From Kribbella antiqua (GTDB lineage: Bacteria; Actinomycetota; Actinomycetes; Propionibacteriales; Kribbellaceae): a stretch of DNA of 64,000 nt. The stretch spans positions 186,001-250,000 of the forward strand of contig NZ_SLWR01000011.1 of assembly GCF_004345665.1 (NCBI RefSeq), read 5' to 3'. The notes beneath the pieces were generated by a model. It saw only the letters and a list, made by a program, of their open reading frames with translations, ran no database searches and had not been told where the DNA came from. Of the stretch, positions 1 through 64,000 are shown in pieces (the first letter of the stretch is position 1; every line of letters begins with the position of its first letter). The translations under genes were made by a program, and so were the position numbers.

Positions 1-120
1 CCCAGTGCCGGGCGAACCCCCGGTCCCCCACTCATCGATCGCGGTCCCGAGACCCCCGCCCCTCGACCGCCGGAAGATGCTAATGCTTCCGGCCTAGTCC
101 CATGTACCGAATTGCAGCTA

Positions 121-126
121 TTGACA
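121..126 (+). promoter_or_regulatory. Candidate -35 box for the SDR gene
   Basis: A perfect TTGACA lies 50 bases before the SDR start, in a locally AT-richer stretch. No convincing -10 hexamer sits at 16-18 bases; weak candidates lie around 142-148. This is a partial promoter call only. Confidence 0.35.
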
Positions 127-176
127 TCATTTCGCTACCTGTACTTACCGCGAGTAACAACCTGAGGGAGAGCTGG

Positions 177-944
177 ATGAACGTGCTGGACACCTTCGGC
201 CTGACCGGTCGCCGGGCCCTCGTCACCGGCGGCAACCGCGGCCTCGGCCGCGCTTTCGCACTGGCCCTGGCCGAAGCGGGCGCCGACGTCGCGATCGCCG
301 CCCGGGACGGCGAGCGCAACGCGGCGGTAGTCGCCGAGATCGAGGCCCGCGGCCGCCGGGGTCTCGCGGTCGAGGCAGACATCACCGCGCCGGACGACGT
401 ACGACGGCTGGTCGCCGACGTGGCGGGTGAGCTCGGCGGGATCGACGTACTGGTGAACAACGCCGGTGTCGCGATCCACCGCCCGGCCCTCGAGATCCCG
501 CCGGAGGAGTGGCAGCAGGTCATCGACCTCAACCTGACCGCGCTGTGGAACTGCAGTACGGCGGTCGCCCCCGGCATGATCGACGCCGGCGGCGGCGTGA
601 TCGTCAACGTCGGCAGCATGTCCGCGCAGATCGTGAACCGCCCGCAGTGGCAGGCGTCGTACAACGCCTCGAAGGCGGCCGTGCATCACCTGACCAGGAG
701 CCTCGCCGCGGAGTGGGCGCCGTACGGCATCCGGGTCAACGCGATCGCCCCCGGCTACGTGAAGACCGACATGTCGCCCGTCGACCAGCCCCAGTTCCGC
801 CAGAACTGGATCCTCGACGCGCCCCTCCAGCGCTACGCGACGCCAGAGGAGATCGCGCCCTCCGTCGTGTACCTCGCCTCGCCCGCCTCCTCTTTCATGA
901 CCGGCTCAGTCCTGCTGATCGACGGCGGCTACTCGGTCTTCTAG
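177..944 (+). CDS. SDR family NAD(P)-dependent oxidoreductase
   Basis: A 255-residue classical short-chain dehydrogenase/reductase, probably acting on a sugar, polyol or keto-acyl substrate in the cytosol. The cofactor motif TGGNRGLG is at residues 17-24, NNAG at 94-97, the catalytic Ser in GSMSA near 147-149, and YNASK at 162-166 gives the Tyr/Lys pair. The C-terminal region has the usual PGYVKTDM and DGGYS elements. An in-frame ATG exists at 102, but the ATG at 177 is preceded by GAGGGAG at good spacing and gives the normal N-terminus. The fold and activity class are secure. The substrate is not, because no neighbour belongs to an obvious pathway. Confidence 0.93.
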   Translation: MNVLDTFGLTGRRALVTGGNRGLGRAFALALAEAGADVAIAARDGERNAAVVAEIEARGRRGLAVEADITAPDDVRRLVADVAGELGGIDVLVNNAGVAIHRPALEIPPEEWQQVIDLNLTALWNCSTAVAPGMIDAGGGVIVNVGSMSAQIVNRPQWQASYNASKAAVHHLTRSLAAEWAPYGIRVNAIAPGYVKTDMSPVDQPQFRQNWILDAPLQRYATPEEIAPSVVYLASPASSFMTGSVLLIDGGYSVF

Positions 945-1025
945 ACCACCCGCCCCCGAGCCAGAAAGTGAAAACCGGCGGCCAACAGGTTGCGGTGGGT
1001 TGGCGTGGGGCGGTTGGGTGGGGGC

Positions 1026-1778
1026 GTGGTCGGGCTGAGGCGGGACGGGTATCCCCGGTCGAATGGGTACGACGCCGAGTGGTTGCTGGACTCGGACATG
1101 GGACCCAATCCGCTCTGGTTGCTGGAGGATCTGGCGCGGGATCTCGAGCTCGAGCCAGGCATGCGGGTGCTCGACCTCGGTTCAGGCAAGGGTGCGACGT
1201 CGGTGTTCCTGGCGAAGGAGTACGGCGTACAGGTGTGGGCCGCCGACCTCTGGATCGACCCGAGCGAGGCAGCCGCCAACATCGCGTCGCAGGGGGTCGA
1301 CGGGGTGGTGACACTGAAGGCTGAGGCGCATGCGTTGCCGTTCGCGCACGGGTTCTTCGACGCGATCGTCTGTATCGACGCCTACGAGTACTTCGGCACC
1401 GCGGACGGGTATCTCGCGTACCTGGTCGACTTTCTCAAGCCGGGCGGTCAGCTGGGCGTCGCGACTCCGGCACTGCGTCGCGAGGTCCGAGAGCTCAGGT
1501 ACATCCCGGACCACATCAAGAAGCTGGTCGGCTGGGAGGCGCTCGCCTGGCACACGGCCGACTGGTGGCGGTTCCAGTGGGAGATGACCGAGCTGGTCGA
1601 GGTCACCGCGGCCCGGCTGCAGGAGTCCGGCTGGCAGGACTGGGTGGCGTGGGCCGAGGCTCTGTCCGAGCACAACCGCACCCGCAAAGGCAAACGCGAC
1701 GGCACCCTCGACATGCTCGAAGCCGACCAGGGCGAGCTCCTCACCTTCGCGATCCTGGCCGCGCGGAAGCCCTCCTGA
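1026..1778 (+). CDS. Class I SAM-dependent methyltransferase
   Basis: About 250 residues with a Rossmann methyltransferase core. Motif I VLDLGSGKG is at residues 48-56, followed by an acidic motif II region (AADLW), a post-I motif around ALPFAHGFFDAIVCID and LKPGGQLGVA. This resembles the small-molecule or lipid methyltransferase group in actinobacteria with a conserved N-terminal YPRSNGYD segment. The start is uncertain: TTG at 990 is possible, but GTG at 1026 has a G-rich Shine-Dalgarno-like run just before it and gives a compact N-terminus. No operon partner indicates the substrate. Confidence 0.85.
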   Translation: MVGLRRDGYPRSNGYDAEWLLDSDMGPNPLWLLEDLARDLELEPGMRVLDLGSGKGATSVFLAKEYGVQVWAADLWIDPSEAAANIASQGVDGVVTLKAEAHALPFAHGFFDAIVCIDAYEYFGTADGYLAYLVDFLKPGGQLGVATPALRREVRELRYIPDHIKKLVGWEALAWHTADWWRFQWEMTELVEVTAARLQESGWQDWVAWAEALSEHNRTRKGKRDGTLDMLEADQGELLTFAILAARKPS

Positions 1779-1825
1779 CCCAGCCGGTGTCGCGGGTGGG
1801 GACCCGGGTGAGGGATGCTGGGTCC

Positions 1826-2248
1826 ATGAGCTGGGCTGTGTACGCGGTGCGAGGACCAGGAGGCGTACGGCGCCTCGACGACATGCCGGACGGGTACGAA
1901 CCACCCTCTGTCGGTACGGCGGAGGACGTCGTGGCCGCGGTCCGCGAGGTCGTACCGGACGTGGATGCGAGCAAGCCGTCCTGGCTGGCGCTCCGCAGCG
2001 ACGAGTACGACGTCGAGATGACCATCGGCAAGGGGGTCGAGGTCCGCGACGTCACCTTCTACCTGAACGACGGCCCGCGCTCGATCCCGATCGTGATGGA
2101 GATCAGCCGTCGCCTCGGCATGACGCCGTACGACACCGAGTCCGGCGACTTCCTCACCGAGGAATCCCGCCCGCCGGTCCCGCCGCCGCTCGCCCCAGAC
2201 GAGATCAAGATGAACAAGCCGAAGTGGTGGAAGTTCGGCCGTAAGTAG
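1826..2248 (+). CDS. Hypothetical protein, 140 aa
   Basis: A soluble acidic protein of 140 residues with no signal peptide and no recognised domain. It starts at the ATG at 1826, 47 bases after the methyltransferase. The C-terminus is proline-rich and then basic and aromatic (KWWKFGRK). The stop codon abuts the stop of the convergent sortase gene with no spacer. Coding potential is supported by G/C-rich third positions and a normal amino-acid mix. Function unknown. Confidence 0.7.
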   Translation: MSWAVYAVRGPGGVRRLDDMPDGYEPPSVGTAEDVVAAVREVVPDVDASKPSWLALRSDEYDVEMTIGKGVEVRDVTFYLNDGPRSIPIVMEISRRLGMTPYDTESGDFLTEESRPPVPPPLAPDEIKMNKPKWWKFGRK

Positions 2249-3052
2249 CTAGAGCTTCCGGCTCGAGACCAGGGTGCCGATCTTGTTGATGCGGTGCTCG
2301 GGGTTGCCGAGCGCGTCGCGCCAGCGGTTACCGGCCGCGTTGTCCTCCGGGGTGGCGCAGGTGGACAGAGTGATCATCGCCTGCGTGGGCTTCTGGCCCG
2401 GGCGGCCGGGAACCGCGGCGTTCTGCTGAGCCAGCTCGGCCGGCTTGCGGAACGAGATCGTCATCGTCCGGGTGACGACGTAGTCGTGAACGTACCCGTT
2501 CGCGGTGATCAGGATGTGCTCGCCGTTCGCGAGCTCAGGCAGCCGGCCGAACGGGCGACCATGCGTGGTGCGGTGCCCGGTGATGATGAAGTTGCCGATC
2601 TCGCCGGGACCGACACCGCCCCGGGTACCGCGCGGACTGGCGGCGAACCCACGATTCTGGATCCGCGTCCCCGGCCGATCGTCCGCCGTACCCCCATAAG
2701 CAACCACCCGAAGCCCCCGCACCCCCAGCCCCGGAATCGCCAAACTCACCGACGCCGAGCTCTGCGGGGGCCGAGGCGAACTGGGCGTCGGCGAGGCGGT
2801 TGGCGTCGGCGAGGCGGTTGGCGTCGGTGAGGCGGTTGGCGTCGGTGCCGCGCTGCGTGTGCGAGCAGTCGGTGTACTGGCGCTGGGTGTGCGGACCGTC
2901 GGCGTACCGGCGCTCGTCGTACGGGCGCTCGTCGTACGGGCGCTCGATCTCTCAGCCGTCGGGTCCGCAACATCGGAACACCCACCCAGCGCAACCGCCA
3001 CCACAAACCCCACAACCACGCGCCTCACCACACTCGACGGTAACCCGCCCAA
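2249..3052 (-). CDS. Class F sortase, lipoprotein-like N-terminus
   Basis: A 267-residue exported cysteine transpeptidase. The N-terminal hydrophobic segment ends in LGGC (Cys25), a plausible lipobox. Residues about 30-100 are a Thr/Ser/Ala/Pro linker built from tandem units. The catalytic domain follows with ITGHR (His160), the active-site Cys232 in TLSTCATPEDN, and Arg243 in NRWR. These three residues are the sortase triad, and this arrangement is typical of the actinobacterial class F group. No obvious LPxTG substrate gene lies next to it. The linker length probably varies between strains because of its DNA repeats. Confidence 0.9.
   Translation of the reverse strand: MGGLPSSVVRRVVVGFVVAVALGGCSDVADPTAERSSARTTSARTTSAGTPTVRTPSASTPTARTRSAAPTPTASPTPTASPTPTASPTPSSPRPPQSSASVSLAIPGLGVRGLRVVAYGGTADDRPGTRIQNRGFAASPRGTRGGVGPGEIGNFIITGHRTTHGRPFGRLPELANGEHILITANGYVHDYVVTRTMTISFRKPAELAQQNAAVPGRPGQKPTQAMITLSTCATPEDNAAGNRWRDALGNPEHRINKIGTLVSSRKL
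2784..2847. repeat. 18-bp tandem repeat in the sortase linker
   Basis: Three full 18-bp units (2784-2801, 2802-2819, 2820-2837) and a partial fourth. On the coding minus strand they encode repeated SPTPTA. A second set of 15-bp units encoding ARTTS lies near 2905-2950. Such repeats can change copy number by slippage. Confidence 0.8.
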
Positions 3053-3295
3053 CCGAAAGCCCCCCCGAAAACCACCGTCAGCCCCTAACCACCCGGCGGA
3101 CGATCATCGTGCCCCGCCCCATCCACGCCCTCGAGCTCGACCGCCGGATCCCACCACCTGACGCGCTCGATCGCATCATTCGCACTCCCAGAACTCACGC
3201 ACCACAGCCGCCCGAGCCCTCTCGCCAGCATCGCGCACAGCACCCGGCAGCTTCCAAGACTGCTCCCAGCGATCGAACCCAACAGGCGCCGACCC

Positions 3296-5494
3296 TCATG
3301 GCACGCCACGACAAGCGGGTGCGTGCCCGGCGAGACGTTCGGCCACTTGCGAATCCAGGATGCTTGCATCCGAAGCACCGGAATCGTTGCCCCAGATCGC
3401 GAAGCGCGTGGCTTCCTCGATGGAGTCGCCGTCAGCCCGCCACGTGGAGCGAGAACCCTGCTCGCCGCCACCAGGATCGGAACCATCCGTCTCCGACGCC
3501 ACGGAATCACCCCACGGGTCGAAGCCAGCAGCCTCACCCAAGCTCAGTCCGACAGCCTCACGAACGCTCCGCGCGGCAGCGTCCGACCGCGCGGCACCGT
3601 CCGATCGCGCAGCACTATCCAACCGCGCGACACCGTCCGATCGTTCTGCTCTGTCCGGCTGTGCCGGGAGCAGCGAGTCAGGTTCGGGGTGGTCGGTTTG
3701 CCGGGTCCTGACGGACAGGCGGCGTCGGTACTCGCGGAGTCGGTGGGACGGTGCAGGGTCGGCCCAGGTGGGGCGGGCGACGCGGACGGTGCCGTTGGTG
3801 AGGGTGATGGTCCAGTGGCCGTGGTGAAGGTCGACATGGTGCCGGCGGCAGAGCAAGACCAGGTTGTCGACCCGGGTTTCGCCGCCGTCGATCCAGTGGG
3901 TCAGGTGGTGGGCGTCGCAGTAGATCGGCGGGGCACCGCAGACGACGCAGCCCTTGTCGCGGGCGTTCAGGGCACGCCGCATCGCCCGGTTCACCAGGCG
4001 TTCGGACCGGCCCACATCCAGCGGTTCGGAGTTGGAGCCGAGGACGAGGGGGATGATGTTGGCGTCGCAGGCGAGGCGTCGGACGGCGGACGCGGACAGG
4101 TTGTCGCCGTAGACCAGTTGTCCGCTCGCGTTCGCGGCGGCGGCTTTCAGGTCGTTGAAGTCTATGGTGACGGTGATATTCGCCTTCGCACCGAACCCGG
4201 GCACCCAACCACCTGTGGCGGCACCAGCCGCGAGAGGCGCCTCGCCGGTCGTGGCGCTGGCGTCGGCGAACCTGGTGGCGGTCTGGTCGGTGACAGTGCC
4301 CGAGGCCGCCTGGTCTCCTTCGGCTGCAGTCGTGCAGGAGTCCGCACGGCCGGCACCGAAGAGCATGTCATCGCTGAACCCGGTGGCGGAGGACGTGTCG
4401 CCGGTGTGCACGTTGTCGGTGGACGTGTGGTCGGCCGAGGGGTTGTCGGCGCAGGTGCGGTCGGCCGACGAGCCGTCGGTGGGCGCGGCGCTGGCGGGGC
4501 GGGCGGGACCCGTGCCCGTGGGCATGGCCGAGTCCGTGCCCGTGGACGTGGCCGGGCCGGTGCCCGTGGGCGCGAGCGAGCCGGTGCCGGGGCGGCGGGT
4601 GGGGAAGCCGGTGTCGGACGCGGCCGCGGCGATGGACAACGCCGCGGATAGGGCGTCGGCCTGGCGCTTGTCCCGCGGCCGCGGGTCGAACTCACCCGTC
4701 ACGGTCTTACGGGGCTTGGCGCCGGCGTCGACCAACGAACGCAGCAGTTCGGCGTTGTCGTTAGCGAGGAAGCCGTTGAACTTCACGCCATGGTCAGCCT
4801 TCGACAGCTTCAGCGACTCACGTTCGGAGGCCTTTGCCTCGTCCGGTTCGGGGCCGTCGGCGTCGATCAGCTCACACGACTCCGTCGCGGCCTTGCGCAG
4901 CTCCTGCGGGGACAGGTGCGCGGCCAGGCCGACCAGTTCCTGTTCGATGATGTCGCGGTCCTCGACCGGGATCCGGGAGGCGAACCGTTCCAGGGTCGAC
5001 ACGATCGCCTCGGCTTGGGCCGGACGCAACACCCAGGCAGTGCTCCTGGTCATGCCGCCCTCCACACCCTCACCATCGCCATCACCGTCGGCGGTGTAGG
5101 TGGTGTAGGTGGTGTCGGCAGTCGCAAGGGCCGCGTCGGCCTCCAGGCCGCCGTCGTCGTCACCGAGGCTGTCGTCACTGAGGTTGTCGTGTTCGGCGAG
5201 GGCCGCGGAGACCCCGTGGTACCTCGGCAACGCCCGGGCCACGCGGACGTCACGGCGGGCGTCGGAACCGTTCATCCGGTACCGGAACTCCAGCAGCTGG
5301 ACCGTGTCCCGGGCCCCGAGCTCTTCGGCGTACCCGATCTCGTCGACCTGGGCGACCAGGTGCAGCCGGTCGGTCTGCAGGCGGGCGATCTCGGCGTCCA
5401 GCGTGTCGATACCCGACAGCAGTTCGCTGCCGCTCATCGACCACACCGGTCGCCCGCCCAAGAGTTCCATGCCGTCAACGATAGGCATGCCCAC
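3296..5494 (-). CDS. DUF222 / HNH endonuclease domain protein (13E12 type)
   Basis: A 732-residue protein. The N-terminal half has the DUF222 helical region with ELLSGID and a later ALPRY element. A long low-complexity Thr/Ser/Gly/Pro insert follows at about 295-400. An HNH nuclease motif lies near residues 510-550, with CVVCG, DAHHLTHWIDGG, N and CRRHH. The C-terminal tail has repeated A-A-R-S-D units. These genes are multicopy in Nocardioidaceae and mycobacteria (13E12 repeat family), and their role, possibly in mobile or selfish DNA, is unsettled. Start is the ATG at 5494; a second ATG lies about eight codons in. It stands alone, with 225 bases to the next gene. Confidence 0.9.
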   Translation of the reverse strand: MGMPIVDGMELLGGRPVWSMSGSELLSGIDTLDAEIARLQTDRLHLVAQVDEIGYAEELGARDTVQLLEFRYRMNGSDARRDVRVARALPRYHGVSAALAEHDNLSDDSLGDDDGGLEADAALATADTTYTTYTADGDGDGEGVEGGMTRSTAWVLRPAQAEAIVSTLERFASRIPVEDRDIIEQELVGLAAHLSPQELRKAATESCELIDADGPEPDEAKASERESLKLSKADHGVKFNGFLANDNAELLRSLVDAGAKPRKTVTGEFDPRPRDKRQADALSAALSIAAAASDTGFPTRRPGTGSLAPTGTGPATSTGTDSAMPTGTGPARPASAAPTDGSSADRTCADNPSADHTSTDNVHTGDTSSATGFSDDMLFGAGRADSCTTAAEGDQAASGTVTDQTATRFADASATTGEAPLAAGAATGGWVPGFGAKANITVTIDFNDLKAAAANASGQLVYGDNLSASAVRRLACDANIIPLVLGSNSEPLDVGRSERLVNRAMRRALNARDKGCVVCGAPPIYCDAHHLTHWIDGGETRVDNLVLLCRRHHVDLHHGHWTITLTNGTVRVARPTWADPAPSHRLREYRRRLSVRTRQTDHPEPDSLLPAQPDRAERSDGVARLDSAARSDGAARSDAAARSVREAVGLSLGEAAGFDPWGDSVASETDGSDPGGGEQGSRSTWRADGDSIEEATRFAIWGNDSGASDASILDSQVAERLAGHAPACRGVP

Positions 5495-5719
5495 CGACAG
5501 TTTTCAAACCCGATTCCCCTTATTTTCAAGGGATTTCGATGCACAATGTTATCCACAGCCGAACTGTCTTGTGGACAACTGCAACTGATTGCCTCTGGCA
5601 ACAGATCGCGCCGGCAGGTTCACACGGCGCCAGCGCAAGAATGGCGATGCGCTGGGCACCCTGGACGTGGCCAGTCGGGACCAGACGGCGCGTTCCCCCG
5701 CGAGTCCTGCGCGTGCAGG

Positions 5720-6250
5720 TCAGGCGTCGGGGTCCAGGAGGGTGAGGGTCGCGGGGCCTAAGTGGAGGGTGCCGGAGGTTAGTGGGGTGGTGCGGATGCC
5801 GGCGTGGGTGCGGAGGGCTTGGAAGGCGCCGGGGGCTAGTACGGCGTCCATCCAGGCGCAGGGGTTGGCCGGGCGGTGGGCCTGGAACTCGATCGGGCCC
5901 GAGCCGGTGTCGAGGGTGAAGCGGCGGCCGGGGTGGCCGGGCCGCGCGGCGAGGGTGTCGATCGGGAAGCCGCGGAGGGTGATGTTGCGGCGGATGAGCA
6001 CCGGATCAGGCGGCGCCGGTAGGTCGAGCGTCTGAGCGAGTTCGTCGAGCGACGCCGCATCGATGAACGTCACCGCCGCGTTCCGGTGCACCGTCTGCCC
6101 GAAGTACCGATCCCCCACGATCCCAAGCCCCGCGCGCACCTCCACCTCGGACCGCCGCACCGGGTCAGGATCAGCCCGCGGCCCGTCCGCCGGCCGCCCC
6201 TCGAACGCGTGCACCGGCGACACCATCAACGCCACAACCTCAACCCGCAC
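5720..6250 (-). CDS. MOSC domain-containing protein
   Basis: A 176-residue single-domain MOSC protein. GLGIVGDRY is at residues 41-49, RRNITLRG near 87-94, and the conserved cysteine that binds the Mo cofactor sulfur in this superfamily is Cys131 in NPCAWMD. Stand-alone bacterial MOSC proteins are thought to handle or deliver sulfur or Moco, or to reduce N-hydroxylated compounds. No molybdenum gene is nearby, so the substrate is open. It starts at 6250, just beyond a degenerate copy of the neighbouring kinase tail. Confidence 0.88.
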   Translation of the reverse strand: MRVEVVALMVSPVHAFEGRPADGPRADPDPVRRSEVEVRAGLGIVGDRYFGQTVHRNAAVTFIDAASLDELAQTLDLPAPPDPVLIRRNITLRGFPIDTLAARPGHPGRRFTLDTGSGPIEFQAHRPANPCAWMDAVLAPGAFQALRTHAGIRTTPLTSGTLHLGPATLTLLDPDA

Positions 6251-6266
6251 ACCTTCACAGTACGGC

Positions 6267-6342
6267 GAACGTCAGCCCCAAGTAAGCGGACCCAACAGAC
6301 GGCAGAACGTCAGCCCCAGGTGAGTGGGTCCAGCAGACGGTA
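6267..6342. repeat. Two diverged 38-bp copies of the APH gene 3' end
   Basis: Copy 1 is 6267-6304 and copy 2 is 6305-6342. Copy 2 carries the real stop codon of the APH-type kinase gene. They match at 31 of 38 positions and all seven differences are transitions. Read on the minus strand, copy 1 still encodes RLLGPLTWG plus a stop, parallel to the real RLLDPLTWG end, and most changes are synonymous. This looks like the tail of a deleted tandem paralogue. Confidence 0.7.
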
Positions 6343-7047
6343 GAACTCCAGGCGGCGCTGGTCGGGATTAGGCAGGCCGTAGGCGGTGAGGAATGGGGTG
6401 GCGTCGGCGGACCACTCGTCGTCGAGTTGGGTGATGGTGAGGGCGAGGTCGGAGTAGCGGTCGGCGATGCCCAGTCGGCCGAGGTCGATCATGCCCGTGA
6501 CCTCCAGCGTTTCCGGATCGAAGAAGATGTTGGGCAGGCACGCGTCGCCGTGGCAGACCACGAGCTCCTGCACCGCCGAGATATAGGAGCTCTCGGCAAC
6601 GACTCGCGCCAGCAGCTCCGCAGGCTCGACCGCGCGCCATTCGTCGGTGAGGAAGTCAGGGTTCACCGCGCCACGTCGTACGACGTCCTCCGCCTCGGCG
6701 ATCACCGACGCCAACGGTCGCTCGAACGGGCACGAAGGCAACGAATGCAACTCACGCAACGTCCGCCCGAGGCTCTCCATCGCCTTCACACGAACGGATT
6801 CCGGCAGCGAGTTCCCCGCGACACCTGGCACCGCAGTAGTGATCAGTACAGCGCCGGCCGAGGTCTCCGCCCAGTCCTTAACCGTTGCTCCAGGCAACCC
6901 AGTCGACGACAACCACAGCACACGGTCCCGCTCGGCAAGTAACGAAGGAACACCATCCACCCCGCACGTCTTGGCGAACAGACCACCACGCCTGTAAACC
7001 GAAGTGTCGGACTCCCCGATATTCACCGGCTCCCAGCCGTCAAGCAC
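6310..7047 (-). CDS. Aminoglycoside 3'-phosphotransferase (APH) family kinase
   Basis: A 245-residue protein-kinase-like phosphotransferase. The catalytic loop HGDACLPN is at residues 166-173 (Asp168), and the metal-binding IDLGRLG at about 187-193 is followed by ADRYSDLAL. This order and spacing match the APH(3') group. The start is the GTG at 7047, which overlaps the stop of the upstream LacI gene by 8 bases, indicating translational coupling. Being last in a sugar ABC operon, it may phosphorylate an imported sugar or aminosugar rather than confer resistance. That is an inference from context; resistance remains possible. Confidence 0.87.
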   Translation of the reverse strand: MLDGWEPVNIGESDTSVYRRGGLFAKTCGVDGVPSLLAERDRVLWLSSTGLPGATVKDWAETSAGAVLITTAVPGVAGNSLPESVRVKAMESLGRTLRELHSLPSCPFERPLASVIAEAEDVVRRGAVNPDFLTDEWRAVEPAELLARVVAESSYISAVQELVVCHGDACLPNIFFDPETLEVTGMIDLGRLGIADRYSDLALTITQLDDEWSADATPFLTAYGLPNPDQRRLEFYRLLDPLTWG

Positions 7048-8038
7048 GCGACGACTCCCGCACGATCAGCTGCCACGGGAAGTCGAAGACTTCGCCAGGC
7101 GCACCCTCGCGATCGGTCAGCCGCCCGACGATGATCCGCGCCAGCGCCTCGTTGAAGCCGACCGGCCCGACAGTCGACAGCGACGGATCCAGATGCTCAC
7201 CCTCCGGCGTGTTCCCCACCCCGACCACAGCCACATCCCCCGGTACGTCGAGACGCAGCCGATGCGCGGCCCGTACGGCGGCGATCGCGGCGAAGTCCGT
7301 CGTACAGTAAATCGCGGTCGGACGGTCGGGCTTGGACAGCAACGCCATCGCGGCCCGGTAAGCCCCTTCGGGATGCCGCTCGAAGATCTCGATATCGGAC
7401 TCCAGAATCGGCCGCCCCGCCGCCCGCATCGTGTTCACGTATGCGTCGTACCGGGCAAACCCAGAGGTCGAGGACGTCAGCGCGCCAACGCGAGAATGAT
7501 GCTCGAGCAGATGCTCCACCGCCAAGTGACACCGCGGCTCGGCACCCGACCGGATCACGTCGAACCCACGCGGCTCCAAGGTCTCGCTGAACGCCACGAT
7601 CTGCACACCCTGGGCCGCAAATGCCTCCAGTTCGGCCACAAGCGAGGGCTCCGGGCTGACGCTGTCGATGAAGATCACGTCCGGCGTCCGGTTCGACAGC
7701 ACCGTCCGCCAGTCGCCGTCGGCAACGATCAACGCCGTCTTGCCGAGCGGGCTGACCGCCGTACTGACCGTTGCCGCGACTGCTTGCGACCAGGGGTCGG
7801 CCAGCACGCTGAGCGACAGCAGGACCAGGTCCGACTTGCCGGTGCGGATCGCGCGGGCCGCGTCGTTGCGGCGGTACCCGAGCCGCGAAGCAGCCTCGCG
7901 GACCCGGTCCGCGGTCGAGTCCTTGATGGTGTGGCTCCGATGCCGGCCCGACAGCACGTAGGACACAGTCGCGACGGAGACGCCCGCCTCCTTCGCGACC
8001 ATCCTGAGAGTCGGACGGTCCTGGGTCTGCCCGGTCAT
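7040..8038 (-). CDS. LacI family transcriptional regulator
   Basis: 332 residues. The N-terminal helix-turn-helix (MVAKEAGVSVATVSYVLSG) is followed by the LacI hinge and a periplasmic-binding-like effector domain with the usual C-terminal YCTTDFAAI and VVGVGNTPEG elements. It lies 18 bases after the permease gene and is co-directional with the lipoprotein and permease genes, so it probably represses that operon in response to the imported sugar. A candidate operator is the interrupted palindrome at 11539-11551 in front of the lipoprotein gene. It overlaps the downstream kinase gene by 8 bases. Confidence 0.92.
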   Translation of the reverse strand: MTGQTQDRPTLRMVAKEAGVSVATVSYVLSGRHRSHTIKDSTADRVREAASRLGYRRNDAARAIRTGKSDLVLLSLSVLADPWSQAVAATVSTAVSPLGKTALIVADGDWRTVLSNRTPDVIFIDSVSPEPSLVAELEAFAAQGVQIVAFSETLEPRGFDVIRSGAEPRCHLAVEHLLEHHSRVGALTSSTSGFARYDAYVNTMRAAGRPILESDIEIFERHPEGAYRAAMALLSKPDRPTAIYCTTDFAAIAAVRAAHRLRLDVPGDVAVVGVGNTPEGEHLDPSLSTVGPVGFNEALARIIVGRLTDREGAPGEVFDFPWQLIVRESSRA

Positions 8039-8056
8039 AACGCCGATTCTCGCAGA

Positions 8057-8932
8057 TCACCCCTTGACGGCTCCGGTGATGACGCCCTTGGTGAAGTGGC
8101 GCTGCAGGAATGGGTACACCAGCGCGATCGGCACCAGCGCGACCACCACGACCGCCATCTGCAGCGATTGCGGCTGCGGCAGCGGTTCCACCCCGAGCTG
8201 ATCCGCGGACAGCGACTTCCCCTGCAGCACATAGGTCCGCAGAATCACCTGCACCGGCCACTTCGACGTGTCGTTCAAATACAGCAGGGCGTTGAAGAAC
8301 GCGTTCCAGAACCCGACCGCGTAGAACAGCCCGACCACCGCGATCACCGCCTTCGACAACGGCATCACGACCCGCCGCAGGATGGTGATGTCACTCGCCC
8401 CGTCGATCCGCGCACTCTCCAGCAACTCCGCCGGCACATTCATGAAGAACGTCCGCAGTACGACGAAATTGAACGCCCCGAGCGCCCCCGGAAGAATCAG
8501 CGACCACAAGCTGTCGATCAGCCCGAGCTGCTTCACCACCAGGAACATGGGGATGATCCCCGGCGCGAACAGCAACGTGAACAACACCATCAGCAGCACC
8601 GGCCGCCCGAACAACACCGGCCGCGACGTCGCATAGGCCAACGCGATCGTCACCGCCAGCGCGATCGCCGTACCGACAACGGTCACGAAGACGCTGACCA
8701 GAATCGCCCGGCCCATCAAACCGCCGCTGAACAACGTCTGATACGCCTTCACCGTCGGATGCGACGGCCACAGCACATACCCACCCGCATCGATGATGTC
8801 CTGATCGCTGGCCAGCGACGTCGAGATCACCACCATGATCGGTACGACGATCACCAGCGCGAACCCACCGAGGACGACAGCCTTGACCGACTGATACCCA
8901 AAGGACGGCCGCTCTTTCCAGATAGGCCTCAC
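8057..8932 (-). CDS. Carbohydrate ABC transporter permease (MalG/LplC type)
   Basis: 291 residues with about six membrane helices beginning near residue 18. The EAA loop that contacts the ATPase is visible as ELLESARIDGASDITILRR near residues 165-183. The C-terminus ends in FTKGVITGAVKG, typical of the MalG/LplC (CUT1) side. It overlaps the upstream permease gene by 4 bases. The partner lipoprotein is of the LipO/YtcQ type, a group linked to complex oligosaccharides such as pectin or xylan fragments. No ATPase gene is present in the operon. Confidence 0.93.
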   Translation of the reverse strand: MRPIWKERPSFGYQSVKAVVLGGFALVIVVPIMVVISTSLASDQDIIDAGGYVLWPSHPTVKAYQTLFSGGLMGRAILVSVFVTVVGTAIALAVTIALAYATSRPVLFGRPVLLMVLFTLLFAPGIIPMFLVVKQLGLIDSLWSLILPGALGAFNFVVLRTFFMNVPAELLESARIDGASDITILRRVVMPLSKAVIAVVGLFYAVGFWNAFFNALLYLNDTSKWPVQVILRTYVLQGKSLSADQLGVEPLPQPQSLQMAVVVVALVPIALVYPFLQRHFTKGVITGAVKG

Positions 8933-9882
8933 GAAACGCCCCGTCTCTGGAAGATCCCCGGCTCACCCAGCCGATGAGCCAGCGAATTCGCACCCCACAG
9001 CAGCAGCGCCCCAACCACACCCTTCGCCAGCCCGGCCGCGGCCCCGCTGCTCCAATCGCCGCCGACGACACCCGCGTAGTACGTAAAGGTGTCCAGGACT
9101 TCAGCCGCGCCCGGGCCGACCGAGTCGCGTTGCAGGATGAACTGCTCGAACCCGACGCTGAGGATGTCCCCGATCCGGAGGATCAGCAGCAGCACGATGA
9201 CGGTCCGCAGCGACGGCAGCGTGATGTGCCAGAGCCGTCGCCACCGACCCGCTCCGTCGGCCGCGGCGGCCTCATACAAAGACACATCCACAGTCGTGAG
9301 CGCGGCGAGGAAGATGATCATCGCCCAGCCGGCGTCCTTCCAGATCAGCTGCGCGACCACCAGCAGCGGGAAGGTGTCCGGGTTCGTCATGAACGGAATC
9401 GGGTCGAGCCCGGCCTGCCGCAGCAGGTTGTTGACGAACCCGGCCCCGCCGAGCGACTGCTGGAACAGCGTGACCACCAGCACCCAGGACAGGAAATGCG
9501 GCAGGTACGCAATCGTCTGGAACCAGCGCCGAAGCCGGTTGCTGACCAGGGAATCCACGATCAGCGCGAGCGCGAGCGGCACCGGGAAGAACAGCAGCAA
9601 CTGTACGGCGGCCAGCAGCAACGTGTTCCGCAACGCGTCCCAGAAGTCCGGGTTGTCGTACAGGCTGACAAAGTTCTGCAGCCCGTTCCACTCGCTGTGC
9701 ATGATGCCCAGATACGGCTGGAAGTCCTGGAACGCGACCACGTTCCCCAACACCGGTAAGTAGAAGAACACCAGTAGAAAAAGCACTCCCGGCACCATCA
9801 GTAGCACCATCTGCCAATCCCGCCGCCATCTCACCCTGAACGGCAGACCAGTCTTCGGCCTGACAGCGACTTTCTGAAGCAT
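8929..9882 (-). CDS. Carbohydrate ABC transporter permease (MalF/LplB type)
   Basis: 317 residues with six predicted membrane helices; the first strong one starts near residue 26. The EAA loop YEAAAADGAGRWRRLWHI lies around residues 200-217, and a VGFEQFILQ element follows near 250, as in LplB/YteP permeases. The ATG at 9882 directly follows the stop of the lipoprotein gene, and the 3' end overlaps the next permease by 4 bases. It forms the heterodimeric channel with the product of 8057-8932. Confidence 0.93.
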   Translation of the reverse strand: MLQKVAVRPKTGLPFRVRWRRDWQMVLLMVPGVLFLLVFFYLPVLGNVVAFQDFQPYLGIMHSEWNGLQNFVSLYDNPDFWDALRNTLLLAAVQLLLFFPVPLALALIVDSLVSNRLRRWFQTIAYLPHFLSWVLVVTLFQQSLGGAGFVNNLLRQAGLDPIPFMTNPDTFPLLVVAQLIWKDAGWAMIIFLAALTTVDVSLYEAAAADGAGRWRRLWHITLPSLRTVIVLLLILRIGDILSVGFEQFILQRDSVGPGAAEVLDTFTYYAGVVGGDWSSGAAAGLAKGVVGALLLWGANSLAHRLGEPGIFQRRGVS

Positions 9883-11499
9883 TCAGGACACCGGCACGCT
9901 GGCGGGCAGCACAGCCTCGAACTCGCCACGCATCTTGTCGCCCCCGCCGCTCTTCCAGCGCTTGAGGGCTTCGTCGTACGCCGTGATCTTCTGCCGGCCG
10001 GTGACGATGTCGACGATCGTGTCGCGGAACGCCGCGGTCAGCTTCGGCCCGACCTTGCTCGAGGTGTCGGAGTACGTCCCGGCGGTCGGGTTGCGCATCG
10101 CGTGCTCGAGCAGCTTCTGCTCGGTGGCGTAGATCTTCTTGGTGTCCTCGGGGAACGCCGGGTTGAAGATGACACTCTCCGGCGAGGTCATGATCTGCAA
10201 CGCACTGACCAGACCAGGCGCCTGCTGCTGACCGGCCTTGGTCAGCACCGGGTTCTTGGCAGCGTCCAATTCGTACTGCTGCCCTTCGACGCCGAAGTTC
10301 TTGACCAGGTACTCCTTCGTGCCGAACGGCGCCGACAAGTAGTCCATCAGCGCGAGCAACTCGCGGATCCGGCCCTCGTCGGTCTTCTTGAACGGCGTGA
10401 ACCCGACCGTGCCGTAGCCCATGTCGTAGACCGGCTTCGCCTTGCCGTCGTGGCCGAACGGGATCAGCGTGTCGACGAACAGCGTCGGGTCCAGCGCCCG
10501 GAAGTCGGCCGTCGCGCGCGGGCCGACCACGACCTGGGCGGCGATCTGGCCGTTCACGGTCTTCGGGGTGGCGTCAGCGAGGTTGAGGTCGGGGTAGAAC
10601 ACCTTGGCCGCCCACAGCTTGGCGGCGTACTCGACCGCGGCCCGGTAGTTCTCGGTCTCGTAGAGGTGCGTGAGCGAGCGGTCCTGGTTCACCCGCCACC
10701 CGTTCGGCGCACCGAACCATTCGCCGAACATGTGCAGCATGTTGATGATGGCCGGCTCGAGCGCGTAGTTCGTGCCGTTGGTGAGTTCCTTGCACTTGGC
10801 AAAGAACTCGTCGGCGGTGGCGCACTGCAGGCCGCCGACCTTCTGCCAGGTCCGCGGGTTGCCCATCATCACCTGGCCGAACGGCGTCGACGGGATCGGC
10901 GCTCCCCAGATCTTGCCGTTCACCACCGCGGTCCGCCACGACGCCGGTTTCAGCGCCGCGAGGTTCGGATACTCCAGTACGGCGTCACCCGACAGGTACT
11001 TGGTCAGGTCCTGGAACTTCGCCTCCAGCATCGGCCCGATGTTCGGGATGCCCTGGTTCGGCGGCAGCCACATCAGGTCCGGCAGCGAGTCGCTGGCCAG
11101 CAGGGTCGCGAACTTCTCCGGATAGCCCGGGTCGGTCCCGATGGTGAGTCGCAGCTCGGCGCCGAGCGCCTGGTTCAGCGACTGCCACATGGGGTTGCTG
11201 CCCATCGGCGGCGGAGGTGTCGCGAACGTCTCGGTCAGCGCGCTCACCGCGTTCTTCAGCGGCGGCGCCTTCACACTCGAGATCGCATCCGCCGGGAACC
11301 GCAGGAACCCGGGCTCGAGGCCGGACTCCGCGCCCGCCAGCTCCGGCCGGAGTCCTTCGAAGGGCTTGTACGTCGGCAACGTCAGCTCGCTGGACGCCTT
11401 CGCCCCACCGTTCGCCGCGCCGCCGTCACCGCAGGCCGCCAGCGCGGACCCGGCGATCGCCGCACCGGACACCTGCAAGAACCGCCTACGACTGATCAT
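9883..11499 (-). CDS. Extracellular solute-binding lipoprotein, LipO/YtcQ-like
   Basis: 538 residues, long for a sugar-binding protein, as is usual for the LipO/YtcQ group. The N-terminus has a twin-arginine motif (SRRRFLQ) and a lipobox LAAC at about residue 22, so it is probably Tat-exported and lipidated. Aromatic-rich binding lobes follow, with NGKIWGAPIP near the middle. A GGAG Shine-Dalgarno precedes the ATG at 11499. It is the first gene of the operon with two permeases, LacI and the APH-like kinase. The likely ligand is an oligosaccharide, but this cannot be named from sequence. Confidence 0.92.
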   Translation of the reverse strand: MISRRRFLQVSGAAIAGSALAACGDGGAANGGAKASSELTLPTYKPFEGLRPELAGAESGLEPGFLRFPADAISSVKAPPLKNAVSALTETFATPPPPMGSNPMWQSLNQALGAELRLTIGTDPGYPEKFATLLASDSLPDLMWLPPNQGIPNIGPMLEAKFQDLTKYLSGDAVLEYPNLAALKPASWRTAVVNGKIWGAPIPSTPFGQVMMGNPRTWQKVGGLQCATADEFFAKCKELTNGTNYALEPAIINMLHMFGEWFGAPNGWRVNQDRSLTHLYETENYRAAVEYAAKLWAAKVFYPDLNLADATPKTVNGQIAAQVVVGPRATADFRALDPTLFVDTLIPFGHDGKAKPVYDMGYGTVGFTPFKKTDEGRIRELLALMDYLSAPFGTKEYLVKNFGVEGQQYELDAAKNPVLTKAGQQQAPGLVSALQIMTSPESVIFNPAFPEDTKKIYATEQKLLEHAMRNPTAGTYSDTSSKVGPKLTAAFRDTIVDIVTGRQKITAYDEALKRWKSGGGDKMRGEFEAVLPASVPVS

Positions 11500-11538
11500 A
11501 TCTGCTCCAAGTTCAGATTCAGTGCTCAGTAACGCTCA

Positions 11539-11551
11539 CTTAAACGTTAAG
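11539..11551. promoter_or_regulatory. Candidate LacI-type operator before the ABC operon
   Basis: CTTAAACGTTAAG: inverted CTTAA/TTAAG arms around a central CG, 40 bases upstream of the lipoprotein start. It is AT-rich against a G/C-rich background and has the central CG typical of LacI-family sites. It is a single occurrence, so support is moderate. Confidence 0.5.
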
Positions 11552-11603
11552 CTGGACCGTAAACCCCGGCCACCCCTCGATGCAAGGCATGGACGTGAAA
11601 AGA

Positions 11604-11638
11604 CCGACGGCCGCGGGTCCGAGTCCCGCGGCCGTCGG
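11604..11638 (-). terminator. Intrinsic terminator of the DUF11 protein gene
   Basis: A perfect 14-bp stem (11604-11617 with 11625-11638) around a 7-base loop. On the minus strand it is followed by TCTTTT. It begins 25 bases past the stop of the secreted DUF11 gene. Confidence 0.85.
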
Positions 11639-11662
11639 CCGGAGTAGTCCGTCAGTTCAGCG

Positions 11663-12514
11663 TCAGCACCTGACCAGCAGGCTGGTGAGTGCGGTGCAGC
11701 TCCGGCTGGCGGCGTCGTTCGCCGCGTTCGGGTCGCTCGGCGAGCTCGCCGTACGCTGCGCCGTCGCGGTGAACGATCCGAGCGTGAGCAGACCCGCGTC
11801 GGCCGAGAACGATCGCGTCGTACTGGCGCCGCTCGCGAGCGATGCGACGTCGCAGTTGACCGTCCTGGTTGTTCCGACGCGTGCGCAGTTCGACGATCCG
11901 GCGTACGACATTCCGGCTGGGTAGGCGGTGGTCACCCGGATGCCCGTGGCGTCGGCCGGCCCGTTGTTCGTCACGGTGATCGTGTAAGTGATCCGCGATC
12001 TGAGCAGACCCTGTGCCACCGCGTTCAGGGACACGCCGACATCAGCACTGTTCGGAACGATCGTGATGACCGGACCGGTCAGGGCGTCGAAGGAGTAGTT
12101 GTCCCCGACGAGCTGGTGGCGCAGCGTGTACGAACCCGGGGCGTCGTCTCTGACCTTGAACGTGAACACCGCCATCCGGCTTTCACCGCCCGGCAGGTCG
12201 CCGAAGTCGGCTCGGTAATGTCCGTCGAACGGGTAACAGATGATCGCGCCCGTGCACGACACCAGGTCAACGAAGTCGGTCAGCGGCAACCCCTGGGCGT
12301 ACAGACCGCCCTTCGCCCCGGTGATCGTGAATGATGCGGTGTTGTAGACAGTCTGCGTGACGGTGAGCGTGTCCCCCGGGTGCAGCGTGGTCGAGCTGAC
12401 CTCGATCGCACTCGTCGGCGGCGCGGCATTCGCCGTCGTCGCCGGGACCGCCACAAGAGCTGTGCCGGCGACAGCCGTCACCAGCGCAGCGCGAAGCGAT
12501 TTCAAGACATGCAT
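11663..12514 (-). CDS. Secreted DUF11 (Ig-like) repeat protein
   Basis: 283 residues from the ATG at 12514, which is preceded by a run of G. The first about 30 residues are a Sec signal peptide ending ANAA. The mature part is all-beta. Its C-terminal half contains a DUF11-type domain: TYTITVTNNGPADATGI, the PAGMSY segment, and the final NAANDAA pattern. There is no sorting motif or membrane anchor, so the product is predicted to be released. A longer in-frame ATG at 12604 is unlikely because it would bury the signal peptide. Such proteins are usually surface or matrix components; the function here is unknown. Confidence 0.85.
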   Translation of the reverse strand: MHVLKSLRAALVTAVAGTALVAVPATTANAAPPTSAIEVSSTTLHPGDTLTVTQTVYNTASFTITGAKGGLYAQGLPLTDFVDLVSCTGAIICYPFDGHYRADFGDLPGGESRMAVFTFKVRDDAPGSYTLRHQLVGDNYSFDALTGPVITIVPNSADVGVSLNAVAQGLLRSRITYTITVTNNGPADATGIRVTTAYPAGMSYAGSSNCARVGTTRTVNCDVASLASGASTTRSFSADAGLLTLGSFTATAQRTASSPSDPNAANDAASRSCTALTSLLVRC

Positions 12515-12683
12515 GGCACGAAGCCCCCCATTACCCCAGATCGATAATTCCCCCACCGCCGACGGCGGTGACAAGAGTATGGAGTGCCAAGGCGAACCGC
12601 ACAACTACTCACCGCTAGCAAATCAATTGTTCACTTCAAGTGGCGGCCGCCGCTCAGTGCGTGCCGCCGCTGTCCGAAACCAC

Positions 12684-14000
12684 TCAGGCGGTACAAGCCT
12701 CCGTCAGCGCCTGGTCGAGGATCTCCAGCCCCTCCCGCGCCTCAGCGGCGGAAATCGTCAACGGCGGTACGACGTGAATCCGGTTGAAGTTGGCCATCGG
12801 CAACAATCCCCGGCGGTTGCACGCGGCAACGATTGCCGCCATCTCGGGACTGGATCCGCCGTACGGCGCCAGTTGCTCACGACTCTGGCGGTCACGGACG
12901 AGCTCCAGCGCCCAGAACGCCCCGACACCACGCACTTCGCCGATCCACTCATGCCGCTCGGCCAACTCGCGCAGCCCGGGACCGAGCACATCAGTGCCCA
13001 GCGCCGCGGCCTGGCCGACCACGTCCTCGTCCTCCATCGTCTCGATCGTCGCCACCGCGGCCGCACACGCCAGCGGATGGCCAGAGTAGGTGAGGCCGCC
13101 GGGATAGGGGCGCTCGGCAAAGGTTTGGTAGATGGCGTCCGAGAGAGCGACACCGCCCAGCGGCACGTAGCCGGAGTTGACCCCCTTGGCGAAGGTGAGC
13201 AGGTCAGGCACGACGTCGCCGTACTCGATGGCGAACCAGCGGCCGGCGCGACCGAAGCCGGCCATCACCTCATCGGCGATGAGCATGATGCCGTGCCGGT
13301 CGCAGAGCTCCCGGACGCCGCGCAGATAGCCGGGTGGCGGGATCATGATGCCGGCTGTACCAGGAATCGACTCGAGGACGACGGCAGCGATCGTCGTCGC
13401 GCCCTCTAGCACGATGACCTGCTCGAGATGCGCCAGGGCGCGCTCGCACTCTTCCTCCTCGGTGGTCGCCGAGAACGCGCTGCGGTAGAGGAACGGCCCG
13501 AAGAAGTGCACTGTGCCGGTGGATCCGTTGTCGTTGGGCCAACGGCGCGGATCGCCGGTGACGTTGACGGCCAGCTGCGTCCCGCCGTGGTACGAGCGGT
13601 ACGTCGACAGCACCTTGGGCCGGCCGGTGTGCAGCCGGGCCATCCGGATCGCATGCTCGTTGGCGTCGGCACCGCCGTTGGTGAAGAAGATCCGGTCGAG
13701 GTCGCCCGGCGTGTGTGACGCGATCAGCCGGGCGGCCTCGGACCGGGCGGCGTTCGCGTACGACGGCGCGACCGTGCAGAGCGTCGCCGCCTGCTCCTGG
13801 ATCGCCTTCACGATCCGGGGATGCTGATGACCGAGGTTGGTGTAGACGAGCTGGGAACTGAAGTCCAGCAGGCGATTCCCTTGCCCGTCCCAGACGTAGG
13901 ATCCCGCGGCCTTGGTGATCACCAGCGGGTCCAACTGGGCCTGCGCGGACCAGGAGTGGAAGACGTGCTTGCGGTCGAGGTCGTACGTACGGTCAGACAT
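12684..14000 (-). CDS. Class III (omega-amino acid) aminotransferase
   Basis: 438 residues from the ATG at 14000 (MSDRTYDLDRKHVF). It is a PLP enzyme of the class III group. The cofactor Asp is in IADEVMAGFGRAGRWFA and the Schiff-base lysine in LLTFAKGVNSGYVPLGG. The N-terminal HSWSAQAQLDP pattern resembles taurine/beta-alanine-pyruvate aminotransferases. Its start overlaps the end of mmsA by 8 bases. Together they could convert beta-alanine or a related omega-amino acid to a semialdehyde, then to acetyl-CoA or propionyl-CoA. The specific amino donor is inferred from this pairing. Confidence 0.9.
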   Translation of the reverse strand: MSDRTYDLDRKHVFHSWSAQAQLDPLVITKAAGSYVWDGQGNRLLDFSSQLVYTNLGHQHPRIVKAIQEQAATLCTVAPSYANAARSEAARLIASHTPGDLDRIFFTNGGADANEHAIRMARLHTGRPKVLSTYRSYHGGTQLAVNVTGDPRRWPNDNGSTGTVHFFGPFLYRSAFSATTEEEECERALAHLEQVIVLEGATTIAAVVLESIPGTAGIMIPPPGYLRGVRELCDRHGIMLIADEVMAGFGRAGRWFAIEYGDVVPDLLTFAKGVNSGYVPLGGVALSDAIYQTFAERPYPGGLTYSGHPLACAAAVATIETMEDEDVVGQAAALGTDVLGPGLRELAERHEWIGEVRGVGAFWALELVRDRQSREQLAPYGGSSPEMAAIVAACNRRGLLPMANFNRIHVVPPLTISAAEAREGLEILDQALTEACTA

Positions 14001-15489
14001 TTTGCGGGAACCCCAGCTCGAGGCCGCCCTCGGGACGAGCAGCCGGGTTGATCCAGCGCGACGTGACCACCTTCGCGCGGGTGAAGAAGTGCACGCCCTC
14101 GGTACCGTGCGCATGCGTGTCGCCGAACAGCGACTGCTTCCAGCCGCCGAACGAGTAGTAGGCGACCGGCACCGGAATCGGCACGTTCACCCCGATCATC
14201 CCGACCTGGACGTCGTTCTCGAACCGGCGGGCGGCCCCGCCGTCGTTGGTGAAGATCGCAGTACCGTTGCCGTAGGCATTGGAGTTCACCAGCGCGACGG
14301 CTTCGTCGTACGACGAGACGCGGACCACCGAGAGCACCGGCCCGAAGATCTCCTCGCGGTAGATCTCCATCTCCGGCGTCACGTTGTCGAACAGCGTCGG
14401 ACCCAACCAGAAGCCATCACCGGAGGCTGTGACGTCCCGGCCGTCGATGACGAGCTTGGCACCGGCCGCTTCGCCCGAGTCGACGAAGCCCGCCACCCGG
14501 TCGCGATGCGCCTTGGTCACCAGCGGTCCCATGTCGGCATCACCTGAACCGGCACCAACGCGCAAAGTCCTGGTGCGCTCGGCGATTCGGGCGACGAGGT
14601 CGTCGGCGACCGGTTCGACCGCGACCAGCACGCTGATCGCCATGCACCGCTCGCCGGCACTCCCGTAGCCGGCGTTGACGGCGGCGTCCGCGGCCAGATC
14701 CAGATCCGCGTCGGGCAGGACGACCATGTGGTTCTTCGCGCCACCCAAAGCCTGCACCCGCTTGCCGTTCCGGCTCGCTTCCTCGTAGACGTACTTCGCG
14801 ATCGGCGTCGAACCGACGAAGCTGATCGCGGCGACATCCGGGCTCTGCAGCAGCGCGTCGACCGCGGTCTTGTCCCCCTGCAGCACGTTGAACACGCCGT
14901 CCGGGAGACCGGCCTCCTTCCACAGGTTCGCGATCCACAGCGACGCCGACGGATCCTTCTCACTCGGCTTCAGTACGACGGCATTGCCGGCCGCGATCGC
15001 GATCGGGAAGAACCACATCGGCACCATCGCCGGGAAGTTGAACGGGCTGATGATCCCGACCACGCCGAGCGGATCACGCCGGGAGTGGACATCCACTCCG
15101 GTCGACGCGTTGCCGGAGTGTCCGCCCTTGAGCAGATGCGGGATGCCGCAGGCGAACTCGACCACCTCCTGCCCACGGGAGACCTCGCCCAGCGCATCCG
15201 ACAGCACCTTGCCGTGCTCGGCGGTGATCAGCCGGGCGAGCTCCTCCTTCCGGGCATTGAGCAGCTCACGAAACGCGAACACGACCTGGCTACGCCGCGC
15301 CAGCGACGTCTCGGCCCATGCGGTGGAGGCCAACTTGGCGTCGCCGATGACGTACTCGGCATCGCGCGCACTGGCCAGCGCGACGCGACCGGACACCTGC
15401 CCGGTGGCTGGATTGGTGACATCGGCCCACAGGCCCGAGGTGCCGTCGAACTCGGTCCCGCCGGCCCAATGCGTGATCGTCGTGGTCAT
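13993..15489 (-). CDS. mmsA: CoA-acylating methylmalonate/malonate-semialdehyde dehydrogenase
   Basis: 498 residues from the ATG at 15489 with AAGGAG upstream; an open frame continues further upstream but lacks homology-like sequence. Aldehyde-dehydrogenase fold: SPFNFPAMVPMWFFP is the cofactor region, FVGSTPIAKYVYE follows, and the nucleophilic Cys is in SAGERCMAIS. The GGAKNH segment and ERCMA are characteristic of the MmsA/IolA branch, which oxidises (methyl)malonate semialdehyde to acetyl- or propionyl-CoA with CO2 release. It pairs with the overlapping aminotransferase, with the PucR regulator divergent to it. Confidence 0.94.
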   Translation of the reverse strand: MTTTITHWAGGTEFDGTSGLWADVTNPATGQVSGRVALASARDAEYVIGDAKLASTAWAETSLARRSQVVFAFRELLNARKEELARLITAEHGKVLSDALGEVSRGQEVVEFACGIPHLLKGGHSGNASTGVDVHSRRDPLGVVGIISPFNFPAMVPMWFFPIAIAAGNAVVLKPSEKDPSASLWIANLWKEAGLPDGVFNVLQGDKTAVDALLQSPDVAAISFVGSTPIAKYVYEEASRNGKRVQALGGAKNHMVVLPDADLDLAADAAVNAGYGSAGERCMAISVLVAVEPVADDLVARIAERTRTLRVGAGSGDADMGPLVTKAHRDRVAGFVDSGEAAGAKLVIDGRDVTASGDGFWLGPTLFDNVTPEMEIYREEIFGPVLSVVRVSSYDEAVALVNSNAYGNGTAIFTNDGGAARRFENDVQVGMIGVNVPIPVPVAYYSFGGWKQSLFGDTHAHGTEGVHFFTRAKVVTSRWINPAARPEGGLELGFPQNV

Positions 15490-15606
15490 GCTGGCGCTCC
15501 TTCGGTCGCGTCGAGCCTCCATGGTGACCGGGCGCGGCCGCGCGCAACGCCGACAGACTGTAGGATTTCGGGTTGTCAGCCGACGATCTGTCGGGAAGGA
15601 GCACGG

Positions 15607-17151
15607 ATGGCTATCCTCACCGTCAGGCAGGTGCTCGAGCTGCCGGTCGTCCGTGGCGCTGGTCCCCAGCTGCTCGCCGGTTCGGCTGGTCTCGATGGCG
15701 AGGTCCGGTGGGTGCACTCCGCCGAGCTCGCCGAGATCGCCCCGCTGCTGCGCGGCCGCGACCTGCTGCTCAGCACGGGTATCGCCCTCCCGGACACGGC
15801 CGAAGGATTACGCGAGTACGCCGTCAGCCTCAGCGAGAGCGACGCCGCCGGCCTCGTGATCGAACTCGGCCGGCGCTGGCATCAGGTGCCAACCGCGCTG
15901 GTCGATGCCTGCGCGGAGCTCGAACTGCCGCTGGTCGCGTTGACCCACGAAGTGCGCTTCGCGGCAATCACCCAAGTCGTGGGCGAACGCATCGTCAACG
16001 ACCAGGTGGAGGAGTTGCGCGAAACACATCGAGTGCACGAGACCTTCACCGAGCTCAGCATCGCCGAGGCCGGACCACGCGAGATCCTCGAAGCCACTCA
16101 GCGGCTCGCGGGCGCGGCCGTCGTACTGGAGAGTGACCAGCATCAGGTCCTCGACTACCGCACCGGTCCCGCGGACATCGCTGAGTTCCTCGCTGACTGG
16201 CCGGCTCGGTCTCGCGGCCTCCGGATGGACGGGCGAACCGGGTGGGACGAACAGAACGGCTGGCTCGTCACCCAACTGGGCAAACGTGACCGGGGTTGGG
16301 GCCGGCTCGTCGTACAGGCTCCGGAGCGACCGTCACCGCGCTTGATCGCGGTGGCCGAACGGGCGGCGGCCGCGCTGGCCATGCATCGCCTGCACGACCG
16401 GGATCGCGACAGTCTCGTGCGTCGCGTTCACCATGAACTCCTGCTCGGGTTGCTGACCGACCCGACCGATGCCGATGTCCTGCGCCGCTGCGAGCTCACC
16501 GGGTTGCCGGTGGCCAAGCGCCAGTTCGTCGGCCTGACGTTGCGCCCGCAGGTCCCTGATACGTCGCTGGTGGAGTCCGCCGTGCGTACGGCGTACGACC
16601 TCAAGGCGCCGGCATTGGTCTGCGAGGTGGACAGCGACGTACGCGTGCTGCTCTCGTTGGCCGCGTCGGCGAATGCGGACCGGATCGTGAACGAGCTGGC
16701 GAACCGGGTCGCCCGGCGGCACCCGATCGTCGCCGGCGCTGGCCGACCCGCCGGGCGGCCAGGCGAGATCGACCGGACGCTGAAGGAAGCGCAACATGTC
16801 GTTGACTCCCTTCGTTCCGGGGCGACCGGCCAGGTCGTCCATCGGCTGGAAGACGTTCATCTGCGGGGATTGTTGACGATGCTCGCCGACGACGAACGGC
16901 TGCGGTTGTTCGTCTCTCGCGAGTTGGACGCTTTGAAGGAGTACGACGAGCTGGTCGAGGCCGTACGGGCGCTGCTCCTGCACCCGGTCAGCAAGTCCGA
17001 AGCTGCGGCGAGCCTGCATCTGTCCAGACCCGCCTTCTACGACCGGATCGCCAAGGCCGAGCGCCTCCTCGGCGTCAGCCTCGACGACCCGGACATCCGC
17101 GTTTCGCTACATGTCGCGCTGCTCGCGGACTCAGGCTGGGGCGGCGGATAA
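15607..17151 (+). CDS. PucR family transcriptional regulator
   Basis: 514 residues. The N-terminal PucR domain (TVRQVLELPVVRGAGP onward, to about 130) leads into a central GGDEF-like segment and a C-terminal helix-turn-helix of the PucR/CdaR kind near residues 455-500 (SEAAASLHLSRPAFYDRI). A GGAAGGAG ribosome site precedes the ATG at 15607. It is divergent from mmsA across about 117 bases, so it very probably controls the mmsA-aminotransferase pair, in line with PucR regulators of purine, GABA or beta-alanine breakdown. Confidence 0.92.
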   Translation: MAILTVRQVLELPVVRGAGPQLLAGSAGLDGEVRWVHSAELAEIAPLLRGRDLLLSTGIALPDTAEGLREYAVSLSESDAAGLVIELGRRWHQVPTALVDACAELELPLVALTHEVRFAAITQVVGERIVNDQVEELRETHRVHETFTELSIAEAGPREILEATQRLAGAAVVLESDQHQVLDYRTGPADIAEFLADWPARSRGLRMDGRTGWDEQNGWLVTQLGKRDRGWGRLVVQAPERPSPRLIAVAERAAAALAMHRLHDRDRDSLVRRVHHELLLGLLTDPTDADVLRRCELTGLPVAKRQFVGLTLRPQVPDTSLVESAVRTAYDLKAPALVCEVDSDVRVLLSLAASANADRIVNELANRVARRHPIVAGAGRPAGRPGEIDRTLKEAQHVVDSLRSGATGQVVHRLEDVHLRGLLTMLADDERLRLFVSRELDALKEYDELVEAVRALLLHPVSKSEAAASLHLSRPAFYDRIAKAERLLGVSLDDPDIRVSLHVALLADSGWGGG

Positions 17152-17256
17152 GTGGTGTTCGACGATCAGCCAGCGACCGTCGATCTTCTCGTAGGCATAG
17201 GTAGGGTTGGTGACAGTTGGTTGCCCAGATGGTTGCCCTCAACAACCGGAGGACGA

Positions 17257-18270
17257 GTGCTCGAGATCAGTGGCCTGACCTGGGCCGTCACGATCGGCCT
17301 GATCGTCGTACTGCTGGCTGTGGACCTGGTGATCGCCGCGGTCCGTCCGCATCGCGTCGGGTTCAAGGAAGCGGCCGCGTGGTCGATTTTCTACGTGCTG
17401 GTGGCGATCGCGTTCGGCCTGTGGTTCATGTCGGCGTACGGCGGCTCGTTCGGCGCGGAGTACTTCGCCGGCTACATCGTCGAGAAGAGCCTGTCGGTCG
17501 ACAACCTGTTCGTGTTCGTCATCATCATGACCACGTTCGCCGTACCGGAGGAGCATCAGCACAAGGTGCTGACCTTCGGGATCGTGCTGGCGCTGGTCAT
17601 GCGGGCGATCTTCATCGCGCTCGGGGCGACGTTGCTGTCGCTGTTCTCGTTCATGTTCTTGCTGTTCGGGTTGCTGCTGCTGTACACCGCGGTGCAGCTG
17701 TTCCGGCATCGCAACGAGGACCCGGACGTCGAGGACAACGTGATCGTGAAGACGGCCCGGCGGGTGCTCCCGGTCAGCGACGACTACGTCGGCGGCAAAC
17801 TCCTCGCCCGGATCGACGGTCGCAGCGTCGTCACGCCGCTGTTCGTCGTACTGGTCGCGATCGGCGGGGTCGACCTGCTCTTCGCGCTGGACTCCATCCC
17901 CGCGGTCTTCGGCGTCACCGAGGAAGCGTTCATCGTCTTCGCCGCGAACGCCTTCGCCCTGCTGGGCCTGCGCGCCCTGTTCTTCCTGGTCAAGGGCCTG
18001 CTCGACCGGCTCGTCTACCTCTCCGCCGGCCTCGCCGTCATCCTCGCCTTCATCGGCGTCAAGCTGATCCTGCACTGGGCCCACGTCGACATCGACGACC
18101 GCATCCCCGAGGTCCCCACCTCCCTCAGCCTCACCGTCATCATCACCATCCTCGCCGTCGTAGTCATCGCCAGCCTCCTCAAAACCCGCAAAGACCCCAC
18201 CGCCAAAGCCCACGCCGGCTCCCTCCACCCCCACCACCCAGCCCACGAGCCCGATAACACCCCCAACTGA
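17257..18270 (+). CDS. TerC family integral membrane protein
   Basis: 337 residues from the GTG at 17257, preceded by GGAGGACGA. It has seven to nine membrane helices. TerC signatures are clear: EKSLSVDNLFVF in the third helix region and LLFALDSIPAVFGVT, with conserved acidic residues inside the membrane. The family is linked to tellurite resistance and to manganese or calcium export, in some bacteria metallating exoenzymes. It stands alone after the PucR gene and converges on the MFS gene with 12 bases between. The C-terminal tail is His/Pro-rich. Confidence 0.9.
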   Translation: MLEISGLTWAVTIGLIVVLLAVDLVIAAVRPHRVGFKEAAAWSIFYVLVAIAFGLWFMSAYGGSFGAEYFAGYIVEKSLSVDNLFVFVIIMTTFAVPEEHQHKVLTFGIVLALVMRAIFIALGATLLSLFSFMFLLFGLLLLYTAVQLFRHRNEDPDVEDNVIVKTARRVLPVSDDYVGGKLLARIDGRSVVTPLFVVLVAIGGVDLLFALDSIPAVFGVTEEAFIVFAANAFALLGLRALFFLVKGLLDRLVYLSAGLAVILAFIGVKLILHWAHVDIDDRIPEVPTSLSLTVIITILAVVVIASLLKTRKDPTAKAHAGSLHPHHPAHEPDNTPN

Positions 18271-18282
18271 ACCAGCCCGTCA

Positions 18283-19644
18283 TCACGTAACCACAGCAGT
18301 TACAGCGCGTCGTTGCGTTAGGGCGGTTAATAGCAAGGTGATTGCGACGGCTGTGGCGGCTACTAGGACGCAGGTGGTGAAGCCGGTCTTTAGGGCGTGG
18401 GTGGTGCCGAGGAGGGGGCCGAAGGTGGAGACGCCTATGGCGGCGCCTAGTTGGCGGGTGGTGTTGAAGGCGGCTGAGGCGGCGCCGTGGAGGGTGGGGT
18501 CGACGGTGGCGAGGGTTTGGGAGGTCATGGTGGGGACGAGCAGGCCGGAGCTGAAGCCCGCGGGGATGAGGGTGACGATCAGGGGCCAGAGGGCGTGTGC
18601 GGTGCTGACGAAAGCCACGGCGACGAGGGAGAGCGTCAGGATGGTTTGGCCGATGGCGAGTACGGCGGGACGGCCGAGGCGGTGGGCTAGGGGTGCGGAG
18701 CAGAGGGTGCCGATCGAGATCAGGCCGGTCAGGGGCAGGAAGAGTAGGCCGCTGGTGAGTGCTCTGAGCCCGCGGCCTTGCTGGAGCATCAGGCTCATCG
18801 CGAACAGCACGCCGTAGAAGGCGAAATTGAACAAGGCTCCTTGCAGGGCCGACCCGGTGAACGCACGGTTGCCGTAGGCACCGATCGGCAGCAGCGGGGC
18901 TTGAACGGACCGTTCGATCCACACGAACCCGACGAGGCCGGCGAGAGCGAGTACGACGGCCGAAACCACAGCCGGCCTCAGCCATCCCACGCTCGGCGCC
19001 TCGATCAGCGCGAAGACCAGCCCGGCGATCAGCACGGTCGCCGTGGCCATGCCACCGAAATCGAGCCGTCGGGCGCGTCGCCCGACCGCTGGCATCGAGC
19101 GAAGAGTCCAGACCACGGCCGGGATACCGACGACCACGTTGACTGCGAAGACGGCCCGCCAGTCCGCGACCGTCACCAATGCTCCGCCCAGCAGCGGACC
19201 GGCGGCCATCCCGACACCGCCCGCGGCAGCCCACCACGCGACCAGGCGATGCCGCGACCGCTCATCCGCGGCCGACGCAGTCGCCAACACCAATGCACTG
19301 GGCAACAAAAGTGCGGCTCCCGCACCTTGCACCAGCCGGGCAAGGTTGAGCACCAGCATCGAGCCGGCCACCGCGCACACCGCCGACGATGCGGTGAAGA
19401 TCAGCAGGCCGGCGACAAAGGTACGGCGAGCGCCGAGGGCGTCCGTGATCGCGCCGGCGCCGAGCATCACGGCGGCGAAGGACAGCGTGTATGCGTTGAG
19501 CGCCCACTCCAGTTCGGAGCGAGTCGCGTGCAGGTGAATTGTGAGCTGGTCGAGGGTGAGGTTCACGATCGTGCCGTCGACGAACACCATGAAGGCAGCG
19601 ATCAACGCCAGTACCACGACACCCCGACGCTGTTCGATGGGCAT
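18283..19644 (-). CDS. MFS transporter, DHA2 (EmrB/QacA) family
   Basis: 453 residues with 12-14 predicted membrane helices. The first loop motif DALGARRTFVAGLLIF (motif A region) and an LARLVQGAGAALLLPSAL segment (motif B/C) identify the drug:H+ antiporter DHA2 group. FVDGTIVNLTLDQL in helix 1 is the typical motif D1. The likely role is proton-driven export of drugs or metabolites. It ends 12 bases from the convergent TerC gene. No regulator is directly attached; the GntR gene upstream on the same strand belongs with the nucleoside cluster. Confidence 0.92.
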   Translation of the reverse strand: MPIEQRRGVVVLALIAAFMVFVDGTIVNLTLDQLTIHLHATRSELEWALNAYTLSFAAVMLGAGAITDALGARRTFVAGLLIFTASSAVCAVAGSMLVLNLARLVQGAGAALLLPSALVLATASAADERSRHRLVAWWAAAGGVGMAAGPLLGGALVTVADWRAVFAVNVVVGIPAVVWTLRSMPAVGRRARRLDFGGMATATVLIAGLVFALIEAPSVGWLRPAVVSAVVLALAGLVGFVWIERSVQAPLLPIGAYGNRAFTGSALQGALFNFAFYGVLFAMSLMLQQGRGLRALTSGLLFLPLTGLISIGTLCSAPLAHRLGRPAVLAIGQTILTLSLVAVAFVSTAHALWPLIVTLIPAGFSSGLLVPTMTSQTLATVDPTLHGAASAAFNTTRQLGAAIGVSTFGPLLGTTHALKTGFTTCVLVAATAVAITLLLTALTQRRAVTAVVT

Positions 19645-19693
19645 AGAGCAACTCTACGACACCTGTTCGACGAACATCGAACACGCCGGCGGA

Positions 19694-20470
19694 CTACCCC
19701 AGGTTGCTCGAGTAATGGAAGCGGACCCGGGCTCCCAGCCAGACGGTCCGGGAGGTCTGGATCAGGGTCGGGCCGGATCTGCTGATCGACCAGTCGAGGA
19801 AGACCTGGGAATCGTTCGCGGCCTCGAGCAGGACCGCTTCCACCGAATTGACCGAGCGGACCTCGAGGATGTGGTCGACGGTGGTCTCGAAGATGCCGTG
19901 CTCGTCGAGGCTCTTGGAGACGGAACCGTCGACGAGAGTCGTCCCGCGCAGCGCGTCGGCGGAGGCGCCCGCCAGCCACGAGTCGGTGACACCGATCGGC
20001 TTGTGGTTGACGACGTGGAGCCGCTTGAGGTGGAGGCGTGGCATCTCCCGCTCTTCGGGCGTGAGTGCCCGCGCAAGCTCGTACGGCTCGTCCTCGACCG
20101 CCGCGGCGGTGAGGTGGATCGACTCGGCGTCTTTGCCGGCCTGACGGAACCTGTCCCGCCAGGGAGTGGTCAATCCGAAGTCATGCTGAACCTGACGGGG
20201 CCTGTCGGCGACGAAGGTGCCCGCACCCTGCTTGCGCTCGACGTACCCCTCGTCGGCGAGCGAGGCGAGGGCCTGCCGCACGGTGATGCGGCTGACGTCG
20301 TAGATCTGGGCGATCTCTTTCTCGGTCGGCAGCTGGCTGCCGATCTCGAGTTCCTGCTCGATGAGGGCGCGGAGGTCGCGTTCGACCTGAGCCCAGGCCG
20401 GCAGCGGGAGCTTCCGGTTCACCGGGGTAGCCATCACGCGGAGCGGATGCGTATCCGACGTGACAGCCAT
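19694..20470 (-). CDS. GntR/HutC family regulator with UTRA domain
   Basis: 258 residues. The winged helix at about residues 30-90 contains QLPTEKEIAQIYDVSRITVR, followed by a UTRA ligand-binding domain (HLTAAAVEDEPYELARAL onward). An internal ATG at residue 13 is an alternative start. It lies at the 3' end of the long minus-strand nucleoside/ribose cluster, 44 bases after the SIS gene, and is its most likely regulator, sensing a sugar phosphate or nucleoside. Sites of the form GGTYAN-N6-NTRACC at 29590-29607 and 27814-27831 are candidate targets. Confidence 0.92.
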   Translation of the reverse strand: MAVTSDTHPLRVMATPVNRKLPLPAWAQVERDLRALIEQELEIGSQLPTEKEIAQIYDVSRITVRQALASLADEGYVERKQGAGTFVADRPRQVQHDFGLTTPWRDRFRQAGKDAESIHLTAAAVEDEPYELARALTPEEREMPRLHLKRLHVVNHKPIGVTDSWLAGASADALRGTTLVDGSVSKSLDEHGIFETTVDHILEVRSVNSVEAVLLEAANDSQVFLDWSISRSGPTLIQTSRTVWLGARVRFHYSSNLG

Positions 20471-20514
20471 GTTTCCACCCGTTTCCCGTACGTTTTGAGG
20501 TCATAACATTGATA

Positions 20515-21462
20515 TCACTTGTCCGGCGTCGAGACCGCCCAGCCGTCGAGCTTGATGTGGCTGGCGTCCATGTTGACGGCGCCACCGCGGAACGGCGGGC
20601 GGCCCCAGCGCTTGGCGGCGCCACCGGCGAACAGGCTGGCGAACACCGCGCCGCTGAGTTCACGCAGAAGACCGTCGGCTGAGCCGATCTGGATCTGCAG
20701 CACCGTCTGCCCAGCGTGCTCGAGCGCCTGCTGGAGGCGGTCGAACCGCTGCTGCCCCGCCCCGCCGATGAGCTGCAGTACGACGTGCGGCTGCGGCCCG
20801 ATGAAGTAGTCGACGTGCCCCGACTCCTCGAGCGCGACCGTGCGTACCGACACACCGGTCGCCTCGATCAGCTTGAGCATGAAGAAGTCCCCAGCACCGC
20901 GCAGGTCCGGCAAAGTGAGGACGGAGATCCCAGTCGGAGCGGCGCCAGGCAGCTGCCCGATCGCCTCCTCGACGGACGCGTCGACGTCGCTGAGGACCTT
21001 CGCCAGCTGACGAGCCGCACCCGTGGTGTCCTGCCCGCAGACAGCCGCGACGCCGAGGCCGAGCATGAGATGACCGCCGACCGGAATCTCCTCGTCGATC
21101 CCGAGACTCGGCACCAGCTGCAATTCGTCCGCCTCGGCCGCCAGCGGCGAATCCGGGTTGGACGTGATCGCCGCCACCCGAGCACCAGCCGCGCGCGCGA
21201 TACGAAGCGCCTGCACGGTCGCGCCCGAAGTGCCGGAGTGCGAGATCCCGACGACCGCGTCTGTGGCGGCCGGAAGGGCACCCATCCAGGTGATGTCCCC
21301 GGACGACATCGCCCGATGCCCGTACGACGTCGCGAGCAGAGCCGAGGAAAGTGAGTCGCCAGAGCCGACGAAGACAGCACCTTGCGGGAGCGGTGACGCG
21401 ACCATCGGCTGAACATCAGCGATGGTGTCGAGGGCGGCCGTCAGCCGGGCGGTGATGCTCAT
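20515..21462 (-). CDS. SIS domain sugar isomerase/aldolase-like protein
   Basis: 315 residues from the ATG at 21462. Two SIS-type phosphosugar-binding halves: FVGSGDSLSSALLA near residue 30 and VVGISHSGTSGATVQAL near 70-85, the Ser/Thr-rich phosphate loop. There is no glutaminase domain, so it is not a full GlmS. It resembles SIS proteins that bind or isomerise ketose or aminosugar phosphates. The start overlaps the PfkB kinase stop by 4 bases (ATGA), so kinase and SIS protein are coupled and probably act in sequence on the same sugar phosphate. Confidence 0.88.
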   Translation of the reverse strand: MSITARLTAALDTIADVQPMVASPLPQGAVFVGSGDSLSSALLATSYGHRAMSSGDITWMGALPAATDAVVGISHSGTSGATVQALRIARAAGARVAAITSNPDSPLAAEADELQLVPSLGIDEEIPVGGHLMLGLGVAAVCGQDTTGAARQLAKVLSDVDASVEEAIGQLPGAAPTGISVLTLPDLRGAGDFFMLKLIEATGVSVRTVALEESGHVDYFIGPQPHVVLQLIGGAGQQRFDRLQQALEHAGQTVLQIQIGSADGLLRELSGAVFASLFAGGAAKRWGRPPFRGGAVNMDASHIKLDGWAVSTPDK

Positions 21463-22340
21463 GGCACAACCTCCTGTTTGGCGTGGATGTGGTCGAGTGG
21501 ATGGTCGAAGGGCTCGCCGCTGACGAGACCAGCGGATCCCCAAGTGGACAACGCGATCCGAGCGACGCTCGCGCCGAAGAGAGCGGCGGTCGCGAGATCG
21601 GTGCCGATGGCAAGCGCCGCGACGATCGCGCCCGCGCTCGCGTCCCCGGCACCCGTGGTCTCCTCGACCCGCACGGCGTCGTCGACGACATGCCATGCAC
21701 GTCCCCGATGTACGACGTACATGCCGTCAACATCGAGGCGTGCGATCACAGCGCAGTCGAACTCGGCCGCAAGCCGCGCGGCCGCCGTACGAGGATCATC
21801 GCCAAGCAACCGCAGCTGCACGCGACTGGGCAGCAGGATCCCACCAACAGGAAGGACCCGCCGAAGGTAGGCGATTCCTTCCCGCTTCATTAGGACCTGG
21901 TGCGGGTCGACGCCCACGATCGTATCGGCGGCCAGTCCGTCGTACGGCGAAGAGCGCAGCAGGCCGTCGAGTCCACGAAGGAACTCCGGAGCCGGCACCG
22001 GCTCCGGAGCCGCGAAGGTGTCGCCAGCTCCGAGCTCGGTTTCGCCGGCTGTGCTGACGATTCGACGTCCTTCAGGTGAGTTGAGAATCCAGACCTTCTC
22101 GATCGTGCCGACGGAAGTCGCGAAGCTGACGTCGACGCCCAGCCGGTTGAAGGTCGAGCGGAAGCGGTCGTCGTCATCGGGCAACGCGGTCGCGAGCACC
22201 GGTACGACGCCGTCCACGAGCCGCGCGCCGAGGGTCGCGTACAGCCCCGGACCGCCGAGCTCGTTGAACCTCGGCTCGTGGCCGACCATCACCAGGTGAT
22301 CCACCGTGAGCCCGGCGACGACGCCGATTCTTGTGCCCAT
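21459..22340 (-). CDS. PfkB family sugar/nucleoside kinase
   Basis: 293 residues from the ATG at 22340. The N-terminal substrate motif FNELGGPGLYATLGA and the C-terminal anion-hole/catalytic motif ETTGAGDASAG, with the general-base Asp, are intact, so it should be active. It overlaps YjbQ upstream by one base (TGATG) and the SIS gene downstream by four. Ribose, a ribonucleoside or a related sugar is the expected substrate from the cluster. This is the canonical kinase of the two PfkB proteins in the cluster. Confidence 0.92.
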   Translation of the reverse strand: MGTRIGVVAGLTVDHLVMVGHEPRFNELGGPGLYATLGARLVDGVVPVLATALPDDDDRFRSTFNRLGVDVSFATSVGTIEKVWILNSPEGRRIVSTAGETELGAGDTFAAPEPVPAPEFLRGLDGLLRSSPYDGLAADTIVGVDPHQVLMKREGIAYLRRVLPVGGILLPSRVQLRLLGDDPRTAAARLAAEFDCAVIARLDVDGMYVVHRGRAWHVVDDAVRVEETTGAGDASAGAIVAALAIGTDLATAALFGASVARIALSTWGSAGLVSGEPFDHPLDHIHAKQEVVP

Positions 22341-22771
22341 CAGAATGTCTGCAACGCGTACTGGACGGTGCGATCGCGCGGCCCGTCCAGCTCGAGGAGG
22401 TACACGCCCTGGCTGTGGCCGATGCCGAGCTCGCCGCCGACGACAGGCAGCTGCAGCGACTGGACGCCGAAGACGCAACGGACGTGGGCGGCCGCGTCCT
22501 GCGGTCCGTCGTGCAGGTGCACGAAGGGGCGGTCGGTCGGGACCTGCTCCTCGATGAAGATGCGGATGTCCTGCAGCGTCGTACCGTCCACGCCCGAGTT
22601 GAAGATCAGGGTCGCTGTCGTGTGCGGAAGGAAGATATGCAGTACGCCGTCGCCGTGGTCGCCGCGAGCCGCGTCGCGAAGCTGGGGCGTCACGTCGACG
22701 TAATGAACCGGGTTGGCGTATCCCTCCTTCGGACTGGTGTTGACGGGGAAGCTGGTCCAGGTGCCGGGCAT
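22340..22771 (-). CDS. yjbQ: YjbQ / UPF0047 family protein
   Basis: 143 residues, full length for this compact family. The family core is clear: VLHIFLPHTTATLIFN in the middle and ELGIGHSQGVYLLELDGPR at the C-terminus, with conserved His residues in HTTAT and near GHSQG. Members are annotated as secondary thiamine-phosphate synthases, a weak side activity; the physiological role is unsettled. Here it sits inside a nucleoside/ribose operon, which suggests a role on a phosphosugar or nucleoside. That is inference from position only. Confidence 0.9.
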   Translation of the reverse strand: MPGTWTSFPVNTSPKEGYANPVHYVDVTPQLRDAARGDHGDGVLHIFLPHTTATLIFNSGVDGTTLQDIRIFIEEQVPTDRPFVHLHDGPQDAAAHVRCVFGVQSLQLPVVGGELGIGHSQGVYLLELDGPRDRTVQYALQTF

Positions 22772-22792
22772 AGGTTTCTCTTTCCTCGTAGG

Positions 22793-24745
22793 TCAGTTGG
22801 TACGGATTTCGACGCCGTCGGCCGACAGGGTTCCGGTCTCGATCAGGAAGCCGGCGCCTCCGCCGGCGAGCTGTGAGGTGGTGGCGGTGAGGACTGTGTG
22901 GCCGTCGATCTCGAGTTCCAGCCGACGGCCGACAGCAGACAAGGCGACGTCGTACCGCCGGTCCAGTTCGTAGGCGAAATCACGACGCGCGAGCACGATC
23001 CGGTCGGCATCACGCTGTTCGATCAGCTCGACACCGGCCGCTCGGAAGATCGCTGCGATGAATCTCCGGTGTCCACGAGCACGTACGACGAGACCGCCGG
23101 CTTCATGCAGTGAGAAGACCAGGGTCGAACGGATGCTGTAGTCGAGCCAGTCTCGAGTCCCGGTGGTGACAACGCCCAGCTCGTCCGGATGGGAAACCGA
23201 GAAGGTGGTTGCAAAATCCGCCTCGAAGTTCTTCGCCGAACTCACCCAAGGCGCCAGCGCCACAGGCTTGGTATCCCAGATGGAAGACAGCAGAACCCCC
23301 GACTGCCCCCAGCACCGAGGCGCGCCGATCCAGTCCACCGCGGTGATCCGTACGGCGGCGCCGGACAACTCGAGGCCGAGCCGGAACGGCACCGCATTGC
23401 CAACCGTCGGGATCTCCCACGCAATCTCCCCGGCGCCGTCCACCGCCATCGCCTCGCCCCGTTCGACGTGCACACCCCCGCCCGTGCTGTAGACGGCGTA
23501 CGGCGCGACGTCGGCGGGAGCTTCGGAGTTCAGCCGGACGTGAACCGTTTGCGTCGAGTACAGGGTCGGGCTCGCCACGGTCGAGAAGTTCGTGACTGTC
23601 TCGGCGGGGTCGAGGAAGGTTGTGGTCGAGATACCACCTGGCTGATAAGGGCAACTGGTCCAGCCATGCGTCGAGCCAGGAAACTCGAAGTCGAAGCGAG
23701 GACGCCTCGGAGCCGGCGCGCGGCCGGCCAGGCGATCGGCGGAGGCGACGATGCGCCAGGCCTCCCGTGCCGCGTCGGTCACGGTCTCGCCGCCGTCGGC
23801 GCTGACGACGATGGCGCGGTCGGCGATTGGATCCCGGAGTCGTTGGGGAATGGCGGCCAGGCCGAGGCGGATTCCGTTGAGGCAGCCGACCGTGCCGGCG
23901 TTGCTGTCGGTGTCGAAGCCGACTGAGGAGGCGACGGCGACCGCGCGGGTGAAGTCGTCGCCGCCAAGTCGGAGGGCTGCCAGGGACATGGCGAGGTTCG
24001 AGAGGGCGTGGCACGGGCCGGGATAAAGCGCATAGCCGTAATGACGGTCCACCCAGTCGCGGACCTCTCGCCAATCCGAGCCGCTGTCGACCCGTTCGAC
24101 CACGTTGTCGATGAGCGACACGAGGCGTACGTCGTCGACGTACTTGCGGCCGAGGTCGATGAGCGACTCGAGTTCGCGGGTGTCGAAAGCGGCAGCGCGC
24201 ATGGCAGCCAGGAAGCCGGCGCATTCGAGGGCGACGCCGTCGTGGCTGACGCTGGCGGCCGCGCGGGTCAAAGCGACGGCGGCGGAAGGATCGCCGGGGT
24301 GCATCATGGCGAACGCGTCGGAGAAGATCTGCGCGCCGATCTGTTCCGCGAGGGTGGACCCGTTGACAGCGATCGAGCCGCTGCCCGGCGCCGGGATGCC
24401 GCGGCGGAGGTTCAGGTACGCCGTGTGCTCGGTGGAGCGTCCGTACCCGCCCCACCAGAGGATCGTGCGGTCCTCGATGACGTAGTTCAGCCAGGTCCGC
24501 CCGACGTCGGCGGCCTCGACCTTCACTGCGTCCTCGACGACCCGGGCGAAGGTGAAAGTGCCGGAGATGTCGTCGTCCGCGACCACGATCGGCAGCCCGA
24601 GTTCCGGTGCGACGTACCGATCGACCAGCCCGAAGCGCTGCTGGATGTCGTCGTACGGCCATCCCTCGACCGGACGGCCGAGGTACACCCCGATGAACTT
24701 CCCGAGGACACCGGCATAGACCTTCTCTGCCCAAGCGGTGTTCAT
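22793..24745 (-). CDS. ADP-ribosylglycohydrolase with C-terminal beta-sandwich
   Basis: 650 residues from the ATG at 24745, which overlaps the permease stop (ATGA). The N-terminal about 330 residues are an ADP-ribosylglycohydrolase (DraG/ARH-like) fold: GVLGKFIGVYLGRPVEGWPY at the start, the metal-binding VADDDISGTF near residue 55, and the second metal motif VGFDTDSNAGTVG near 285. The remaining about 300 residues are beta-rich, probably a concanavalin-like lectin/glucanase fold of unknown role. It has no signal peptide, so it acts in the cytosol on something imported, most likely hydrolysing an N- or O-ribosyl bond. Confidence 0.88.
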   Translation of the reverse strand: MNTAWAEKVYAGVLGKFIGVYLGRPVEGWPYDDIQQRFGLVDRYVAPELGLPIVVADDDISGTFTFARVVEDAVKVEAADVGRTWLNYVIEDRTILWWGGYGRSTEHTAYLNLRRGIPAPGSGSIAVNGSTLAEQIGAQIFSDAFAMMHPGDPSAAVALTRAAASVSHDGVALECAGFLAAMRAAAFDTRELESLIDLGRKYVDDVRLVSLIDNVVERVDSGSDWREVRDWVDRHYGYALYPGPCHALSNLAMSLAALRLGGDDFTRAVAVASSVGFDTDSNAGTVGCLNGIRLGLAAIPQRLRDPIADRAIVVSADGGETVTDAAREAWRIVASADRLAGRAPAPRRPRFDFEFPGSTHGWTSCPYQPGGISTTTFLDPAETVTNFSTVASPTLYSTQTVHVRLNSEAPADVAPYAVYSTGGGVHVERGEAMAVDGAGEIAWEIPTVGNAVPFRLGLELSGAAVRITAVDWIGAPRCWGQSGVLLSSIWDTKPVALAPWVSSAKNFEADFATTFSVSHPDELGVVTTGTRDWLDYSIRSTLVFSLHEAGGLVVRARGHRRFIAAIFRAAGVELIEQRDADRIVLARRDFAYELDRRYDVALSAVGRRLELEIDGHTVLTATTSQLAGGGAGFLIETGTLSADGVEIRTN

Positions 24746-25554
24746 CCCTTCACCGCGCCACTCGCCATACCGTCCACGACGTACCGCTGGAGGGCGATGA
24801 ACGCGCCCAGAATCGGGACGATCAGGATGAGCGCACCCGCCATCATCGTGCCCATGTCGGTGGAGAACGTGCCGTTCATGGTCAGGTAGCCGAGGGTGAG
24901 TGTCTGGTCCTCCGGGTTCTGCAGGAACGTCGAGGACAGCAGGAACTCGTTCCACGCGTTCAGGCCGACGATCACGCCGACGGTGATGAGCCCCGGCCGG
25001 ACAATGGGAAACAGGATCCACCGCAGCAGTCCGAACGTACTGACGCCATCGGCCAGCGCCGCTTCCTCGATCTCCGCGGGGACGTTGAGGAAGAAGGTCC
25101 GCATCAGGAAGGTCGCGAACGGAATGTTGACCGCGGCAAGGATCACGCCCACGACCGCCACATTGTCGGTCAGATTGAGCGAGGCGACCCCGGCGTACAG
25201 CGGAAAGATGAACAGCTGAATCGGAACGGTCATCGCCATCGTCAGATAGGTCATGATCGCCGACGACGTCCGCACCCGGCGCCCGGCCAGCACATATCCG
25301 GCAAGCGACGACGCGATCAGCACGACGAGCACAGCCGTGCCGGTGAGCAAGATGCTGTTCAGAAACCCCTTGGTGAACTGCCCGTAGTTCCAAGCGGTGG
25401 AGAAGTTCCCGAAGCTGAACGACGACGGCGGTTTGAACGGATTGGACAGAATCTCCGGGTTGGTCTTGAAGCTGTTGATCAGCACCAGCAGTAGCGGAAT
25501 CAGCGCCACCGCCGCGAAGAACGCCAGTACGACGTAACCGAGCGCCCGCCTCAT
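24742..25554 (-). CDS. Carbohydrate-type ABC permease (MalG side)
   Basis: 270 residues, six membrane helices, with the EAA loop IEEAALADGVSTFGLLRWI near residues 170-188 and a C-terminal VVDGMASGAVKG typical of the CUT1 MalG component. The start ATG at 25554 overlaps the previous permease by 4 bases, and the stop overlaps the ADP-ribosylglycohydrolase start by 4 bases. Tight coupling of permease and hydrolase suggests the imported solute is the hydrolase substrate. Confidence 0.93.
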   Translation of the reverse strand: MRRALGYVVLAFFAAVALIPLLLVLINSFKTNPEILSNPFKPPSSFSFGNFSTAWNYGQFTKGFLNSILLTGTAVLVVLIASSLAGYVLAGRRVRTSSAIMTYLTMAMTVPIQLFIFPLYAGVASLNLTDNVAVVGVILAAVNIPFATFLMRTFFLNVPAEIEEAALADGVSTFGLLRWILFPIVRPGLITVGVIVGLNAWNEFLLSSTFLQNPEDQTLTLGYLTMNGTFSTDMGTMMAGALILIVPILGAFIALQRYVVDGMASGAVKG

Positions 25555-26423
25555 TCGGTCACGTCCCGCCGGCTGAGCCAGGTGTAGACGCACGAGGCGA
25601 TGAGGCCGAAGAAGCTCATGATCAGACCGACCGCGGCCGCTTTCCCGAACTCGAACGACGAGAACGCGAAGGCGTAGGCATACGTCCCCATCACCTCGCT
25701 CGAGCGGGCCGGACCGCCCTGGGTGAGCAGGTAGACGTAGTCGAAGGCGAGGAACGAGAAGATCACCGTCATCACGCCCATCAGCAGCAGCGTCGGCCGG
25801 ATGCTGGGCAGATAGACGTGGCGGAAGACCTTCCAGCTTCCCGCACCGTCGACGACGGCGGCTTCGACCTGGTCCATCGGGGTCTGCCGCATCGCGCCGA
25901 GGTAGACGACGGTGAGGAAGCCGAAGTAGTGCCACATGTCGACGATCGCCGCGCCGTACAAGGAGGTACGGACGCTCGCCGTTGGCGGCTGGAGGCCGAA
26001 GAACCCGAAGATGCCGCCGTTCGGGTTGTAGATGATCGTCTGCCAGACCAGCGCGTTGACGACGGGCGCGAGTACGTACGGCATCAGGTAGATCACCTGG
26101 AAGAACGTCCGCATCTTCCGGCGGCGGAGCAGCAGGGTCGCGGTGAGCAGACCGATGATGGCCGGCACCGTGAGGAACAGGACGACCCACTTGATGTTGT
26201 TCAGCAACGCCGTACCGAACACGTTGTCGGCCAGGATGTCGCGGAAGTTCTGCAGGCCGATGAAGTTGTACGACGGGCCGATGCCGCTCCAGTCGGTGAA
26301 GGACAGGACGACGGTGAAGATGCCCGGGACGACGACGATTCCGATGGACAGGATGAGCGCCGGCGCGATCAGACCGTAACCGATCAGCTCGCGCCGGCGT
26401 GCCATCCGCCCGTACTGACTCAC
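25551..26423 (-). CDS. Carbohydrate-type ABC permease (MalF side)
   Basis: About 290 residues, six membrane helices, EAA loop VEAAVVDGAGSWKVFRHV near residues 195-212, followed by the FDYVYLLTQGGPARSSEV motif typical of MalF-type subunits. The start is uncertain. Tandem GTG codons at 26426 and 26423 follow the lipoprotein stop at once, and an ATG lies at 26405; I chose the GTG at 26423. It pairs with the product of 24742-25554. No ATP-binding subunit is encoded here. Confidence 0.9.
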   Translation of the reverse strand: MSQYGRMARRRELIGYGLIAPALILSIGIVVVPGIFTVVLSFTDWSGIGPSYNFIGLQNFRDILADNVFGTALLNNIKWVVLFLTVPAIIGLLTATLLLRRRKMRTFFQVIYLMPYVLAPVVNALVWQTIIYNPNGGIFGFFGLQPPTASVRTSLYGAAIVDMWHYFGFLTVVYLGAMRQTPMDQVEAAVVDGAGSWKVFRHVYLPSIRPTLLLMGVMTVIFSFLAFDYVYLLTQGGPARSSEVMGTYAYAFAFSSFEFGKAAAVGLIMSFFGLIASCVYTWLSRRDVTE

Positions 26424-26427
26424 CACG

Positions 26428-27783
26428 TCAGCTGGACGGTTCCGGGAGCGGCGGCACCAGCTTCTTCTCCAGCTCACCCTGGAAGGTCGTGTTCACCTTC
26501 GTGAGGAAGTCCTGCGCGGACTCCCGACCGAGCCAGACCGAGTCGATGTTGGTGAACTCGGCCGCCGTCGCGGGCGGGAAGAACGTGCCGGCGAAGAAGC
26601 CGTAGTGGCCGTCGTTCACGCCCTTGATGGTGTTCTTGATCGAGGCAACGAACGGCTTCGACAGACCGGTGTAGTCGTTCGGGTCGAGGTTGAAGTTCTT
26701 CAGCGGAACGGCCCAGTAGCCCGGCCAGTCCTTGTTCATCTCCTTGGCGAACGAGTCGCTCAGCATGTAGTCGATCACCTCGGCGGCGCCGTCCTTGTTC
26801 TTGGAGGCGGCGTTGATCGACAGCGACGCGGTGGTGCCGAGCGTGTAGTACGGCGACGGCAGCGAGGTGTTGATCGTCGGGAACGGGATGTACCCGAGGT
26901 CCGCGACGTTGCCAGCCTTGTCGTTGAAGTACGTCGATGCGAACTGGAATGCCAGGCTCGGACCGATGAAGAACGGCGACTTGCCCTTCGAGAGCAACTG
27001 CATGGACGTGTCGAAGTTCAGCGTCTGGTAGTCCTTACCGCCGAGGTAGCCGGCCTGGTAGAACTTCGCGGACTCCTCGACCGCCTTGACGATCGCTGGA
27101 TCGGTCCACGGGATCTTGCCCTGCAGAGCGTCGTACACGGTCTTGCCGCCCGCGTCGACGGTGAGGAACTGGCTGATGTAGTTCTGGTTGACCGGCTTCC
27201 AGCCCTGGTTACCGGTGACGGACGGATGCAGGCCGGCGGCCGCCGCCTTGTCCATCACCGCGGTGAGCTCAGCGAAGGTCGTCGGGACCTTCACGCCGAG
27301 CTGGTCGAGCACCTTCTTGTTGTAGAAGACCCCGATGTCCTCGATCGAGTTCGGCAGCGAGTAGAGCTTGCCGTTCACCGTTCCCGACTTGTACATCGGG
27401 TCGAGGATCCGGCTCTCCCAGCCGTACTTCTCGGAGTACGGCGTCATGTCGGCGAGCTTGCCCTGGACGGCGTACGCGGCGGAGAACGCGGGGCCCGAGC
27501 CGTAGACGACGTCCGGGCCCTTGTTGGCGCTCAGCGCGACCTGGATGTTCTTGTCCACGGCGTTGTTGAACGTCACGGTCAGGGTGTACTTGTCCTGGCT
27601 CTGGTTGAACCCCTCGATCAGGACCTTCTTCATCGTGGCCTGGTGATCGGGCGGCGCGCCCCAGAACCAGAACTGCAGGGTCTGGCGGCCGCCAGAGCCG
27701 CCAGACCCCGAGTCACCACTCGAGCAGCCGGCCAGGGCGAGGACTGCGGCAGACACGATCGCGATCAGGCGCTTCTTCTTCAT
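26428..27783 (-). CDS. ABC transporter solute-binding lipoprotein
   Basis: 451 residues with a signal peptide and lipobox LALAGCSS (Cys20), then a Gly/Ser spacer and a CUT1-type binding domain. It begins with TLQFWFWGAPPDHQ and later has NGKLYSLPNSIEDIGVFYN, the usual hinge region. It heads the transport genes of the nucleoside/ribose cluster. 30 bases upstream of the start lies an imperfect copy (27814-27831) of the 18-bp inverted repeat found at 29590. The ligand is inferred to be a nucleoside or ribosyl compound from the enzymes around it; a plain sugar cannot be excluded. Confidence 0.92.
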   Translation of the reverse strand: MKKKRLIAIVSAAVLALAGCSSGDSGSGGSGGRQTLQFWFWGAPPDHQATMKKVLIEGFNQSQDKYTLTVTFNNAVDKNIQVALSANKGPDVVYGSGPAFSAAYAVQGKLADMTPYSEKYGWESRILDPMYKSGTVNGKLYSLPNSIEDIGVFYNKKVLDQLGVKVPTTFAELTAVMDKAAAAGLHPSVTGNQGWKPVNQNYISQFLTVDAGGKTVYDALQGKIPWTDPAIVKAVEESAKFYQAGYLGGKDYQTLNFDTSMQLLSKGKSPFFIGPSLAFQFASTYFNDKAGNVADLGYIPFPTINTSLPSPYYTLGTTASLSINAASKNKDGAAEVIDYMLSDSFAKEMNKDWPGYWAVPLKNFNLDPNDYTGLSKPFVASIKNTIKGVNDGHYGFFAGTFFPPATAAEFTNIDSVWLGRESAQDFLTKVNTTFQGELEKKLVPPLPEPSS

Positions 27784-27813
27784 GGCCGGGCCTCGCTGCT
27801 CAAACGGATCATT

Positions 27814-27831
27814 GGTTAGGTTGTATTGACC
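27814..27831. promoter_or_regulatory. Imperfect operator copy before the ABC lipoprotein
   Basis: GGTTAG-N6-TTGACC has the same 18-bp architecture as the perfect repeat at 29590-29607, with four of six arm pairs complementary. It is placed where a repressor would block transcription of the transport genes. Confidence 0.45.
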
Positions 27832-27854
27832 GTAGGACCATTGATCTCAGGGTG

Positions 27855-28742
27855 TCAAGCGATTCCCAACCATCGGCTGCCCTCCGCGGTCGCGGCGTCC
27901 ATCGCGGCCAGCTCGACGACGCCTTCGAGCGCGATGTCCATACTCGAGTGGTGGCCGGCGCCGGCCTGGAACGGCTTGTTCGCGATCACGTTGTCGGCGA
28001 CCGAGCACACCGATCCACCGCGCTTGCCGAAGAGCGCTGCGAGGGTGACGATCGCGGCCGACTCACGATCGCCGTTGAGCACACCGGCGCGGGCCCAGGT
28101 CTCGAAGATCTCCAGGTGCCAGGGCTGGAAGTAGCCGCCCACACTCGGACGCCCGACTCCGCAGAAGTCGCTGTCGCTCGATCGGGTGACGCCGACGTGA
28201 TAGGTCTGCCCGAGTCTTTCAGCCGCGCGCGACATCGCGACGACGACTTCGTAGGAGCTCACCGCCGGGTACGACGCGGGGATGTAGGCCCGGGTCATAC
28301 CTTCATCCCGGACCACACCCGAGCTCACGACCACATCACCGGGCTCGACCCTGGGATGGATGCCGCCGGATCCCCCGACCCGGATGAAGGTGTCCGCTGC
28401 GGTGAACTCGAGCAGTTCGTGCATGATCAGCTCGGCCTCGGGCGATCCGCTGCCGCCGGAGACTGTCGTGATCGGAACGCCCTGGTAGCTCCCGGTCCAG
28501 GTCGTGAACATGCCGGACTTGCCGATCTGCTCGGCGTCGTCCATCCGTCGTGCGAGCTGCGTTGCCGGGTCGTCGTCGTACGCACAGAGCGGATCGCGGA
28601 CGGTCAGCAGGACATAGCGCGCGACCTTGCCGGGATCGAACTGCGACAGTGCAGGCCGACCGTCGATCAGGAGGCCGCGCTTGGGCACGTTGCCCGCGAA
28701 CTTGTAGCCGTCGTAGATCGCGGACGGATCCCATTCGGTCAT
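27855..28742 (-). CDS. Nucleoside phosphorylase (PNP/UDP family)
   Basis: 295 residues, cytosolic. The PNP_UDP_1 fold is indicated by TVRDPLCAY, the glycine-rich YQGVPITTVSGGSGSPEAE (phosphate region), FIRVGGSGGIHP, and the C-terminal LNGDRESAAIVTLAALFG with VCSVADNV, which carries the Asp position of this family. The layout is closer to uridine phosphorylases than to hexameric PNP. The expected reaction is a nucleoside plus phosphate giving ribose 1-phosphate plus base. It overlaps the upstream PfkB gene by 4 bases. Substrate choice (uridine, inosine or a modified nucleoside) cannot be settled from sequence. Confidence 0.88.
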   Translation of the reverse strand: MTEWDPSAIYDGYKFAGNVPKRGLLIDGRPALSQFDPGKVARYVLLTVRDPLCAYDDDPATQLARRMDDAEQIGKSGMFTTWTGSYQGVPITTVSGGSGSPEAELIMHELLEFTAADTFIRVGGSGGIHPRVEPGDVVVSSGVVRDEGMTRAYIPASYPAVSSYEVVVAMSRAAERLGQTYHVGVTRSSDSDFCGVGRPSVGGYFQPWHLEIFETWARAGVLNGDRESAAIVTLAALFGKRGGSVCSVADNVIANKPFQAGAGHHSSMDIALEGVVELAAMDAATAEGSRWLGIA

Positions 28743-29566
28743 GAAGATGCCTTTCTGATCACTGCTGGAGTACCGGCCGACGAGACGACGACGCCGGCGG
28801 CCTCCGCTGCGGCACGCCCGGCCGCGGCGGGGTCTCCGGTCGCGGCATAGATGGCGATGAAGGCTCCCGAGTAGCTGTTGCCTCCTCCCGTCGGGTCTTT
28901 GGGAATCACCGGGATGGCGGGGACCTCGATGCGCTCAGATCCTTTGATCACCAGGGATCCGCGCTCGCCGGCGCGCAGCACCACGATCGGGGCAAGGTCG
29001 GCCAGACGGCTGTCACCGAGCAGCGCCTCGGCCTCCGCGACGTTGATCGAGAGCACGTCGATGGTCGCGGCGAGTTCGCGAACCCGTGCCAGGTGCGACG
29101 GGTGACAGGAGTCGCGGGAGATCTCCCAGAGGATCGGGTGGGGCAGTTGACCGACCTGATCCCAGTACGACGCCTCGTGCGCGTGGAAGAGATACACACC
29201 GGCCAGCTCCGACTGTGGCAGGTGACGCGGGAGCGGTGTATGCGCCTCGAAGTGCTCGAGGCCGTAGACCGGTGTCTCCACTCGATCGCCGTCGTCGAAG
29301 TACTCGATGTGAGTCCGTGGGCTGTGCTCGCCGACGTCGAACAGTCCGCTCGGATCGATGCCGCGCGATGTCGCCCACTCAGTGATCGCCGGCCGATCCG
29401 CCCGTCCCACCCCGGAGACGATGAGCGCGCGGCCGGGTTCGCTGACAAGGCTGGCGCCGACGGCCGCGTAGGCGCCCGCGCCGCCGATCTGTTCGACACT
29501 TTCGGTCTCGCCTGGTCGATGGATCTCGTCGATGACGACATGCGAGAGGATCGCGATCTTTTTCAC
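28739..29566 (-). CDS. PfkB-like protein with GGGN in place of GAGD
   Basis: 275 residues from the GTG at 29566, with GAGGAGG upstream. The PfkB/ribokinase fold is clear: QIGGAGAYAAVGASL at the N-terminus and DPTGGGNSYSGAF at the C-terminus. In canonical kinases the latter is TGAGD with the catalytic Asp. Here Asp is replaced by Asn and Ala by Gly, as in the fungal MAK32-like branch. It is the first gene of the long minus-strand run and overlaps the phosphorylase by 4 bases. It may be a slow or non-catalytic sugar-binding homologue, working with the canonical PfkB kinase at 21459-22340. Confidence 0.88.
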   Translation of the reverse strand: MKKIAILSHVVIDEIHRPGETESVEQIGGAGAYAAVGASLVSEPGRALIVSGVGRADRPAITEWATSRGIDPSGLFDVGEHSPRTHIEYFDDGDRVETPVYGLEHFEAHTPLPRHLPQSELAGVYLFHAHEASYWDQVGQLPHPILWEISRDSCHPSHLARVRELAATIDVLSINVAEAEALLGDSRLADLAPIVVLRAGERGSLVIKGSERIEVPAIPVIPKDPTGGGNSYSGAFIAIYAATGDPAAAGRAAAEAAGVVVSSAGTPAVIRKASS

Positions 29567-29589
29567 CCGGAACCTCCTCTTGGTCCTAA

Positions 29590-29607
29590 GGTTATGCTTT
29601 TATAACC
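29590..29607. promoter_or_regulatory. Perfect 18-bp inverted repeat in the divergent gap
   Basis: GGTTAT-GCTTTT-ATAACC, arms fully complementary, in the 44-bp space between the start of the PfkB-like gene (29566, minus) and the nucleoside hydrolase (29611, plus). One bound regulator would cover both start regions. The best candidate is the GntR protein at 19694-20470. Confidence 0.7.
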
Positions 29608-29610
29608 CAT

Positions 29611-30558
29611 GTGACCAACGTGCTCATCGACACCGACCCCGGCATGGATGACGCGATCGCTCTTGCCGTCGCGCACAAATCGCCGCTGCTGACCATCAGG
29701 GCGATCACGGCCGTGACCGGCAACCTGCCGGCCGACCGCACATCCGCGAACGCTCTGAGGGTGCTCGACCTGCTCGGTGCCGCTGACCTCCCGGTCGCCC
29801 AGGGACCGCTCGAGCCTTCTGCGGGCGACTATCCGGTGGACCCTTTCTCGCACGGTTCCGACGGCCTCGCGGAGTCCCACTTCCCGGAGTCTTTGCGGCG
29901 TCTCGACGTACGGACGGCTGCGGAGCTGATCGTCGACACCGTCAACGCTCATCCCGGCGACATCACGATCTGTGGGCTCGGGCCGATGACGAACGTCGCC
30001 GCGGCGCTGGACCTCGACCCCCTGTTGCCGGAGAAGGTCAGCCGCCTGGTCATCATCGGTGGTTCGTTCGGCGTGACGCCGTACGCGTGGTCGCAGGCAA
30101 CCGGCGCGAACCCGGTCAGCGAGTGGAACGTCTTCGTCGATCCCGAGGCGGCCCGCCGGGTCTTCCATGCCGGGTTCGACCTGCTGGCGGTCGGACTCGA
30201 CGTCGGCACGCATCCGCGGATCAACTTCCGTCCGGCCGATCTCGACAAGCTTCGGGCCTCGGACCGGCCGGAGGCAGAGTTCGCCGTACGTGTGGTGGAC
30301 TTCGTCAACGGGCGCGGATACCAGTCCTACTGCTCACTCATCGACAGTACGGCGATCGCCGCGGTCATCGACCCGGCGATGGTCGAAACGGACACGGTGC
30401 TGTGCGACATTGCCCTCGGAGACCAGCTCACCCGGGGCATGACGGTGGTGGATCGCCGCAACCATCATGCCTGGACGGAGATGCCGCAGATCACCATCGC
30501 CACCGCGCTCGACTACGACCGCTTCCTCGACCTCGTCACCGCGGAGTTGATCCGATGA
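29611..30558 (+). CDS. Inosine/uridine-preferring nucleoside hydrolase family
   Basis: 315 residues. The calcium-binding N-terminal motif DTDPGMDDA is intact at residues 8-16, and the central GPMTNVAAAL and NPVSEWNVFVDPEAA segments (with N and D ligands) are present. It should hydrolyse purine or pyrimidine ribonucleosides to base and ribose. The start is the GTG at 29611. No Shine-Dalgarno is seen, because the bases upstream are the operator repeat, so a leaderless transcript is likely. It overlaps the adenine-deaminase-type gene by 4 bases. Confidence 0.93.
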   Translation: MTNVLIDTDPGMDDAIALAVAHKSPLLTIRAITAVTGNLPADRTSANALRVLDLLGAADLPVAQGPLEPSAGDYPVDPFSHGSDGLAESHFPESLRRLDVRTAAELIVDTVNAHPGDITICGLGPMTNVAAALDLDPLLPEKVSRLVIIGGSFGVTPYAWSQATGANPVSEWNVFVDPEAARRVFHAGFDLLAVGLDVGTHPRINFRPADLDKLRASDRPEAEFAVRVVDFVNGRGYQSYCSLIDSTAIAAVIDPAMVETDTVLCDIALGDQLTRGMTVVDRRNHHAWTEMPQITIATALDYDRFLDLVTAELIR

Positions 30559-31508
30559 TCAGGCAACTACCCAAGGCCGAACTGCACCTTCATCTCGAGG
30601 GCACGCTCGAACCGGAGACCATCCTCAAGCTCGCGGACCGGAACCGCATCCGGCTGCCTTATGCGGACGTCGACGACCTGGCCTCGCGCTACGACTTCAA
30701 CGATCTGCAGTCTTTTCTCGACCTGTACTACGCGAACATTGCGACGCTCCAGACACCTGAAGACTTCGCCGAGATGACGTCGGCCTACCTGGCTCGGGCG
30801 GTCGTCGCCGGTGTCCGTCATGCGGAGGTGTTCCTCGATCCGCAGGCCCACACCAGCCGCGGGGTGCCACTCGAAGTCGTGCTCGACGGGGTCGGATCCG
30901 TGCTCGCCGCGTCGCAACGGCGGTTCGGGGTCAGCACTGGGCTGATCGTGTCGATCCTGCGGGATCACAGTGCCGAGTCGGCGATGAGTACGCTCGACGC
31001 GGTCCTAGCCAGCGGTGTCGCCGTACTGGGCATCGGGCTGGATTCGGCTGAGGTCGGGCATCCGCCGTCGAAGTTCGTCGACGTGTTCGCCAAGGCGCGG
31101 GCCGAGGGTCTTCACACCGTCGCGCACGCCGGTGAAGAAGGTCCGCCCAGTTACGTCTGGGAGGCCCTTGATCTCTTGAAGGTCGAGCGAATCGACCACG
31201 GCATCCGGAGCCTGGAAGACGACGAGCTCGTACGGCGCCTCGCGGACGAGCAGATCCCGCTCACGGTCTGCCCGCTGTCGAATGTGCGGCTCCGAGTGGT
31301 GCCCGACATCTCGCAGCATCCGTTGCCCACAATGCTCGAGCGCGGCCTGCTGGTCACCGTGAACTCCGACGATCCGGCGTACTTCGGTGGATATGTCGAC
31401 GACAGCTACGAGGCGCTCGGGCTCCCTGCCGAGACGCTCCACACGCTGGCGGCCAACTCGATCCGAGCATCGTTCTTGAGCGACGCCCAGAAGTCAGCTC
31501 TGCTCTGA
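30555..31508 (+). CDS. Adenine deaminase-type amidohydrolase (adenosine deaminase fold)
   Basis: 317 residues. Metal-binding ELHLHLEG is near residue 11, the HAGEEGPPSYVWEAL segment near 197 carries His and the catalytic Glu, ERIDHGIRSLED follows, and NSDDPAYFGGYV near 275 gives the final Asp. HPPSKF, EEGPP and DDPAYFGGY are hallmarks of the adenine-deaminase branch (yeast Aah1, Pseudomonas PA0148 type) rather than true adenosine deaminase. It would turn adenine into hypoxanthine. Overlap with the nucleoside hydrolase supports a two-step route: adenosine to adenine plus ribose, then adenine to hypoxanthine. Confidence 0.88.
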   Translation: MIRQLPKAELHLHLEGTLEPETILKLADRNRIRLPYADVDDLASRYDFNDLQSFLDLYYANIATLQTPEDFAEMTSAYLARAVVAGVRHAEVFLDPQAHTSRGVPLEVVLDGVGSVLAASQRRFGVSTGLIVSILRDHSAESAMSTLDAVLASGVAVLGIGLDSAEVGHPPSKFVDVFAKARAEGLHTVAHAGEEGPPSYVWEALDLLKVERIDHGIRSLEDDELVRRLADEQIPLTVCPLSNVRLRVVPDISQHPLPTMLERGLLVTVNSDDPAYFGGYVDDSYEALGLPAETLHTLAANSIRASFLSDAQKSALL

Positions 31509-31750
31509 CCACAGGTCGGCGCCGTGCTCCGTACGAACGATCCGTTGGCGCGCCGCGACCACCTGAAACCGGCGGACCCCTGAACCCATGACGTGTCAGT
31601 GGCCGGATCAGGTATCGGCTGCTGACCACCGCCAACGGGTTGCGCACCCGCGTGATCCCGGGTAGCCGATCGTTACACTCCGTGCCCGCCGATGCGCCCT
31701 GTCGGTGGTTGGGGTGATAGTTCAAGGGTGGGTACGAGTGGGCGTCGCTG

Positions 31751-31954
31751 ATGGCGGGCATCAGGAGCGAGCCGACGGTCATGCTGGTTGGTGGGCCGGG
31801 TGATCGGCAGGTGTTCTTTGTGTCGGACTGGGAGGAGCTCCGGCGCGCTGCCGAACGCATGGGTCGCACGGCTGCTGACATCCAGGGGTGGCCGCTCGGG
31901 TATCGGCCGGAAACACCTGGGTCCTCGCGCTGGGTCTGGACTGGTCCGAGGTGA
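31751..31954 (+). CDS. Small hypothetical protein, 67 aa
   Basis: A short plus-strand frame starting at the ATG at 31751, ending before the convergent coiled-coil gene. It reads like a natural soluble protein: a beta-like VMLVGGPGDRQVFFVSD followed by a helical WEELRRAAERMGRTAADI and a Trp-rich tail. There is no clear ribosome site. It is included because its composition is protein-like and it does not lie antisense to a better gene. Function unknown. Confidence 0.5.
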   Translation: MAGIRSEPTVMLVGGPGDRQVFFVSDWEELRRAAERMGRTAADIQGWPLGYRPETPGSSRWVWTGPR

Positions 31955-31971
31955 GCGTCGGTCTTGGGCGT

Positions 31972-32865
31972 TCAGTCGAGGTTGGTCAGGCGTTGGCGGG
32001 TGGTGTCGCGGCGGCGGGCCAGGTTGTCGGCGGTGCGGGTGGCGCGGTCCAGGGCGCGTTGCTGGCGTGGGATTTGGCGGCGCGCAAGCTGGAGTTGTTC
32101 GCGGGCTTGGTTGAGGTCTTCGGTGAGTTGCTGGATGCGGGCTTGCAGGTCGGTGAGTTGATGTTGGGTGGCGTCGAGTTCGGCTTCGGCAGCGGCTCGT
32201 GCGGCAGCGGCTTCGGCGTACTCGCTCTCAGCCTCGGCAGCCAGTGCGCGGAGCTCCGCGCGCCGTCTCTGCGCTGGCTGATCCTTGGTGATGGGTGGCT
32301 TCTTGGTCTTGGCCGGCTTGGCTACCGGTGGCTTCCTGCGGACGACGCGGGGCTTGATCGGGGCGAGCTTCGCCGGGGCACCGGTCTCGTCGACCACACC
32401 GAAGCCGACATGCCGCAGCGCGCTGGTCAGCTGGCCTGTGCGCAACAGCTGCGCGGCCCCGGGGTCAACCAAAGCCGCATCCAGTGTTTCAGTGAGCCGC
32501 TGGATGACGTCGGCGCTGATCGACCGGCCGAGCGAGTTGGCGTGGGCGACGGCGGTTCGGACCAGCCGCTGCACGAGCTGGTGGCGGTGGGGCGTGAGTT
32601 CGCGTAACCGGGCACCGTCTGCGGAGAGGTGCGCTGCTCGCAGGTCGTCACCGAGTGCGGTCAGCTCATGGATCCCGTCCGGCGCGACCCGCACAAGTTG
32701 ATTGGCCAGCCAGGCCGCCAGGGTCGGCTTCCGCAACGCCTTCAGCGCCGTACCGGCCGGTCCATCGCCCTGATCCATCGCCGCCTTGGCGAACTGATTC
32801 CGGGCTTGAGTGAACTTCTCCGGGGCCAGCCCGTAGAGCTCGATCACCGCCGCCTCGAAATCCAC
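31972..32865 (-). CDS. Hypothetical coiled-coil protein
   Basis: 297 residues. The N-terminal about 160 residues are helical with the segment LYGLAPEKFTQARNQFAKAA and LRKPTLAAWLANQLVR. A basic Lys/Pro hinge (about 165-195) leads to a long Arg/Gln/Ala-rich coiled coil to the C-terminus. It is a widely seen actinobacterial hypothetical. The hinge and coiled coil suggest a DNA-associated or structural role, but no enzymatic motif is seen. It is transcribed away from the tiny membrane gene at 32999. Confidence 0.8.
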   Translation of the reverse strand: MDFEAAVIELYGLAPEKFTQARNQFAKAAMDQGDGPAGTALKALRKPTLAAWLANQLVRVAPDGIHELTALGDDLRAAHLSADGARLRELTPHRHQLVQRLVRTAVAHANSLGRSISADVIQRLTETLDAALVDPGAAQLLRTGQLTSALRHVGFGVVDETGAPAKLAPIKPRVVRRKPPVAKPAKTKKPPITKDQPAQRRRAELRALAAEAESEYAEAAAARAAAEAELDATQHQLTDLQARIQQLTEDLNQAREQLQLARRQIPRQQRALDRATRTADNLARRRDTTRQRLTNLD

Positions 32866-32998
32866 CCCTTCACCATGCGCCCGCGCAGTTCAGACGAGCA
32901 ACGCGAATACGCCTGGTGCGCAAGCGATCCCGGAGCGGCGCCCGTATTGGTGCTACAAGCAACCGCCTGACAACAGATCGTTGCCTGACCGACCTAAA

Positions 32999-33121
32999 TC
33001 AGTAACCGCCGCCCCCGCCTCCACCGCCGGATCCGGCGAGGAGCATGAGCGCGATGACGAGTGCGATGATGACAGCTGCCGCCACGATCCAAACCGTCAC
33101 ATGCCGTGCCTGCGTAGCCAT
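32999..33121 (-). CDS. 40-residue single-pass membrane microprotein
   Basis: A very short frame missed by usual length cut-offs. It begins at the ATG at 33121 behind a consensus AGGAGGTGA ribosome site (33128-33136 on the plus strand, reverse complemented), about 6 bases of spacing. The product has a short N-terminus (MATQARHVT), one strong membrane helix of about 20 residues, and a C-terminal poly-Gly stretch ending in Tyr. The perfect ribosome site and hydrophobic core make it likely to be translated. Function unknown. Confidence 0.7.
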   Translation of the reverse strand: MATQARHVTVWIVAAAVIIALVIALMLLAGSGGGGGGGGY

Positions 33122-33127
33122 GGTGAA

Positions 33128-33136
33128 TCACCTCCT
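33128..33136 (-). promoter_or_regulatory. Consensus ribosome binding site of the microprotein
   Basis: On the minus strand this reads AGGAGGTGA, complementary to the 16S anti-Shine-Dalgarno tail, placed correctly before the ATG at 33121. It is the main argument that the 40-residue frame is a gene. Confidence 0.75.
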
Positions 33137-33312
33137 GGCGAGCCCCCGGTACCCACGAACCCCTCCAGCGAAGCCTTCAGCCGGCGAAGGTGAGGATGTC
33201 GGGAATCCCTTCTCGGAGGGTCGGGGCGCCCAGCAACTGCGACGCACCGTCGAAGGCCGCATATTCACCGGAGCGACCCGATCGACCCGCGTGCTGGCGT
33301 TCAGTCGAATAG

Positions 33313-33915
33313 GTGCCGGCGGCAACGGACTATGTTGCCGTGATGGTGATACGGCGAGGAGGCCGGTTGCGGCTGGCTTGTAGACGTTGGCCCGACTGGG
33401 CCGCCAAGGTGCGTTCACTCGGAGTTCGCAGCGTCCTCGACGTACCGCTGACAACCGCAGCCGGCATAGTCGGCGTACTTGGGTTGTACAGCGTCGACCA
33501 CTTGGCTCGGTGCATGATCCGGCCGCGGATGGGCACCCGGTTGGATGGACGGTGTATGCAACATCTGGTGGTCTGGACGTGCGCAGATCTGGACTGTGAA
33601 CTGGACCGGCTGCCAACTGAGGGGCACCGCGACCTGTTCGCTGTGCCCACCGACGGCTCACGCGACGCCCCGAAAGCGCCGCAGAAGGCGAGCGGGCTCA
33701 TGGCCCTCCCGAAACATCCCGAAGTCCTCGTTGACTACAGCGCGCTCGCCGGCTACCGGGACCATCCGATACACGTCGCGCAGGGACTGCTGATGGAGCG
33801 GCACAAGGTGACGGCGCGCGCGGCTCTCGGGCTGCTGCGGCAGCAAGCCGCCGCCCGCCGCCTCTCCCTGATCGAGATGGCCCAATGGCTCCTCAAGACT
33901 CACCGCCCTCGCTGA
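33313..33915 (+). pseudogene. Chimeric GAF-fragment / ANTAR frame
   Basis: An open frame of 200 residues that does not look like one natural protein. Residues about 1-25 are antisense to a secreted-protein tail. Residues about 28-60 (WAAKVRSLGVRSVLDVPL to VLGLYS) are the end of a GAF domain. The middle about 85 residues match nothing I recognise. The last about 45 (HVAQGLLMERHKVTARAALGLLRQQAA to the end) are an ANTAR RNA-binding domain. Intact GAF-ANTAR antiterminators have a whole GAF domain, so this is probably a remnant built by rearrangement. A functional short ANTAR protein cannot be excluded. Confidence 0.5.
33352..33386. repeat. 35-bp repeat, copy 1 (secreted-protein tail)
   Basis: Matches 35582-35616 at 33 of 35 positions in the same orientation. 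On the minus strand both encode VYKPA-TGLLA, the end of a secreted all-beta domain. Here the reading breaks off directly beside the GAF fragment, marking a recombination junction. Confidence 0.75.
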
Positions 33916-34451
33916 GCTCAGCGGCACCGCGGACGACATTCCTGGCAAACGATCCAGCGGCACTCTCCAGCATGCTCCACCGAGCATCCGGTACTACGTG
34001 TATCGACATCAACCGTGGCGACGGAATGAATCAATTGGATGACTCGACATTCATTTGAATGCCTCACACCAAATGGCAGAAACAAACGCCTGAAATGACC
34101 GCCAGTGGGTGACTCTCAGCGGAGTTGCAGGGCCGACGGACCCGTCCGTCCACGTTCTCATCCCCCCAAACACCATGGATGCCCTTTCCTGCGACGGTGC
34201 GCCTGAATTCCGGGCAATGAACAGAGCTGAGCGCGCTTTCTCTGATCCCGGTTCGAGCGTTGAAATGTTTCGTGGGTCGAGAGGTGGCGGGCGACCTAGG
34301 ACAGTGCGACTGTGGCAGGGAGCCGCCGATGCGTATTGGCACCGGTGGTGTTATCGAGCCTGTGAGGGCTCGCGTTGACGTGGGTATCGACAGTGCACCG
34401 AAAATGCGCGGCCGAGTTCGGCCAAGCCCTCGTCCTTTTTGGGGGGCTGTG
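33916..34451. other. 536-bp gap with an AT-rich patch
   Basis: No gene recognised. About 34020-34110 is clearly AT-richer than the rest of the window, with an inverted AATGAAT/ATTCATT pair. This may be promoter DNA for the lipoprotein at 34452 or old imported sequence. Open frames across it have implausible composition. Confidence 0.5.
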
Positions 34452-35528
34452 ATGAGAAGGATTCCACGTTATTGGACGCTGCCACTTGCCGTTGCCGTGC
34501 TCGCGGCAGGGGCCGCGTGCAGTGGAAACTCGCCGAAGACCGAGGACGTCGAGGATGCCGGCCCGGTGTCGTTGAAGCTCGGAACCGCCGACGACGACGG
34601 TAAGCCGGGAGGCCTGGCGATCGTGCAGTTCGTCGAGCAGGTGAGGACGCTGTCCGGCGGAAAGCTGCTCGTCTACCCGGTCTGGGAAGCGGCGGGCCAC
34701 GACGTACGGCAATGGGACCAGGGCGTCGCACGGATGCTGAAGGATCGCAAGCTCGACCTGGCGATGATCCCCAGCCGGGCCTGGGACACCGAGGGCGTGA
34801 CGAGCCTGCGCGCTCTGAGCGCACCGTTCCTGGTGACCTCGGATGCGCTGGCCGACAAGATCGTCACCAGTAAAGACCTGTCCGCGGAGTTGATGGCCGG
34901 CCTGACCGAGGACGGGGCCACCGGGCTTGCGCTGATGCCCGAGGGTCTGCGCCACCCGTTCAGTTTCGGTCCGGCGCTCGTAAGTCCAGCCGCTTTCCAG
35001 GGCAAGGTCATCCGTGCAGCGAAATCAGACCTTGGCGACGCGACCGTTCGAGCGCTCGGCGGCAAGCCGGACGACCTGGTCGGCGACGCCTTCGGAGCCG
35101 GCGTCCGGGACGGAACCCTCGGCGGCGCCGAGACCGGATTCGTCTTGTCCGACGCCCTGCCCGTCCCCGGAATCGCGACCGCCAACGTCACCTTCACCAC
35201 CAAGATGAACACTCTGGTCGCAAACTCCGCCCTGCTCGGCGAACTCTCGCCCGAGAATCAAGCCGTACTACGAAACGCCGCGGCCGCAACACTCCAGTGG
35301 GTGCTCAGCCACCGCGCCACAGAGTCCGCCTACGCCGCGGCCTACTGCAACCGCGGCGGCAAGATCGTCACCGCCACGCCCGCCAACCTGCAGGCCCTCG
35401 ACCAGGCCGTCCAACCCCTGTACGGCGAACTCGAGCAGGACCCGAACACCAAGGCAATGATCGACCGCATCCGCACCCTGAAGAAGTCCGTGCAAGCTCC
35501 CCCAACGGGCACCGCCACCCCCTGCTAG
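34452..35528 (+). CDS. TRAP-type (DctP-like) solute-binding lipoprotein, orphan
   Basis: 358 residues from the ATG at 34452; the frame stays open upstream but only this start gives a signal peptide. The lipobox is LAAGAAC. The mature domain has the DctP-fold order: KLGTADDDGKPGG, VQFVEQVRTLSGGKL, DLAMIPSRAWDTEG, ALSAPFLV, then EGLRHPF and the second lobe. Known TRAP systems need DctQ and DctM membrane partners, and none is seen within 15 kb on either side, so this is an orphan binding protein or sensor part. It lies between two copies of a 35-bp repeat in a region of gene decay. Confidence 0.75.
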   Translation: MRRIPRYWTLPLAVAVLAAGAACSGNSPKTEDVEDAGPVSLKLGTADDDGKPGGLAIVQFVEQVRTLSGGKLLVYPVWEAAGHDVRQWDQGVARMLKDRKLDLAMIPSRAWDTEGVTSLRALSAPFLVTSDALADKIVTSKDLSAELMAGLTEDGATGLALMPEGLRHPFSFGPALVSPAAFQGKVIRAAKSDLGDATVRALGGKPDDLVGDAFGAGVRDGTLGGAETGFVLSDALPVPGIATANVTFTTKMNTLVANSALLGELSPENQAVLRNAAAATLQWVLSHRATESAYAAAYCNRGGKIVTATPANLQALDQAVQPLYGELEQDPNTKAMIDRIRTLKKSVQAPPTGTATPC

Positions 35529-35546
35529 ACCGATGCGTTCTGTTGG

Positions 35547-35775
35547 TCATCTTGCGGTGACGGTGATGGTGGTTGAGTAGCCGGCGAGGAGGCCGGTTAC
35601 GGCTGGTTTGTAGACGCGGTAGCGGTAGGTGCGTGCGCGACGGGCGGATCGTCCGGCACTGGAACGTGCTCGACCAACTCAGCTGGCTGACCCAGTTGGG
35701 CGTCGTACCGGCGCCTTCCAGCGCGTAGCGGAAAGTGTCGGAGGCCGCAGATACGTTGCGCGCGCTCACATGGCG
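35547..35775 (-). pseudogene. C-terminal remnant of a secreted beta-domain protein
   Basis: On the minus strand the sequence reads VSAASDTFRYALEGAGTTPN and NWVSQLSWSSTFQ in one frame, then after an extra base RTYRYRVYKPAVTGLLAGYS and TTITVTAR with a stop. This is the typical end of an actinobacterial secreted all-beta domain. No start or upstream portion exists, and the frame is broken near 35665. It is a leftover of a larger gene. Confidence 0.6.
35582..35616. repeat. 35-bp repeat, copy 2 (secreted-protein tail)
   Basis: Partner of 33352-33386, 33 of 35 identical, same orientation, about 2.2 kb apart. The pair flanks the chimeric GAF/ANTAR frame and the TRAP-like lipoprotein gene. Confidence 0.75.
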
Positions 35776-35786
35776 TGGATCAGGGC

Positions 35787-36680
35787 CTACTCGTGATCTG
35801 ACCGGTGGCGGGCCCGGGGCTCGTGAACGATCGCCAGTGGGTACGACGCGTGATGCAGTACGCCGCGCGCGGTCGAACCAAGGAGCAGGGACACCAGCCG
35901 GTTGTGGTTGCGGCCGCCCAGGACGAGCAACTGACCCGCTGCTTCGCGCATGGCGTCGGCCAAGCCGAAGACCGGATGATCGCGCCGGTTCTCGGTCTCG
36001 AAGACGACCTCGGGGTACTTGTCCCGCCACAGCTGGGCTGTGCTCTCCAGTCGCTGCTGGTTGTGTTGCCGCCACTCGGCGACGGTCCCCGTTGCCGGCG
36101 TCGCATCCCAGGTGTAGATGCTCGGGACGTCCCAGACGTGCACGAGCCGGACCGGGGCGCCGCGCTCCTCCGCCAGACCGATCGCGAACTCGATGGCGGA
36201 GTGGCACTGTTCGGACTCGTCGACGCCGACCACGATCGGTGCGGACGGCTCTCCCGGCTGCCACTCGTCCGGCACCACGACGACCGGTATGTGTGCCTCG
36301 TGAGCGACCGCCTCGGCCGTAGAACCGAGCAGCCTCCGGCCGAGCAGTCCGTGCCCGTGCCGGCCCACGACGAGCATCCGAGACTCTTCGGCGGCTCGCG
36401 CCAGCGTGCGCGCCGACGGACCGGCCAGTACGTCGACCGTGTACGTCAGACCCCCGCCGTGCTGAGTCAGGTAGTCACTGACGCTGCTGCCGAGTCGCTG
36501 GGCGCCCTGGCTCTCGCCCGGGGCCGCGAACTGTGGCCCAGCCGGTGCCTTGCTCTCCACGACGTGGAACGCCTTGATCGGCATGGCACTGAGCTTCGCC
36601 TCCAGCAAGGCCCAGTCCACGGCTCCTGCCTTGGCCCACGACGCGTCAATACCGACCGCGATACCGAACTGCCTGGGCAT
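35787..36680 (-). CDS. Universal stress protein, two USP domains
   Basis: 297 residues from the ATG at 36680 (AAGGAGACATC upstream), two tandem USP domains. The first has the ATP-binding signature GRHGHGLLGRRLLGSTAEAV. The second (GGRNHNRLVSLLLGSTA) has lost the first glycine of the G-x2-G pattern and may not bind ATP. Double USP proteins in actinobacteria are typical of hypoxia or dormancy regulons. The start lies inside the end of the flavodoxin gene (35-bp overlap), so the two are one transcription unit. Confidence 0.92.
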   Translation of the reverse strand: MPRQFGIAVGIDASWAKAGAVDWALLEAKLSAMPIKAFHVVESKAPAGPQFAAPGESQGAQRLGSSVSDYLTQHGGGLTYTVDVLAGPSARTLARAAEESRMLVVGRHGHGLLGRRLLGSTAEAVAHEAHIPVVVVPDEWQPGEPSAPIVVGVDESEQCHSAIEFAIGLAEERGAPVRLVHVWDVPSIYTWDATPATGTVAEWRQHNQQRLESTAQLWRDKYPEVVFETENRRDHPVFGLADAMREAAGQLLVLGGRNHNRLVSLLLGSTARGVLHHASYPLAIVHEPRARHRSDHE

Positions 36681-37224
36681 GATGTCTCCTTCCAAGCTGC
36701 GGCTTGAGTTCGGCCGCCAGTTCCTTGCCCCAGGCGCGGGCCCGGTCGATCTCGCCCGGTTCGATCGGCCCGGTCATGTCATGCACGAAGAAGCTTTCCG
36801 GGGCGGCGACCAGCGTGAAGCCGCGACGCCGCAATAGCCTCCCGGCCGACCGAGCGGCCGATCCGGGCAGTCGCCGTACCTTGGCGACCCGAGTGTCGAA
36901 GGTGACGGCCGTCGTCTGCGTCGTACGATCGGGCAATCCCTGCAGCCACTCCCTGATGCCGGTCTCAGGCGGCATCATCACCTGGTCCTGTTGGGCTGCC
37001 TGCATCCTGGTGGAGCGCCTGCTCAAGCTGAAGGCATGCGTCGGGCCGCCGACGACCAGCAGCCGGACGTCCGCTGGAATCTCCGCCGGCGCCTGATCGG
37101 CACGCACCAACTCGGTGGTGATGACGTCCCGCAGGCCGTCCCTGATCGCAAGGGCGATCTTGTGTGTGTTGCCGAACATCGACTCGAAGACGATGAGCGC
37201 TCGTGGTGTCCCTAACCTGGACAT
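36646..37224 (-). CDS. Flavodoxin domain protein
   Basis: 192 residues. The N-terminal FMN phosphate loop is IVFESMFGNTHKIA at about residues 11-24, followed by the LLVVGGPTHAFSLS segment that packs on the isoalloxazine ring. The protein is longer than electron-transfer flavodoxins and resembles the stand-alone flavodoxin-fold redox proteins found beside USP genes. A DosR-like palindrome lies 36 bases upstream. It is divergent from the PPK2 gene and co-transcribed with the USP gene. Confidence 0.88.
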   Translation of the reverse strand: MSRLGTPRALIVFESMFGNTHKIALAIRDGLRDVITTELVRADQAPAEIPADVRLLVVGGPTHAFSLSRRSTRMQAAQQDQVMMPPETGIREWLQGLPDRTTQTTAVTFDTRVAKVRRLPGSAARSAGRLLRRRGFTLVAAPESFFVHDMTGPIEPGEIDRARAWGKELAAELKPQLGRRHHAQAVRYRGRY

Positions 37225-37259
37225 GGTCAGATCGTCCCGCCACCGGCCCGCTCCCGGCA

Positions 37260-37273
37260 GGGCCCGTGGTCAC
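37260..37273. promoter_or_regulatory. DosR/DevR-like box, flavodoxin-PPK2 divergent gap
   Basis: Minus strand GTGACCACGGGCCC fits the GGGAC-N-WW-N-G-N-CCC pattern at 12 of 14 constrained or free positions. It sits between the divergent flavodoxin and PPK2 starts. Confidence 0.4.
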
Positions 37274-37350
37274 CGCCCAGCCCGCCAAAAGGCCTGACTG
37301 CGCGGACTCGACGTACTCTCGCTCTATCCGGGATCCACGGGAGGACAGCG

Positions 37351-38163
37351 ATGGCGGGTGCAAAGGATGGACGGCTGCCGAAGAAGCTGTACGAGCGCGA
37401 GTTGTTGCGGCTGCAGGCCGAACTGGTGACGTTGCAGGAGTGGGTTCGCGTCGAGGGTGCGCGCGTGGTCGTCGTCTTCGAGGGGCGCGACGCGGCCGGC
37501 AAGGGCAGCACGATCAAGCGGGTGACGGAGTTCCTCAATCCCCGGGTCGCGCGGATCGTGGCACTGCCCGCACCTACCGAGCGGCAGCGCACGCAGTGGT
37601 ATTTCCAGCGGTACGTCGAACACCTGCCGGCGGCCGGGGAGATCGTGCTGTTCGACCGCAGCTGGTACAACCGGGCCGGTGTCGAGCGGGTGATGAAGTT
37701 CTGCACCAGCAAGGAGTACTCGCGGTTCCTGCATCAGTGCCCGATCTACGAGCGGCTGCTCGTCGAGGACGGCGTACTGCTGCGCAAGTATTGGTTCTCG
37801 GTCAGCGACGGCGAGCAGGAGAAGCGGTTCCGCAGCCGGCTCGACGACCCGATGCGCCGCTGGAAGCTCTCCCCGATGGACCTGGAGTCGATCTCGCGGT
37901 GGGAGGACTACTCGCGCGCCAAGGACGAGATGTTCGTCCACACCGACATCCCGGAGGCGCCGTGGTACGTCGTCGAGAGCGAGGACAAGCGCGCGGCGCG
38001 CATCAATATGATCGCCCACCTGCTGTCCACCATCCCGTACCACGAGGTGCAACGCCCGCCGCTGGAACTGCCGCCGCGGCCACCATCCGGTGGCTACGAA
38101 CGCACTCCCCGCGACATGCAGACGCAGGTCCCCGACCACGCCGCAAGCCTTCTCAGATCCTGA
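37351..38163 (+). CDS. ppk2: Polyphosphate kinase 2
   Basis: 270 residues, the length of single-domain PPK2. Walker A GRDAAGKGS is at residues 45-53, and the lid/Walker B FDRSWYNRAGVE at 101-112. The following KFCTSKEYSRFLHQCP and KYWFSVSDGEQEKRF segments are standard. It uses polyphosphate to phosphorylate NDP or NMP in the cytosol, regenerating nucleotides under energy stress. The ATG at 37351 has GGAGG upstream. The context of USP and nitroreductase genes supports a starvation or low-oxygen role. Confidence 0.94.
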   Translation: MAGAKDGRLPKKLYERELLRLQAELVTLQEWVRVEGARVVVVFEGRDAAGKGSTIKRVTEFLNPRVARIVALPAPTERQRTQWYFQRYVEHLPAAGEIVLFDRSWYNRAGVERVMKFCTSKEYSRFLHQCPIYERLLVEDGVLLRKYWFSVSDGEQEKRFRSRLDDPMRRWKLSPMDLESISRWEDYSRAKDEMFVHTDIPEAPWYVVESEDKRAARINMIAHLLSTIPYHEVQRPPLELPPRPPSGGYERTPRDMQTQVPDHAASLLRS

Positions 38164-38215
38164 CCGGTTCGAACATCATCACCTCCATTCCATTCGCACC
38201 TCGCCGAACTCAGCA

Positions 38216-38229
38216 GGGCCGAAGGACCT
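38216..38229. promoter_or_regulatory. DosR/DevR-like box before the Acg-like operon
   Basis: GGGCCGAAGGACCT: a palindromic match to GGGNC-N-WW-N-G-T-CCC with about two mismatches, 70 bases before the small gene at 38299. Confidence 0.4.
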
Positions 38230-38298
38230 GGCTCCTCGGGACCCATGCCGCTGCCCGGCGGTGAGACACCGCGGCAGGCTGAAGGGTGAGGAGGACTC

Positions 38299-38520
38299 AT
38301 GACGATGGACGCAGCCGACTCGCCGGTCCGCGAATTCGATCGGTGGGACGACGATCTGGTCAGGCTCGAGGCGGTCGACCTGCTCGACGATCTCCAGCGT
38401 GAACTGGTGAGGCCGGGCCAGACCGGCCAATTGGACCTACACATCAACGAGACGCTCGCAGTGATCCGAGTCCTCGGCACCGTCGTACGCCGCGTTCACC
38501 AACTCGACCACGCCCGATGA
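38299..38520 (+). CDS. Small hypothetical protein, 73 aa
   Basis: An acidic helical protein behind GTGAGGAGG, starting at the ATG at 38299. Its stop overlaps the next start (ATGA), so it is the leader gene of the nitroreductase operon. It has no domain I recognise. The LDLHINETLAVIRVLGTVVR segment looks like a dimerising helix. Given the coupling, it may be a partner or chaperone of the nitroreductase-like protein. Confidence 0.75.
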   Translation: MTMDAADSPVREFDRWDDDLVRLEAVDLLDDLQRELVRPGQTGQLDLHINETLAVIRVLGTVVRRVHQLDHAR

Positions 38521-39482
38521 GTATCACCGAAGACGAGGTGGGCATCCTGCTCACCGCGGCCGGGCAGGCACCCTCGATGCACAACACCCAACCCTGGCGC
38601 TTCGAGATCGACGGCCCGGTGATCGACGTACTGCTGGACACCGACCGAACCCTGCCCGTAGCCGATCCGGCCAACAGACTGGTCCGCGTCGGCCTCGGCG
38701 CCGCGGCCTTCAACCTCCGCGTCGCCGCCGCCATGCTCGGCCACGAGACAACGCTGGCGATCGACCCCGATCCCGCCGTGCCGGATGTGGTCGTGCGGAT
38801 CTTCCTGTCTTCGCGGAACACGCCTGTCGCGGGCCTCAGTTCCCTGTACGGCGAACTGGGCCGGCGCTTCACGTATCGCGGTCCAATGGTCGACGCGCCG
38901 ATCTCGCCCTGGCTGATGCAGCGGCTGAGCGAGGCAGCGAAGGCGGAACAAGCTGACTTGGCCTGGCTCGACCAGGAGCAGCGCGCACGCCTCGGTTCGA
39001 TCATCCGGGCTGCCGACGACCGCGACGTACACGAAGAAGACCGACTGCAAGAGCGTGACCAGTGGATCGGCGGCGACCGCGATTCCGAAGGTGTCCCGAA
39101 CTCCGCCCTCGGCCCGCTACCGGCCCGTCCCGCGGCCATCCGGGACCTCGCCGCAGGCGCCGACCACCCACGCCGCGGCACGGCCGTCTTCGAGTCGGCG
39201 CCGATCATCGCGGTCCTCGGTACCGTGCAGGACGACGAGCAGGCCTGGGTACGAGCGGGCCTGGCACTCGAGCGAGTGTTGCTCATGGCAACTTCCCACG
39301 ACCTGGCCGCATCATTCCTCAACCAGGCAGTCGAATACCCACCCCTCCGCGATCAGGTCCGCTCGCTGATCGGCCGCGACACCTGGCCCCACCTGATCAT
39401 CCGCATCGGCTACCCAGCCGAGGCAACCGGCCTAACCCCCCGCCGCCCCTGGCAGGAGACCCTCAACAGGCGAGCCCGATGA
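38517..39482 (+). CDS. Acg-like nitroreductase family protein
   Basis: 321 residues. The N-terminal GQAPSMHNTQPWRFEI is the family signature for flavin binding, and a second half-domain follows with AVLGTVQDDEQAWVRAGLALE and LLMATSHDLAASFLNQ. This matches the Acg (Rv2032) group, which is DosR-regulated in mycobacteria and thought to sequester FMN rather than reduce nitro compounds. It overlaps genes on both sides by 4 bases. A DosR-like box precedes the operon. Confidence 0.9.
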   Translation: MSITEDEVGILLTAAGQAPSMHNTQPWRFEIDGPVIDVLLDTDRTLPVADPANRLVRVGLGAAAFNLRVAAAMLGHETTLAIDPDPAVPDVVVRIFLSSRNTPVAGLSSLYGELGRRFTYRGPMVDAPISPWLMQRLSEAAKAEQADLAWLDQEQRARLGSIIRAADDRDVHEEDRLQERDQWIGGDRDSEGVPNSALGPLPARPAAIRDLAAGADHPRRGTAVFESAPIIAVLGTVQDDEQAWVRAGLALERVLLMATSHDLAASFLNQAVEYPPLRDQVRSLIGRDTWPHLIIRIGYPAEATGLTPRRPWQETLNRRAR

Positions 39483-40057
39483 CCGACACGATCGCCATGC
39501 CACTTCGCGCCGGAGCCGAGATGACGGCGCTTGCGCGCTTCCACCGCGATGTCACCTGGACCGGAACGATCGAGGCCGGCGCACTCGGCCCCGACAGTCC
39601 CGCGATGACCGCTACCGGTGGCGGCGTCCACCGGGTGATTCAGGACGGTCTGTGGATCGTCGGGGACTACTGGCAGGACCAGTTCCTTGCCGACGGCACC
39701 TTTGTTCTCCGCTGGCAACTGCACTGGGTTGCAGGCTGGGACCCGCAGGCCAAGGAGTACCGCGCCGCCATCGCGGACAACTACGGGCACACCGAGATCC
39801 TGCGCGGCCAGATCGACGGCGATCTGCTCACCTTCCAGACGATCGGGCGGAAGCCCGTCCGGATCCGCCTGTTCTGGCACCTCGTCGACGACACCACGAT
39901 GACCTGGCGCAACGAGGCATCCATCAACAGCGGACCGTTCCAGCTGGTCGAGCGGTACGTCTGCAGCACCGTCAGTCCTCCCACAGGCTCGGGCGGAGGA
40001 ACCGGTGCTCATCAGGACGCAGGGCGCGAAGCCAGCGGACCGCCAGCCACACGCTGA
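39479..40057 (+). CDS. DUF1579-like beta-barrel protein, extended C-terminus
   Basis: 192 residues. The core (to about residue 160) is beta-rich with aromatic pairs (VIQDGLWIVGDYWQDQF, LRWQLHWVAGWDP, YGHTEILRGQIDGD), like DUF1579/lipocalin-type proteins. The last about 30 residues are Gly/Ser/Pro-rich, lie opposite the end of the convergent membrane gene, and look like read-through past a lost stop. It is the third gene of the Acg-like operon. Function unknown; a small hydrophobic ligand is plausible. Confidence 0.75.
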   Translation: MTDTIAMPLRAGAEMTALARFHRDVTWTGTIEAGALGPDSPAMTATGGGVHRVIQDGLWIVGDYWQDQFLADGTFVLRWQLHWVAGWDPQAKEYRAAIADNYGHTEILRGQIDGDLLTFQTIGRKPVRIRLFWHLVDDTTMTWRNEASINSGPFQLVERYVCSTVSPPTGSGGGTGAHQDAGREASGPPATR

Positions 40058-40732
40058 CCGCGAGCAACACCGCTGACGGACCCACATCGCGCCCGAGCTG
40101 CAACGTCGTACCGGAGACCAGGGCTGCCGCCCGACCGCAGCGATGCACGACAGTACGACGACCAGGTCGAGCACGAACACCGGATACGGCGTACCGCCGA
40201 CGCCCTCCGGATCGGGAGCATCTCCTCCGGCGGCATACGGTACGAGCGTCGAGAGCCAGAGCAGCGCGAACAGGACCGCCACGACGAGCAGCATCCAGCC
40301 GGTCCCGCGCTCGAGCCGCCGCGAGTCGATCCGTTCCCACGCCGAACCACGTAGCCGGAGCAATCCATCAAGCAGAGCCGCTCCGGCGAGCGACTCGATA
40401 ACGACGTACACAAGAAAGACGCGGTTCATCGGGACGCCGATCAGATAGATCGCGTAGCTGTAGACGACGTACGCCAAGAGGCCGAGCCGAGCGAGGTGGC
40501 TACGCGGGGAGATCGGACGGCGACGGACGAGCAGGACCAGCAGGCCAGCGACCACGATGCTGCACACGTCCTGGGCCTGCGCACCCAGCACAGTCGCGGC
40601 CGGAAGATCGCGATAAGGCTCGTCTGCCAATAGTCCGTACGCCGACGCCACCACGATGCCCGCGGCAAGCACAACGCTGGACCACAGCGTCACAGCGGTG
40701 GCCTCGGTCGCGGTTGTCCTTTGGGTGGTCAT
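39972..40732 (-). pseudogene. Frameshifted multi-pass membrane protein
   Basis: From the ATG at 40732 the frame encodes about 200 residues with five or six membrane helices (VTLWSSVVLAAGIVVASAYG at the start, VFVLDLVVVLSCIAAVG near the end). Near 40125 the frame is lost. The natural ending, with one more helix (SAVLLAVSVWLAVRWLRALR) and LRPSLWED plus a stop at 39972, lies in another frame. Losing one G from a GGG run would explain it. It may be a real mutation or a sequencing error. The 3' end overlaps the convergent DUF1579-like gene. Confidence 0.7.
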
Positions 40733-40796
40733 ACCTCCAAGTTCGTCAGGCGTGCGCGGGCGGACCAGGGCATTAGGTCTCCGGGACTCAGGTCGT

Positions 40797-40810
40797 GGGA
40801 CCTTCGCCCC
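40797..40810. promoter_or_regulatory. DosR/DevR-like box before the second USP gene
   Basis: GGGACCTTCGCCCC fits GGGAC-N-WW-N-G-N-CCC at every fixed position. It lies 36-49 bases before the GTG start. A partial second site (GGGACTCAGGTC) sits directly upstream at about 40783. Confidence 0.6.
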
Positions 40811-40845
40811 TGCACTCGCGGCCGGCGCCGGTCCATCGTGAAGGT

Positions 40846-41646
40846 GTGAAACCCAGACCAGTAGTGGCAGGTGTCGACGGATCGCTTGCCGCGGAGGCCG
40901 CGATCAGATGGGCGACCGCCGAGGCCGCCTCCCGCGGAGCCGAACTACACCTGATCCAAGCCGTCACACCTCTGCTCCCCGGGCATACCGTGGACCACGC
41001 GGCCGCTGTCGAGATCCTCGACGCCGCCGTCGCACTGGCCCGCGAGCTCGCTCCCGGTGTCGCCGTCGACGGCAGGCTTGATGACGGTACGCCGTCCGCG
41101 GCTCTGATCAAGGCATCGACGGAAGCAGACCTCGTGGTCATCGGCAGCCGCGGCCTCGGCCTGATGCTCGGCGCGCTGATCGGTTCGACCGGCCTGGACC
41201 TGGCCGCCAACGCCTGGTGCCCGATCGTCGTCGTACGCCCCGACCTGGCCGGCGAGTCCGGCACCCGCGTGGTGATCGGGTACGACGGCTCGTCCGCCAG
41301 CGATCGCGCCCTCGAACTCGGCCTCGACTACGCCCACCGGCACGAGCTAAAGCTCCGCGTGGTCGCCGCCCAGCCGCCAAACACCGAACTCCACCGCATC
41401 ACGCCAGAGGAACTACAAGCCGCCGTACACGACCGCGCCCACGGCCAGCACGCCGAACTCGTCCAGATCACCGGCCACCCCGCCGAACACCTCCTCCGCC
41501 TATCCGCCGACGCACGCCTGATCGTCCTCGGAGCCCGCGGCCGCGGCGGCTTCACAGGCATGCTCCTCGGCTCAACCACCCAAACCGTCCTACACCACGC
41601 CCACTGCCCAGTAGCCATAATCCCCACAGCCGCACTCGGAGGCTGA
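40846..41646 (+). CDS. Universal stress protein, two USP domains
   Basis: 266 residues from the GTG at 40846, where VVAGVDGS begins the first strand. Both domains keep the ATP-binding G-x2-G-x9-G-S/T signature: GSRGLGLMLGALIGSTG in the first and GARGRGGFTGMLLGSTT in the second. Such ATP-binding double USPs (Rv2623 type) can slow growth in mycobacteria. A fully matching DosR-like box lies just upstream, the best of the three in this island. Confidence 0.92.
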   Translation: MKPRPVVAGVDGSLAAEAAIRWATAEAASRGAELHLIQAVTPLLPGHTVDHAAAVEILDAAVALARELAPGVAVDGRLDDGTPSAALIKASTEADLVVIGSRGLGLMLGALIGSTGLDLAANAWCPIVVVRPDLAGESGTRVVIGYDGSSASDRALELGLDYAHRHELKLRVVAAQPPNTELHRITPEELQAAVHDRAHGQHAELVQITGHPAEHLLRLSADARLIVLGARGRGGFTGMLLGSTTQTVLHHAHCPVAIIPTAALGG

Positions 41647-42050
41647 TCACGGACCAGAGATAGCGGCGCACAGAATGCTCTTGTAACAGGAGAGGATCCG
41701 AACGGATGACCACGGTGCGTGTGGTGCCGGCGACCGCTGAGATGTGGCCACAACTCGGCCGAGTCTTCGGACCCCGCGAGAAGAACCCCGATTCGTGCTG
41801 GTACCAACGCTTTCGTCGGCACGCGGAGCTCGATAACCGGAGCGCGCTGCACCGTCGCAGCACTACAACAGTCCAAGGGACTTGACCCGGGGTTCGAGTC
41901 CACCCGTTCCAAGCCGCGAACCTCCAGGTCAGACCGCATCTGCACAGTCTCAGATGCATTCATTGTCGGTGGAGGGGATCGCCAGCGCGACCTCTTGCCG
42001 CCTGGAGTTGACAAGAGTGTGTGCGAGGGGATGGCTAGCTGGCCAGGTGG
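41647..42050. other. 404-bp gap
   Basis: No gene recognised. Near 41893 there is a tRNA T-arm-like stretch (GGGGTTCGAGTCC) without the rest of a cloverleaf. It could be a decayed tRNA 3' end or integration scar, but the evidence is weak. Confidence 0.4.
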
Positions 42051-45029
42051 GTGGACACTGATCAGATGGGGAGCGCCCATGTACGACGGCGGGATCCTCC
42101 GCTCGCCGGCCGACCGATTGAGCAACATTTGCTCGTGACTGCTCTGGAGCATGCCGCGAGTGGTCATCCCTGCGCGATGGTCGTGCACGGGGAGGCTGGC
42201 GTGGGCAAGACCCACCTGGTCCGCAAAACCTGCGAAGGTCTGGGCGATGGAACACAGGTGCTATGGGGATCCTCTGTGCACTTCGGCGAGGCTACCGTCC
42301 CTTTCGGGCCAGTAGCAGGTGCTTTGCAGGCCTGGCACGCGCAGGCCGACGAGGAGTCCCGCATGGACGTGTTGTCCGGAGCCGGTGATCTGGGCACTCT
42401 CTTGCCTGGACTGACAGAGGCCCGAACAACGGAACCGGGACAACTGCTCCCGCTGATCGACACGGTTCTCCACCGCCTCGCAGATCGTGCACCGACCGTG
42501 CTGGTAATCGACGACCTGCAGTGGGCAGACACGGCATCGCTCGATGTACTCGCGTATCTGATCACCGGATTCCGCCGGCAGCGCCTGGCCCTGCTGGCGA
42601 CCTGCCGCGACGAGCACCGTGGCGACGGACATCCACTGCACGGCTGGCTCGCGGACATGCGGCGAATGCCGTTGTTCACTGAGGCTCACCTCGATCGGAT
42701 CAGTCTGGCTGCGACCGAGACGCAGATCGACGCTCTGTTGGGCCGTGTGGTGGACATCGATTTGGCCATCCAGGTCTATGAGCGTTCAGGCGGCAACCCG
42801 TATCTCACCGAACTTCTCGTACGTGGCCTTTCCGGTACGGAGGCAGAGCTTGCGGCGACTGCGCCGGCTGCATTGAAGGACGCGCTGCTGGCCAGCTGGC
42901 ACGGCCTGTCGACCATGACGCGGCAGGTCACTCGTTTGCTTGCTGTCGGCGGTCGCCCGACAGAGCTCGCGGTGCTGGCTGACGTGGCGAGCGAACACAG
43001 CATCTCCCCAGCACTGCTGTACTCGTGCCTGACCGAGGCCCGCGATCATGGCGTTCTACAGGCGGACGGTGAGAGTCGTTCGTGGTTCCGTCACCCGCTG
43101 CTCGCCGACGTGCTGAACGACGAGCTTCCGCCGGGTCAGGCCGCGCGCATCGCGGCGACCTATGTGCGCGTCTTGGAGGCACGCCCGGTGACCGCGCCCG
43201 GACGCGCCGCCGACCTAGCTAGTCACAACCACCGAGCTGGAAGAATCGACGAGACCTACCGGTGGTCGCTGGCCGCGGCGGATGACGCCGCAGTACTGCG
43301 CGCAGCAGCCGTCGAAGCCATTCACCTGGAGCGCGCCTGCTCATTGTGGGACAAAGTGTCGCCAGACGTTCGCGGCTCCGCCGCAGGTCACGTGGACCTA
43401 CTCCGCCGGGCCAGCAGTGTCTGCGGCCGGGCCGGCCGGCTCGACACGGCCGTCACCTTGGTGGAGCACGCGCTTGAGCTGGTCGATCCGGATTCCGAGC
43501 CGCTTCTCACCAGCACGCTGCTGCTTGCATGCTGGGACGCCAAATATCGCAGCTCGACTACCGACAAGGCGCCGCTCGACGAACTCGTCGAGGCTGTTCA
43601 CCTCACGGCCGCTTACCCGGATGCTGCTGAGCGTGCGCTGGCGTTGGCCGGCGTGGCGACTGGGGAGAAGTGGGAGGGTTTGCAGGACGAGGCAGTCGCC
43701 CATGCCGAAGAGGCCGTACGGGTCGCGCGGAAGTCAGGGTCTGAGCTCGCGTTGGCCGGCGCCTTGAGCACCCGTGCATTCGTCCGTCCGCTGGACTCTG
43801 CGCATGATGCTCTCGCCGACGCGCAGGACGCCATGCGGCTGGCGCGATCGTGCGGGTCCACGGACTGGTTGGAGAAGGCCGCGAGATGGCAGTGGATCGC
43901 CTTGAGGCACCTAGGCAGGACAGAGAAGCCACGACCGAGGCGCAAGAGGTGTTCGAAGAAGTGCTCGGGGCGGGCTCGGTGTGGGCGTATTTCCTGGCCT
44001 CCAACGCCGCGGAGGGACTTCTTTGGCTAGGTCGTTGGAACGAGTGTCGTGAATTGCTTCGGACGGCATTGGCAGCACGCTGTGCTGGCATACCGGGAGC
44101 GTCGGTTCGATTGACGGCGGCACAGTTGGCTGCCCGCTGTGGACGGGTGGCAGAGGCCGAACCCACACCTCGACCGGGCGCTGGAGCTGGTCTCTGAGGA
44201 CTTCGCCGGACTCCACACAGACCTCAGCACTGCCGGCGCGGACGTATTCCTGGCGTCTGGGCAACCACGCAAAGCGCTGCGGTGGCTCCACAGCCGGATC
44301 GTCGTGCCGGCGAAACCCAGCTTCAACGAGGATCTCCTCGTCGATTTTGCCCATGCTGCCGCCGAGACCGCCCGAGCTGCTAGGGATGCTGAAGATGCGA
44401 ACGCCGAGGCACAGGCGCTCGCCACACTTGACGAACTGCTTGCCAGATGGCCAACCGAGCCGTTCACATCCGAGCGGCCGGACGTCGTGGACACGGCGAT
44501 GGCCAAGGCGCTCTACCGAGCCGAGGTGGCGCGCTGCCGCGGAGAGGCCGGACAGATTCAACTGTGGCGGCGGGCGATCGACAGATGCCACGCGGCCGGT
44601 GCGCTCTGGCCAGAAGCCACCTCGCGTCTGCGGTGCGCAGAGGCCATGCTGGCGACCGGATCGCGCACGTCCACAGTGAGCGAATTGTTGCGGCAGGCCC
44701 ACGCAACAGCTGTCGAACTCGGCGCACAACCACTGCGGAACGAGGTCGAGTCGCTCGCCCGGATGGCACGCATCACCCTTCGCGAACCTGCCGCGATCGC
44801 GGACACGCCCCGAGTTCAGGGCGCGCTGGCCAGCCTCACCGCCCGGGAACGGGAGATCCTCACCTTCCTGGTCGCCGGCCGCACAAACCACGAGATCGCC
44901 ACCGCCCTTGTGATCAGCACCAAGACCGTCAGCGTCCACGTCACCAACATCCTGCGCAAGACCGGCACCTCGACCCGCGTGGAGGCCGCCGCACTCGCCG
45001 ATCGATTGGCGACCTCTCGCGACAACTGA
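42051..45029 (+). pseudogene. LuxR family ATPase regulator (LAL type), two frameshifts
   Basis: A large AAA-LuxR regulator of about 990 residues if repaired. The first frame (GTG at 42051) has Walker A MVVHGEAGVGKTHLV and Walker B VLVIDDLQWAD, then TPR-like helices. Near 43930 the frame shifts to one encoding EATTEAQEVFEEVLG and RWNECRELLRTALAAR. Near 44163 it shifts again to the frame ending in a LuxR helix-turn-helix (LTAREREILTFLVAGRTNHE, TKTVSVHVTNILRKTG). Each lesion is explained by one base in a short homopolymer. The gene is therefore broken, or the sequence has errors here. Confidence 0.8.
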
Positions 45030-45333
45030 AGGCCCAGACCTTAGCGTGCGACGCTGGCTAGACCCTCAGGCCTCGCGACGTACTCTCAGCTGCGGGGGCA
45101 AGGCTGTCCCGCGTCGGCGACACCGCTGGGTCCGGACCGTCATCACTACCGCTGATTTGCCGATCGTCGCGCGGACTTTCTGCTGGATCAGGCCACAAGT
45201 GTCGGCACGCGCACGAAATCTAAGGCGACACGAGCGACTTCTAAGGCATCGCACCCGATGTTGCGCGTGGTCTTGGAGTCCACCGTGAAATCGGAGCGGC
45301 CATTCGCGCCGTCCGATTCCACAGGGAGGAATC
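45030..45333. other. 304-bp gap with direct repeats
   Basis: No gene recognised. TCTAAGGC occurs twice (45219-45226 and 45240-45247), 21 bases apart, i.e. two helical turns, about 90 bases before the secreted-protein gene. This spacing would suit a tandem-dimer activator. Confidence 0.4.
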
Positions 45334-45708
45334 ATGAATCGCACGTACTCAGCCCTCGCACTATCCGCACTGGCCACGGGCGCCGTCGTCCTCACCACGA
45401 CCGAAGCTTCAGCCATGCCGAAAGAACTCGAAGCCACATCCACGTCTCAGAACGTACCGGCTCCTCCGCCCGAGTGGCCGGACGAAGGCACGGGCTATCC
45501 AGGCTCCGAGGCGAACAGCCCGGAATACAACTACCCGAACTACGACAAGCGGTACGAGGTGCCCCGCGTCCAGACCGCAACGGTCAGCAAGGCATCGGAC
45601 GACAACGGCGTCGAGGTCGTGCAGGCAGGTGCATCGGCGGTCGGTGGCGCGGCAGTTGCCTTCGGTGCAATGTGGCTGTACAGGCGTCGCCACGTGCCGG
45701 CCACGTAA
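45334..45708 (+). CDS. Small exported protein with C-terminal membrane anchor
   Basis: 124 residues. The ATG at 45334 follows AGGGAGGAATC. An N-terminal signal peptide (to about residue 27, TEASA) leads to a Pro/Tyr/Asn-rich acidic stretch, then a C-terminal membrane helix (AVGGAAVAFGAMWLYRRR) with positive flank. The topology is that of a cell-surface protein anchored at its C-terminus, without an LPxTG. Function unknown. Confidence 0.8.
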   Translation: MNRTYSALALSALATGAVVLTTTEASAMPKELEATSTSQNVPAPPPEWPDEGTGYPGSEANSPEYNYPNYDKRYEVPRVQTATVSKASDDNGVEVVQAGASAVGGAAVAFGAMWLYRRRHVPAT

Positions 45709-45749
45709 ACCCACTCACCCCACTCGGGCATCTACAGGCCCGCCTTGCT

Positions 45750-45766
45750 CGAGCTCACTGAGCTCG
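45750..45766. terminator. Short hairpin between convergent genes
   Basis: CGAGCTC-ACT-GAGCTCG, a 7-bp stem with a 3-base loop, flanked by GGCC on both sides. It lies between the exported protein and the convergent M20 gene. There is no U-tract, so this is a weak call. Confidence 0.4.
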
Positions 45767-45796
45767 CCGGCCTCCAGTCTGATGAGCTCGCATGGG

Positions 45797-47034
45797 TCAC
45801 TTCGGCAGCCAGGTCCGAGCTGCGCGCGACAGGGCCGTCACGCCTGTCTGGAGGGTGGGTTCGATGACCGGGGCGAACCGGGGCGAGTGGTTCGACGGCA
45901 GCTCTTGCACGACGTTCTGCATCGCGGCGATGTCGGTGGCGCCGGCGAACGCAGTCGGGTCGGCTCCGCCGAGCAGCCAGTACACGCAGGGCGCGGCCGC
46001 CGTCGAGGCGAGGATGCCGACGTCTTCGCTGCCGGTGACCGGACCGGGATCGACGACGAGCTGGACGCCGAACTGGTCTTCGAACGCCAAGCGGGTGCGC
46101 GCAACGGCATCGGGGTCGTTGATGACCGCCGGGAAAGACATGGTGTTGTTGAGCTCCGGTGGCTTCGGTGCACCGGCGGCGGCTGCTTCTCCGCTGACGA
46201 TGCGTTCGATGGCGGATAGGACGGTCTCGCGCACCCGCGGCTCAAAGGTGCGGATACTCATCAGCAGCTCGGCGTCGTCGGGGATGATGTTTTCCTTCGT
46301 ACCCGCACGCAGCGCGCCGATGGTCAGCACAGCGGTGTCGGCGCCGCCCACCTCCCGGGAAACCACCGTCTGGAGCCGCATCACCGTGGCGGCGGCCATC
46401 ACCACCGGGTCGACGGATACCTCCGGCCGCGAACCGTGTGCACCCCGCCCGTGCATGATCACCTGCAAGGTATCGGCGGCGGCGAACGACGGACCCGCGC
46501 GCAGTCCGATCACTCCGGCAGGAAGCGGCGCTACATGCTGGCCGAGTACGACGTCGGGCGTACCGAACCGAACCGGTCGTACAGGCCGTCGTCGACCATT
46601 GCCTGCGCGCCTTGGCCGAGTTCCTCGGCCGGCTGGAACACGAGGAGCAGGGTTCCCCGCCAACTGCCGGTATCCGCGGCAAGGGTATGAGCCGCGCCCA
46701 GCAGGCAGGTGACATGCACATCGTGGCCGCACGCGTGCATCACCGGAACCTCGTGGCCAGCGTGGTCGGTCCCGCGGACCGTGCTGGCATACGGCAAGCC
46801 GGTCTGCTCATGCACCGGCAGTGCATCCATATCAGCGCGCAGCAGCGCCGTCGGGCCGGCTCCGTTGCGCAGCACGCCGACGACGCCGGTGCCGCCGACT
46901 TCCCTGGACACCTCATAGCCGAACGAGCCAAGATGCTCGGCTACGATCCCGGCGGTACGGGTCTCCTGCAGCGACAACTCCGGGTGAGCGTGCAAGTCAC
47001 GGTAAACCTCGGCGAGTTCAATGGAATTACTCAT
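45797..47034 (-). pseudogene. M20 family amidohydrolase broken by a 5-bp duplication
   Basis: About 410 residues if repaired. From the ATG at 47034 the frame has LRADMDALP and the metal motif MHACGHDVH, then VFQPAEELGQG with the catalytic Glu. At 46563-46572 CCGAA is duplicated in tandem, shifting the frame so that translation ends early. The other frame continues naturally from RFGTPDVVLGQH through HGRGAHGSRPE to the stop at 45797. Removing one 5-bp unit restores DRFGTPDV exactly. The family hydrolyses N-acyl amino acids or hippurate-like amides. Confidence 0.85.
46563..46572. repeat. 5-bp tandem duplication (CCGAA x2) in the M20 gene
   Basis: Two adjacent CCGAA units. Deleting one restores the reading frame and the expected protein, so this is the inactivating lesion. 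It is a reversible type of mutation. Confidence 0.8.
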
Positions 47035-47085
47035 TGTGGGCCCTCGCATGACATGTCAGTCCCCTTCTCGAGTAGAACGCGCTGG

Positions 47086-47658
47086 TCAACTCTCGCGTCG
47101 GGCAGCCAGACCGTCCTGACTCTCGACGGCCGACCTCGGCCGCTGTAACAGACCCGATGCGATGAACACGACGCCCCACGCCACTGCGATGAGTCCGAGC
47201 AGTACGGCGATGCCAACCGCCGCGCGACCGGGATTGGCGAGGAAGAAGACGCCCAGCAGGACCGACAATGCCGCGCCCGGCAGGAACAACCAGGGCGAGG
47301 TGACGAGCTCGCGGGTGAAGGCGGCTATACCTTCGATCACCCCACGAATGATCAGCCAGATTCCCAGAATCCACGTGAGCGTGGTCGCGGTCAGCTTCGG
47401 GCTGAAGATCGCGAGTACGGCGGCGACCAGTCCGGCCAGCCCGAGCAGCGCGAAGCCGAGGCGAGCAACGCCCGTCGTCACCCGAAACGCCTGTGCCAAA
47501 GCGCCGATCCCCTCGAACAGTGCCCAGAAGCCCCACAGCATGACCAGCGCGAGTCCGGTCGTGACCGGCCAGGAGATGGCCAGGATGCCGAAGACCACGC
47601 CGATCACACCACGTGCCACCACCAGCCTCCAGCCGGCGGTGAGAAGGACCCGATCCAT
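47086..47658 (-). CDS. HdeD family (DUF308) membrane protein
   Basis: 190 residues from the ATG at 47658 with GGGAGAG upstream; an alternative ATG lies 30 bases further up. Six short membrane helices in three pairs form the DUF308/HdeD fold, with the repeated pattern VIGVVFGILAISWP and LSVLLGVFFLANP. HdeD is an acid-stress membrane protein in enterics; in actinobacteria the role is unclear. It is upstream of and co-directional with the M20 gene, 51 bases away. Confidence 0.9.
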   Translation of the reverse strand: MDRVLLTAGWRLVVARGVIGVVFGILAISWPVTTGLALVMLWGFWALFEGIGALAQAFRVTTGVARLGFALLGLAGLVAAVLAIFSPKLTATTLTWILGIWLIIRGVIEGIAAFTRELVTSPWLFLPGAALSVLLGVFFLANPGRAAVGIAVLLGLIAVAWGVVFIASGLLQRPRSAVESQDGLAARRES

Positions 47659-48154
47659 GATTCTCTCCCGGGTTTGCTCGTTGTCCAAGATGTTGGTCTT
47701 CTGGGCCGCGACCAGCCATCTCCGCTCCGCATCTCAGACTGCGCATCCTTCGGTGTGCTGGCTTCGCCTGATACGGGTGAGATGTGCGACGTCGCCCGAT
47801 CCGGTCGAAGTCAAACGGTGCATTGGGAGCCCCACCCGTGAGGCGAAGCCACGTCAAGGGTCGGGATGCCCCGCCGCGATCGAGACCTGCGCGTTGGCGC
47901 GCCGATGCCGCCGTCGTACTTCGTCCTCCTCGCGGGGATCGTCGCACCAGGCAGCGCAGGATGCCGTTGCTACGCGCATCACCGCTGAAATCTTCTCCCG
48001 CCTCGCCGCGCCGTCCGCGCCGCTCCAGGCCGCTCCAGGCCGCTATGTCGCCAGCGCGCATGCGGATGAGGGTGCCGTCGGGACGTCATCCGGCCGGGGG
48101 GAAGTGGGTTTGGCGGTGGGGCGCGGAGGATGTGCCTGGAAAGAGGGGTGTGCG
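47659..48154. other. 496-bp gap
   Basis: No gene recognised. Open frames on both strands are Arg/Pro/Ser-rich shadows of G/C-rich DNA. It carries the promoters of the divergent HdeD and DUF1269 genes. I see no clear DosR-like box here. Confidence 0.4.
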
Positions 48155-48649
48155 ATGTCGACTTTGACGGTGTGGAGGTTTGCGAGCTGGGACGGGGCCA
48201 ATCAGGCGATCGGGACCTTGGAGGCGCTGGCGAAGCAGGGCCTGATCACGGTGCACGACGCAGCGTCGGTGTCGTGGCCGCCGGAGACGCGGCGGCCCCG
48301 GACTCGGCAGTTGCGCAGTCTGACCGGGTCCGGCGCGATCGGCGGCATGTTCTGGGGGATGCTCGTCGGGATGGTCTTTCTGATGCCGGTCGCTGGTGCT
48401 GCCATCGGCGCCGCGTCGGGCGCCTTGGCGGGATCACTGGCCGATGTGGGGATCGACGACGAGTTCATCAAGACTGTCCGCGATCAACTCACTCCCGGGA
48501 CGTCCGCGCTGTTCCTGCTGACCAGCGACGCAATCAAGGAGGAGGTACGGCGGACCTTCGATGCGACTGGGCTGCGGAAGCCGGAGCTAATCGAGTCGAA
48601 CCTGTCGAGCGAGCAGGAGGCCATACTCCGGGAGATGTTCGCGGGATAG
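48155..48649 (+). CDS. DUF1269 family membrane-associated protein
   Basis: 164 residues from the ATG at 48155. It starts with the DUF1269 pattern VWRFASWDGANQAIGTLEAL and HDAASVSWP, then a glycine-rich hydrophobic hairpin (IGGMFWGMLVGMVFLMPVAG, AIGAASGALAG) and a C-terminal FIKTVRDQLTPGTSALFLL segment. The family is common near USP and stress genes in actinobacteria. The function is not established; the Gly-rich hairpin suggests membrane insertion. Confidence 0.88.
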   Translation: MSTLTVWRFASWDGANQAIGTLEALAKQGLITVHDAASVSWPPETRRPRTRQLRSLTGSGAIGGMFWGMLVGMVFLMPVAGAAIGAASGALAGSLADVGIDDEFIKTVRDQLTPGTSALFLLTSDAIKEEVRRTFDATGLRKPELIESNLSSEQEAILREMFAG

Positions 48650-48652
48650 AGA

Positions 48653-49425
48653 TCAGCGCAGCAAGTCGAGACCGCGGCCGATCAGGACCGCGGCGAGTGC
48701 CACCAGGACTACCACGGTGATCGGTGCCGGCCGGCACGAGAGCGCTCGGATTTCGCGGCGGAGTCACCCGTTTCAAGGTGTCGGCCAGGGAAGTCTCCGC
48801 GGCCGGCAGATCGCCCAGGCCGAGCGACAGCATGGCCCGAATCAGCTCGGCCTCGGCGCTCCCGATTCGGTCGAGCTCCCGGACCTGCACCCCGACGCCT
48901 GCCTCGTCCCCAGAACCGCCAGACGAAGGCGCAGCAGCGCGCGATCGCGCGACAGGAATGACGGCAACGGCCCGGCCGCCGCAGGATCCCTGGTGAGTTC
49001 TGTGGCCGCCTCGTCGAAACTGGTGACGCCGGGACGTTGTTGGTCCCACTGCGCTGGTCAGATCCATGACTGGTACCACCGGGTGTTGGAGTGACGGGAG
49101 TAGCCGGTTGGAGGCTCGACAACCCGTGATCCGGCGAGGGAAGGGTGTTCCAAGGCGCGTCCGCGCTCAAAGCCGTCGACACTCTTGGCCGTCAAGCAAA
49201 TCAAGCACGTATTCCGGATTCTCAATCACGGCGATGAGACCGCTCGTCCGAAGTGCCCATCGCGACCTGGCCTGCGAGTGTGCAGCCTTGGCAGCCCTGA
49301 CGATCGCAGTGGGCGGGTGTTCCTCGCTGCTCCGCCCATGTCCGTGGCGATGTCGGCACGGGCGGCAACCTTTTCGGCTCCGGCGGCAACTGCGCTGTGG
49401 AACGTCGACTCGATCTACCGAACGG
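48653..49425 (-). pseudogene. Degenerate minus-strand gene remnants
   Basis: No intact gene in 773 bases. On the minus strand coherent pieces occur in different frames. One has SFDEAATELTRDPAAAGPLP and LRLRLAVLG, then VRELDRIGSAEAELIRAML and LSLGLGDLPAAETSLADTL, then a membrane-helix ending (TVVVLVALAAVLIGRGLDLL with a stop at 48653). A second remnant near 49167-49400 reads AVAAGAEKVAARADIATDMG and VIENPEYVLDLLDGQ. At least three frame changes are needed. I cannot name the families. Confidence 0.35.
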
Positions 49426-50448
49426 ATGGACATGAGGACAACGAGGCACGTCGCGGCGGAGCCGCCGCGCAGGCGCCGGCGGGCCATCGGCCTTCCGCTG
49501 GCTCTGCTGGCCGTCGGAGTTGTGGCCTGCCTGGCCGCCGCGCTCCTCATCGGGGGCAGCGCTGATATCCGGCGTACCGCCGATGAGTCCGTTACGGCTG
49601 CCCCGGCGAGCGTCCCGGCCGATTCCGGCTCACCGACCGCGGCGGCCGACGCCACGATGGCACCGACGCAGGCGCCGGTCACGAGCCCGCCGCCATCGCC
49701 CCGCGGTACCCCAACGCCGTCGACCGCCAGCAGGCCGCCAACCGCTTCTCGCAGCCCGCGCACGTCTGCCAACAGCCCGCGCACGCCTTCCAGCACCCCG
49801 CGTCCGGAATCCGCGGTGTCGACGGGGTCTCTGGCCGGACGGATCAAGCCCGCGATCCGTTACCGGGGCGTCGCGACCGCCTATGAGGCGGGTGACGGGA
49901 ATGGTGCCTGCCTCTACGGCCCGTCCGGCGACCTCATGATCGCGGCGATGAACCATACCGACTACGAGTCGGCCAAGGCATGCGGAGCGTACGTGCTGGT
50001 CCGTGCCGCCAACGGGGCCTCCATCACGGTACGGATAGTCAACGAGTGCCCGTTGCCCTGTGCACCCGGGCAACTCGACCTCAGCCAACAGGCGTTCTCC
50101 AGACTCGCCAACCTCTCCGTCGGCCGGATCCCGATCACCTGGACGCTGGTGAGCCCCGCCGCGTCCGGCACTCTCTCGATCCGGTACAAGACCGGGTCCA
50201 GTCAGTACTGGTGCGGCATCCAGGTGATCGGCCACCGCAACCCGGTGGCCGTGCTCGAGGTCCGGACCGCCAAAGGCTGGCGAAAGCTGCACCGCACCGA
50301 CTACAACTACTTTCTGGCCACCGACGGCGACGGATGCGGCAGAGCGATCAGGGTCACCGACATCTACGGTGAGCGGCTGACCATCGACGGGATCGCCCTC
50401 AAACCGGACGTCGCGCAGCCGACCCGGGTCCAGTTCGCCCGGCATTGA
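49426..50448 (+). CDS. Membrane-anchored expansin-like protein (DPBB + CBM63)
   Basis: 340 residues. A basic N-terminus and one membrane helix (about 22-44) are followed by a Thr/Ser/Pro linker of about 90 residues. A double-psi beta barrel comes next (GVATAYEAGDGNGACLYG, then NECPLPCAPGQLDLSQQAF with the expansin Asp in LDLS), then a CBM63-like domain (YKTGSSQYWCGIQVIGHRNP and KGWRKLHRTDYNYF, aromatic cellulose-binding surface). Bacterial expansins loosen cellulose-xyloglucan networks without hydrolysis. It sits 130 bases before a sigma/anti-sigma pair and near a xyloglucanase. A second ATG two codons in is an alternative start. Confidence 0.88.
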   Translation: MDMRTTRHVAAEPPRRRRRAIGLPLALLAVGVVACLAAALLIGGSADIRRTADESVTAAPASVPADSGSPTAAADATMAPTQAPVTSPPPSPRGTPTPSTASRPPTASRSPRTSANSPRTPSSTPRPESAVSTGSLAGRIKPAIRYRGVATAYEAGDGNGACLYGPSGDLMIAAMNHTDYESAKACGAYVLVRAANGASITVRIVNECPLPCAPGQLDLSQQAFSRLANLSVGRIPITWTLVSPAASGTLSIRYKTGSSQYWCGIQVIGHRNPVAVLEVRTAKGWRKLHRTDYNYFLATDGDGCGRAIRVTDIYGERLTIDGIALKPDVAQPTRVQFARH

Positions 50449-50578
50449 CCGTGCTCCCTGTCCATCGTCAGGACTGCCTCCTTCACGGGCGATCGCCGTC
50501 CAGCAGGCAGGGAGGAGCACTGTTACGCTCGGCCCGATTGTTAACGCGCACATCGCAAGGAGAGGGCAACCGCGGGAG

Positions 50579-51109
50579 ATGCTGGTCGACGACGCGGCCG
50601 CGGAGTTCCACGACTTCTTCGAACGCCACTACGCCGAACTGGCCCGTCTCGCCCACCTCCTGACCGGCGAGAAGGACGTGGCCGACGACCTCGCCGCCGA
50701 TGCGCTGGTCGCTCTGTGGCATCGCTGGGACCGGCTGCGGGCAGCGCAACACCCGGTCGCTTACGCCCGCGGCGTGGTGGCCAACCTGGCACGGGAATGG
50801 ATCCGGAGCAGGGTCCGCGAGCGACGGCGAGTAGCGCTGTTCTGGTCCCGCAGTACGGACGTGGTGGACGGGCCGGACGTTGCGGGCGTGCTCGACGTCC
50901 GGTCCGCGCTCACCCGGCTGCCGTTCCGCAAGCGGGCGTGCGTGGTCCTGCGCCACGCCTTCGACCTGTCGGAGAAGGACACCGCCGCTGCGCTCGGCAT
51001 CTCGGTCGGTACGGTGAAAAGCCAGACCTCGAAGGGGATGGCCGAGCTGGAATCGGTGCTCGGCGCGGAAGCGGTAGGCGAACTGGCGGCAGGAAGGAGG
51101 AACCGGTGA
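50579..51109 (+). CDS. ECF sigma factor, SigE-like
   Basis: 176 residues, the size of the compact SigE-family ECF sigma factors of actinobacteria. Region 2 (FFERHYAELARLAHLLTGEK, DDLAADALVALWHRW) binds the -10 element, and region 4 (RLPFRKRACVVLRHAFDLSE, ALGISVGTVKSQTSKGMAEL) the -35. Start is the ATG at 50579. The stop overlaps the next gene's GTG by 4 bases. Its probable targets are its own operon and the expansin and GH74 genes, but no promoter motif shared by them could be established by eye. Confidence 0.92.
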   Translation: MLVDDAAAEFHDFFERHYAELARLAHLLTGEKDVADDLAADALVALWHRWDRLRAAQHPVAYARGVVANLAREWIRSRVRERRRVALFWSRSTDVVDGPDVAGVLDVRSALTRLPFRKRACVVLRHAFDLSEKDTAAALGISVGTVKSQTSKGMAELESVLGAEAVGELAAGRRNR

Positions 51110-51879
51110 ACGAGGAGATCAGGCGACGACTGCGAGAGGCCGCCGAGGCTCACGAGCCCAACCGCGCAAGGATCCTGGCGCGCGTGGAGCGCGGCGCGGC
51201 CGACCCCAACGTACGGCACCGCACACCTTCGATCGCGAGATCGTGGCCCCGGGCGGCAATCGTCGGTCTCATCGCCGCCGCCACCCTGGCGACCGGTGGT
51301 CTCGCCGCCGCTGTCGCCGCCATCGGCGGAGCTCCGACGCCGCCGGCCACCGCACCCACTCACACAGTCCCGTCCCCGACCGTCACGTCCGCTCCGACGC
51401 CATCAGCCCGCACGACCTCTACCGGTCCGGCCCCGGCCACCACCTCGGGCAGCGCGCGCCCGACTCCGCCCGCCGGCAGCCGGGTCAATGACGGGCCGTT
51501 GTGGTCCGAAGGTTCGCTGGACGCGCACAGCACCATCTACTGGGCCCAGAACAACCTGATCCTCAAGACCACCAAGCCGCTCACCTCGCTCACCGTGGAA
51601 CTGCGCATTGCCCAGACCGGCGACGTGCGGAGCACCGGCAACTGGCAGACCCTGCCGAGCGACGACTTCACCGTCACCGTTCAGGAGTCCGGCGGTGCGC
51701 TGCTCTACCGCTGGGCCCTCAAGCCGGGCCGCACGGTGCCGGCCGGACAGCACCAGTTCGCCGGCCAGTACAACCATGCCACCGGCGTCCGCAAGGTCAA
51801 GCGCGACAGCTACCACGTCCACGCCGAGAGCTCAGGCCGTTCCGTCGCAGTCTGGGGAGGATTCGCCCCGCCCCGGTGA
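51106..51879 (+). CDS. Membrane protein coupled to the sigma factor (anti-sigma candidate)
   Basis: 257 residues from the GTG at 51106. The cytosolic N-terminus (about 48 residues, IRRRLREAAEAHEPNRARIL) is followed by one membrane helix (AIVGLIAAATLATGGLAAAV), a Thr/Pro linker and an extracellular beta-rich domain of about 120 residues (YWAQNNLILKTTKPLTSLTV, TVQESGGALLYRWALKPG). No HxxxCxxC zinc anti-sigma motif is seen. The topology and 4-base overlap with the sigma gene fit an anti-sigma/sensor whose outer domain could detect a carbohydrate. That role is inferred. Confidence 0.82.
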   Translation: MNEEIRRRLREAAEAHEPNRARILARVERGAADPNVRHRTPSIARSWPRAAIVGLIAAATLATGGLAAAVAAIGGAPTPPATAPTHTVPSPTVTSAPTPSARTTSTGPAPATTSGSARPTPPAGSRVNDGPLWSEGSLDAHSTIYWAQNNLILKTTKPLTSLTVELRIAQTGDVRSTGNWQTLPSDDFTVTVQESGGALLYRWALKPGRTVPAGQHQFAGQYNHATGVRKVKRDSYHVHAESSGRSVAVWGGFAPPR

Positions 51880-51959
51880 GGACGGTCCCGCACGTTCATC
51901 GCCGGCAGCGAAAAGATCCCGGCCCGCGGCAACCTTTGCTGTGCCTGTGACCACTAGGG

Positions 51960-51993
51960 GGCGGATCAGGCCGCTCCGTTGCCTGGATCCGCC
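51960..51993. terminator. Hairpin after the sigma/anti-sigma operon
   Basis: A 12-bp stem with one bulged base (GGCGGATC-AGGC against GCCT-GGATCCGCC) and a 9-base loop, between the operon and the GH74 gene. There is no U-tract, so it may also be a transcript-processing or attenuating structure. Confidence 0.5.
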
Positions 51994-52030
51994 TTCCTCC
52001 GGTGAATGACAGGCAAGGAGTACATCCCCC

Positions 52031-54646
52031 ATGGACAACCCCACGCGCCGCGGGCGTTACCGCGGCCGCTGGACCGCCGCCGGTCTGCTGGTCGGCGTGC
52101 CCGCCATCGTCGTGCCGTGCCTCCTGTTCGCGCGGCAGGACTCGCAGGCCGCGACGATCGACGGCAATGCCTACTACCGGCTGGTTTCCGTACGCAGCGG
52201 CAAGGCGATGGACGTCAACGCCTTCTCCACCGCCGACGGCACCCGCATCCAGCAGTGGACCGACCAGAACACCGCCAACCAGCAGTGGAAGCTGAGACCC
52301 ACCGGGGACGGCTACTACGAACTGGTGAACCGCAACAGCGGCAAAGTGCTCGGCATAGCGGGCGATTCGACCACCCAGGCGGCCGCCGCCGAGCAGCAGA
52401 CCGACAGCTCCTCCACCTCCCAGGAGTGGCGGATCGACGATGTGAGCGGTTCCGACGCCGTCACTTTCACCTCCCGCAGGAGCGGCCAGGTCCTGGACGT
52501 CTCCGGAGGCTCCACGGCCGACGGCGCGCCGATCATCCAGTATCCCAGCAGAGGCAGCACCAACCAGCAGTGGAAGCTGGTGAAGTTGGCCGAGCCCCAG
52601 ACGGCCGGGTCCGGCCCGTACGCGTGGAAGAACGCCCAGGTGGTGGGCGGCGGATACGTCACCGGTCTGGTGTTCAACCCGCGCGAGAAGGGCCTACTGT
52701 ACGCGCGCACAGACATGGGCGGCGCCTACCGCTGGGACACCGCGGCCGAGCAGTGGATCCCGCTGACCGACTGGGCCGGCGAGCAGGACTGGAACCTGCT
52801 GGGCATCGATGCGGTGGCCACCGACCCCGTCGACCCCGCCCGGCTCTACCTCGCGGCGGGCACCTACACCAACGAGTGGGCCGGCAACGGCGCGATCCTG
52901 CGCTCCACCGACCGGGGCCACACCTTCCAGCGCACCAATCTGCCCTTCAAGCTGGGTTCCAACGAGCCCGGCCGCGGTGCGGGCGAACGGCTCGTGATCA
53001 ACCCCGCGGACAACGGCACCCTACTGCTGGGCACCCGCAAGAACGGCCTGTGGCGCAGCACCGACTACGGCGTGACATGGAGTCAGGTCTCCTCGTTCCC
53101 CGTCAAGGACGGGGCGGGCAGCGGCGCGGGCATCTCCTTCGTGACGTACGGCCCGGCCGGCAGCAAGACGGTCTACGTCGGCGTCAACGACAAGTCCACG
53201 CCTTTGTACCGTTCGACCGATGGTGGCAGCAGCTGGCAGGCCGTTCCCGGGCAGCCCACCGGCCAGATGCCGCAGCATGGTGTGGTCTCCGGTGACGGGT
53301 CGCTGTACCTGACGTACAGCAACAGCATCGGCCCCATGGACGCCACGGCGGGCTCGGTGTGGAAGTACACCCCGTCGGGCGGGGTGTGGAAGAACATCTC
53401 GCCGTCGCAGGGTGGTTACGGGTTCTCCGGTCTGGCCGTCGACGCGCAGAAGCCGTCCACGGTGATGGTCACCACCCTGGACCGGTGGTGGCCCGAGGAC
53501 GAGGTCTACCGGACCACTGACGGCGGCACGAGCTGGAAGGCGCTGGCGGACAAGTCGCAGCGCGATGCCTCCGGCGCCCCGTACGTCGGCAGCGGCACCG
53601 GGCATTGGATGACCGCGCTGGCCATCGATCCCTTCGACTCCGGGCACGTGCTGTACGGCACCGGCAACGGCATCTGGCGCAGCAAGGACGCCAACGCCTC
53701 CGACAGCGGAGGCACCAGCCACTGGGCCTCTGGGGCCCGCGGGCTGGAGGAGACCTCGCTGGCGGACGCGATTGCCCCTCCCGGCGGCGCCACCGTCATC
53801 ACCTCCATGGGCGACCAAGGCGGCTTCCGCCACGACTCCCTGACCGAGGTGCCCGCCGGACGGCTGAAGAACCCGCTGATGAGCAGCAGCACCGACATCG
53901 ACTTCGCCCAGACGGCCCCTGCAGTCATAGTCCGCGTCGGCACTGGCGGCGCGCAGGACGGCGCCTACTCCACCGACGGCGGCAGCAGCTGGAACGGATT
54001 CACGGCAGAGCCGGTGGGCAGCGCGAGCAGCGGCCATGTCGCGCTCGCGGCGGACGGCTCCACCATCGTGTGGACTGAGGCCGGCCAGGCCCCGTACCGC
54101 TCGACCGACAAGGGAGCGAGCTGGTCGAAGGTCAGCGGCCTGGGCACCGACGCCGTGGTCGTCGCCGACCGCTCCTCGGCCAATACCTTCTACTCACTCA
54201 CGGGCGGCACGCTCTACGCCAGCACCGACGGCGGCGCGACTTTCACCGCCCGCGCCACCAGCCTGCCCGCCGGCCGGCTCGCGGCCGTCCCCGGCATCGC
54301 CGGGGACCTGTGGATCGCCGGCGGTGGCAACGGGCTGCTGCACTCCACCGACGGGGGCCGCAGCTTCGCCGCGCTCACCTCGGTGCAGTCCGCCTCCGCC
54401 CTCGGCTTCGGCAAGGCCGCGCCGCGCGCCAACTACCAGGCCCTGTACCTGATCGGCACCGTCAAGAACGTGACCGGAGTCTTCCGCTCCACCGACAAGG
54501 GCGCCACCTGGGTCCGCATCAACGACGACGCCCACCAGTGGGGCAGCATCGGCGGAGTCGGCGTCATCACCGGTGACCCCGACACCTACGGCCGCGTCTA
54601 CATCGGCACCAACGGACGCGGTCTGCAGTACGGCGACCCGTCCTGA
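52031..54646 (+). CDS. Secreted GH74 xyloglucanase with N-terminal ricin-type lectin
   Basis: 871 residues. An N-terminal signal/anchor (about 13-37) and a ricin B-type beta-trefoil (about 45-195, with three QxW repeats such as NQQWKL) are followed by the GH74 catalytic domain of twin seven-bladed propellers. That domain shows GGGYVTGLVFNP, ARTDMGGAYRWD (one catalytic Asp) and SMGDQGGFRHDSL (the second Asp region), and many Asp-box repeats (STDGGSSW). It should endo-cleave xyloglucan from plant cell walls. AAGGAG lies 12 bases before the ATG. A lectin replaces the more usual C-terminal CBM2. It complements the expansin upstream. Confidence 0.92.
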   Translation: MDNPTRRGRYRGRWTAAGLLVGVPAIVVPCLLFARQDSQAATIDGNAYYRLVSVRSGKAMDVNAFSTADGTRIQQWTDQNTANQQWKLRPTGDGYYELVNRNSGKVLGIAGDSTTQAAAAEQQTDSSSTSQEWRIDDVSGSDAVTFTSRRSGQVLDVSGGSTADGAPIIQYPSRGSTNQQWKLVKLAEPQTAGSGPYAWKNAQVVGGGYVTGLVFNPREKGLLYARTDMGGAYRWDTAAEQWIPLTDWAGEQDWNLLGIDAVATDPVDPARLYLAAGTYTNEWAGNGAILRSTDRGHTFQRTNLPFKLGSNEPGRGAGERLVINPADNGTLLLGTRKNGLWRSTDYGVTWSQVSSFPVKDGAGSGAGISFVTYGPAGSKTVYVGVNDKSTPLYRSTDGGSSWQAVPGQPTGQMPQHGVVSGDGSLYLTYSNSIGPMDATAGSVWKYTPSGGVWKNISPSQGGYGFSGLAVDAQKPSTVMVTTLDRWWPEDEVYRTTDGGTSWKALADKSQRDASGAPYVGSGTGHWMTALAIDPFDSGHVLYGTGNGIWRSKDANASDSGGTSHWASGARGLEETSLADAIAPPGGATVITSMGDQGGFRHDSLTEVPAGRLKNPLMSSSTDIDFAQTAPAVIVRVGTGGAQDGAYSTDGGSSWNGFTAEPVGSASSGHVALAADGSTIVWTEAGQAPYRSTDKGASWSKVSGLGTDAVVVADRSSANTFYSLTGGTLYASTDGGATFTARATSLPAGRLAAVPGIAGDLWIAGGGNGLLHSTDGGRSFAALTSVQSASALGFGKAAPRANYQALYLIGTVKNVTGVFRSTDKGATWVRINDDAHQWGSIGGVGVITGDPDTYGRVYIGTNGRGLQYGDPS

Positions 54647-54661
54647 CCCCACAACCCATTG

Positions 54662-54699
54662 AGCTCCGGGTCAGCCTGCCAGCAGGCTGACCCGGAGCT
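54662..54699. terminator. Perfect 18-bp-stem terminator after GH74
   Basis: Arms 54662-54679 and 54682-54699 are fully complementary with a 2-base apex, extended by CATTG/CAATG outside. It begins 15 bases after the GH74 stop. It is strong on either strand. Confidence 0.85.
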
Positions 54700-54806
54700 G
54701 AACAATGGGCCGGACATCAAGCCTGTCCAAAGGCATTGCCGAATCCATCGATGCCACGTCGCACTGCTGGTTAGGGTGGGCGCCGGATTCGAGGAGGACA
54801 ACAGAC

Positions 54807-56755
54807 TTGAGAAGCCTGATCGGGGCTGTGGTTGTGCTCGCCGCTCTGGGGCTACAGCCCGTGCCGGCGGTCGCGGCTGGGAGCGGCGACATCACGCTCG
54901 ACATCCTGGCGAACCGTAACGTCACCCTGACCGGTGACGCGGTGGTGAACGTGCCCGATGGAACCACGACGTACGACGGGGCGATCCGCGGCGAAGGATC
55001 GCTGCGGATCGCGGGCAGCGGCACGTTGATCCTCACCAAGGACAGCGACTTCTCGTTGCCCAAGGCAAGTCAACGACAGACGGTCCGGATCCTCGGCGGT
55101 AACCACCCGTACGTCGTGGTCACGCGCCCCGATCCGCCGGCGGTCGTCGTCGACAAGGGCGCGACTCTGCAGTACGGCAACGGCGGCGGCACCGGGCTGA
55201 TCGGCAGATTCCCGTACGGCACGTCGCGCTGCCGAACGCCCGGGCCATCCTCAACCAAGGCACCTGAACAATCGACACCCCGCTTCACCAGACCGTCACC
55301 ATCCGGCAGAACTTCTACCAACGCGAGTACGGCAGCGACATCAACGTCCAGTCCCGCCCCGGCAGCAAAGTGATCCTGACCGGCCAGTACAGCTACTCGG
55401 ACCGTGGTGGCGACACCAACCCGTCACTGAGCAACCCGGCGATCAACTGGCGGAAGATCCCGCACGACTTGAACAAGCGCGGCACCAACATCAAGGGCGC
55501 CGACGTCCAGTGGGGTGACGGCAGCACGAGCAAGATCTTCATGCCGGGCACCGCGGACACCGTCTATATCAACCTGCTCGCCGCGCGGTTCCGCTCCAAA
55601 CTCACCTACGCCTACAACGGCCCGGTCACGCTCGGCGCCCCGATCGGTGGCGGTGTGTTTCACGACACCCTGAAGTCGCCTGGCGCCGGTGACGTCGTGA
55701 TCAAGGCGGTCCGTGGCAACGACGTGACATTCGCCGCCGACCAGTACTACGACGGCTCGACGACGATCGAGAAGGGTGCGACCCTTCGCCTCGGAAGTGG
55801 ACGGCCCGGAGGTGACGGCAGCCTGTTGACGAAGGCCGCGTTGTTCCGCGTCCTCAACGAGGGTTCGCTGGTGGTTCGCAACGCCGACAAGGCGATCACG
55901 CTGTCGAAGATCAGCGGCACCGGTTCACTGACCCAGGCCGGCGCAGCGACGACTCGCCTCGCCGGAGCGCTGACCTATACCGGCACCACCACGATCTCGC
56001 GCGGTGTCCTGGCGCTCACCGGCGGCAGCCTGACGTCCAGCAGCGCCGTGACGCTCACCAAGTCCGGCGCCAAGCTGGATCTGACCAAGGTCGGCAACCA
56101 GACACTCCGAAACCTCAGCCAGGCCTCCGGCACCACAGTCCTGTACGGCGATCGCGCCACGCTCACCTTGAGCCGTCAGTCCAAGCTCTCAGGCACCCTC
56201 CAGGGCGGACGGCTCGTCAACGTCGGCACCACCGGCGGGACGTTCAGCGTCAAGGGCGATTTCGAGCAGACTCCCGACGGTCGACTGTCCACCCGAGCGA
56301 CCGGTACGCCGGTCCGCGTGTTCGGCAGGGTATCGCTGGCCGGAAAGCTCGCCCTCACCCCGCCGGCCAAGCTCACCAAGGAAACCCTGCTGATCGCCAA
56401 TGACGGCACCGACCCGATCGCCGGCGCGTTCACCAACCTCCCCGAAGGCACCCGGGTCGCGAGCTACCAGATCACCTACAAGGGCGGCGACGGCAACGAC
56501 GTCACGCTGAAACCCGTCAAGGCGAAGACAGCCCTCGACCAGCCCACCGCGCACACCACGCCCCCGGCAACCACCACGACTGCGGCCGACGGCTTCTCCC
56601 TCAGCCTCCCGGCCACCCTCGCGGCCGCAGCCGTCGCGCTCCTCGCCTTCATCGTGATCGTCGTCCGCCTCCGACGTCGCACCTCGCAAGGACAATCCGG
56701 TGATGCACGCCCGCGTCCCGGAGGACGTCGGCGAGGACACGGAACCGGCGCGTGA
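54807..56755 (+). pseudogene. Surface beta-helix protein with PATR-like repeats, two lesions
   Basis: About 645 residues if repaired. The TTG at 54807 follows GAGGAGG and begins a signal peptide (SLIGAVVVLAALGLQPVPAV). The body is a repetitive beta-helix with autotransporter-associated repeats (YDGAIRGEGSLRIAGSGTLI, YTGTTTISRGVLALTGG). The C-terminus has a Pro/Thr linker, a membrane helix and RLRRRTSQ. Near 55222 the frame shifts, and at 55265-55267 a TGA replaces what was probably TGG (GT-W-TIDTP). Two independent lesions argue for real decay rather than one sequencing error. Confidence 0.82.
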
Positions 56756-56806
56756 GCTCCGCGCGCTCCGCAGGCTCCGGCATACCGGGCAAGCAGGCGG
56801 GAGCCT

Positions 56807-56843
56807 GGGCGAGCGCCCACCGTGGCCCGGTGGGCGCTCGCCC
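56807..56843. terminator. Bidirectional 16-bp-stem terminator
   Basis: A perfect inverted repeat, arms 56807-56822 and 56828-56843, with a 5-base loop, lying between the convergent surface-protein remnant and the lyase gene. Confidence 0.85.
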
Positions 56844-56866
56844 TGATGGTCGTCTCGAAGGTCGAC

Positions 56867-59800
56867 CTACCCAGCGGGCTTGATCTCTCCGTAGAGCTCG
56901 ACCTCGGACAGATTCCCGAACCAGTTCGTCGCGTTGTAGATGCGCAGGTACCGGTAGTGACTGTTGCCTGATGCCTGCTGATCGCTCCAGGTGTTCGCTA
57001 CCGCTCCGGTGAGCGGCTTGGTGAGGTCGGTCCAGGTCTGGCCGTCGTTCGATCCTTGCACGACGGTCCCGTTGGCCCGCTGTGGGTGGCTGGCCCGCGG
57101 AAGGAACAGCACTTCCTCGGGTTGCACGGTTGTGTGCGCGCCGAAGTCGAGGACGTAGTAGGCGCCAGTCCCACTGTTCAGATCGCTGTAGGTGTCGGGG
57201 TTGCGGTCGAAGAGCAGGTAGCCGACCTGCTCGGCCCCCAGTCCGGTACCCGGCCATTGTTTGTCGGACGCGATGACGTTGGCCACCTTGGCCACGTCGA
57301 TGAAATGTGCGGGGTCGCCCGCGATGTAGAGCTTCGATCCGTCGGTGGTTCCGTACAGGGTTGGTCCGGCCTTACCCGCGGCGTCGAGGTAGTCGACCGC
57401 GACCTGGATGTTGCCGGGTGGCACGTTGTCGAGTTTGACCGCGGCGGTCCAGTTGACGCCGTCCGCCGAGTTCGCCTTCGCCGACAGACCTTGGACGGTG
57501 ACGGTGACCTGGTGGAGCGGCTTCCTCGCGGTGACCGAGACGTCGACGGTGTCGCCCGTCATGATCTTTCCCGCGATGGCCTGAGCGGAGGCGATCGAGG
57601 CCGACTTCACCAGGTTGCCGATCTCGTGCCGTTCGCCGTAGATGTGGAACTCGGTCAGCTCGAACACGCCCCGCACGATCCCGTAGAGGACGTCCGGCAA
57701 CTGCTTGATCATCTGGACCTTCAGGTACCGGAACTGGTCATCCTGGAGGTCCTTGGCGACGTCAAGGGTGTTGAAATCCTGGGTGTACGCCGTGACGCCC
57801 GGGGTGAGGCGGGTCCAGTTGACGCCGTCGTTGGAACCGAACACGGCCGAGTTGGCGAGCCGGTCGGCGAAGATGTTGCTCTGGAACCCGAACTTGGTGG
57901 CGGAGACTCGGAAGTCGGGGCCGAAGTCGAAGGTGTGCGACATGTTGACGGCCTGCGGGTAGGTGGTGCCGGTCTGTTCGTCGCCGTCGACCATGTTGAC
58001 GATGCGGTCCCCGGTGGTGGAGGAAGCGACGAGCCCTGGGTAGTCGAGGCTGCCGTCCAGAGCGGTCTTCGGCGAGAGCGGTCGGAGCCCGTCGACGGCC
58101 GTGACGAGATCGGCCAGCGCGGCCAGGTACTCGGCGTCGGAGCCTTGCTTGCGCAAGGCGTCGGCGGCGTCCTCGGCGTTCCCATAGGCGGCCTCGGTCG
58201 CGGACTCGTACGCGGTGTTGTTGTGGTAGCCGCGTTTGGCGAGCACCATTGCACTCGTGCGGTCGTCGGCTGCGGCCAGGGTGATGCGGCGCGCTGCCAG
58301 GTTTGTGCCGTCGTCGGCAGCGACGGTTACCGTCCACGAGCCGGCCTCGGCCGGCTGCCAGGTCAAGGTGCCGGTTGCGGAGTCGAGTGCGGCGCCCTTG
58401 GGGAGCCCGGTCGCGGTGTAGGTCGTCCCCTGGGCGGTGGTCGCGGCGAGGTTGACGCTGATGTTCGCACCGAGCCAGCCGACGAACCGATCGGCAGCCT
58501 GATCGGCGAAGACGGGCCCCGCCGCGGGGTTGATGTTGATGTGGTCGAGGTCGACGGTCGTGCCTTCGGTCTCGATGAACAGGATGTCGCCCATGGGTCC
58601 ATCGGTCGTCACATAGTGCCACTGCCCGTCGGTGTCCGGCACGATCACCGGGTAGTCGCGCTTCATGGTATGGCCGTTTCGGCCGGTGCGCAGGTGAAGC
58701 ACTGCGTCGCCGTCGGTGCGGACACGGAAGCCCAGCTTCGGTCGGTTGGTCTCCCCGTTGAGGTAGGCGATCTTCGAACCGGGAGCCATCCGCACATACC
58801 CGTCGCCAGCCGTGACGTCGCCGGCCAGGTGCGTGTAGCGGTCCTCGACCTCATAGATGTTGGGGTTGTCGCCCAGCGGCGGGGTCGACTCCCCGGCCGC
58901 CGCCGCGGGCGCGAACAGCCAGGAGTCACCTCCGCCGTCGACGCCGTCCCAATAGTTGCCTATGGCACCGCCTCGGTAGTACCGCGGGCCGGGCCGTTTG
59001 GCGTAGGCCTCGGCGAAGTAGGGAGCCATCGCCCCGACATCCTTGCCGAGGGTGAACTCGTAGTAGTAATAGATCTCCCAGAAGCTCGCCGTGACATACC
59101 GGCCGCGGTAGCCGTCGGCGATGTGGTTGTAGGTGTCGCGGATCGTGCCGTCCGGCGAGATCGCGTACGCCATCGGCGTCCACGGGGTCTCGTAGCCGAG
59201 CATGAACCGCCAGAAGTAGTCGGCGGCGGCGAGGATCCGGTTGCCGAGGAACTCGTAGGGGCCGACGGCGTTCGGGGCGTGGGAGACGGTGCCGGCGACG
59301 GGGTCGACCTTCGTTCCCTGGGCCAGCAGCATGCGGGAGATGATCGCGGCGTTCGTGAGGTCGCCGCCGCCGTGGGCCTGGTCGCGGCCCATCTCGGTGT
59401 GCTGGACGTGCGGGTCCTTGATCGGCTTGCCGGTCTTGTCGTTGTGATCGACCCAGCGGAACAGCCGCGCGATCGAGCCGTTGAAGCCCTGGTCCTTGGC
59501 GGTGGCGTTGACGGTGAACCATTCGACCGACCGCTGGTAGAGGGCGGTGTCGTCCATGAAGATCGCGCCGGCCATCGCGCCCATCAGCGGGTAGTTGTGC
59601 TGGTTCATGAAGTGGTTGTTGTCGTTCTGGAAGGTCTCGATGACCGGTACGACGAGGTTGTGCGTAAACGCCTGCGTGTCCGCGTCCGTCCAGGGGTACG
59701 CCTCGTCGGCGCAAGAGGTGTAGCGCAGCAGCTCGGCCGCGGACACCATGCGGTTGAGCGGGACGCCGGTGTGGATGTGCGAGTCGGTGAAGTACTTGTA

Positions 59801-60307
59801 CTTCGCGGGATCCATCTGCTCCCAGATGCGGATGATGTCGAGTGCGTTCTTGCGGTAGACCTCGTCACCGGTGAGCACGTACAGAACGGCTTGTGTGTAG
59901 GACTTCAGGCCGTCGGCGATGAAGCGGCCATTGAAACCTTGGCTGTCGAACGCGTCCGAGGCCGGCTTGGTCGGATCGGCGCCGCTCCGGTTGGACGACG
60001 TCACGCCGGTCCCGGCCGCCGACGACTTCTGCATCGCAAGGAACGACGAGGTCCAGGGTTCGGCGCCGGCGGCGATCTGCCGGCGCGCGTTCTCCAGGAG
60101 CGGCTGGGTCAAACCGACGCCGGGATGCGCGAACCCCTGCGTGCTGACGGTGGACTGGAACGTCACGGCACAGGTGCCGAGAACTTGGGCGGCAGCCGAC
60201 CTGGCCACTGCGACCAGGAACCCGGTAGTGAGCAGGAGGGCTGTGGCGAGCGCGCCGAGTCGTCGGACGCTGCCCGCGGCAGGTGGAGTCGGACTCACAG
60301 AGAGCAC
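56867..60307 (-). CDS. Secreted multidomain polysaccharide lyase (alginate-lyase-like) with CBMs
   Basis: 1146 residues. A signal peptide (to about 40) is followed by an alginate-lyase-superfamily alpha/alpha toroid (about 60-460), with NNHFMNQHNYPLMGAMAG and HTEMGRDQAHGGGDLTNAA carrying likely catalytic Asn/His/Arg residues. Then come a beta-sandwich (YEVEDRYTHLAGDVTAGDGY), an Ig-like putative domain (TYTATGLPKGAALDSATG), a short helical spacer, and two discoidin/F5-8C (CBM32-like) modules at about 760-900 and 1010-1146. The expected reaction is beta-elimination on a uronic-acid polymer. It is divergent from an ABC transporter and preceded by a LacI-type operator. The exact polymer cannot be read from sequence. 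Confidence 0.88.
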   Translation of the reverse strand: MLSVSPTPPAAGSVRRLGALATALLLTTGFLVAVARSAAAQVLGTCAVTFQSTVSTQGFAHPGVGLTQPLLENARRQIAAGAEPWTSSFLAMQKSSAAGTGVTSSNRSGADPTKPASDAFDSQGFNGRFIADGLKSYTQAVLYVLTGDEVYRKNALDIIRIWEQMDPAKYKYFTDSHIHTGVPLNRMVSAAELLRYTSCADEAYPWTDADTQAFTHNLVVPVIETFQNDNNHFMNQHNYPLMGAMAGAIFMDDTALYQRSVEWFTVNATAKDQGFNGSIARLFRWVDHNDKTGKPIKDPHVQHTEMGRDQAHGGGDLTNAAIISRMLLAQGTKVDPVAGTVSHAPNAVGPYEFLGNRILAAADYFWRFMLGYETPWTPMAYAISPDGTIRDTYNHIADGYRGRYVTASFWEIYYYYEFTLGKDVGAMAPYFAEAYAKRPGPRYYRGGAIGNYWDGVDGGGDSWLFAPAAAAGESTPPLGDNPNIYEVEDRYTHLAGDVTAGDGYVRMAPGSKIAYLNGETNRPKLGFRVRTDGDAVLHLRTGRNGHTMKRDYPVIVPDTDGQWHYVTTDGPMGDILFIETEGTTVDLDHININPAAGPVFADQAADRFVGWLGANISVNLAATTAQGTTYTATGLPKGAALDSATGTLTWQPAEAGSWTVTVAADDGTNLAARRITLAAADDRTSAMVLAKRGYHNNTAYESATEAAYGNAEDAADALRKQGSDAEYLAALADLVTAVDGLRPLSPKTALDGSLDYPGLVASSTTGDRIVNMVDGDEQTGTTYPQAVNMSHTFDFGPDFRVSATKFGFQSNIFADRLANSAVFGSNDGVNWTRLTPGVTAYTQDFNTLDVAKDLQDDQFRYLKVQMIKQLPDVLYGIVRGVFELTEFHIYGERHEIGNLVKSASIASAQAIAGKIMTGDTVDVSVTARKPLHQVTVTVQGLSAKANSADGVNWTAAVKLDNVPPGNIQVAVDYLDAAGKAGPTLYGTTDGSKLYIAGDPAHFIDVAKVANVIASDKQWPGTGLGAEQVGYLLFDRNPDTYSDLNSGTGAYYVLDFGAHTTVQPEEVLFLPRASHPQRANGTVVQGSNDGQTWTDLTKPLTGAVANTWSDQQASGNSHYRYLRIYNATNWFGNLSEVELYGEIKPAG

Positions 60308-60393
60308 CTTCTTCCCTGAGGCGGAGGATTCACGGGATGAATTCGGTGACGAGCAGCAACGCCGAGCCGAAGGCTCCGAACAGGCGCAGCTCG

Positions 60394-60409
60394 TAGTTAA
60401 CGATTTCTA
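60394..60409. promoter_or_regulatory. LacI-type operator, site A (lyase side)
   Basis: TAGTTAACGATTTCTA, centred on CG. It is identical as a 16-mer to the reverse complement of site B. It directly follows the presumed -10 of the minus-strand lyase promoter, the classic repressor position. Confidence 0.75.
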
Positions 60410-60437
60410 CGCTAAGGATCATTCGCGCAGACAGCAA
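60409..60437 (-). promoter_or_regulatory. Candidate promoter of the lyase gene
   Basis: On the minus strand: -35 TTGCTG (60432-60437), 17-base spacer, -10 TAGCGT (60409-60414). Operator A overlaps its downstream edge. Confidence 0.5.
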
Positions 60438-60449
60438 CCCCGTGAGGCC

Positions 60450-60479
60450 TTGACGCTATGGGCATTCTGCTCCTACGGT
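60450..60479 (+). promoter_or_regulatory. Candidate promoter of the ABC operon
   Basis: -35 TTGACG (60450-60455), 18-base spacer, -10 TACGGT (60474-60479). Operator B begins 4 bases downstream, at the likely transcription start. Confidence 0.5.
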
Positions 60480-60482
60480 CCA

Positions 60483-60498
60483 TAGAAATCGTTAACTA
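60483..60498. promoter_or_regulatory. LacI-type operator, site B (transporter side)
   Basis: TAGAAATCGTTAACTA, the exact reverse complement of site A, 89 bases away. Together they bracket the divergent promoters and could support repressor looping. Confidence 0.75.
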
Positions 60499-60550
60499 TG
60501 ACGACCGCCGCCATCCCCTGCAGAACCCCTAGCCCTCTGGAGATTCACGC

Positions 60551-61861
60551 ATGCCCAGAACCCGTCGTCGCGCCGTGCTGGCAGGCCTCGCCCTGTGCCT
60601 GGCCGCCACCACGGTCGCCTGCAGCAGCGACACCGACAAGAACTCCGCCTCCGGCCCGGTCGAGATCGAGTACTGGGCCTGGTCCCCGGCCCAGCCGGTG
60701 GTGGACAAGTTCAACGCCACCCACACCGACATCAAGGTCAAGTTCGTCAAGCAGGCGGACCTTCCCACCACCGCGACCGGTCTGCGCAACGCGGCCGCGG
60801 CCGGCAGCAAGATCCCGTGCCTGATGCAGAACTTCGGAGACGTACCGGCGCTGCTGTCAGAGGGCCTGCTCTCCGACGTGACCGACTACATGAAGCCCGC
60901 GGAGAGCAAGTTCAAGCCTGCGTCACTGGTGGGGGCGCAGGTCCAGGGCAAGTACTACGGTATCCCGACCGGCACCGGGCCGACGTTCATGATGATCAAC
61001 CGCGCGATCTACGACAAGTACGGCGTACCGGTTCCGAAGACCTGGGACGACGTGATCGCCGCCGGCAAGGCGCTCAAGCCGCACGGCGTCCAGGTGATGA
61101 ACCTGGCCGGTGAGGACCCGAGCACACTGGTCAACCTCATCACCCAAGCCGGCGGCACCTGGTACTCGGTGCAGAACGACTCCTGGAAAGTCGATTTCCT
61201 CTCGCCCGAGTCCGTTGCCGCCGCCAACATTCTCCAGCAACTGGCCGACAACGGCCTCGTCGCCAACCAGACCTACCAGGACCGGCCCGCCCTGATCGCG
61301 TACTTCGACGAAGGCAAGATGGTCTCGCTTCCGACCTCCACGTGGCAGCTGACCAACTACGAGCTCCACTTCAAGAAGACAATCGGCCACTGGGAGCCGA
61401 TCGACCTGCCGCAGTTCGCCGGCGCCACCAAGTTCGCGACCCCCGCGCACGGCAACGCGCTGCTCGTCCCGAAGGGATGCCAGCACCCGAAGGAAGCGAG
61501 CGAGGTCGGCATCTGGATGAACACCAGCAAGGACGGTATCGACGCCACCTACGACAAGGCCACCGGATCCTACGCCTGGCCGGGCGCGATGCCCGATCCG
61601 TCGCCCTGGATCGACGCCGCCGTTCCGCAGAAGCTGTTCGGCAGCCATCGCCCGCAGGCCAAGGCCGTCATCAACAAGGCGTCGGCGTCCGGCGTGGACA
61701 ACTGGCTGGTCGGCCCCAACTACACCGGCGTCTTCAAAGAACTGCAGGACCAGTGGGCACAGGCGGTCACCAAGAAGATCACCTTCCGCCAGCTCCTCGA
61801 GAACATGCAGAAGTTCACCGTCGACGACCTGCAGGCCAAGGGCATCAGCGTCACGAACTGA
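60551..61861 (+). CDS. ABC solute-binding lipoprotein of the lyase locus
   Basis: 436 residues. The signal peptide has an Arg-rich N-terminus (RTRRRAVLAG) and a lipobox near TTVACSS (Cys24). The CUT1-type binding domain has EIEYWAWSPAQPVVDKFN, VQGKYYGIPTGTGPTFMMIN and a C-terminal ITFRQLLENMQKF. It is the first gene of the plus-strand operon under operator B. It should bind oligosaccharides released by the divergent lyase, most likely unsaturated oligouronides; the ligand is inferred from the neighbour. Confidence 0.92.
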   Translation: MPRTRRRAVLAGLALCLAATTVACSSDTDKNSASGPVEIEYWAWSPAQPVVDKFNATHTDIKVKFVKQADLPTTATGLRNAAAAGSKIPCLMQNFGDVPALLSEGLLSDVTDYMKPAESKFKPASLVGAQVQGKYYGIPTGTGPTFMMINRAIYDKYGVPVPKTWDDVIAAGKALKPHGVQVMNLAGEDPSTLVNLITQAGGTWYSVQNDSWKVDFLSPESVAAANILQQLADNGLVANQTYQDRPALIAYFDEGKMVSLPTSTWQLTNYELHFKKTIGHWEPIDLPQFAGATKFATPAHGNALLVPKGCQHPKEASEVGIWMNTSKDGIDATYDKATGSYAWPGAMPDPSPWIDAAVPQKLFGSHRPQAKAVINKASASGVDNWLVGPNYTGVFKELQDQWAQAVTKKITFRQLLENMQKFTVDDLQAKGISVTN

Positions 61862-61889
61862 GAACGACGAGCGAAGAGGAGGAGAACGG

Positions 61890-62855
61890 ATGTCCCTGGA
61901 TCTGAAACCGAAACCGCTGACCAAGCCGCCCGCCCAGCGGGCCGGGGACGTCCGTGCCTCCGGAGGGCGCTGGCGCCGAACCGTAGCCCTCAAAGGCGCG
62001 TCGTTCACCGCGCCGTTCTTCGCCGGATTCGTGGTCTTCACGGTCGTGCCGGTGATCATGGCGCTGAGCAAGAGCCTCTACAGCTCGAAGAGCTCCGGCC
62101 TCGGTTTCGGCGAGAAGACCGTGACCTTCAGCGGGTTCGAGAACTTCGGTCGCGCCCTGCACGACAGCAAGTTCTGGGGCAGCCTGTGGCGGGTCGCGCT
62201 GTTCGCGATCGTGGTCATCCCGCTGATCCAGTTCGTCAGCCTGGCCTTGGCGCTGCTGCTCGACTCGGTCCGCAGACGCGCGGCCGGAAAGCTGCGGATC
62301 GCGATGCTCGTGCCCTACATGAGCCCGGGGATCGTCGCGACGCTCATCTGGATCTACCTCTACAGCCCTGCCGTCGGTCCGCTCACGCCGTTCTTCAGGC
62401 TGTTCGGGATCGACGCCAACTTCTACAGCAGCCAGATGATCTGGGTGTCCGTCGGCAACCTGATGGCATGGGGCAGCATCGGCTTCAACATGCTGATCGT
62501 GTACGGCGCCCTGCAGGCGGTGCCACGCGACATCTTCGACAGCGCACGGGTCGACGGCGCGTCGGAGTGGCGCATCGCCTGGTCGATCAAAGTGCCGTAC
62601 GTACGGCGTTCCCTGGTACTGGTCAGCATCCTCGGCATCATCGGCACCCTGCAGATCTTCAGTGAGCCGTTGCTGTTCCGCTCGATGACGCCGGAGACCG
62701 TGAACAAGGACTTCACCCCGATCATGACCATCTACAACCAGGCCTTCGCCGTCGGCGACTTCAACTACGCCGCGGCCCTGTCCATCGTCCTCGCGCTCGT
62801 GGTCGGCCTGATCTCGGCGATCTTCTACAAACTCACCAACAAGGCTCCCGCATGA
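61890..62855 (+). CDS. Carbohydrate ABC permease (MalF type)
   Basis: 321 residues with GAGGAGGAGAACGG before the ATG. Six membrane helices start near residue 40. The EAA loop is IFDSARVDGASEWRIAWSIK, near residues 212-231. It overlaps the next permease by 4 bases. It forms the channel with that protein and takes substrate from the 60551 lipoprotein. No ATPase gene follows within the window. Confidence 0.93.
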   Translation: MSLDLKPKPLTKPPAQRAGDVRASGGRWRRTVALKGASFTAPFFAGFVVFTVVPVIMALSKSLYSSKSSGLGFGEKTVTFSGFENFGRALHDSKFWGSLWRVALFAIVVIPLIQFVSLALALLLDSVRRRAAGKLRIAMLVPYMSPGIVATLIWIYLYSPAVGPLTPFFRLFGIDANFYSSQMIWVSVGNLMAWGSIGFNMLIVYGALQAVPRDIFDSARVDGASEWRIAWSIKVPYVRRSLVLVSILGIIGTLQIFSEPLLFRSMTPETVNKDFTPIMTIYNQAFAVGDFNYAAALSIVLALVVGLISAIFYKLTNKAPA

Positions 62856-63751
62856 CAACCACCACTGCTGCCCCCAGCCGTCGGTACGACGACGACCTAC
62901 CGGCCGGACATCATCCGTCGAAGCTGTCCAGGACCCTGGTCTGGACCGGCCTCGTCCTGTTCCTGATCTACTCCATCGCCCCGGTGTGGTTCCTCGTCGT
63001 CTCCGCGACCAAGAACCAGCGTGACCTCTACACGACCAACGGCCTGTGGTTCGCGGAGTTCCACCTCTTCGACAACGTCCGGGACCTCTTCACCTACAAC
63101 GACAGCATCTTCCTGCGCTGGATGGCGAACACCCTCCTGTACGGCGTCGCCGGAACGGTCGGCATGACCGTCGTCTGCGTCGCCTGCGGATACGCGCTGG
63201 CCATGTACCAGTTCCGCGGCCGCGGCATCCTCATGGGCTGCATCATCGCCTCGTTCCTCATCCCCGGAGCGCTGCTGACCATCCCGTCGTTCCTGCTCTA
63301 CACCCGGATGCACATCGTCGACACGCCCTGGGCGATCATCGTGCCGCACTTCTTCAGCGCGTTCTCCGTCTACCTGGCCAAGGTGTACGCCGAAGGCGCC
63401 ATCCCGCCGGAACTGCTCGAGGCGGCGCGCGTGGACGGCGCCGGCGAGTACCGCGCTTTCGTCACCATCGGAGCGCGGCTGATGACCACCGGCTCGGCGA
63501 CCATCTTTCTGCTCGGGTTCGTGGGCTCCTGGAACTCGTTCTTCGGCCCACTGGTCTTCCTGCGCGGTGAACAGAAATGGACCGTCATGCTCGGCCTGTA
63601 CTCCTGGCTGAACATCAAGGTCGACCAGTCCGTCGACCTGACCGGACTCGTCATCGTCGGAGCGATCGTCTCGCTCATCCCGATCGTCGCCCTGATGCTG
63701 GCCATGCAGCGGTACTGGCGCTCCGGTATCACCCTGGGCAGCCTGAAATAG
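62852..63751 (+). CDS. Carbohydrate ABC permease (MalG type)
   Basis: 299 residues, six membrane helices beginning near residue 30. The EAA loop LLEAARVDGAGEYRAFVTIG is around residues 187-206. The C-terminus YWRSGITLGSLK is that of MalG-type subunits. Its stop is followed after 20 bases by a third copy of the LacI-type operator, in front of the dehydrogenase gene. Confidence 0.93.
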   Translation: MTTTTAAPSRRYDDDLPAGHHPSKLSRTLVWTGLVLFLIYSIAPVWFLVVSATKNQRDLYTTNGLWFAEFHLFDNVRDLFTYNDSIFLRWMANTLLYGVAGTVGMTVVCVACGYALAMYQFRGRGILMGCIIASFLIPGALLTIPSFLLYTRMHIVDTPWAIIVPHFFSAFSVYLAKVYAEGAIPPELLEAARVDGAGEYRAFVTIGARLMTTGSATIFLLGFVGSWNSFFGPLVFLRGEQKWTVMLGLYSWLNIKVDQSVDLTGLVIVGAIVSLIPIVALMLAMQRYWRSGITLGSLK

Positions 63752-63771
63752 CCCTCATCACCTACCAAAGA

Positions 63772-63787
63772 TAGTTAGCGGTTTCTA
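63772..63787. promoter_or_regulatory. LacI-type operator, site C
   Basis: TAGTTAGCGGTTTCTA differs from site A at two positions and keeps the TAG, CG and CTA positions. It lies between the permease stop and the dehydrogenase start, so the dehydrogenase may have its own regulated promoter. Confidence 0.65.
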
Positions 63788-63808
63788 TCCCCTGAAACGG
63801 AGGAGCCC

Positions 63809-64000
63809 GTGGCTGACCGGCCCGCGGCACTGTTCGCCCTCGGTGCGCACCATCTGCCCGACCTGTACCCGGCACGGTCGATGCACCGGCTGCAGCGCCT
63901 CGTCCGGATCGACCCGACCGTCGTCGCCGAGCGGTTCGACACCGATGACATCCGAGTCGCCCTGGCGTCGACCGAGTTCCTGATCACCGGATGGGGATGC
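63809..64000 (+). CDS. 2-hydroxyacid dehydrogenase, N-terminal part (cut by window end)
   Basis: The first 64 codons of a gene running past the window. The GTG at 63809 has CGGAGGAG upstream. The visible part (LYPARSMHRLQRLVRIDPTV, VALASTEFLITGWGC) matches the N-terminal lobe of D-isomer-specific 2-hydroxyacid dehydrogenases; the catalytic residues lie beyond the edge. In polysaccharide-degrading loci of this layout the enzyme would reduce a keto-acid made from uronic acids. That link is inferred. Confidence 0.75.
   Translation, partial: MADRPAALFALGAHHLPDLYPARSMHRLQRLVRIDPTVVAERFDTDDIRVALASTEFLITGWGC

Follow-up and report, generated by a model that had tools for sequence, protein, structure and literature searches.

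A conserved actinobacterial gene cluster with a proposed role in the import and catabolism of a ribonucleoside-like compound

The ADP-ribosylglycohydrolases (ARHs) ARH1 and ARH3 are specific for the hydrolysis of alpha-linked ADP-ribose, according to an excerpt of PMC9738213. In Escherichia coli, the yegTUVW genes place a transporter, an ARH (YegU), a PfkB kinase (YegV) and a GntR regulator (YegW/GgaR) side by side. GgaR has been described as a repressor of yegTUV that is responsive to ADP-glucose. YegU carries the motifs TDDT and DTDT, and YegV carries GAGD. The frl and fra operons combine a GntR regulator, an ABC importer, a PfkB kinase and a double-SIS protein; all four components are also found in the locus described here.

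The locus lies in a 64,000-nucleotide stretch of Kribbella antiqua DNA, hereafter the window, at positions 19694-31508 (Table 1). Its 12 genes were found where the initial annotation had placed them, in two tightly packed divergent units. All of the gene families named there were recovered using Pfam profiles, and the 4-base overlap of the permease B and ARH genes was confirmed at 24742-24745. Five more junctions have 1- or 4-base overlaps, and the PfkB2 and NH genes diverge across 44 bases. Sequence evidence establishes which genes make up the set, that they are conserved, that active sites are altered and that an operator-like word is shared. We consider it reasonably probable, though far from assured, that the cluster imports and catabolizes a compound resembling a ribonucleoside, which is likely built on adenine and may bear an additional sugar, and that the GntR protein probably controls it.

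Table 1. Features of the cluster (window coordinates).
Feature	Coordinates	Strand	Basis
GntR/UTRA (HutC-type) regulator	19694-20470	-	PF00392 + PF07702; homologue in 17/17 clusters
Intergenic gap 5' of GntR, with GTTATGAC word	20471-20514	.	GTTAT/ATAAC in 11/14 such regions, 1.55 expected
SIS: putative double-SIS sugar-phosphate isomerase or deglycase	20515-21462	-	PF01380; fold match 2zj3
PfkB1: sugar kinase, GAGD intact	21459-22340	-	PF00294; GAGD in 18/18 rows
YjbQ/UPF0047 protein	22340-22771	-	PF01894; TIGR00149 79 bits, cut-off 67.75
ARH: ADP_ribosyl_GH domain + middle beta-sandwich + CBM66-like domain, 650 aa, accessory	22793-24745	-	PF03747
ABC importer permease B	24742-25554	-	PF00528
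ABC importer permease A	25551-26405	-	PF00528
Substrate-binding lipoprotein (SBP; SBP_bac_1)	26428-27783	-	PF01547
NP: PNP_UDP_1 family, VRDPLC in place of GDPxR motif, accessory	27855-28742	-	PF01048
PfkB2: PfkB family, GGGN = Asn at catalytic Asp position	28739-29566	-	PF00294
Divergent promoter region, operator-like word GGTTAT...ATAACC	29567-29610	.	GTTAT/ATAAC in 12/12 regions
NH: inosine-uridine type ribonucleoside hydrolase	29611-30558	+	PF01156 255 bits; IDTDPGMDD
Purine deaminase, adenine or adenosine (A_deaminase family)	30555-31508	+	PF00962 309 bits; overlaps NH

Nine core proteins, namely NH, PfkB2, the SBP, the two permeases, YjbQ, PfkB1, SIS and GntR, were present in all 17 comparable clusters, that of the window included. 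This set comprised 13 of the 17 loci from the first neighborhood search together with the window, G063, G102 and G634. Outside the count were L011 and L020, whose contigs stop before the NP position (ARH is present in the L011 locus and lies on another contig in the L020 genome), L019, with only YjbQ-PfkB1-SIS, and L024, with only NH-YjbQ-SIS. The recurrence of the set in distant actinobacteria argues for more than a chance grouping. Conservation of the whole set, proposed as a check at the outset, held for the core but not for the remainder: 10/17 clusters had intact ARH and NP, and in the remaining seven each of the two was missing or damaged; the deaminase gene adjoined NH in 9/17, lay approximately 10 kb away in one more and was not beside NH in 7/17. 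A transporter and ARH without nucleoside enzymes, the arrangement named at the outset as counting against the proposal, was not found, NH being present in 17/17 clusters. A search of plasmids using SIS as the query returned no match.

The cleavage and deamination steps of the proposed pathway rest on NH and the deaminase. NH scored 255 bits against PF01156 (cut-off, 34.2), has solved relatives in the family and contains IDTDPGMDD, within which we take DTDPGxDD to be the ribonucleoside hydrolase signature; no curated NCBIfam specificity model scored above its cut-off. The closest solved chains to the deaminase, over nearly the whole chain, were 3rys (417 bits) and 3ou8 (387 bits); the third-best chain scored 144 bits and mammalian adenosine deaminase approximately 97. 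Both 3rys and 3ou8 are presumably adenine deaminases, although their PDB name is adenosine deaminase, and the window gene differs from theirs in overlapping a nucleoside hydrolase gene. The initial description, adenine-deaminase-type, is plausible from these nearest chains, but the curated models name adenosine deaminase: two such NCBIfam models scored above cut-off (470.8 versus 419 and 351 versus 216.55 bits).

Ribose release is supported by the ribokinase-like genes that accompany four related clusters. Those beside or inside L014, L015 and G634 scored 243-275 bits against TIGR02152, and that of L022 was detected by BLAST only. All of the ribokinase matches, including that of this genome, fell below the 299.65-bit cut-off of TIGR02152; the three HMM-scored proteins from related clusters keep the catalytic Asp. 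The gene run in G634 is ARH, ribokinase-like gene, NH and deaminase. The best ribokinase-like gene of the Kribbella genome lies in a second ARH operon.

In the pathway that we propose, the ABC importer would take in a riboside, and NH would split its N-glycosidic bond to yield base and ribose. The deaminase would convert adenine to hypoxanthine; should it instead act on adenosine, it would make inosine for NH. Ribose would be converted to ribose-5-phosphate by a ribokinase, whose gene adjoins the cluster in some relatives but is located elsewhere in the Kribbella genome. PfkB1 and SIS may process another sugar or sugar phosphate, a step proposed only because these enzymes remain without another job. 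For YjbQ, excerpts of open-licence PMC papers yielded no role for a YjbQ/UPF0047 protein in such a pathway. The NCBIfam name of its model, TIGR00149, refers to thiamine synthesis.

Ordinary adenosine or inosine scavenging seems unlikely to us; in this reading, NH and the deaminase would carry out the pathway, and SIS, YjbQ and PfkB2 would be passengers or contribute minor steps. YjbQ, PfkB1, SIS and PfkB2 are unlikely passengers since they occurred in 17/17 clusters, including the seven without intact ARH and NP. No adenosine route is known to require a double-SIS enzyme, which we counted against this reading, as we did the sugar-binding type of the importer. What it has in its favor is that the families of NH and the deaminase are well known, that ribokinase-like genes occur with some clusters, and that the route would be a textbook one if the deaminase acts on adenosine, as the curated models name it.

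The initial annotation listed two PfkB proteins and proposed phosphorylation of the sugar. Taking the Asp of GxGD to be the PfkB catalytic residue, a sugar-kinase assignment stands for PfkB1, in which GAGD was intact in 18/18 rows, but not for PfkB2, in which Asn occupies this position in all 17 rows covering the site and also in L045. Judging from this substitution, PfkB2 may not be a kinase. The predicted model of SIS (mean pLDDT, 90) matched the GlmS-type isomerase domain 2zj3 with a Z of 27.5 (rmsd 3.3, 299 residues), and 2aml, 2cb0 and others were tied with it. As modeled, SIS has the double-SIS fold of GlmS/AgaS-type enzymes, and the fold searches did not discriminate between isomerase, deglycase and deaminase. 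FrlB and FraB were among the fold matches (8glr, Z 23.4; 9otr, Z 22.3) and, with the shared operon layout, suggest an Amadori/fructosamine-type pathway: a glycated compound would be imported, PfkB1 would phosphorylate it, SIS would be the deglycase and the nucleoside enzymes would finish. However, SIS scored 19.9 bits against the curated model for FrlB (fructosamine-6-phosphate deglycase), whose cut-off is 430, and its identification as FrlB was rejected. Similarly, PfkB1 had no match to the FrlD model at E 0.001. GlmS-type domains fit SIS better (Z 27), although function does not follow from similarity of fold. Overall, we regard this pathway as very unlikely.

Regulation of the cluster as a unit was evaluated from the regions upstream of its genes. 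On the NH side, GTTAT/ATAAC was present in 12/12 regions compared with 1.63 expected, and none of 2000 resamplings was equally high. This count covers 12 of the 17 clusters, with L018, L023, L026, G102 and G634 outside it; in L021, an ARH paralogue occupies the divergent position, with NH after it, and in L015 and L022, NH and PfkB2 are not divergent. The 14 regions counted 5' of GntR (Table 1) were drawn from 16 viewed, L015 and L022 being left out as GntR is elsewhere in these loci; both have the word. In a raw count without control, the word occurred 5' of SBP in 10/13 regions, and it was absent before the SBP gene of the window itself. A palindromic Gibbs search returned a common ATAAC word and no clean palindrome. 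The unit is probably controlled by the GntR protein, and we consider this operator-like word a candidate site.

The window ARH scored 175.7 bits against PF03747, the ADP-ribosylglycohydrolase family of ARH1, ARH3 and DraG (cut-off, 26.2). In the predicted structure, residues 1-340 resembled the ARH3 fold (6g1q; Z 28.7, rmsd 3.5, 293 residues) and residues 478-650 resembled CBM66 (Z 20.4). The model had a mean pLDDT of 74, with some parts under 50, and the matches span residues 2-342 and 478-650 only, barely covering the middle beta-sandwich. CBM66 binds fructosides. E27, D57-D58-D59 and D278-T279-D280-S281 were invariant across 12 rows and match the catalytic and metal motifs of ARH1/ARH3, the residues being paired by motif and not by side-chain superposition; an excerpt of PMC9738213 gives Glu25, Ser54, Asp55, Asp56, Asp302, Asp304 and Ser305 for ARH1. 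The window ARH shares with ARH1 and ARH3 the fold of residues 1-340 and the Glu, DD and DxDS motifs. It differs in having Asp (DDDI) where their first-motif metal ligand is Thr/Ser, in its extra middle and CBM66-like domains, and in its catabolic gene context. Based on profile and catalytic/metal motifs, with one ligand changed, it belongs to the ADP-ribosylglycohydrolase family.

NP shares the PNP_UDP_1 family with uridine phosphorylase, its best NCBIfam model (167 bits, below the 280.3 cut-off), but differs from it in three motifs. Relative to 3qpb, GDPKR is replaced by RDPLC, SREY by SGMF (Arg to Gly) and RVGT by RVGG. The phosphate-binding positions were assigned on the assumption that they are those of E. 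coli uridine phosphorylase; one such Arg (IRVG) is kept. VRDPLC occurred in 11/11 distinct rows covering the site, and in L045. NP therefore lacks the phosphate-binding motif of the uridine phosphorylase type, and its original label of nucleoside phosphorylase should not be taken for granted, the usual motifs being lost in all copies with coverage there. It is more likely a nucleosidase than a phosphorylase, as judged from these replacements.

ARH and NP form an accessory pair, kept or lost together. ARH, placed by the initial annotation at the center of the system, is not a core component because seven of the 17 clusters retain the importer and NH but have neither ARH nor NP in intact form. 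These seven fall into three lineages of a midpoint-rooted tree in which two branches had support near 0.65 and from which permease B of L017 and PfkB1 of L026, both of which exist in those clusters, were left out; reading the pattern as three losses presupposes loss, not gain. In L025, the ARH catalytic domain reads through and the C-terminal part alone is out of frame. In Arthrobacter Soil762, there is a separate homologue of NP without a window-type ARH (E 1e-15), but another ARH lies nearby. Joint loss points to a common step, and the pair may be a separately dispensable branch opening a further riboside, perhaps alpha-ribosyl-bonded. The ARH family is known for undoing the ADP-ribosylation of proteins; it would gain a function in nutrition if the substrates of this branch are alpha-ribosides or ribosylated nucleosides. 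A more specific version, which we hold to be improbable though conceivable, is a pathway for disaccharide or alpha-linked nucleosides, such as 2'-O-ribosyladenosine from poly(ADP-ribose); ARH with its sugar-binding domain and a phosphate-independent NP would be a new two-enzyme branch, and PfkB2 would have another role.

Sugar-binding proteins prevailed among the best 60 of the 418 solved chains compared with the binding protein. Because it resembles sugar binders in general, a plain oligosaccharide may be the ligand. The importer type, the CBM66-like domain and the altered NP motifs would all suit a furanoside or oligosaccharide uptake unit with recruited nucleoside-family enzymes, ARH being a furanosidase and NP and NH acting on other glycosides, as would one Arthrobacter locus in which NP occurs together with levoglucosan-dehydrogenase-like and IolE-like genes. 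We judge such a unit distinctly unlikely as NH and the deaminase look conventional and, in Actinomyces urinae, a nucleoside 2-deoxyribosyltransferase-family gene is inserted between NH and PfkB2. We retain the ribonucleoside-like compound as the favored substrate. Of the N- or O-riboside import and breakdown first proposed, import, N-riboside cleavage and purine deamination stand as predicted functions of a single conserved unit that is probably co-regulated, and ribose is a likely product; NP and PfkB2 do not fit, having lost expected active-site residues.

Compared with the frl/fra operons, the cluster contains nucleoside-family enzymes, and its SIS falls far below the FrlB cut-off. Unlike the cluster, yegTUVW has a nucleoside-type MFS transporter rather than an ABC importer and has no NH, NP, deaminase, SIS, YjbQ or second PfkB. 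Although the functional classes correspond, similarity is weak and local (GntR-YegW, 29% over 204 residues; PfkB1-YegV, 36% over 84; ARH-YegU, 31% over 39), and assignment of the cluster to a yegTUVW-type unit by orthology was rejected. ADP-ribosylglycohydrolases occur in nucleoside- or sugar-type operons of both E. coli and actinobacteria, without an established substrate there. No description of the full gene set was found in the open-licence PMC papers searched and, within that scope, the set can be called undescribed; the theme of an ARH with a sugar kinase, a nucleoside-type transporter and a GntR regulator, however, is known from yegTUVW of E. coli.

All twelve genes that the initial annotation assigned to the cluster were found at the positions given. 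The minus strand carries ten of them: PfkB2, NP (a PNP_UDP_1 protein), SBP (a binding lipoprotein), the ABC permeases permA and permB, ARH (an ADP_ribosyl_GH protein), YjbQ, PfkB1, SIS (a double-SIS protein), and GntR, in that order; the nucleoside hydrolase, NH, and the deaminase are on the plus strand. Genes overlap by 1 or 4 bases at six junctions, among them the permease-ARH junction, as had been reported. PfkB2 and NH are divergent, with 44 bases between them. The host genome comprises 8.1 Mb in 28 contigs.

SIS was a rare marker: at E 1e-15 and counting the host genome itself, it occurred in 3 of the 293 genomes sampled from the order and in 2 of the 394 sampled from the class. A scan of genome contigs yielded 17 loci in other actinobacteria, including Agromyces, Arthrobacter, Streptomyces, Prauserella, Actinomyces, and Corynebacterium-like bacteria. 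Conservation of the whole set was judged on 17 clusters: 13 scan loci, that of the window, two from same-genus genomes, and one from a same-class genome. Based on tblastn, NH, PfkB2, SBP, both permeases, YjbQ, PfkB1, SIS, and GntR were present in all 17; several of these core proteins in genome G634 and locus L023 are only 32-57% identical to those of the window. The deaminase adjoins NH in nine clusters and lies ~10 kb from it in genome G102. In G634, ARH is followed by a ribokinase-like gene, with NH and the deaminase next in the run. An operator-like word, GTTAT/ATAAC, occurred in 12/12 NH-side promoter regions looked at (expected, 1.63) and 11/14 regions upstream of GntR (expected, 1.55). 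First-order resampling reached the observed count in 0 of 2000 trials for either side. All of these figures overstate independence because the regions share descent.

Across the 17 clusters, the accessory genes, ARH and NP, are retained or lost as a pair. Both are intact in ten (the window, G063, G102, G634, L012, L013, L014, L016, L021, and L023) and both are absent from L015, L017, L018, and L022. L027 has no ARH and a 49-residue remnant of NP. In L025 and L026, NP is broken into several pieces and frames; the L026 ARH lacks residues 73-466, and in the L025 ARH only the last ~76 residues are out of frame. In a tree from six core proteins, the seven clusters without an intact pair form three lineages (Streptomyces, L027, and Arthrobacter). 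Besides relatives of NP and PfkB2, an Arthrobacter locus outside the cluster type, L045, has an alcohol dehydrogenase, two IolE-like genes, a levoglucosan-dehydrogenase-like gene, and a GntR that shares 64% identity with that of the window. A different ARH, within ~4 kb, belongs to a separate ARH-PfkB-sugar-binding-protein set.

Coordinates of related loci and neighbouring features
Source	Coordinates	Feature
Window, near the cluster	14728-18270	PucR-type purine-catabolism regulator, directly followed by TerC membrane protein
Window	52031-54646	Protein combining ricin-type lectin domains with BNR/sortilin-type repeats
G102	L030:1851-13693	Second ABC importer set, GntR homologue, and NP paralogue (~61% identical) between deaminase and NH
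Actinomyces urinae	L023:396-1496	Gene of the nucleoside 2-deoxyribosyltransferase family, flanked by NH and PfkB2
Prauserella	L032:1305-3413	Second ARH paralogue (48% identical) beside NH and deaminase
Microbacteriaceae genome	L040:2715-4838	Second ARH paralogue (43% identical) beside deaminase
Arthrobacter Soil762	L045:2107-12001	Locus outside the cluster type
Host genome (G000:C16)	L041:4978-12524	Second ARH operon

Active sites were compared next to solved or described relatives. Relative to uridine phosphorylase 3qpb, GDPKR, SREY, and RVGT are replaced in NP by RDPLC, SGMF, and RVGG, respectively, and VRDPLC occurs in all 11 distinct NP rows covering the site. Of the residues at these sites that we take, from E. 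coli uridine phosphorylase, to bind phosphate, one Arg is retained. Asn replaces the catalytic Asp of PfkB2 in 17/17 rows covering the site; PfkB1 has the Asp in 18/18. The Glu and both acidic motifs of ARH, retained in 12/12 aligned rows, resemble those of ARH1 and ARH3 as described in PMC9738213, but the first Ser/Thr ligand is Asp. In a predicted model (mean pLDDT 74), ARH residues 1-340 are ARH3-like and residues 478-650 are CBM66-like.

The solved chains nearest to the deaminase are 3rys and 3ou8, both of which we take to be adenine deaminases, the latter presumably being the P. aeruginosa enzyme. The P. aeruginosa adenine deaminase is employed as a reagent in PMC13316717. The deaminase also matched two curated adenosine-deaminase models above their cut-offs. 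Adenine or adenosine deamination gives the same route, with the order of two steps differing.

On balance, we lean towards a unit that imports and dismantles a riboside, a view slightly tempered by the adenosine-deaminase matches. NH would cut the imported riboside to base and ribose, the purine would be deaminated, and a ribokinase would phosphorylate the ribose. PfkB1 and SIS may serve another sugar; thus, a glycosylated nucleoside is proposed as the substrate. Since ARH1 and ARH3 cleave alpha-linked but not beta-linked substrates, according to PMC9738213, the ARH-NP branch may serve to open ribosides with an alpha linkage. Ribokinase-like genes in or beside the L014, L015, and G634 clusters scored 243-275 bits against TIGR02152, below the cut-off of 299.65; that of L022 was found by BLAST only. 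The host genome's best ribokinase-like gene sits in a second ARH operon with a LacI regulator, two sugar-importer permeases, and two tandem ADP-ribosylglycohydrolases.

The initial annotation had presented the system as a candidate undescribed one. This fits the full gene set, for which no description was found in the open-licence PMC papers searched; the theme itself already occurs in E. coli yegTUVW, which has fewer parts and weak sequence similarity to the cluster. PMC10819704 describes the yegTUVW genes as having no known function and reports that their regulator responds to ADP-glucose.
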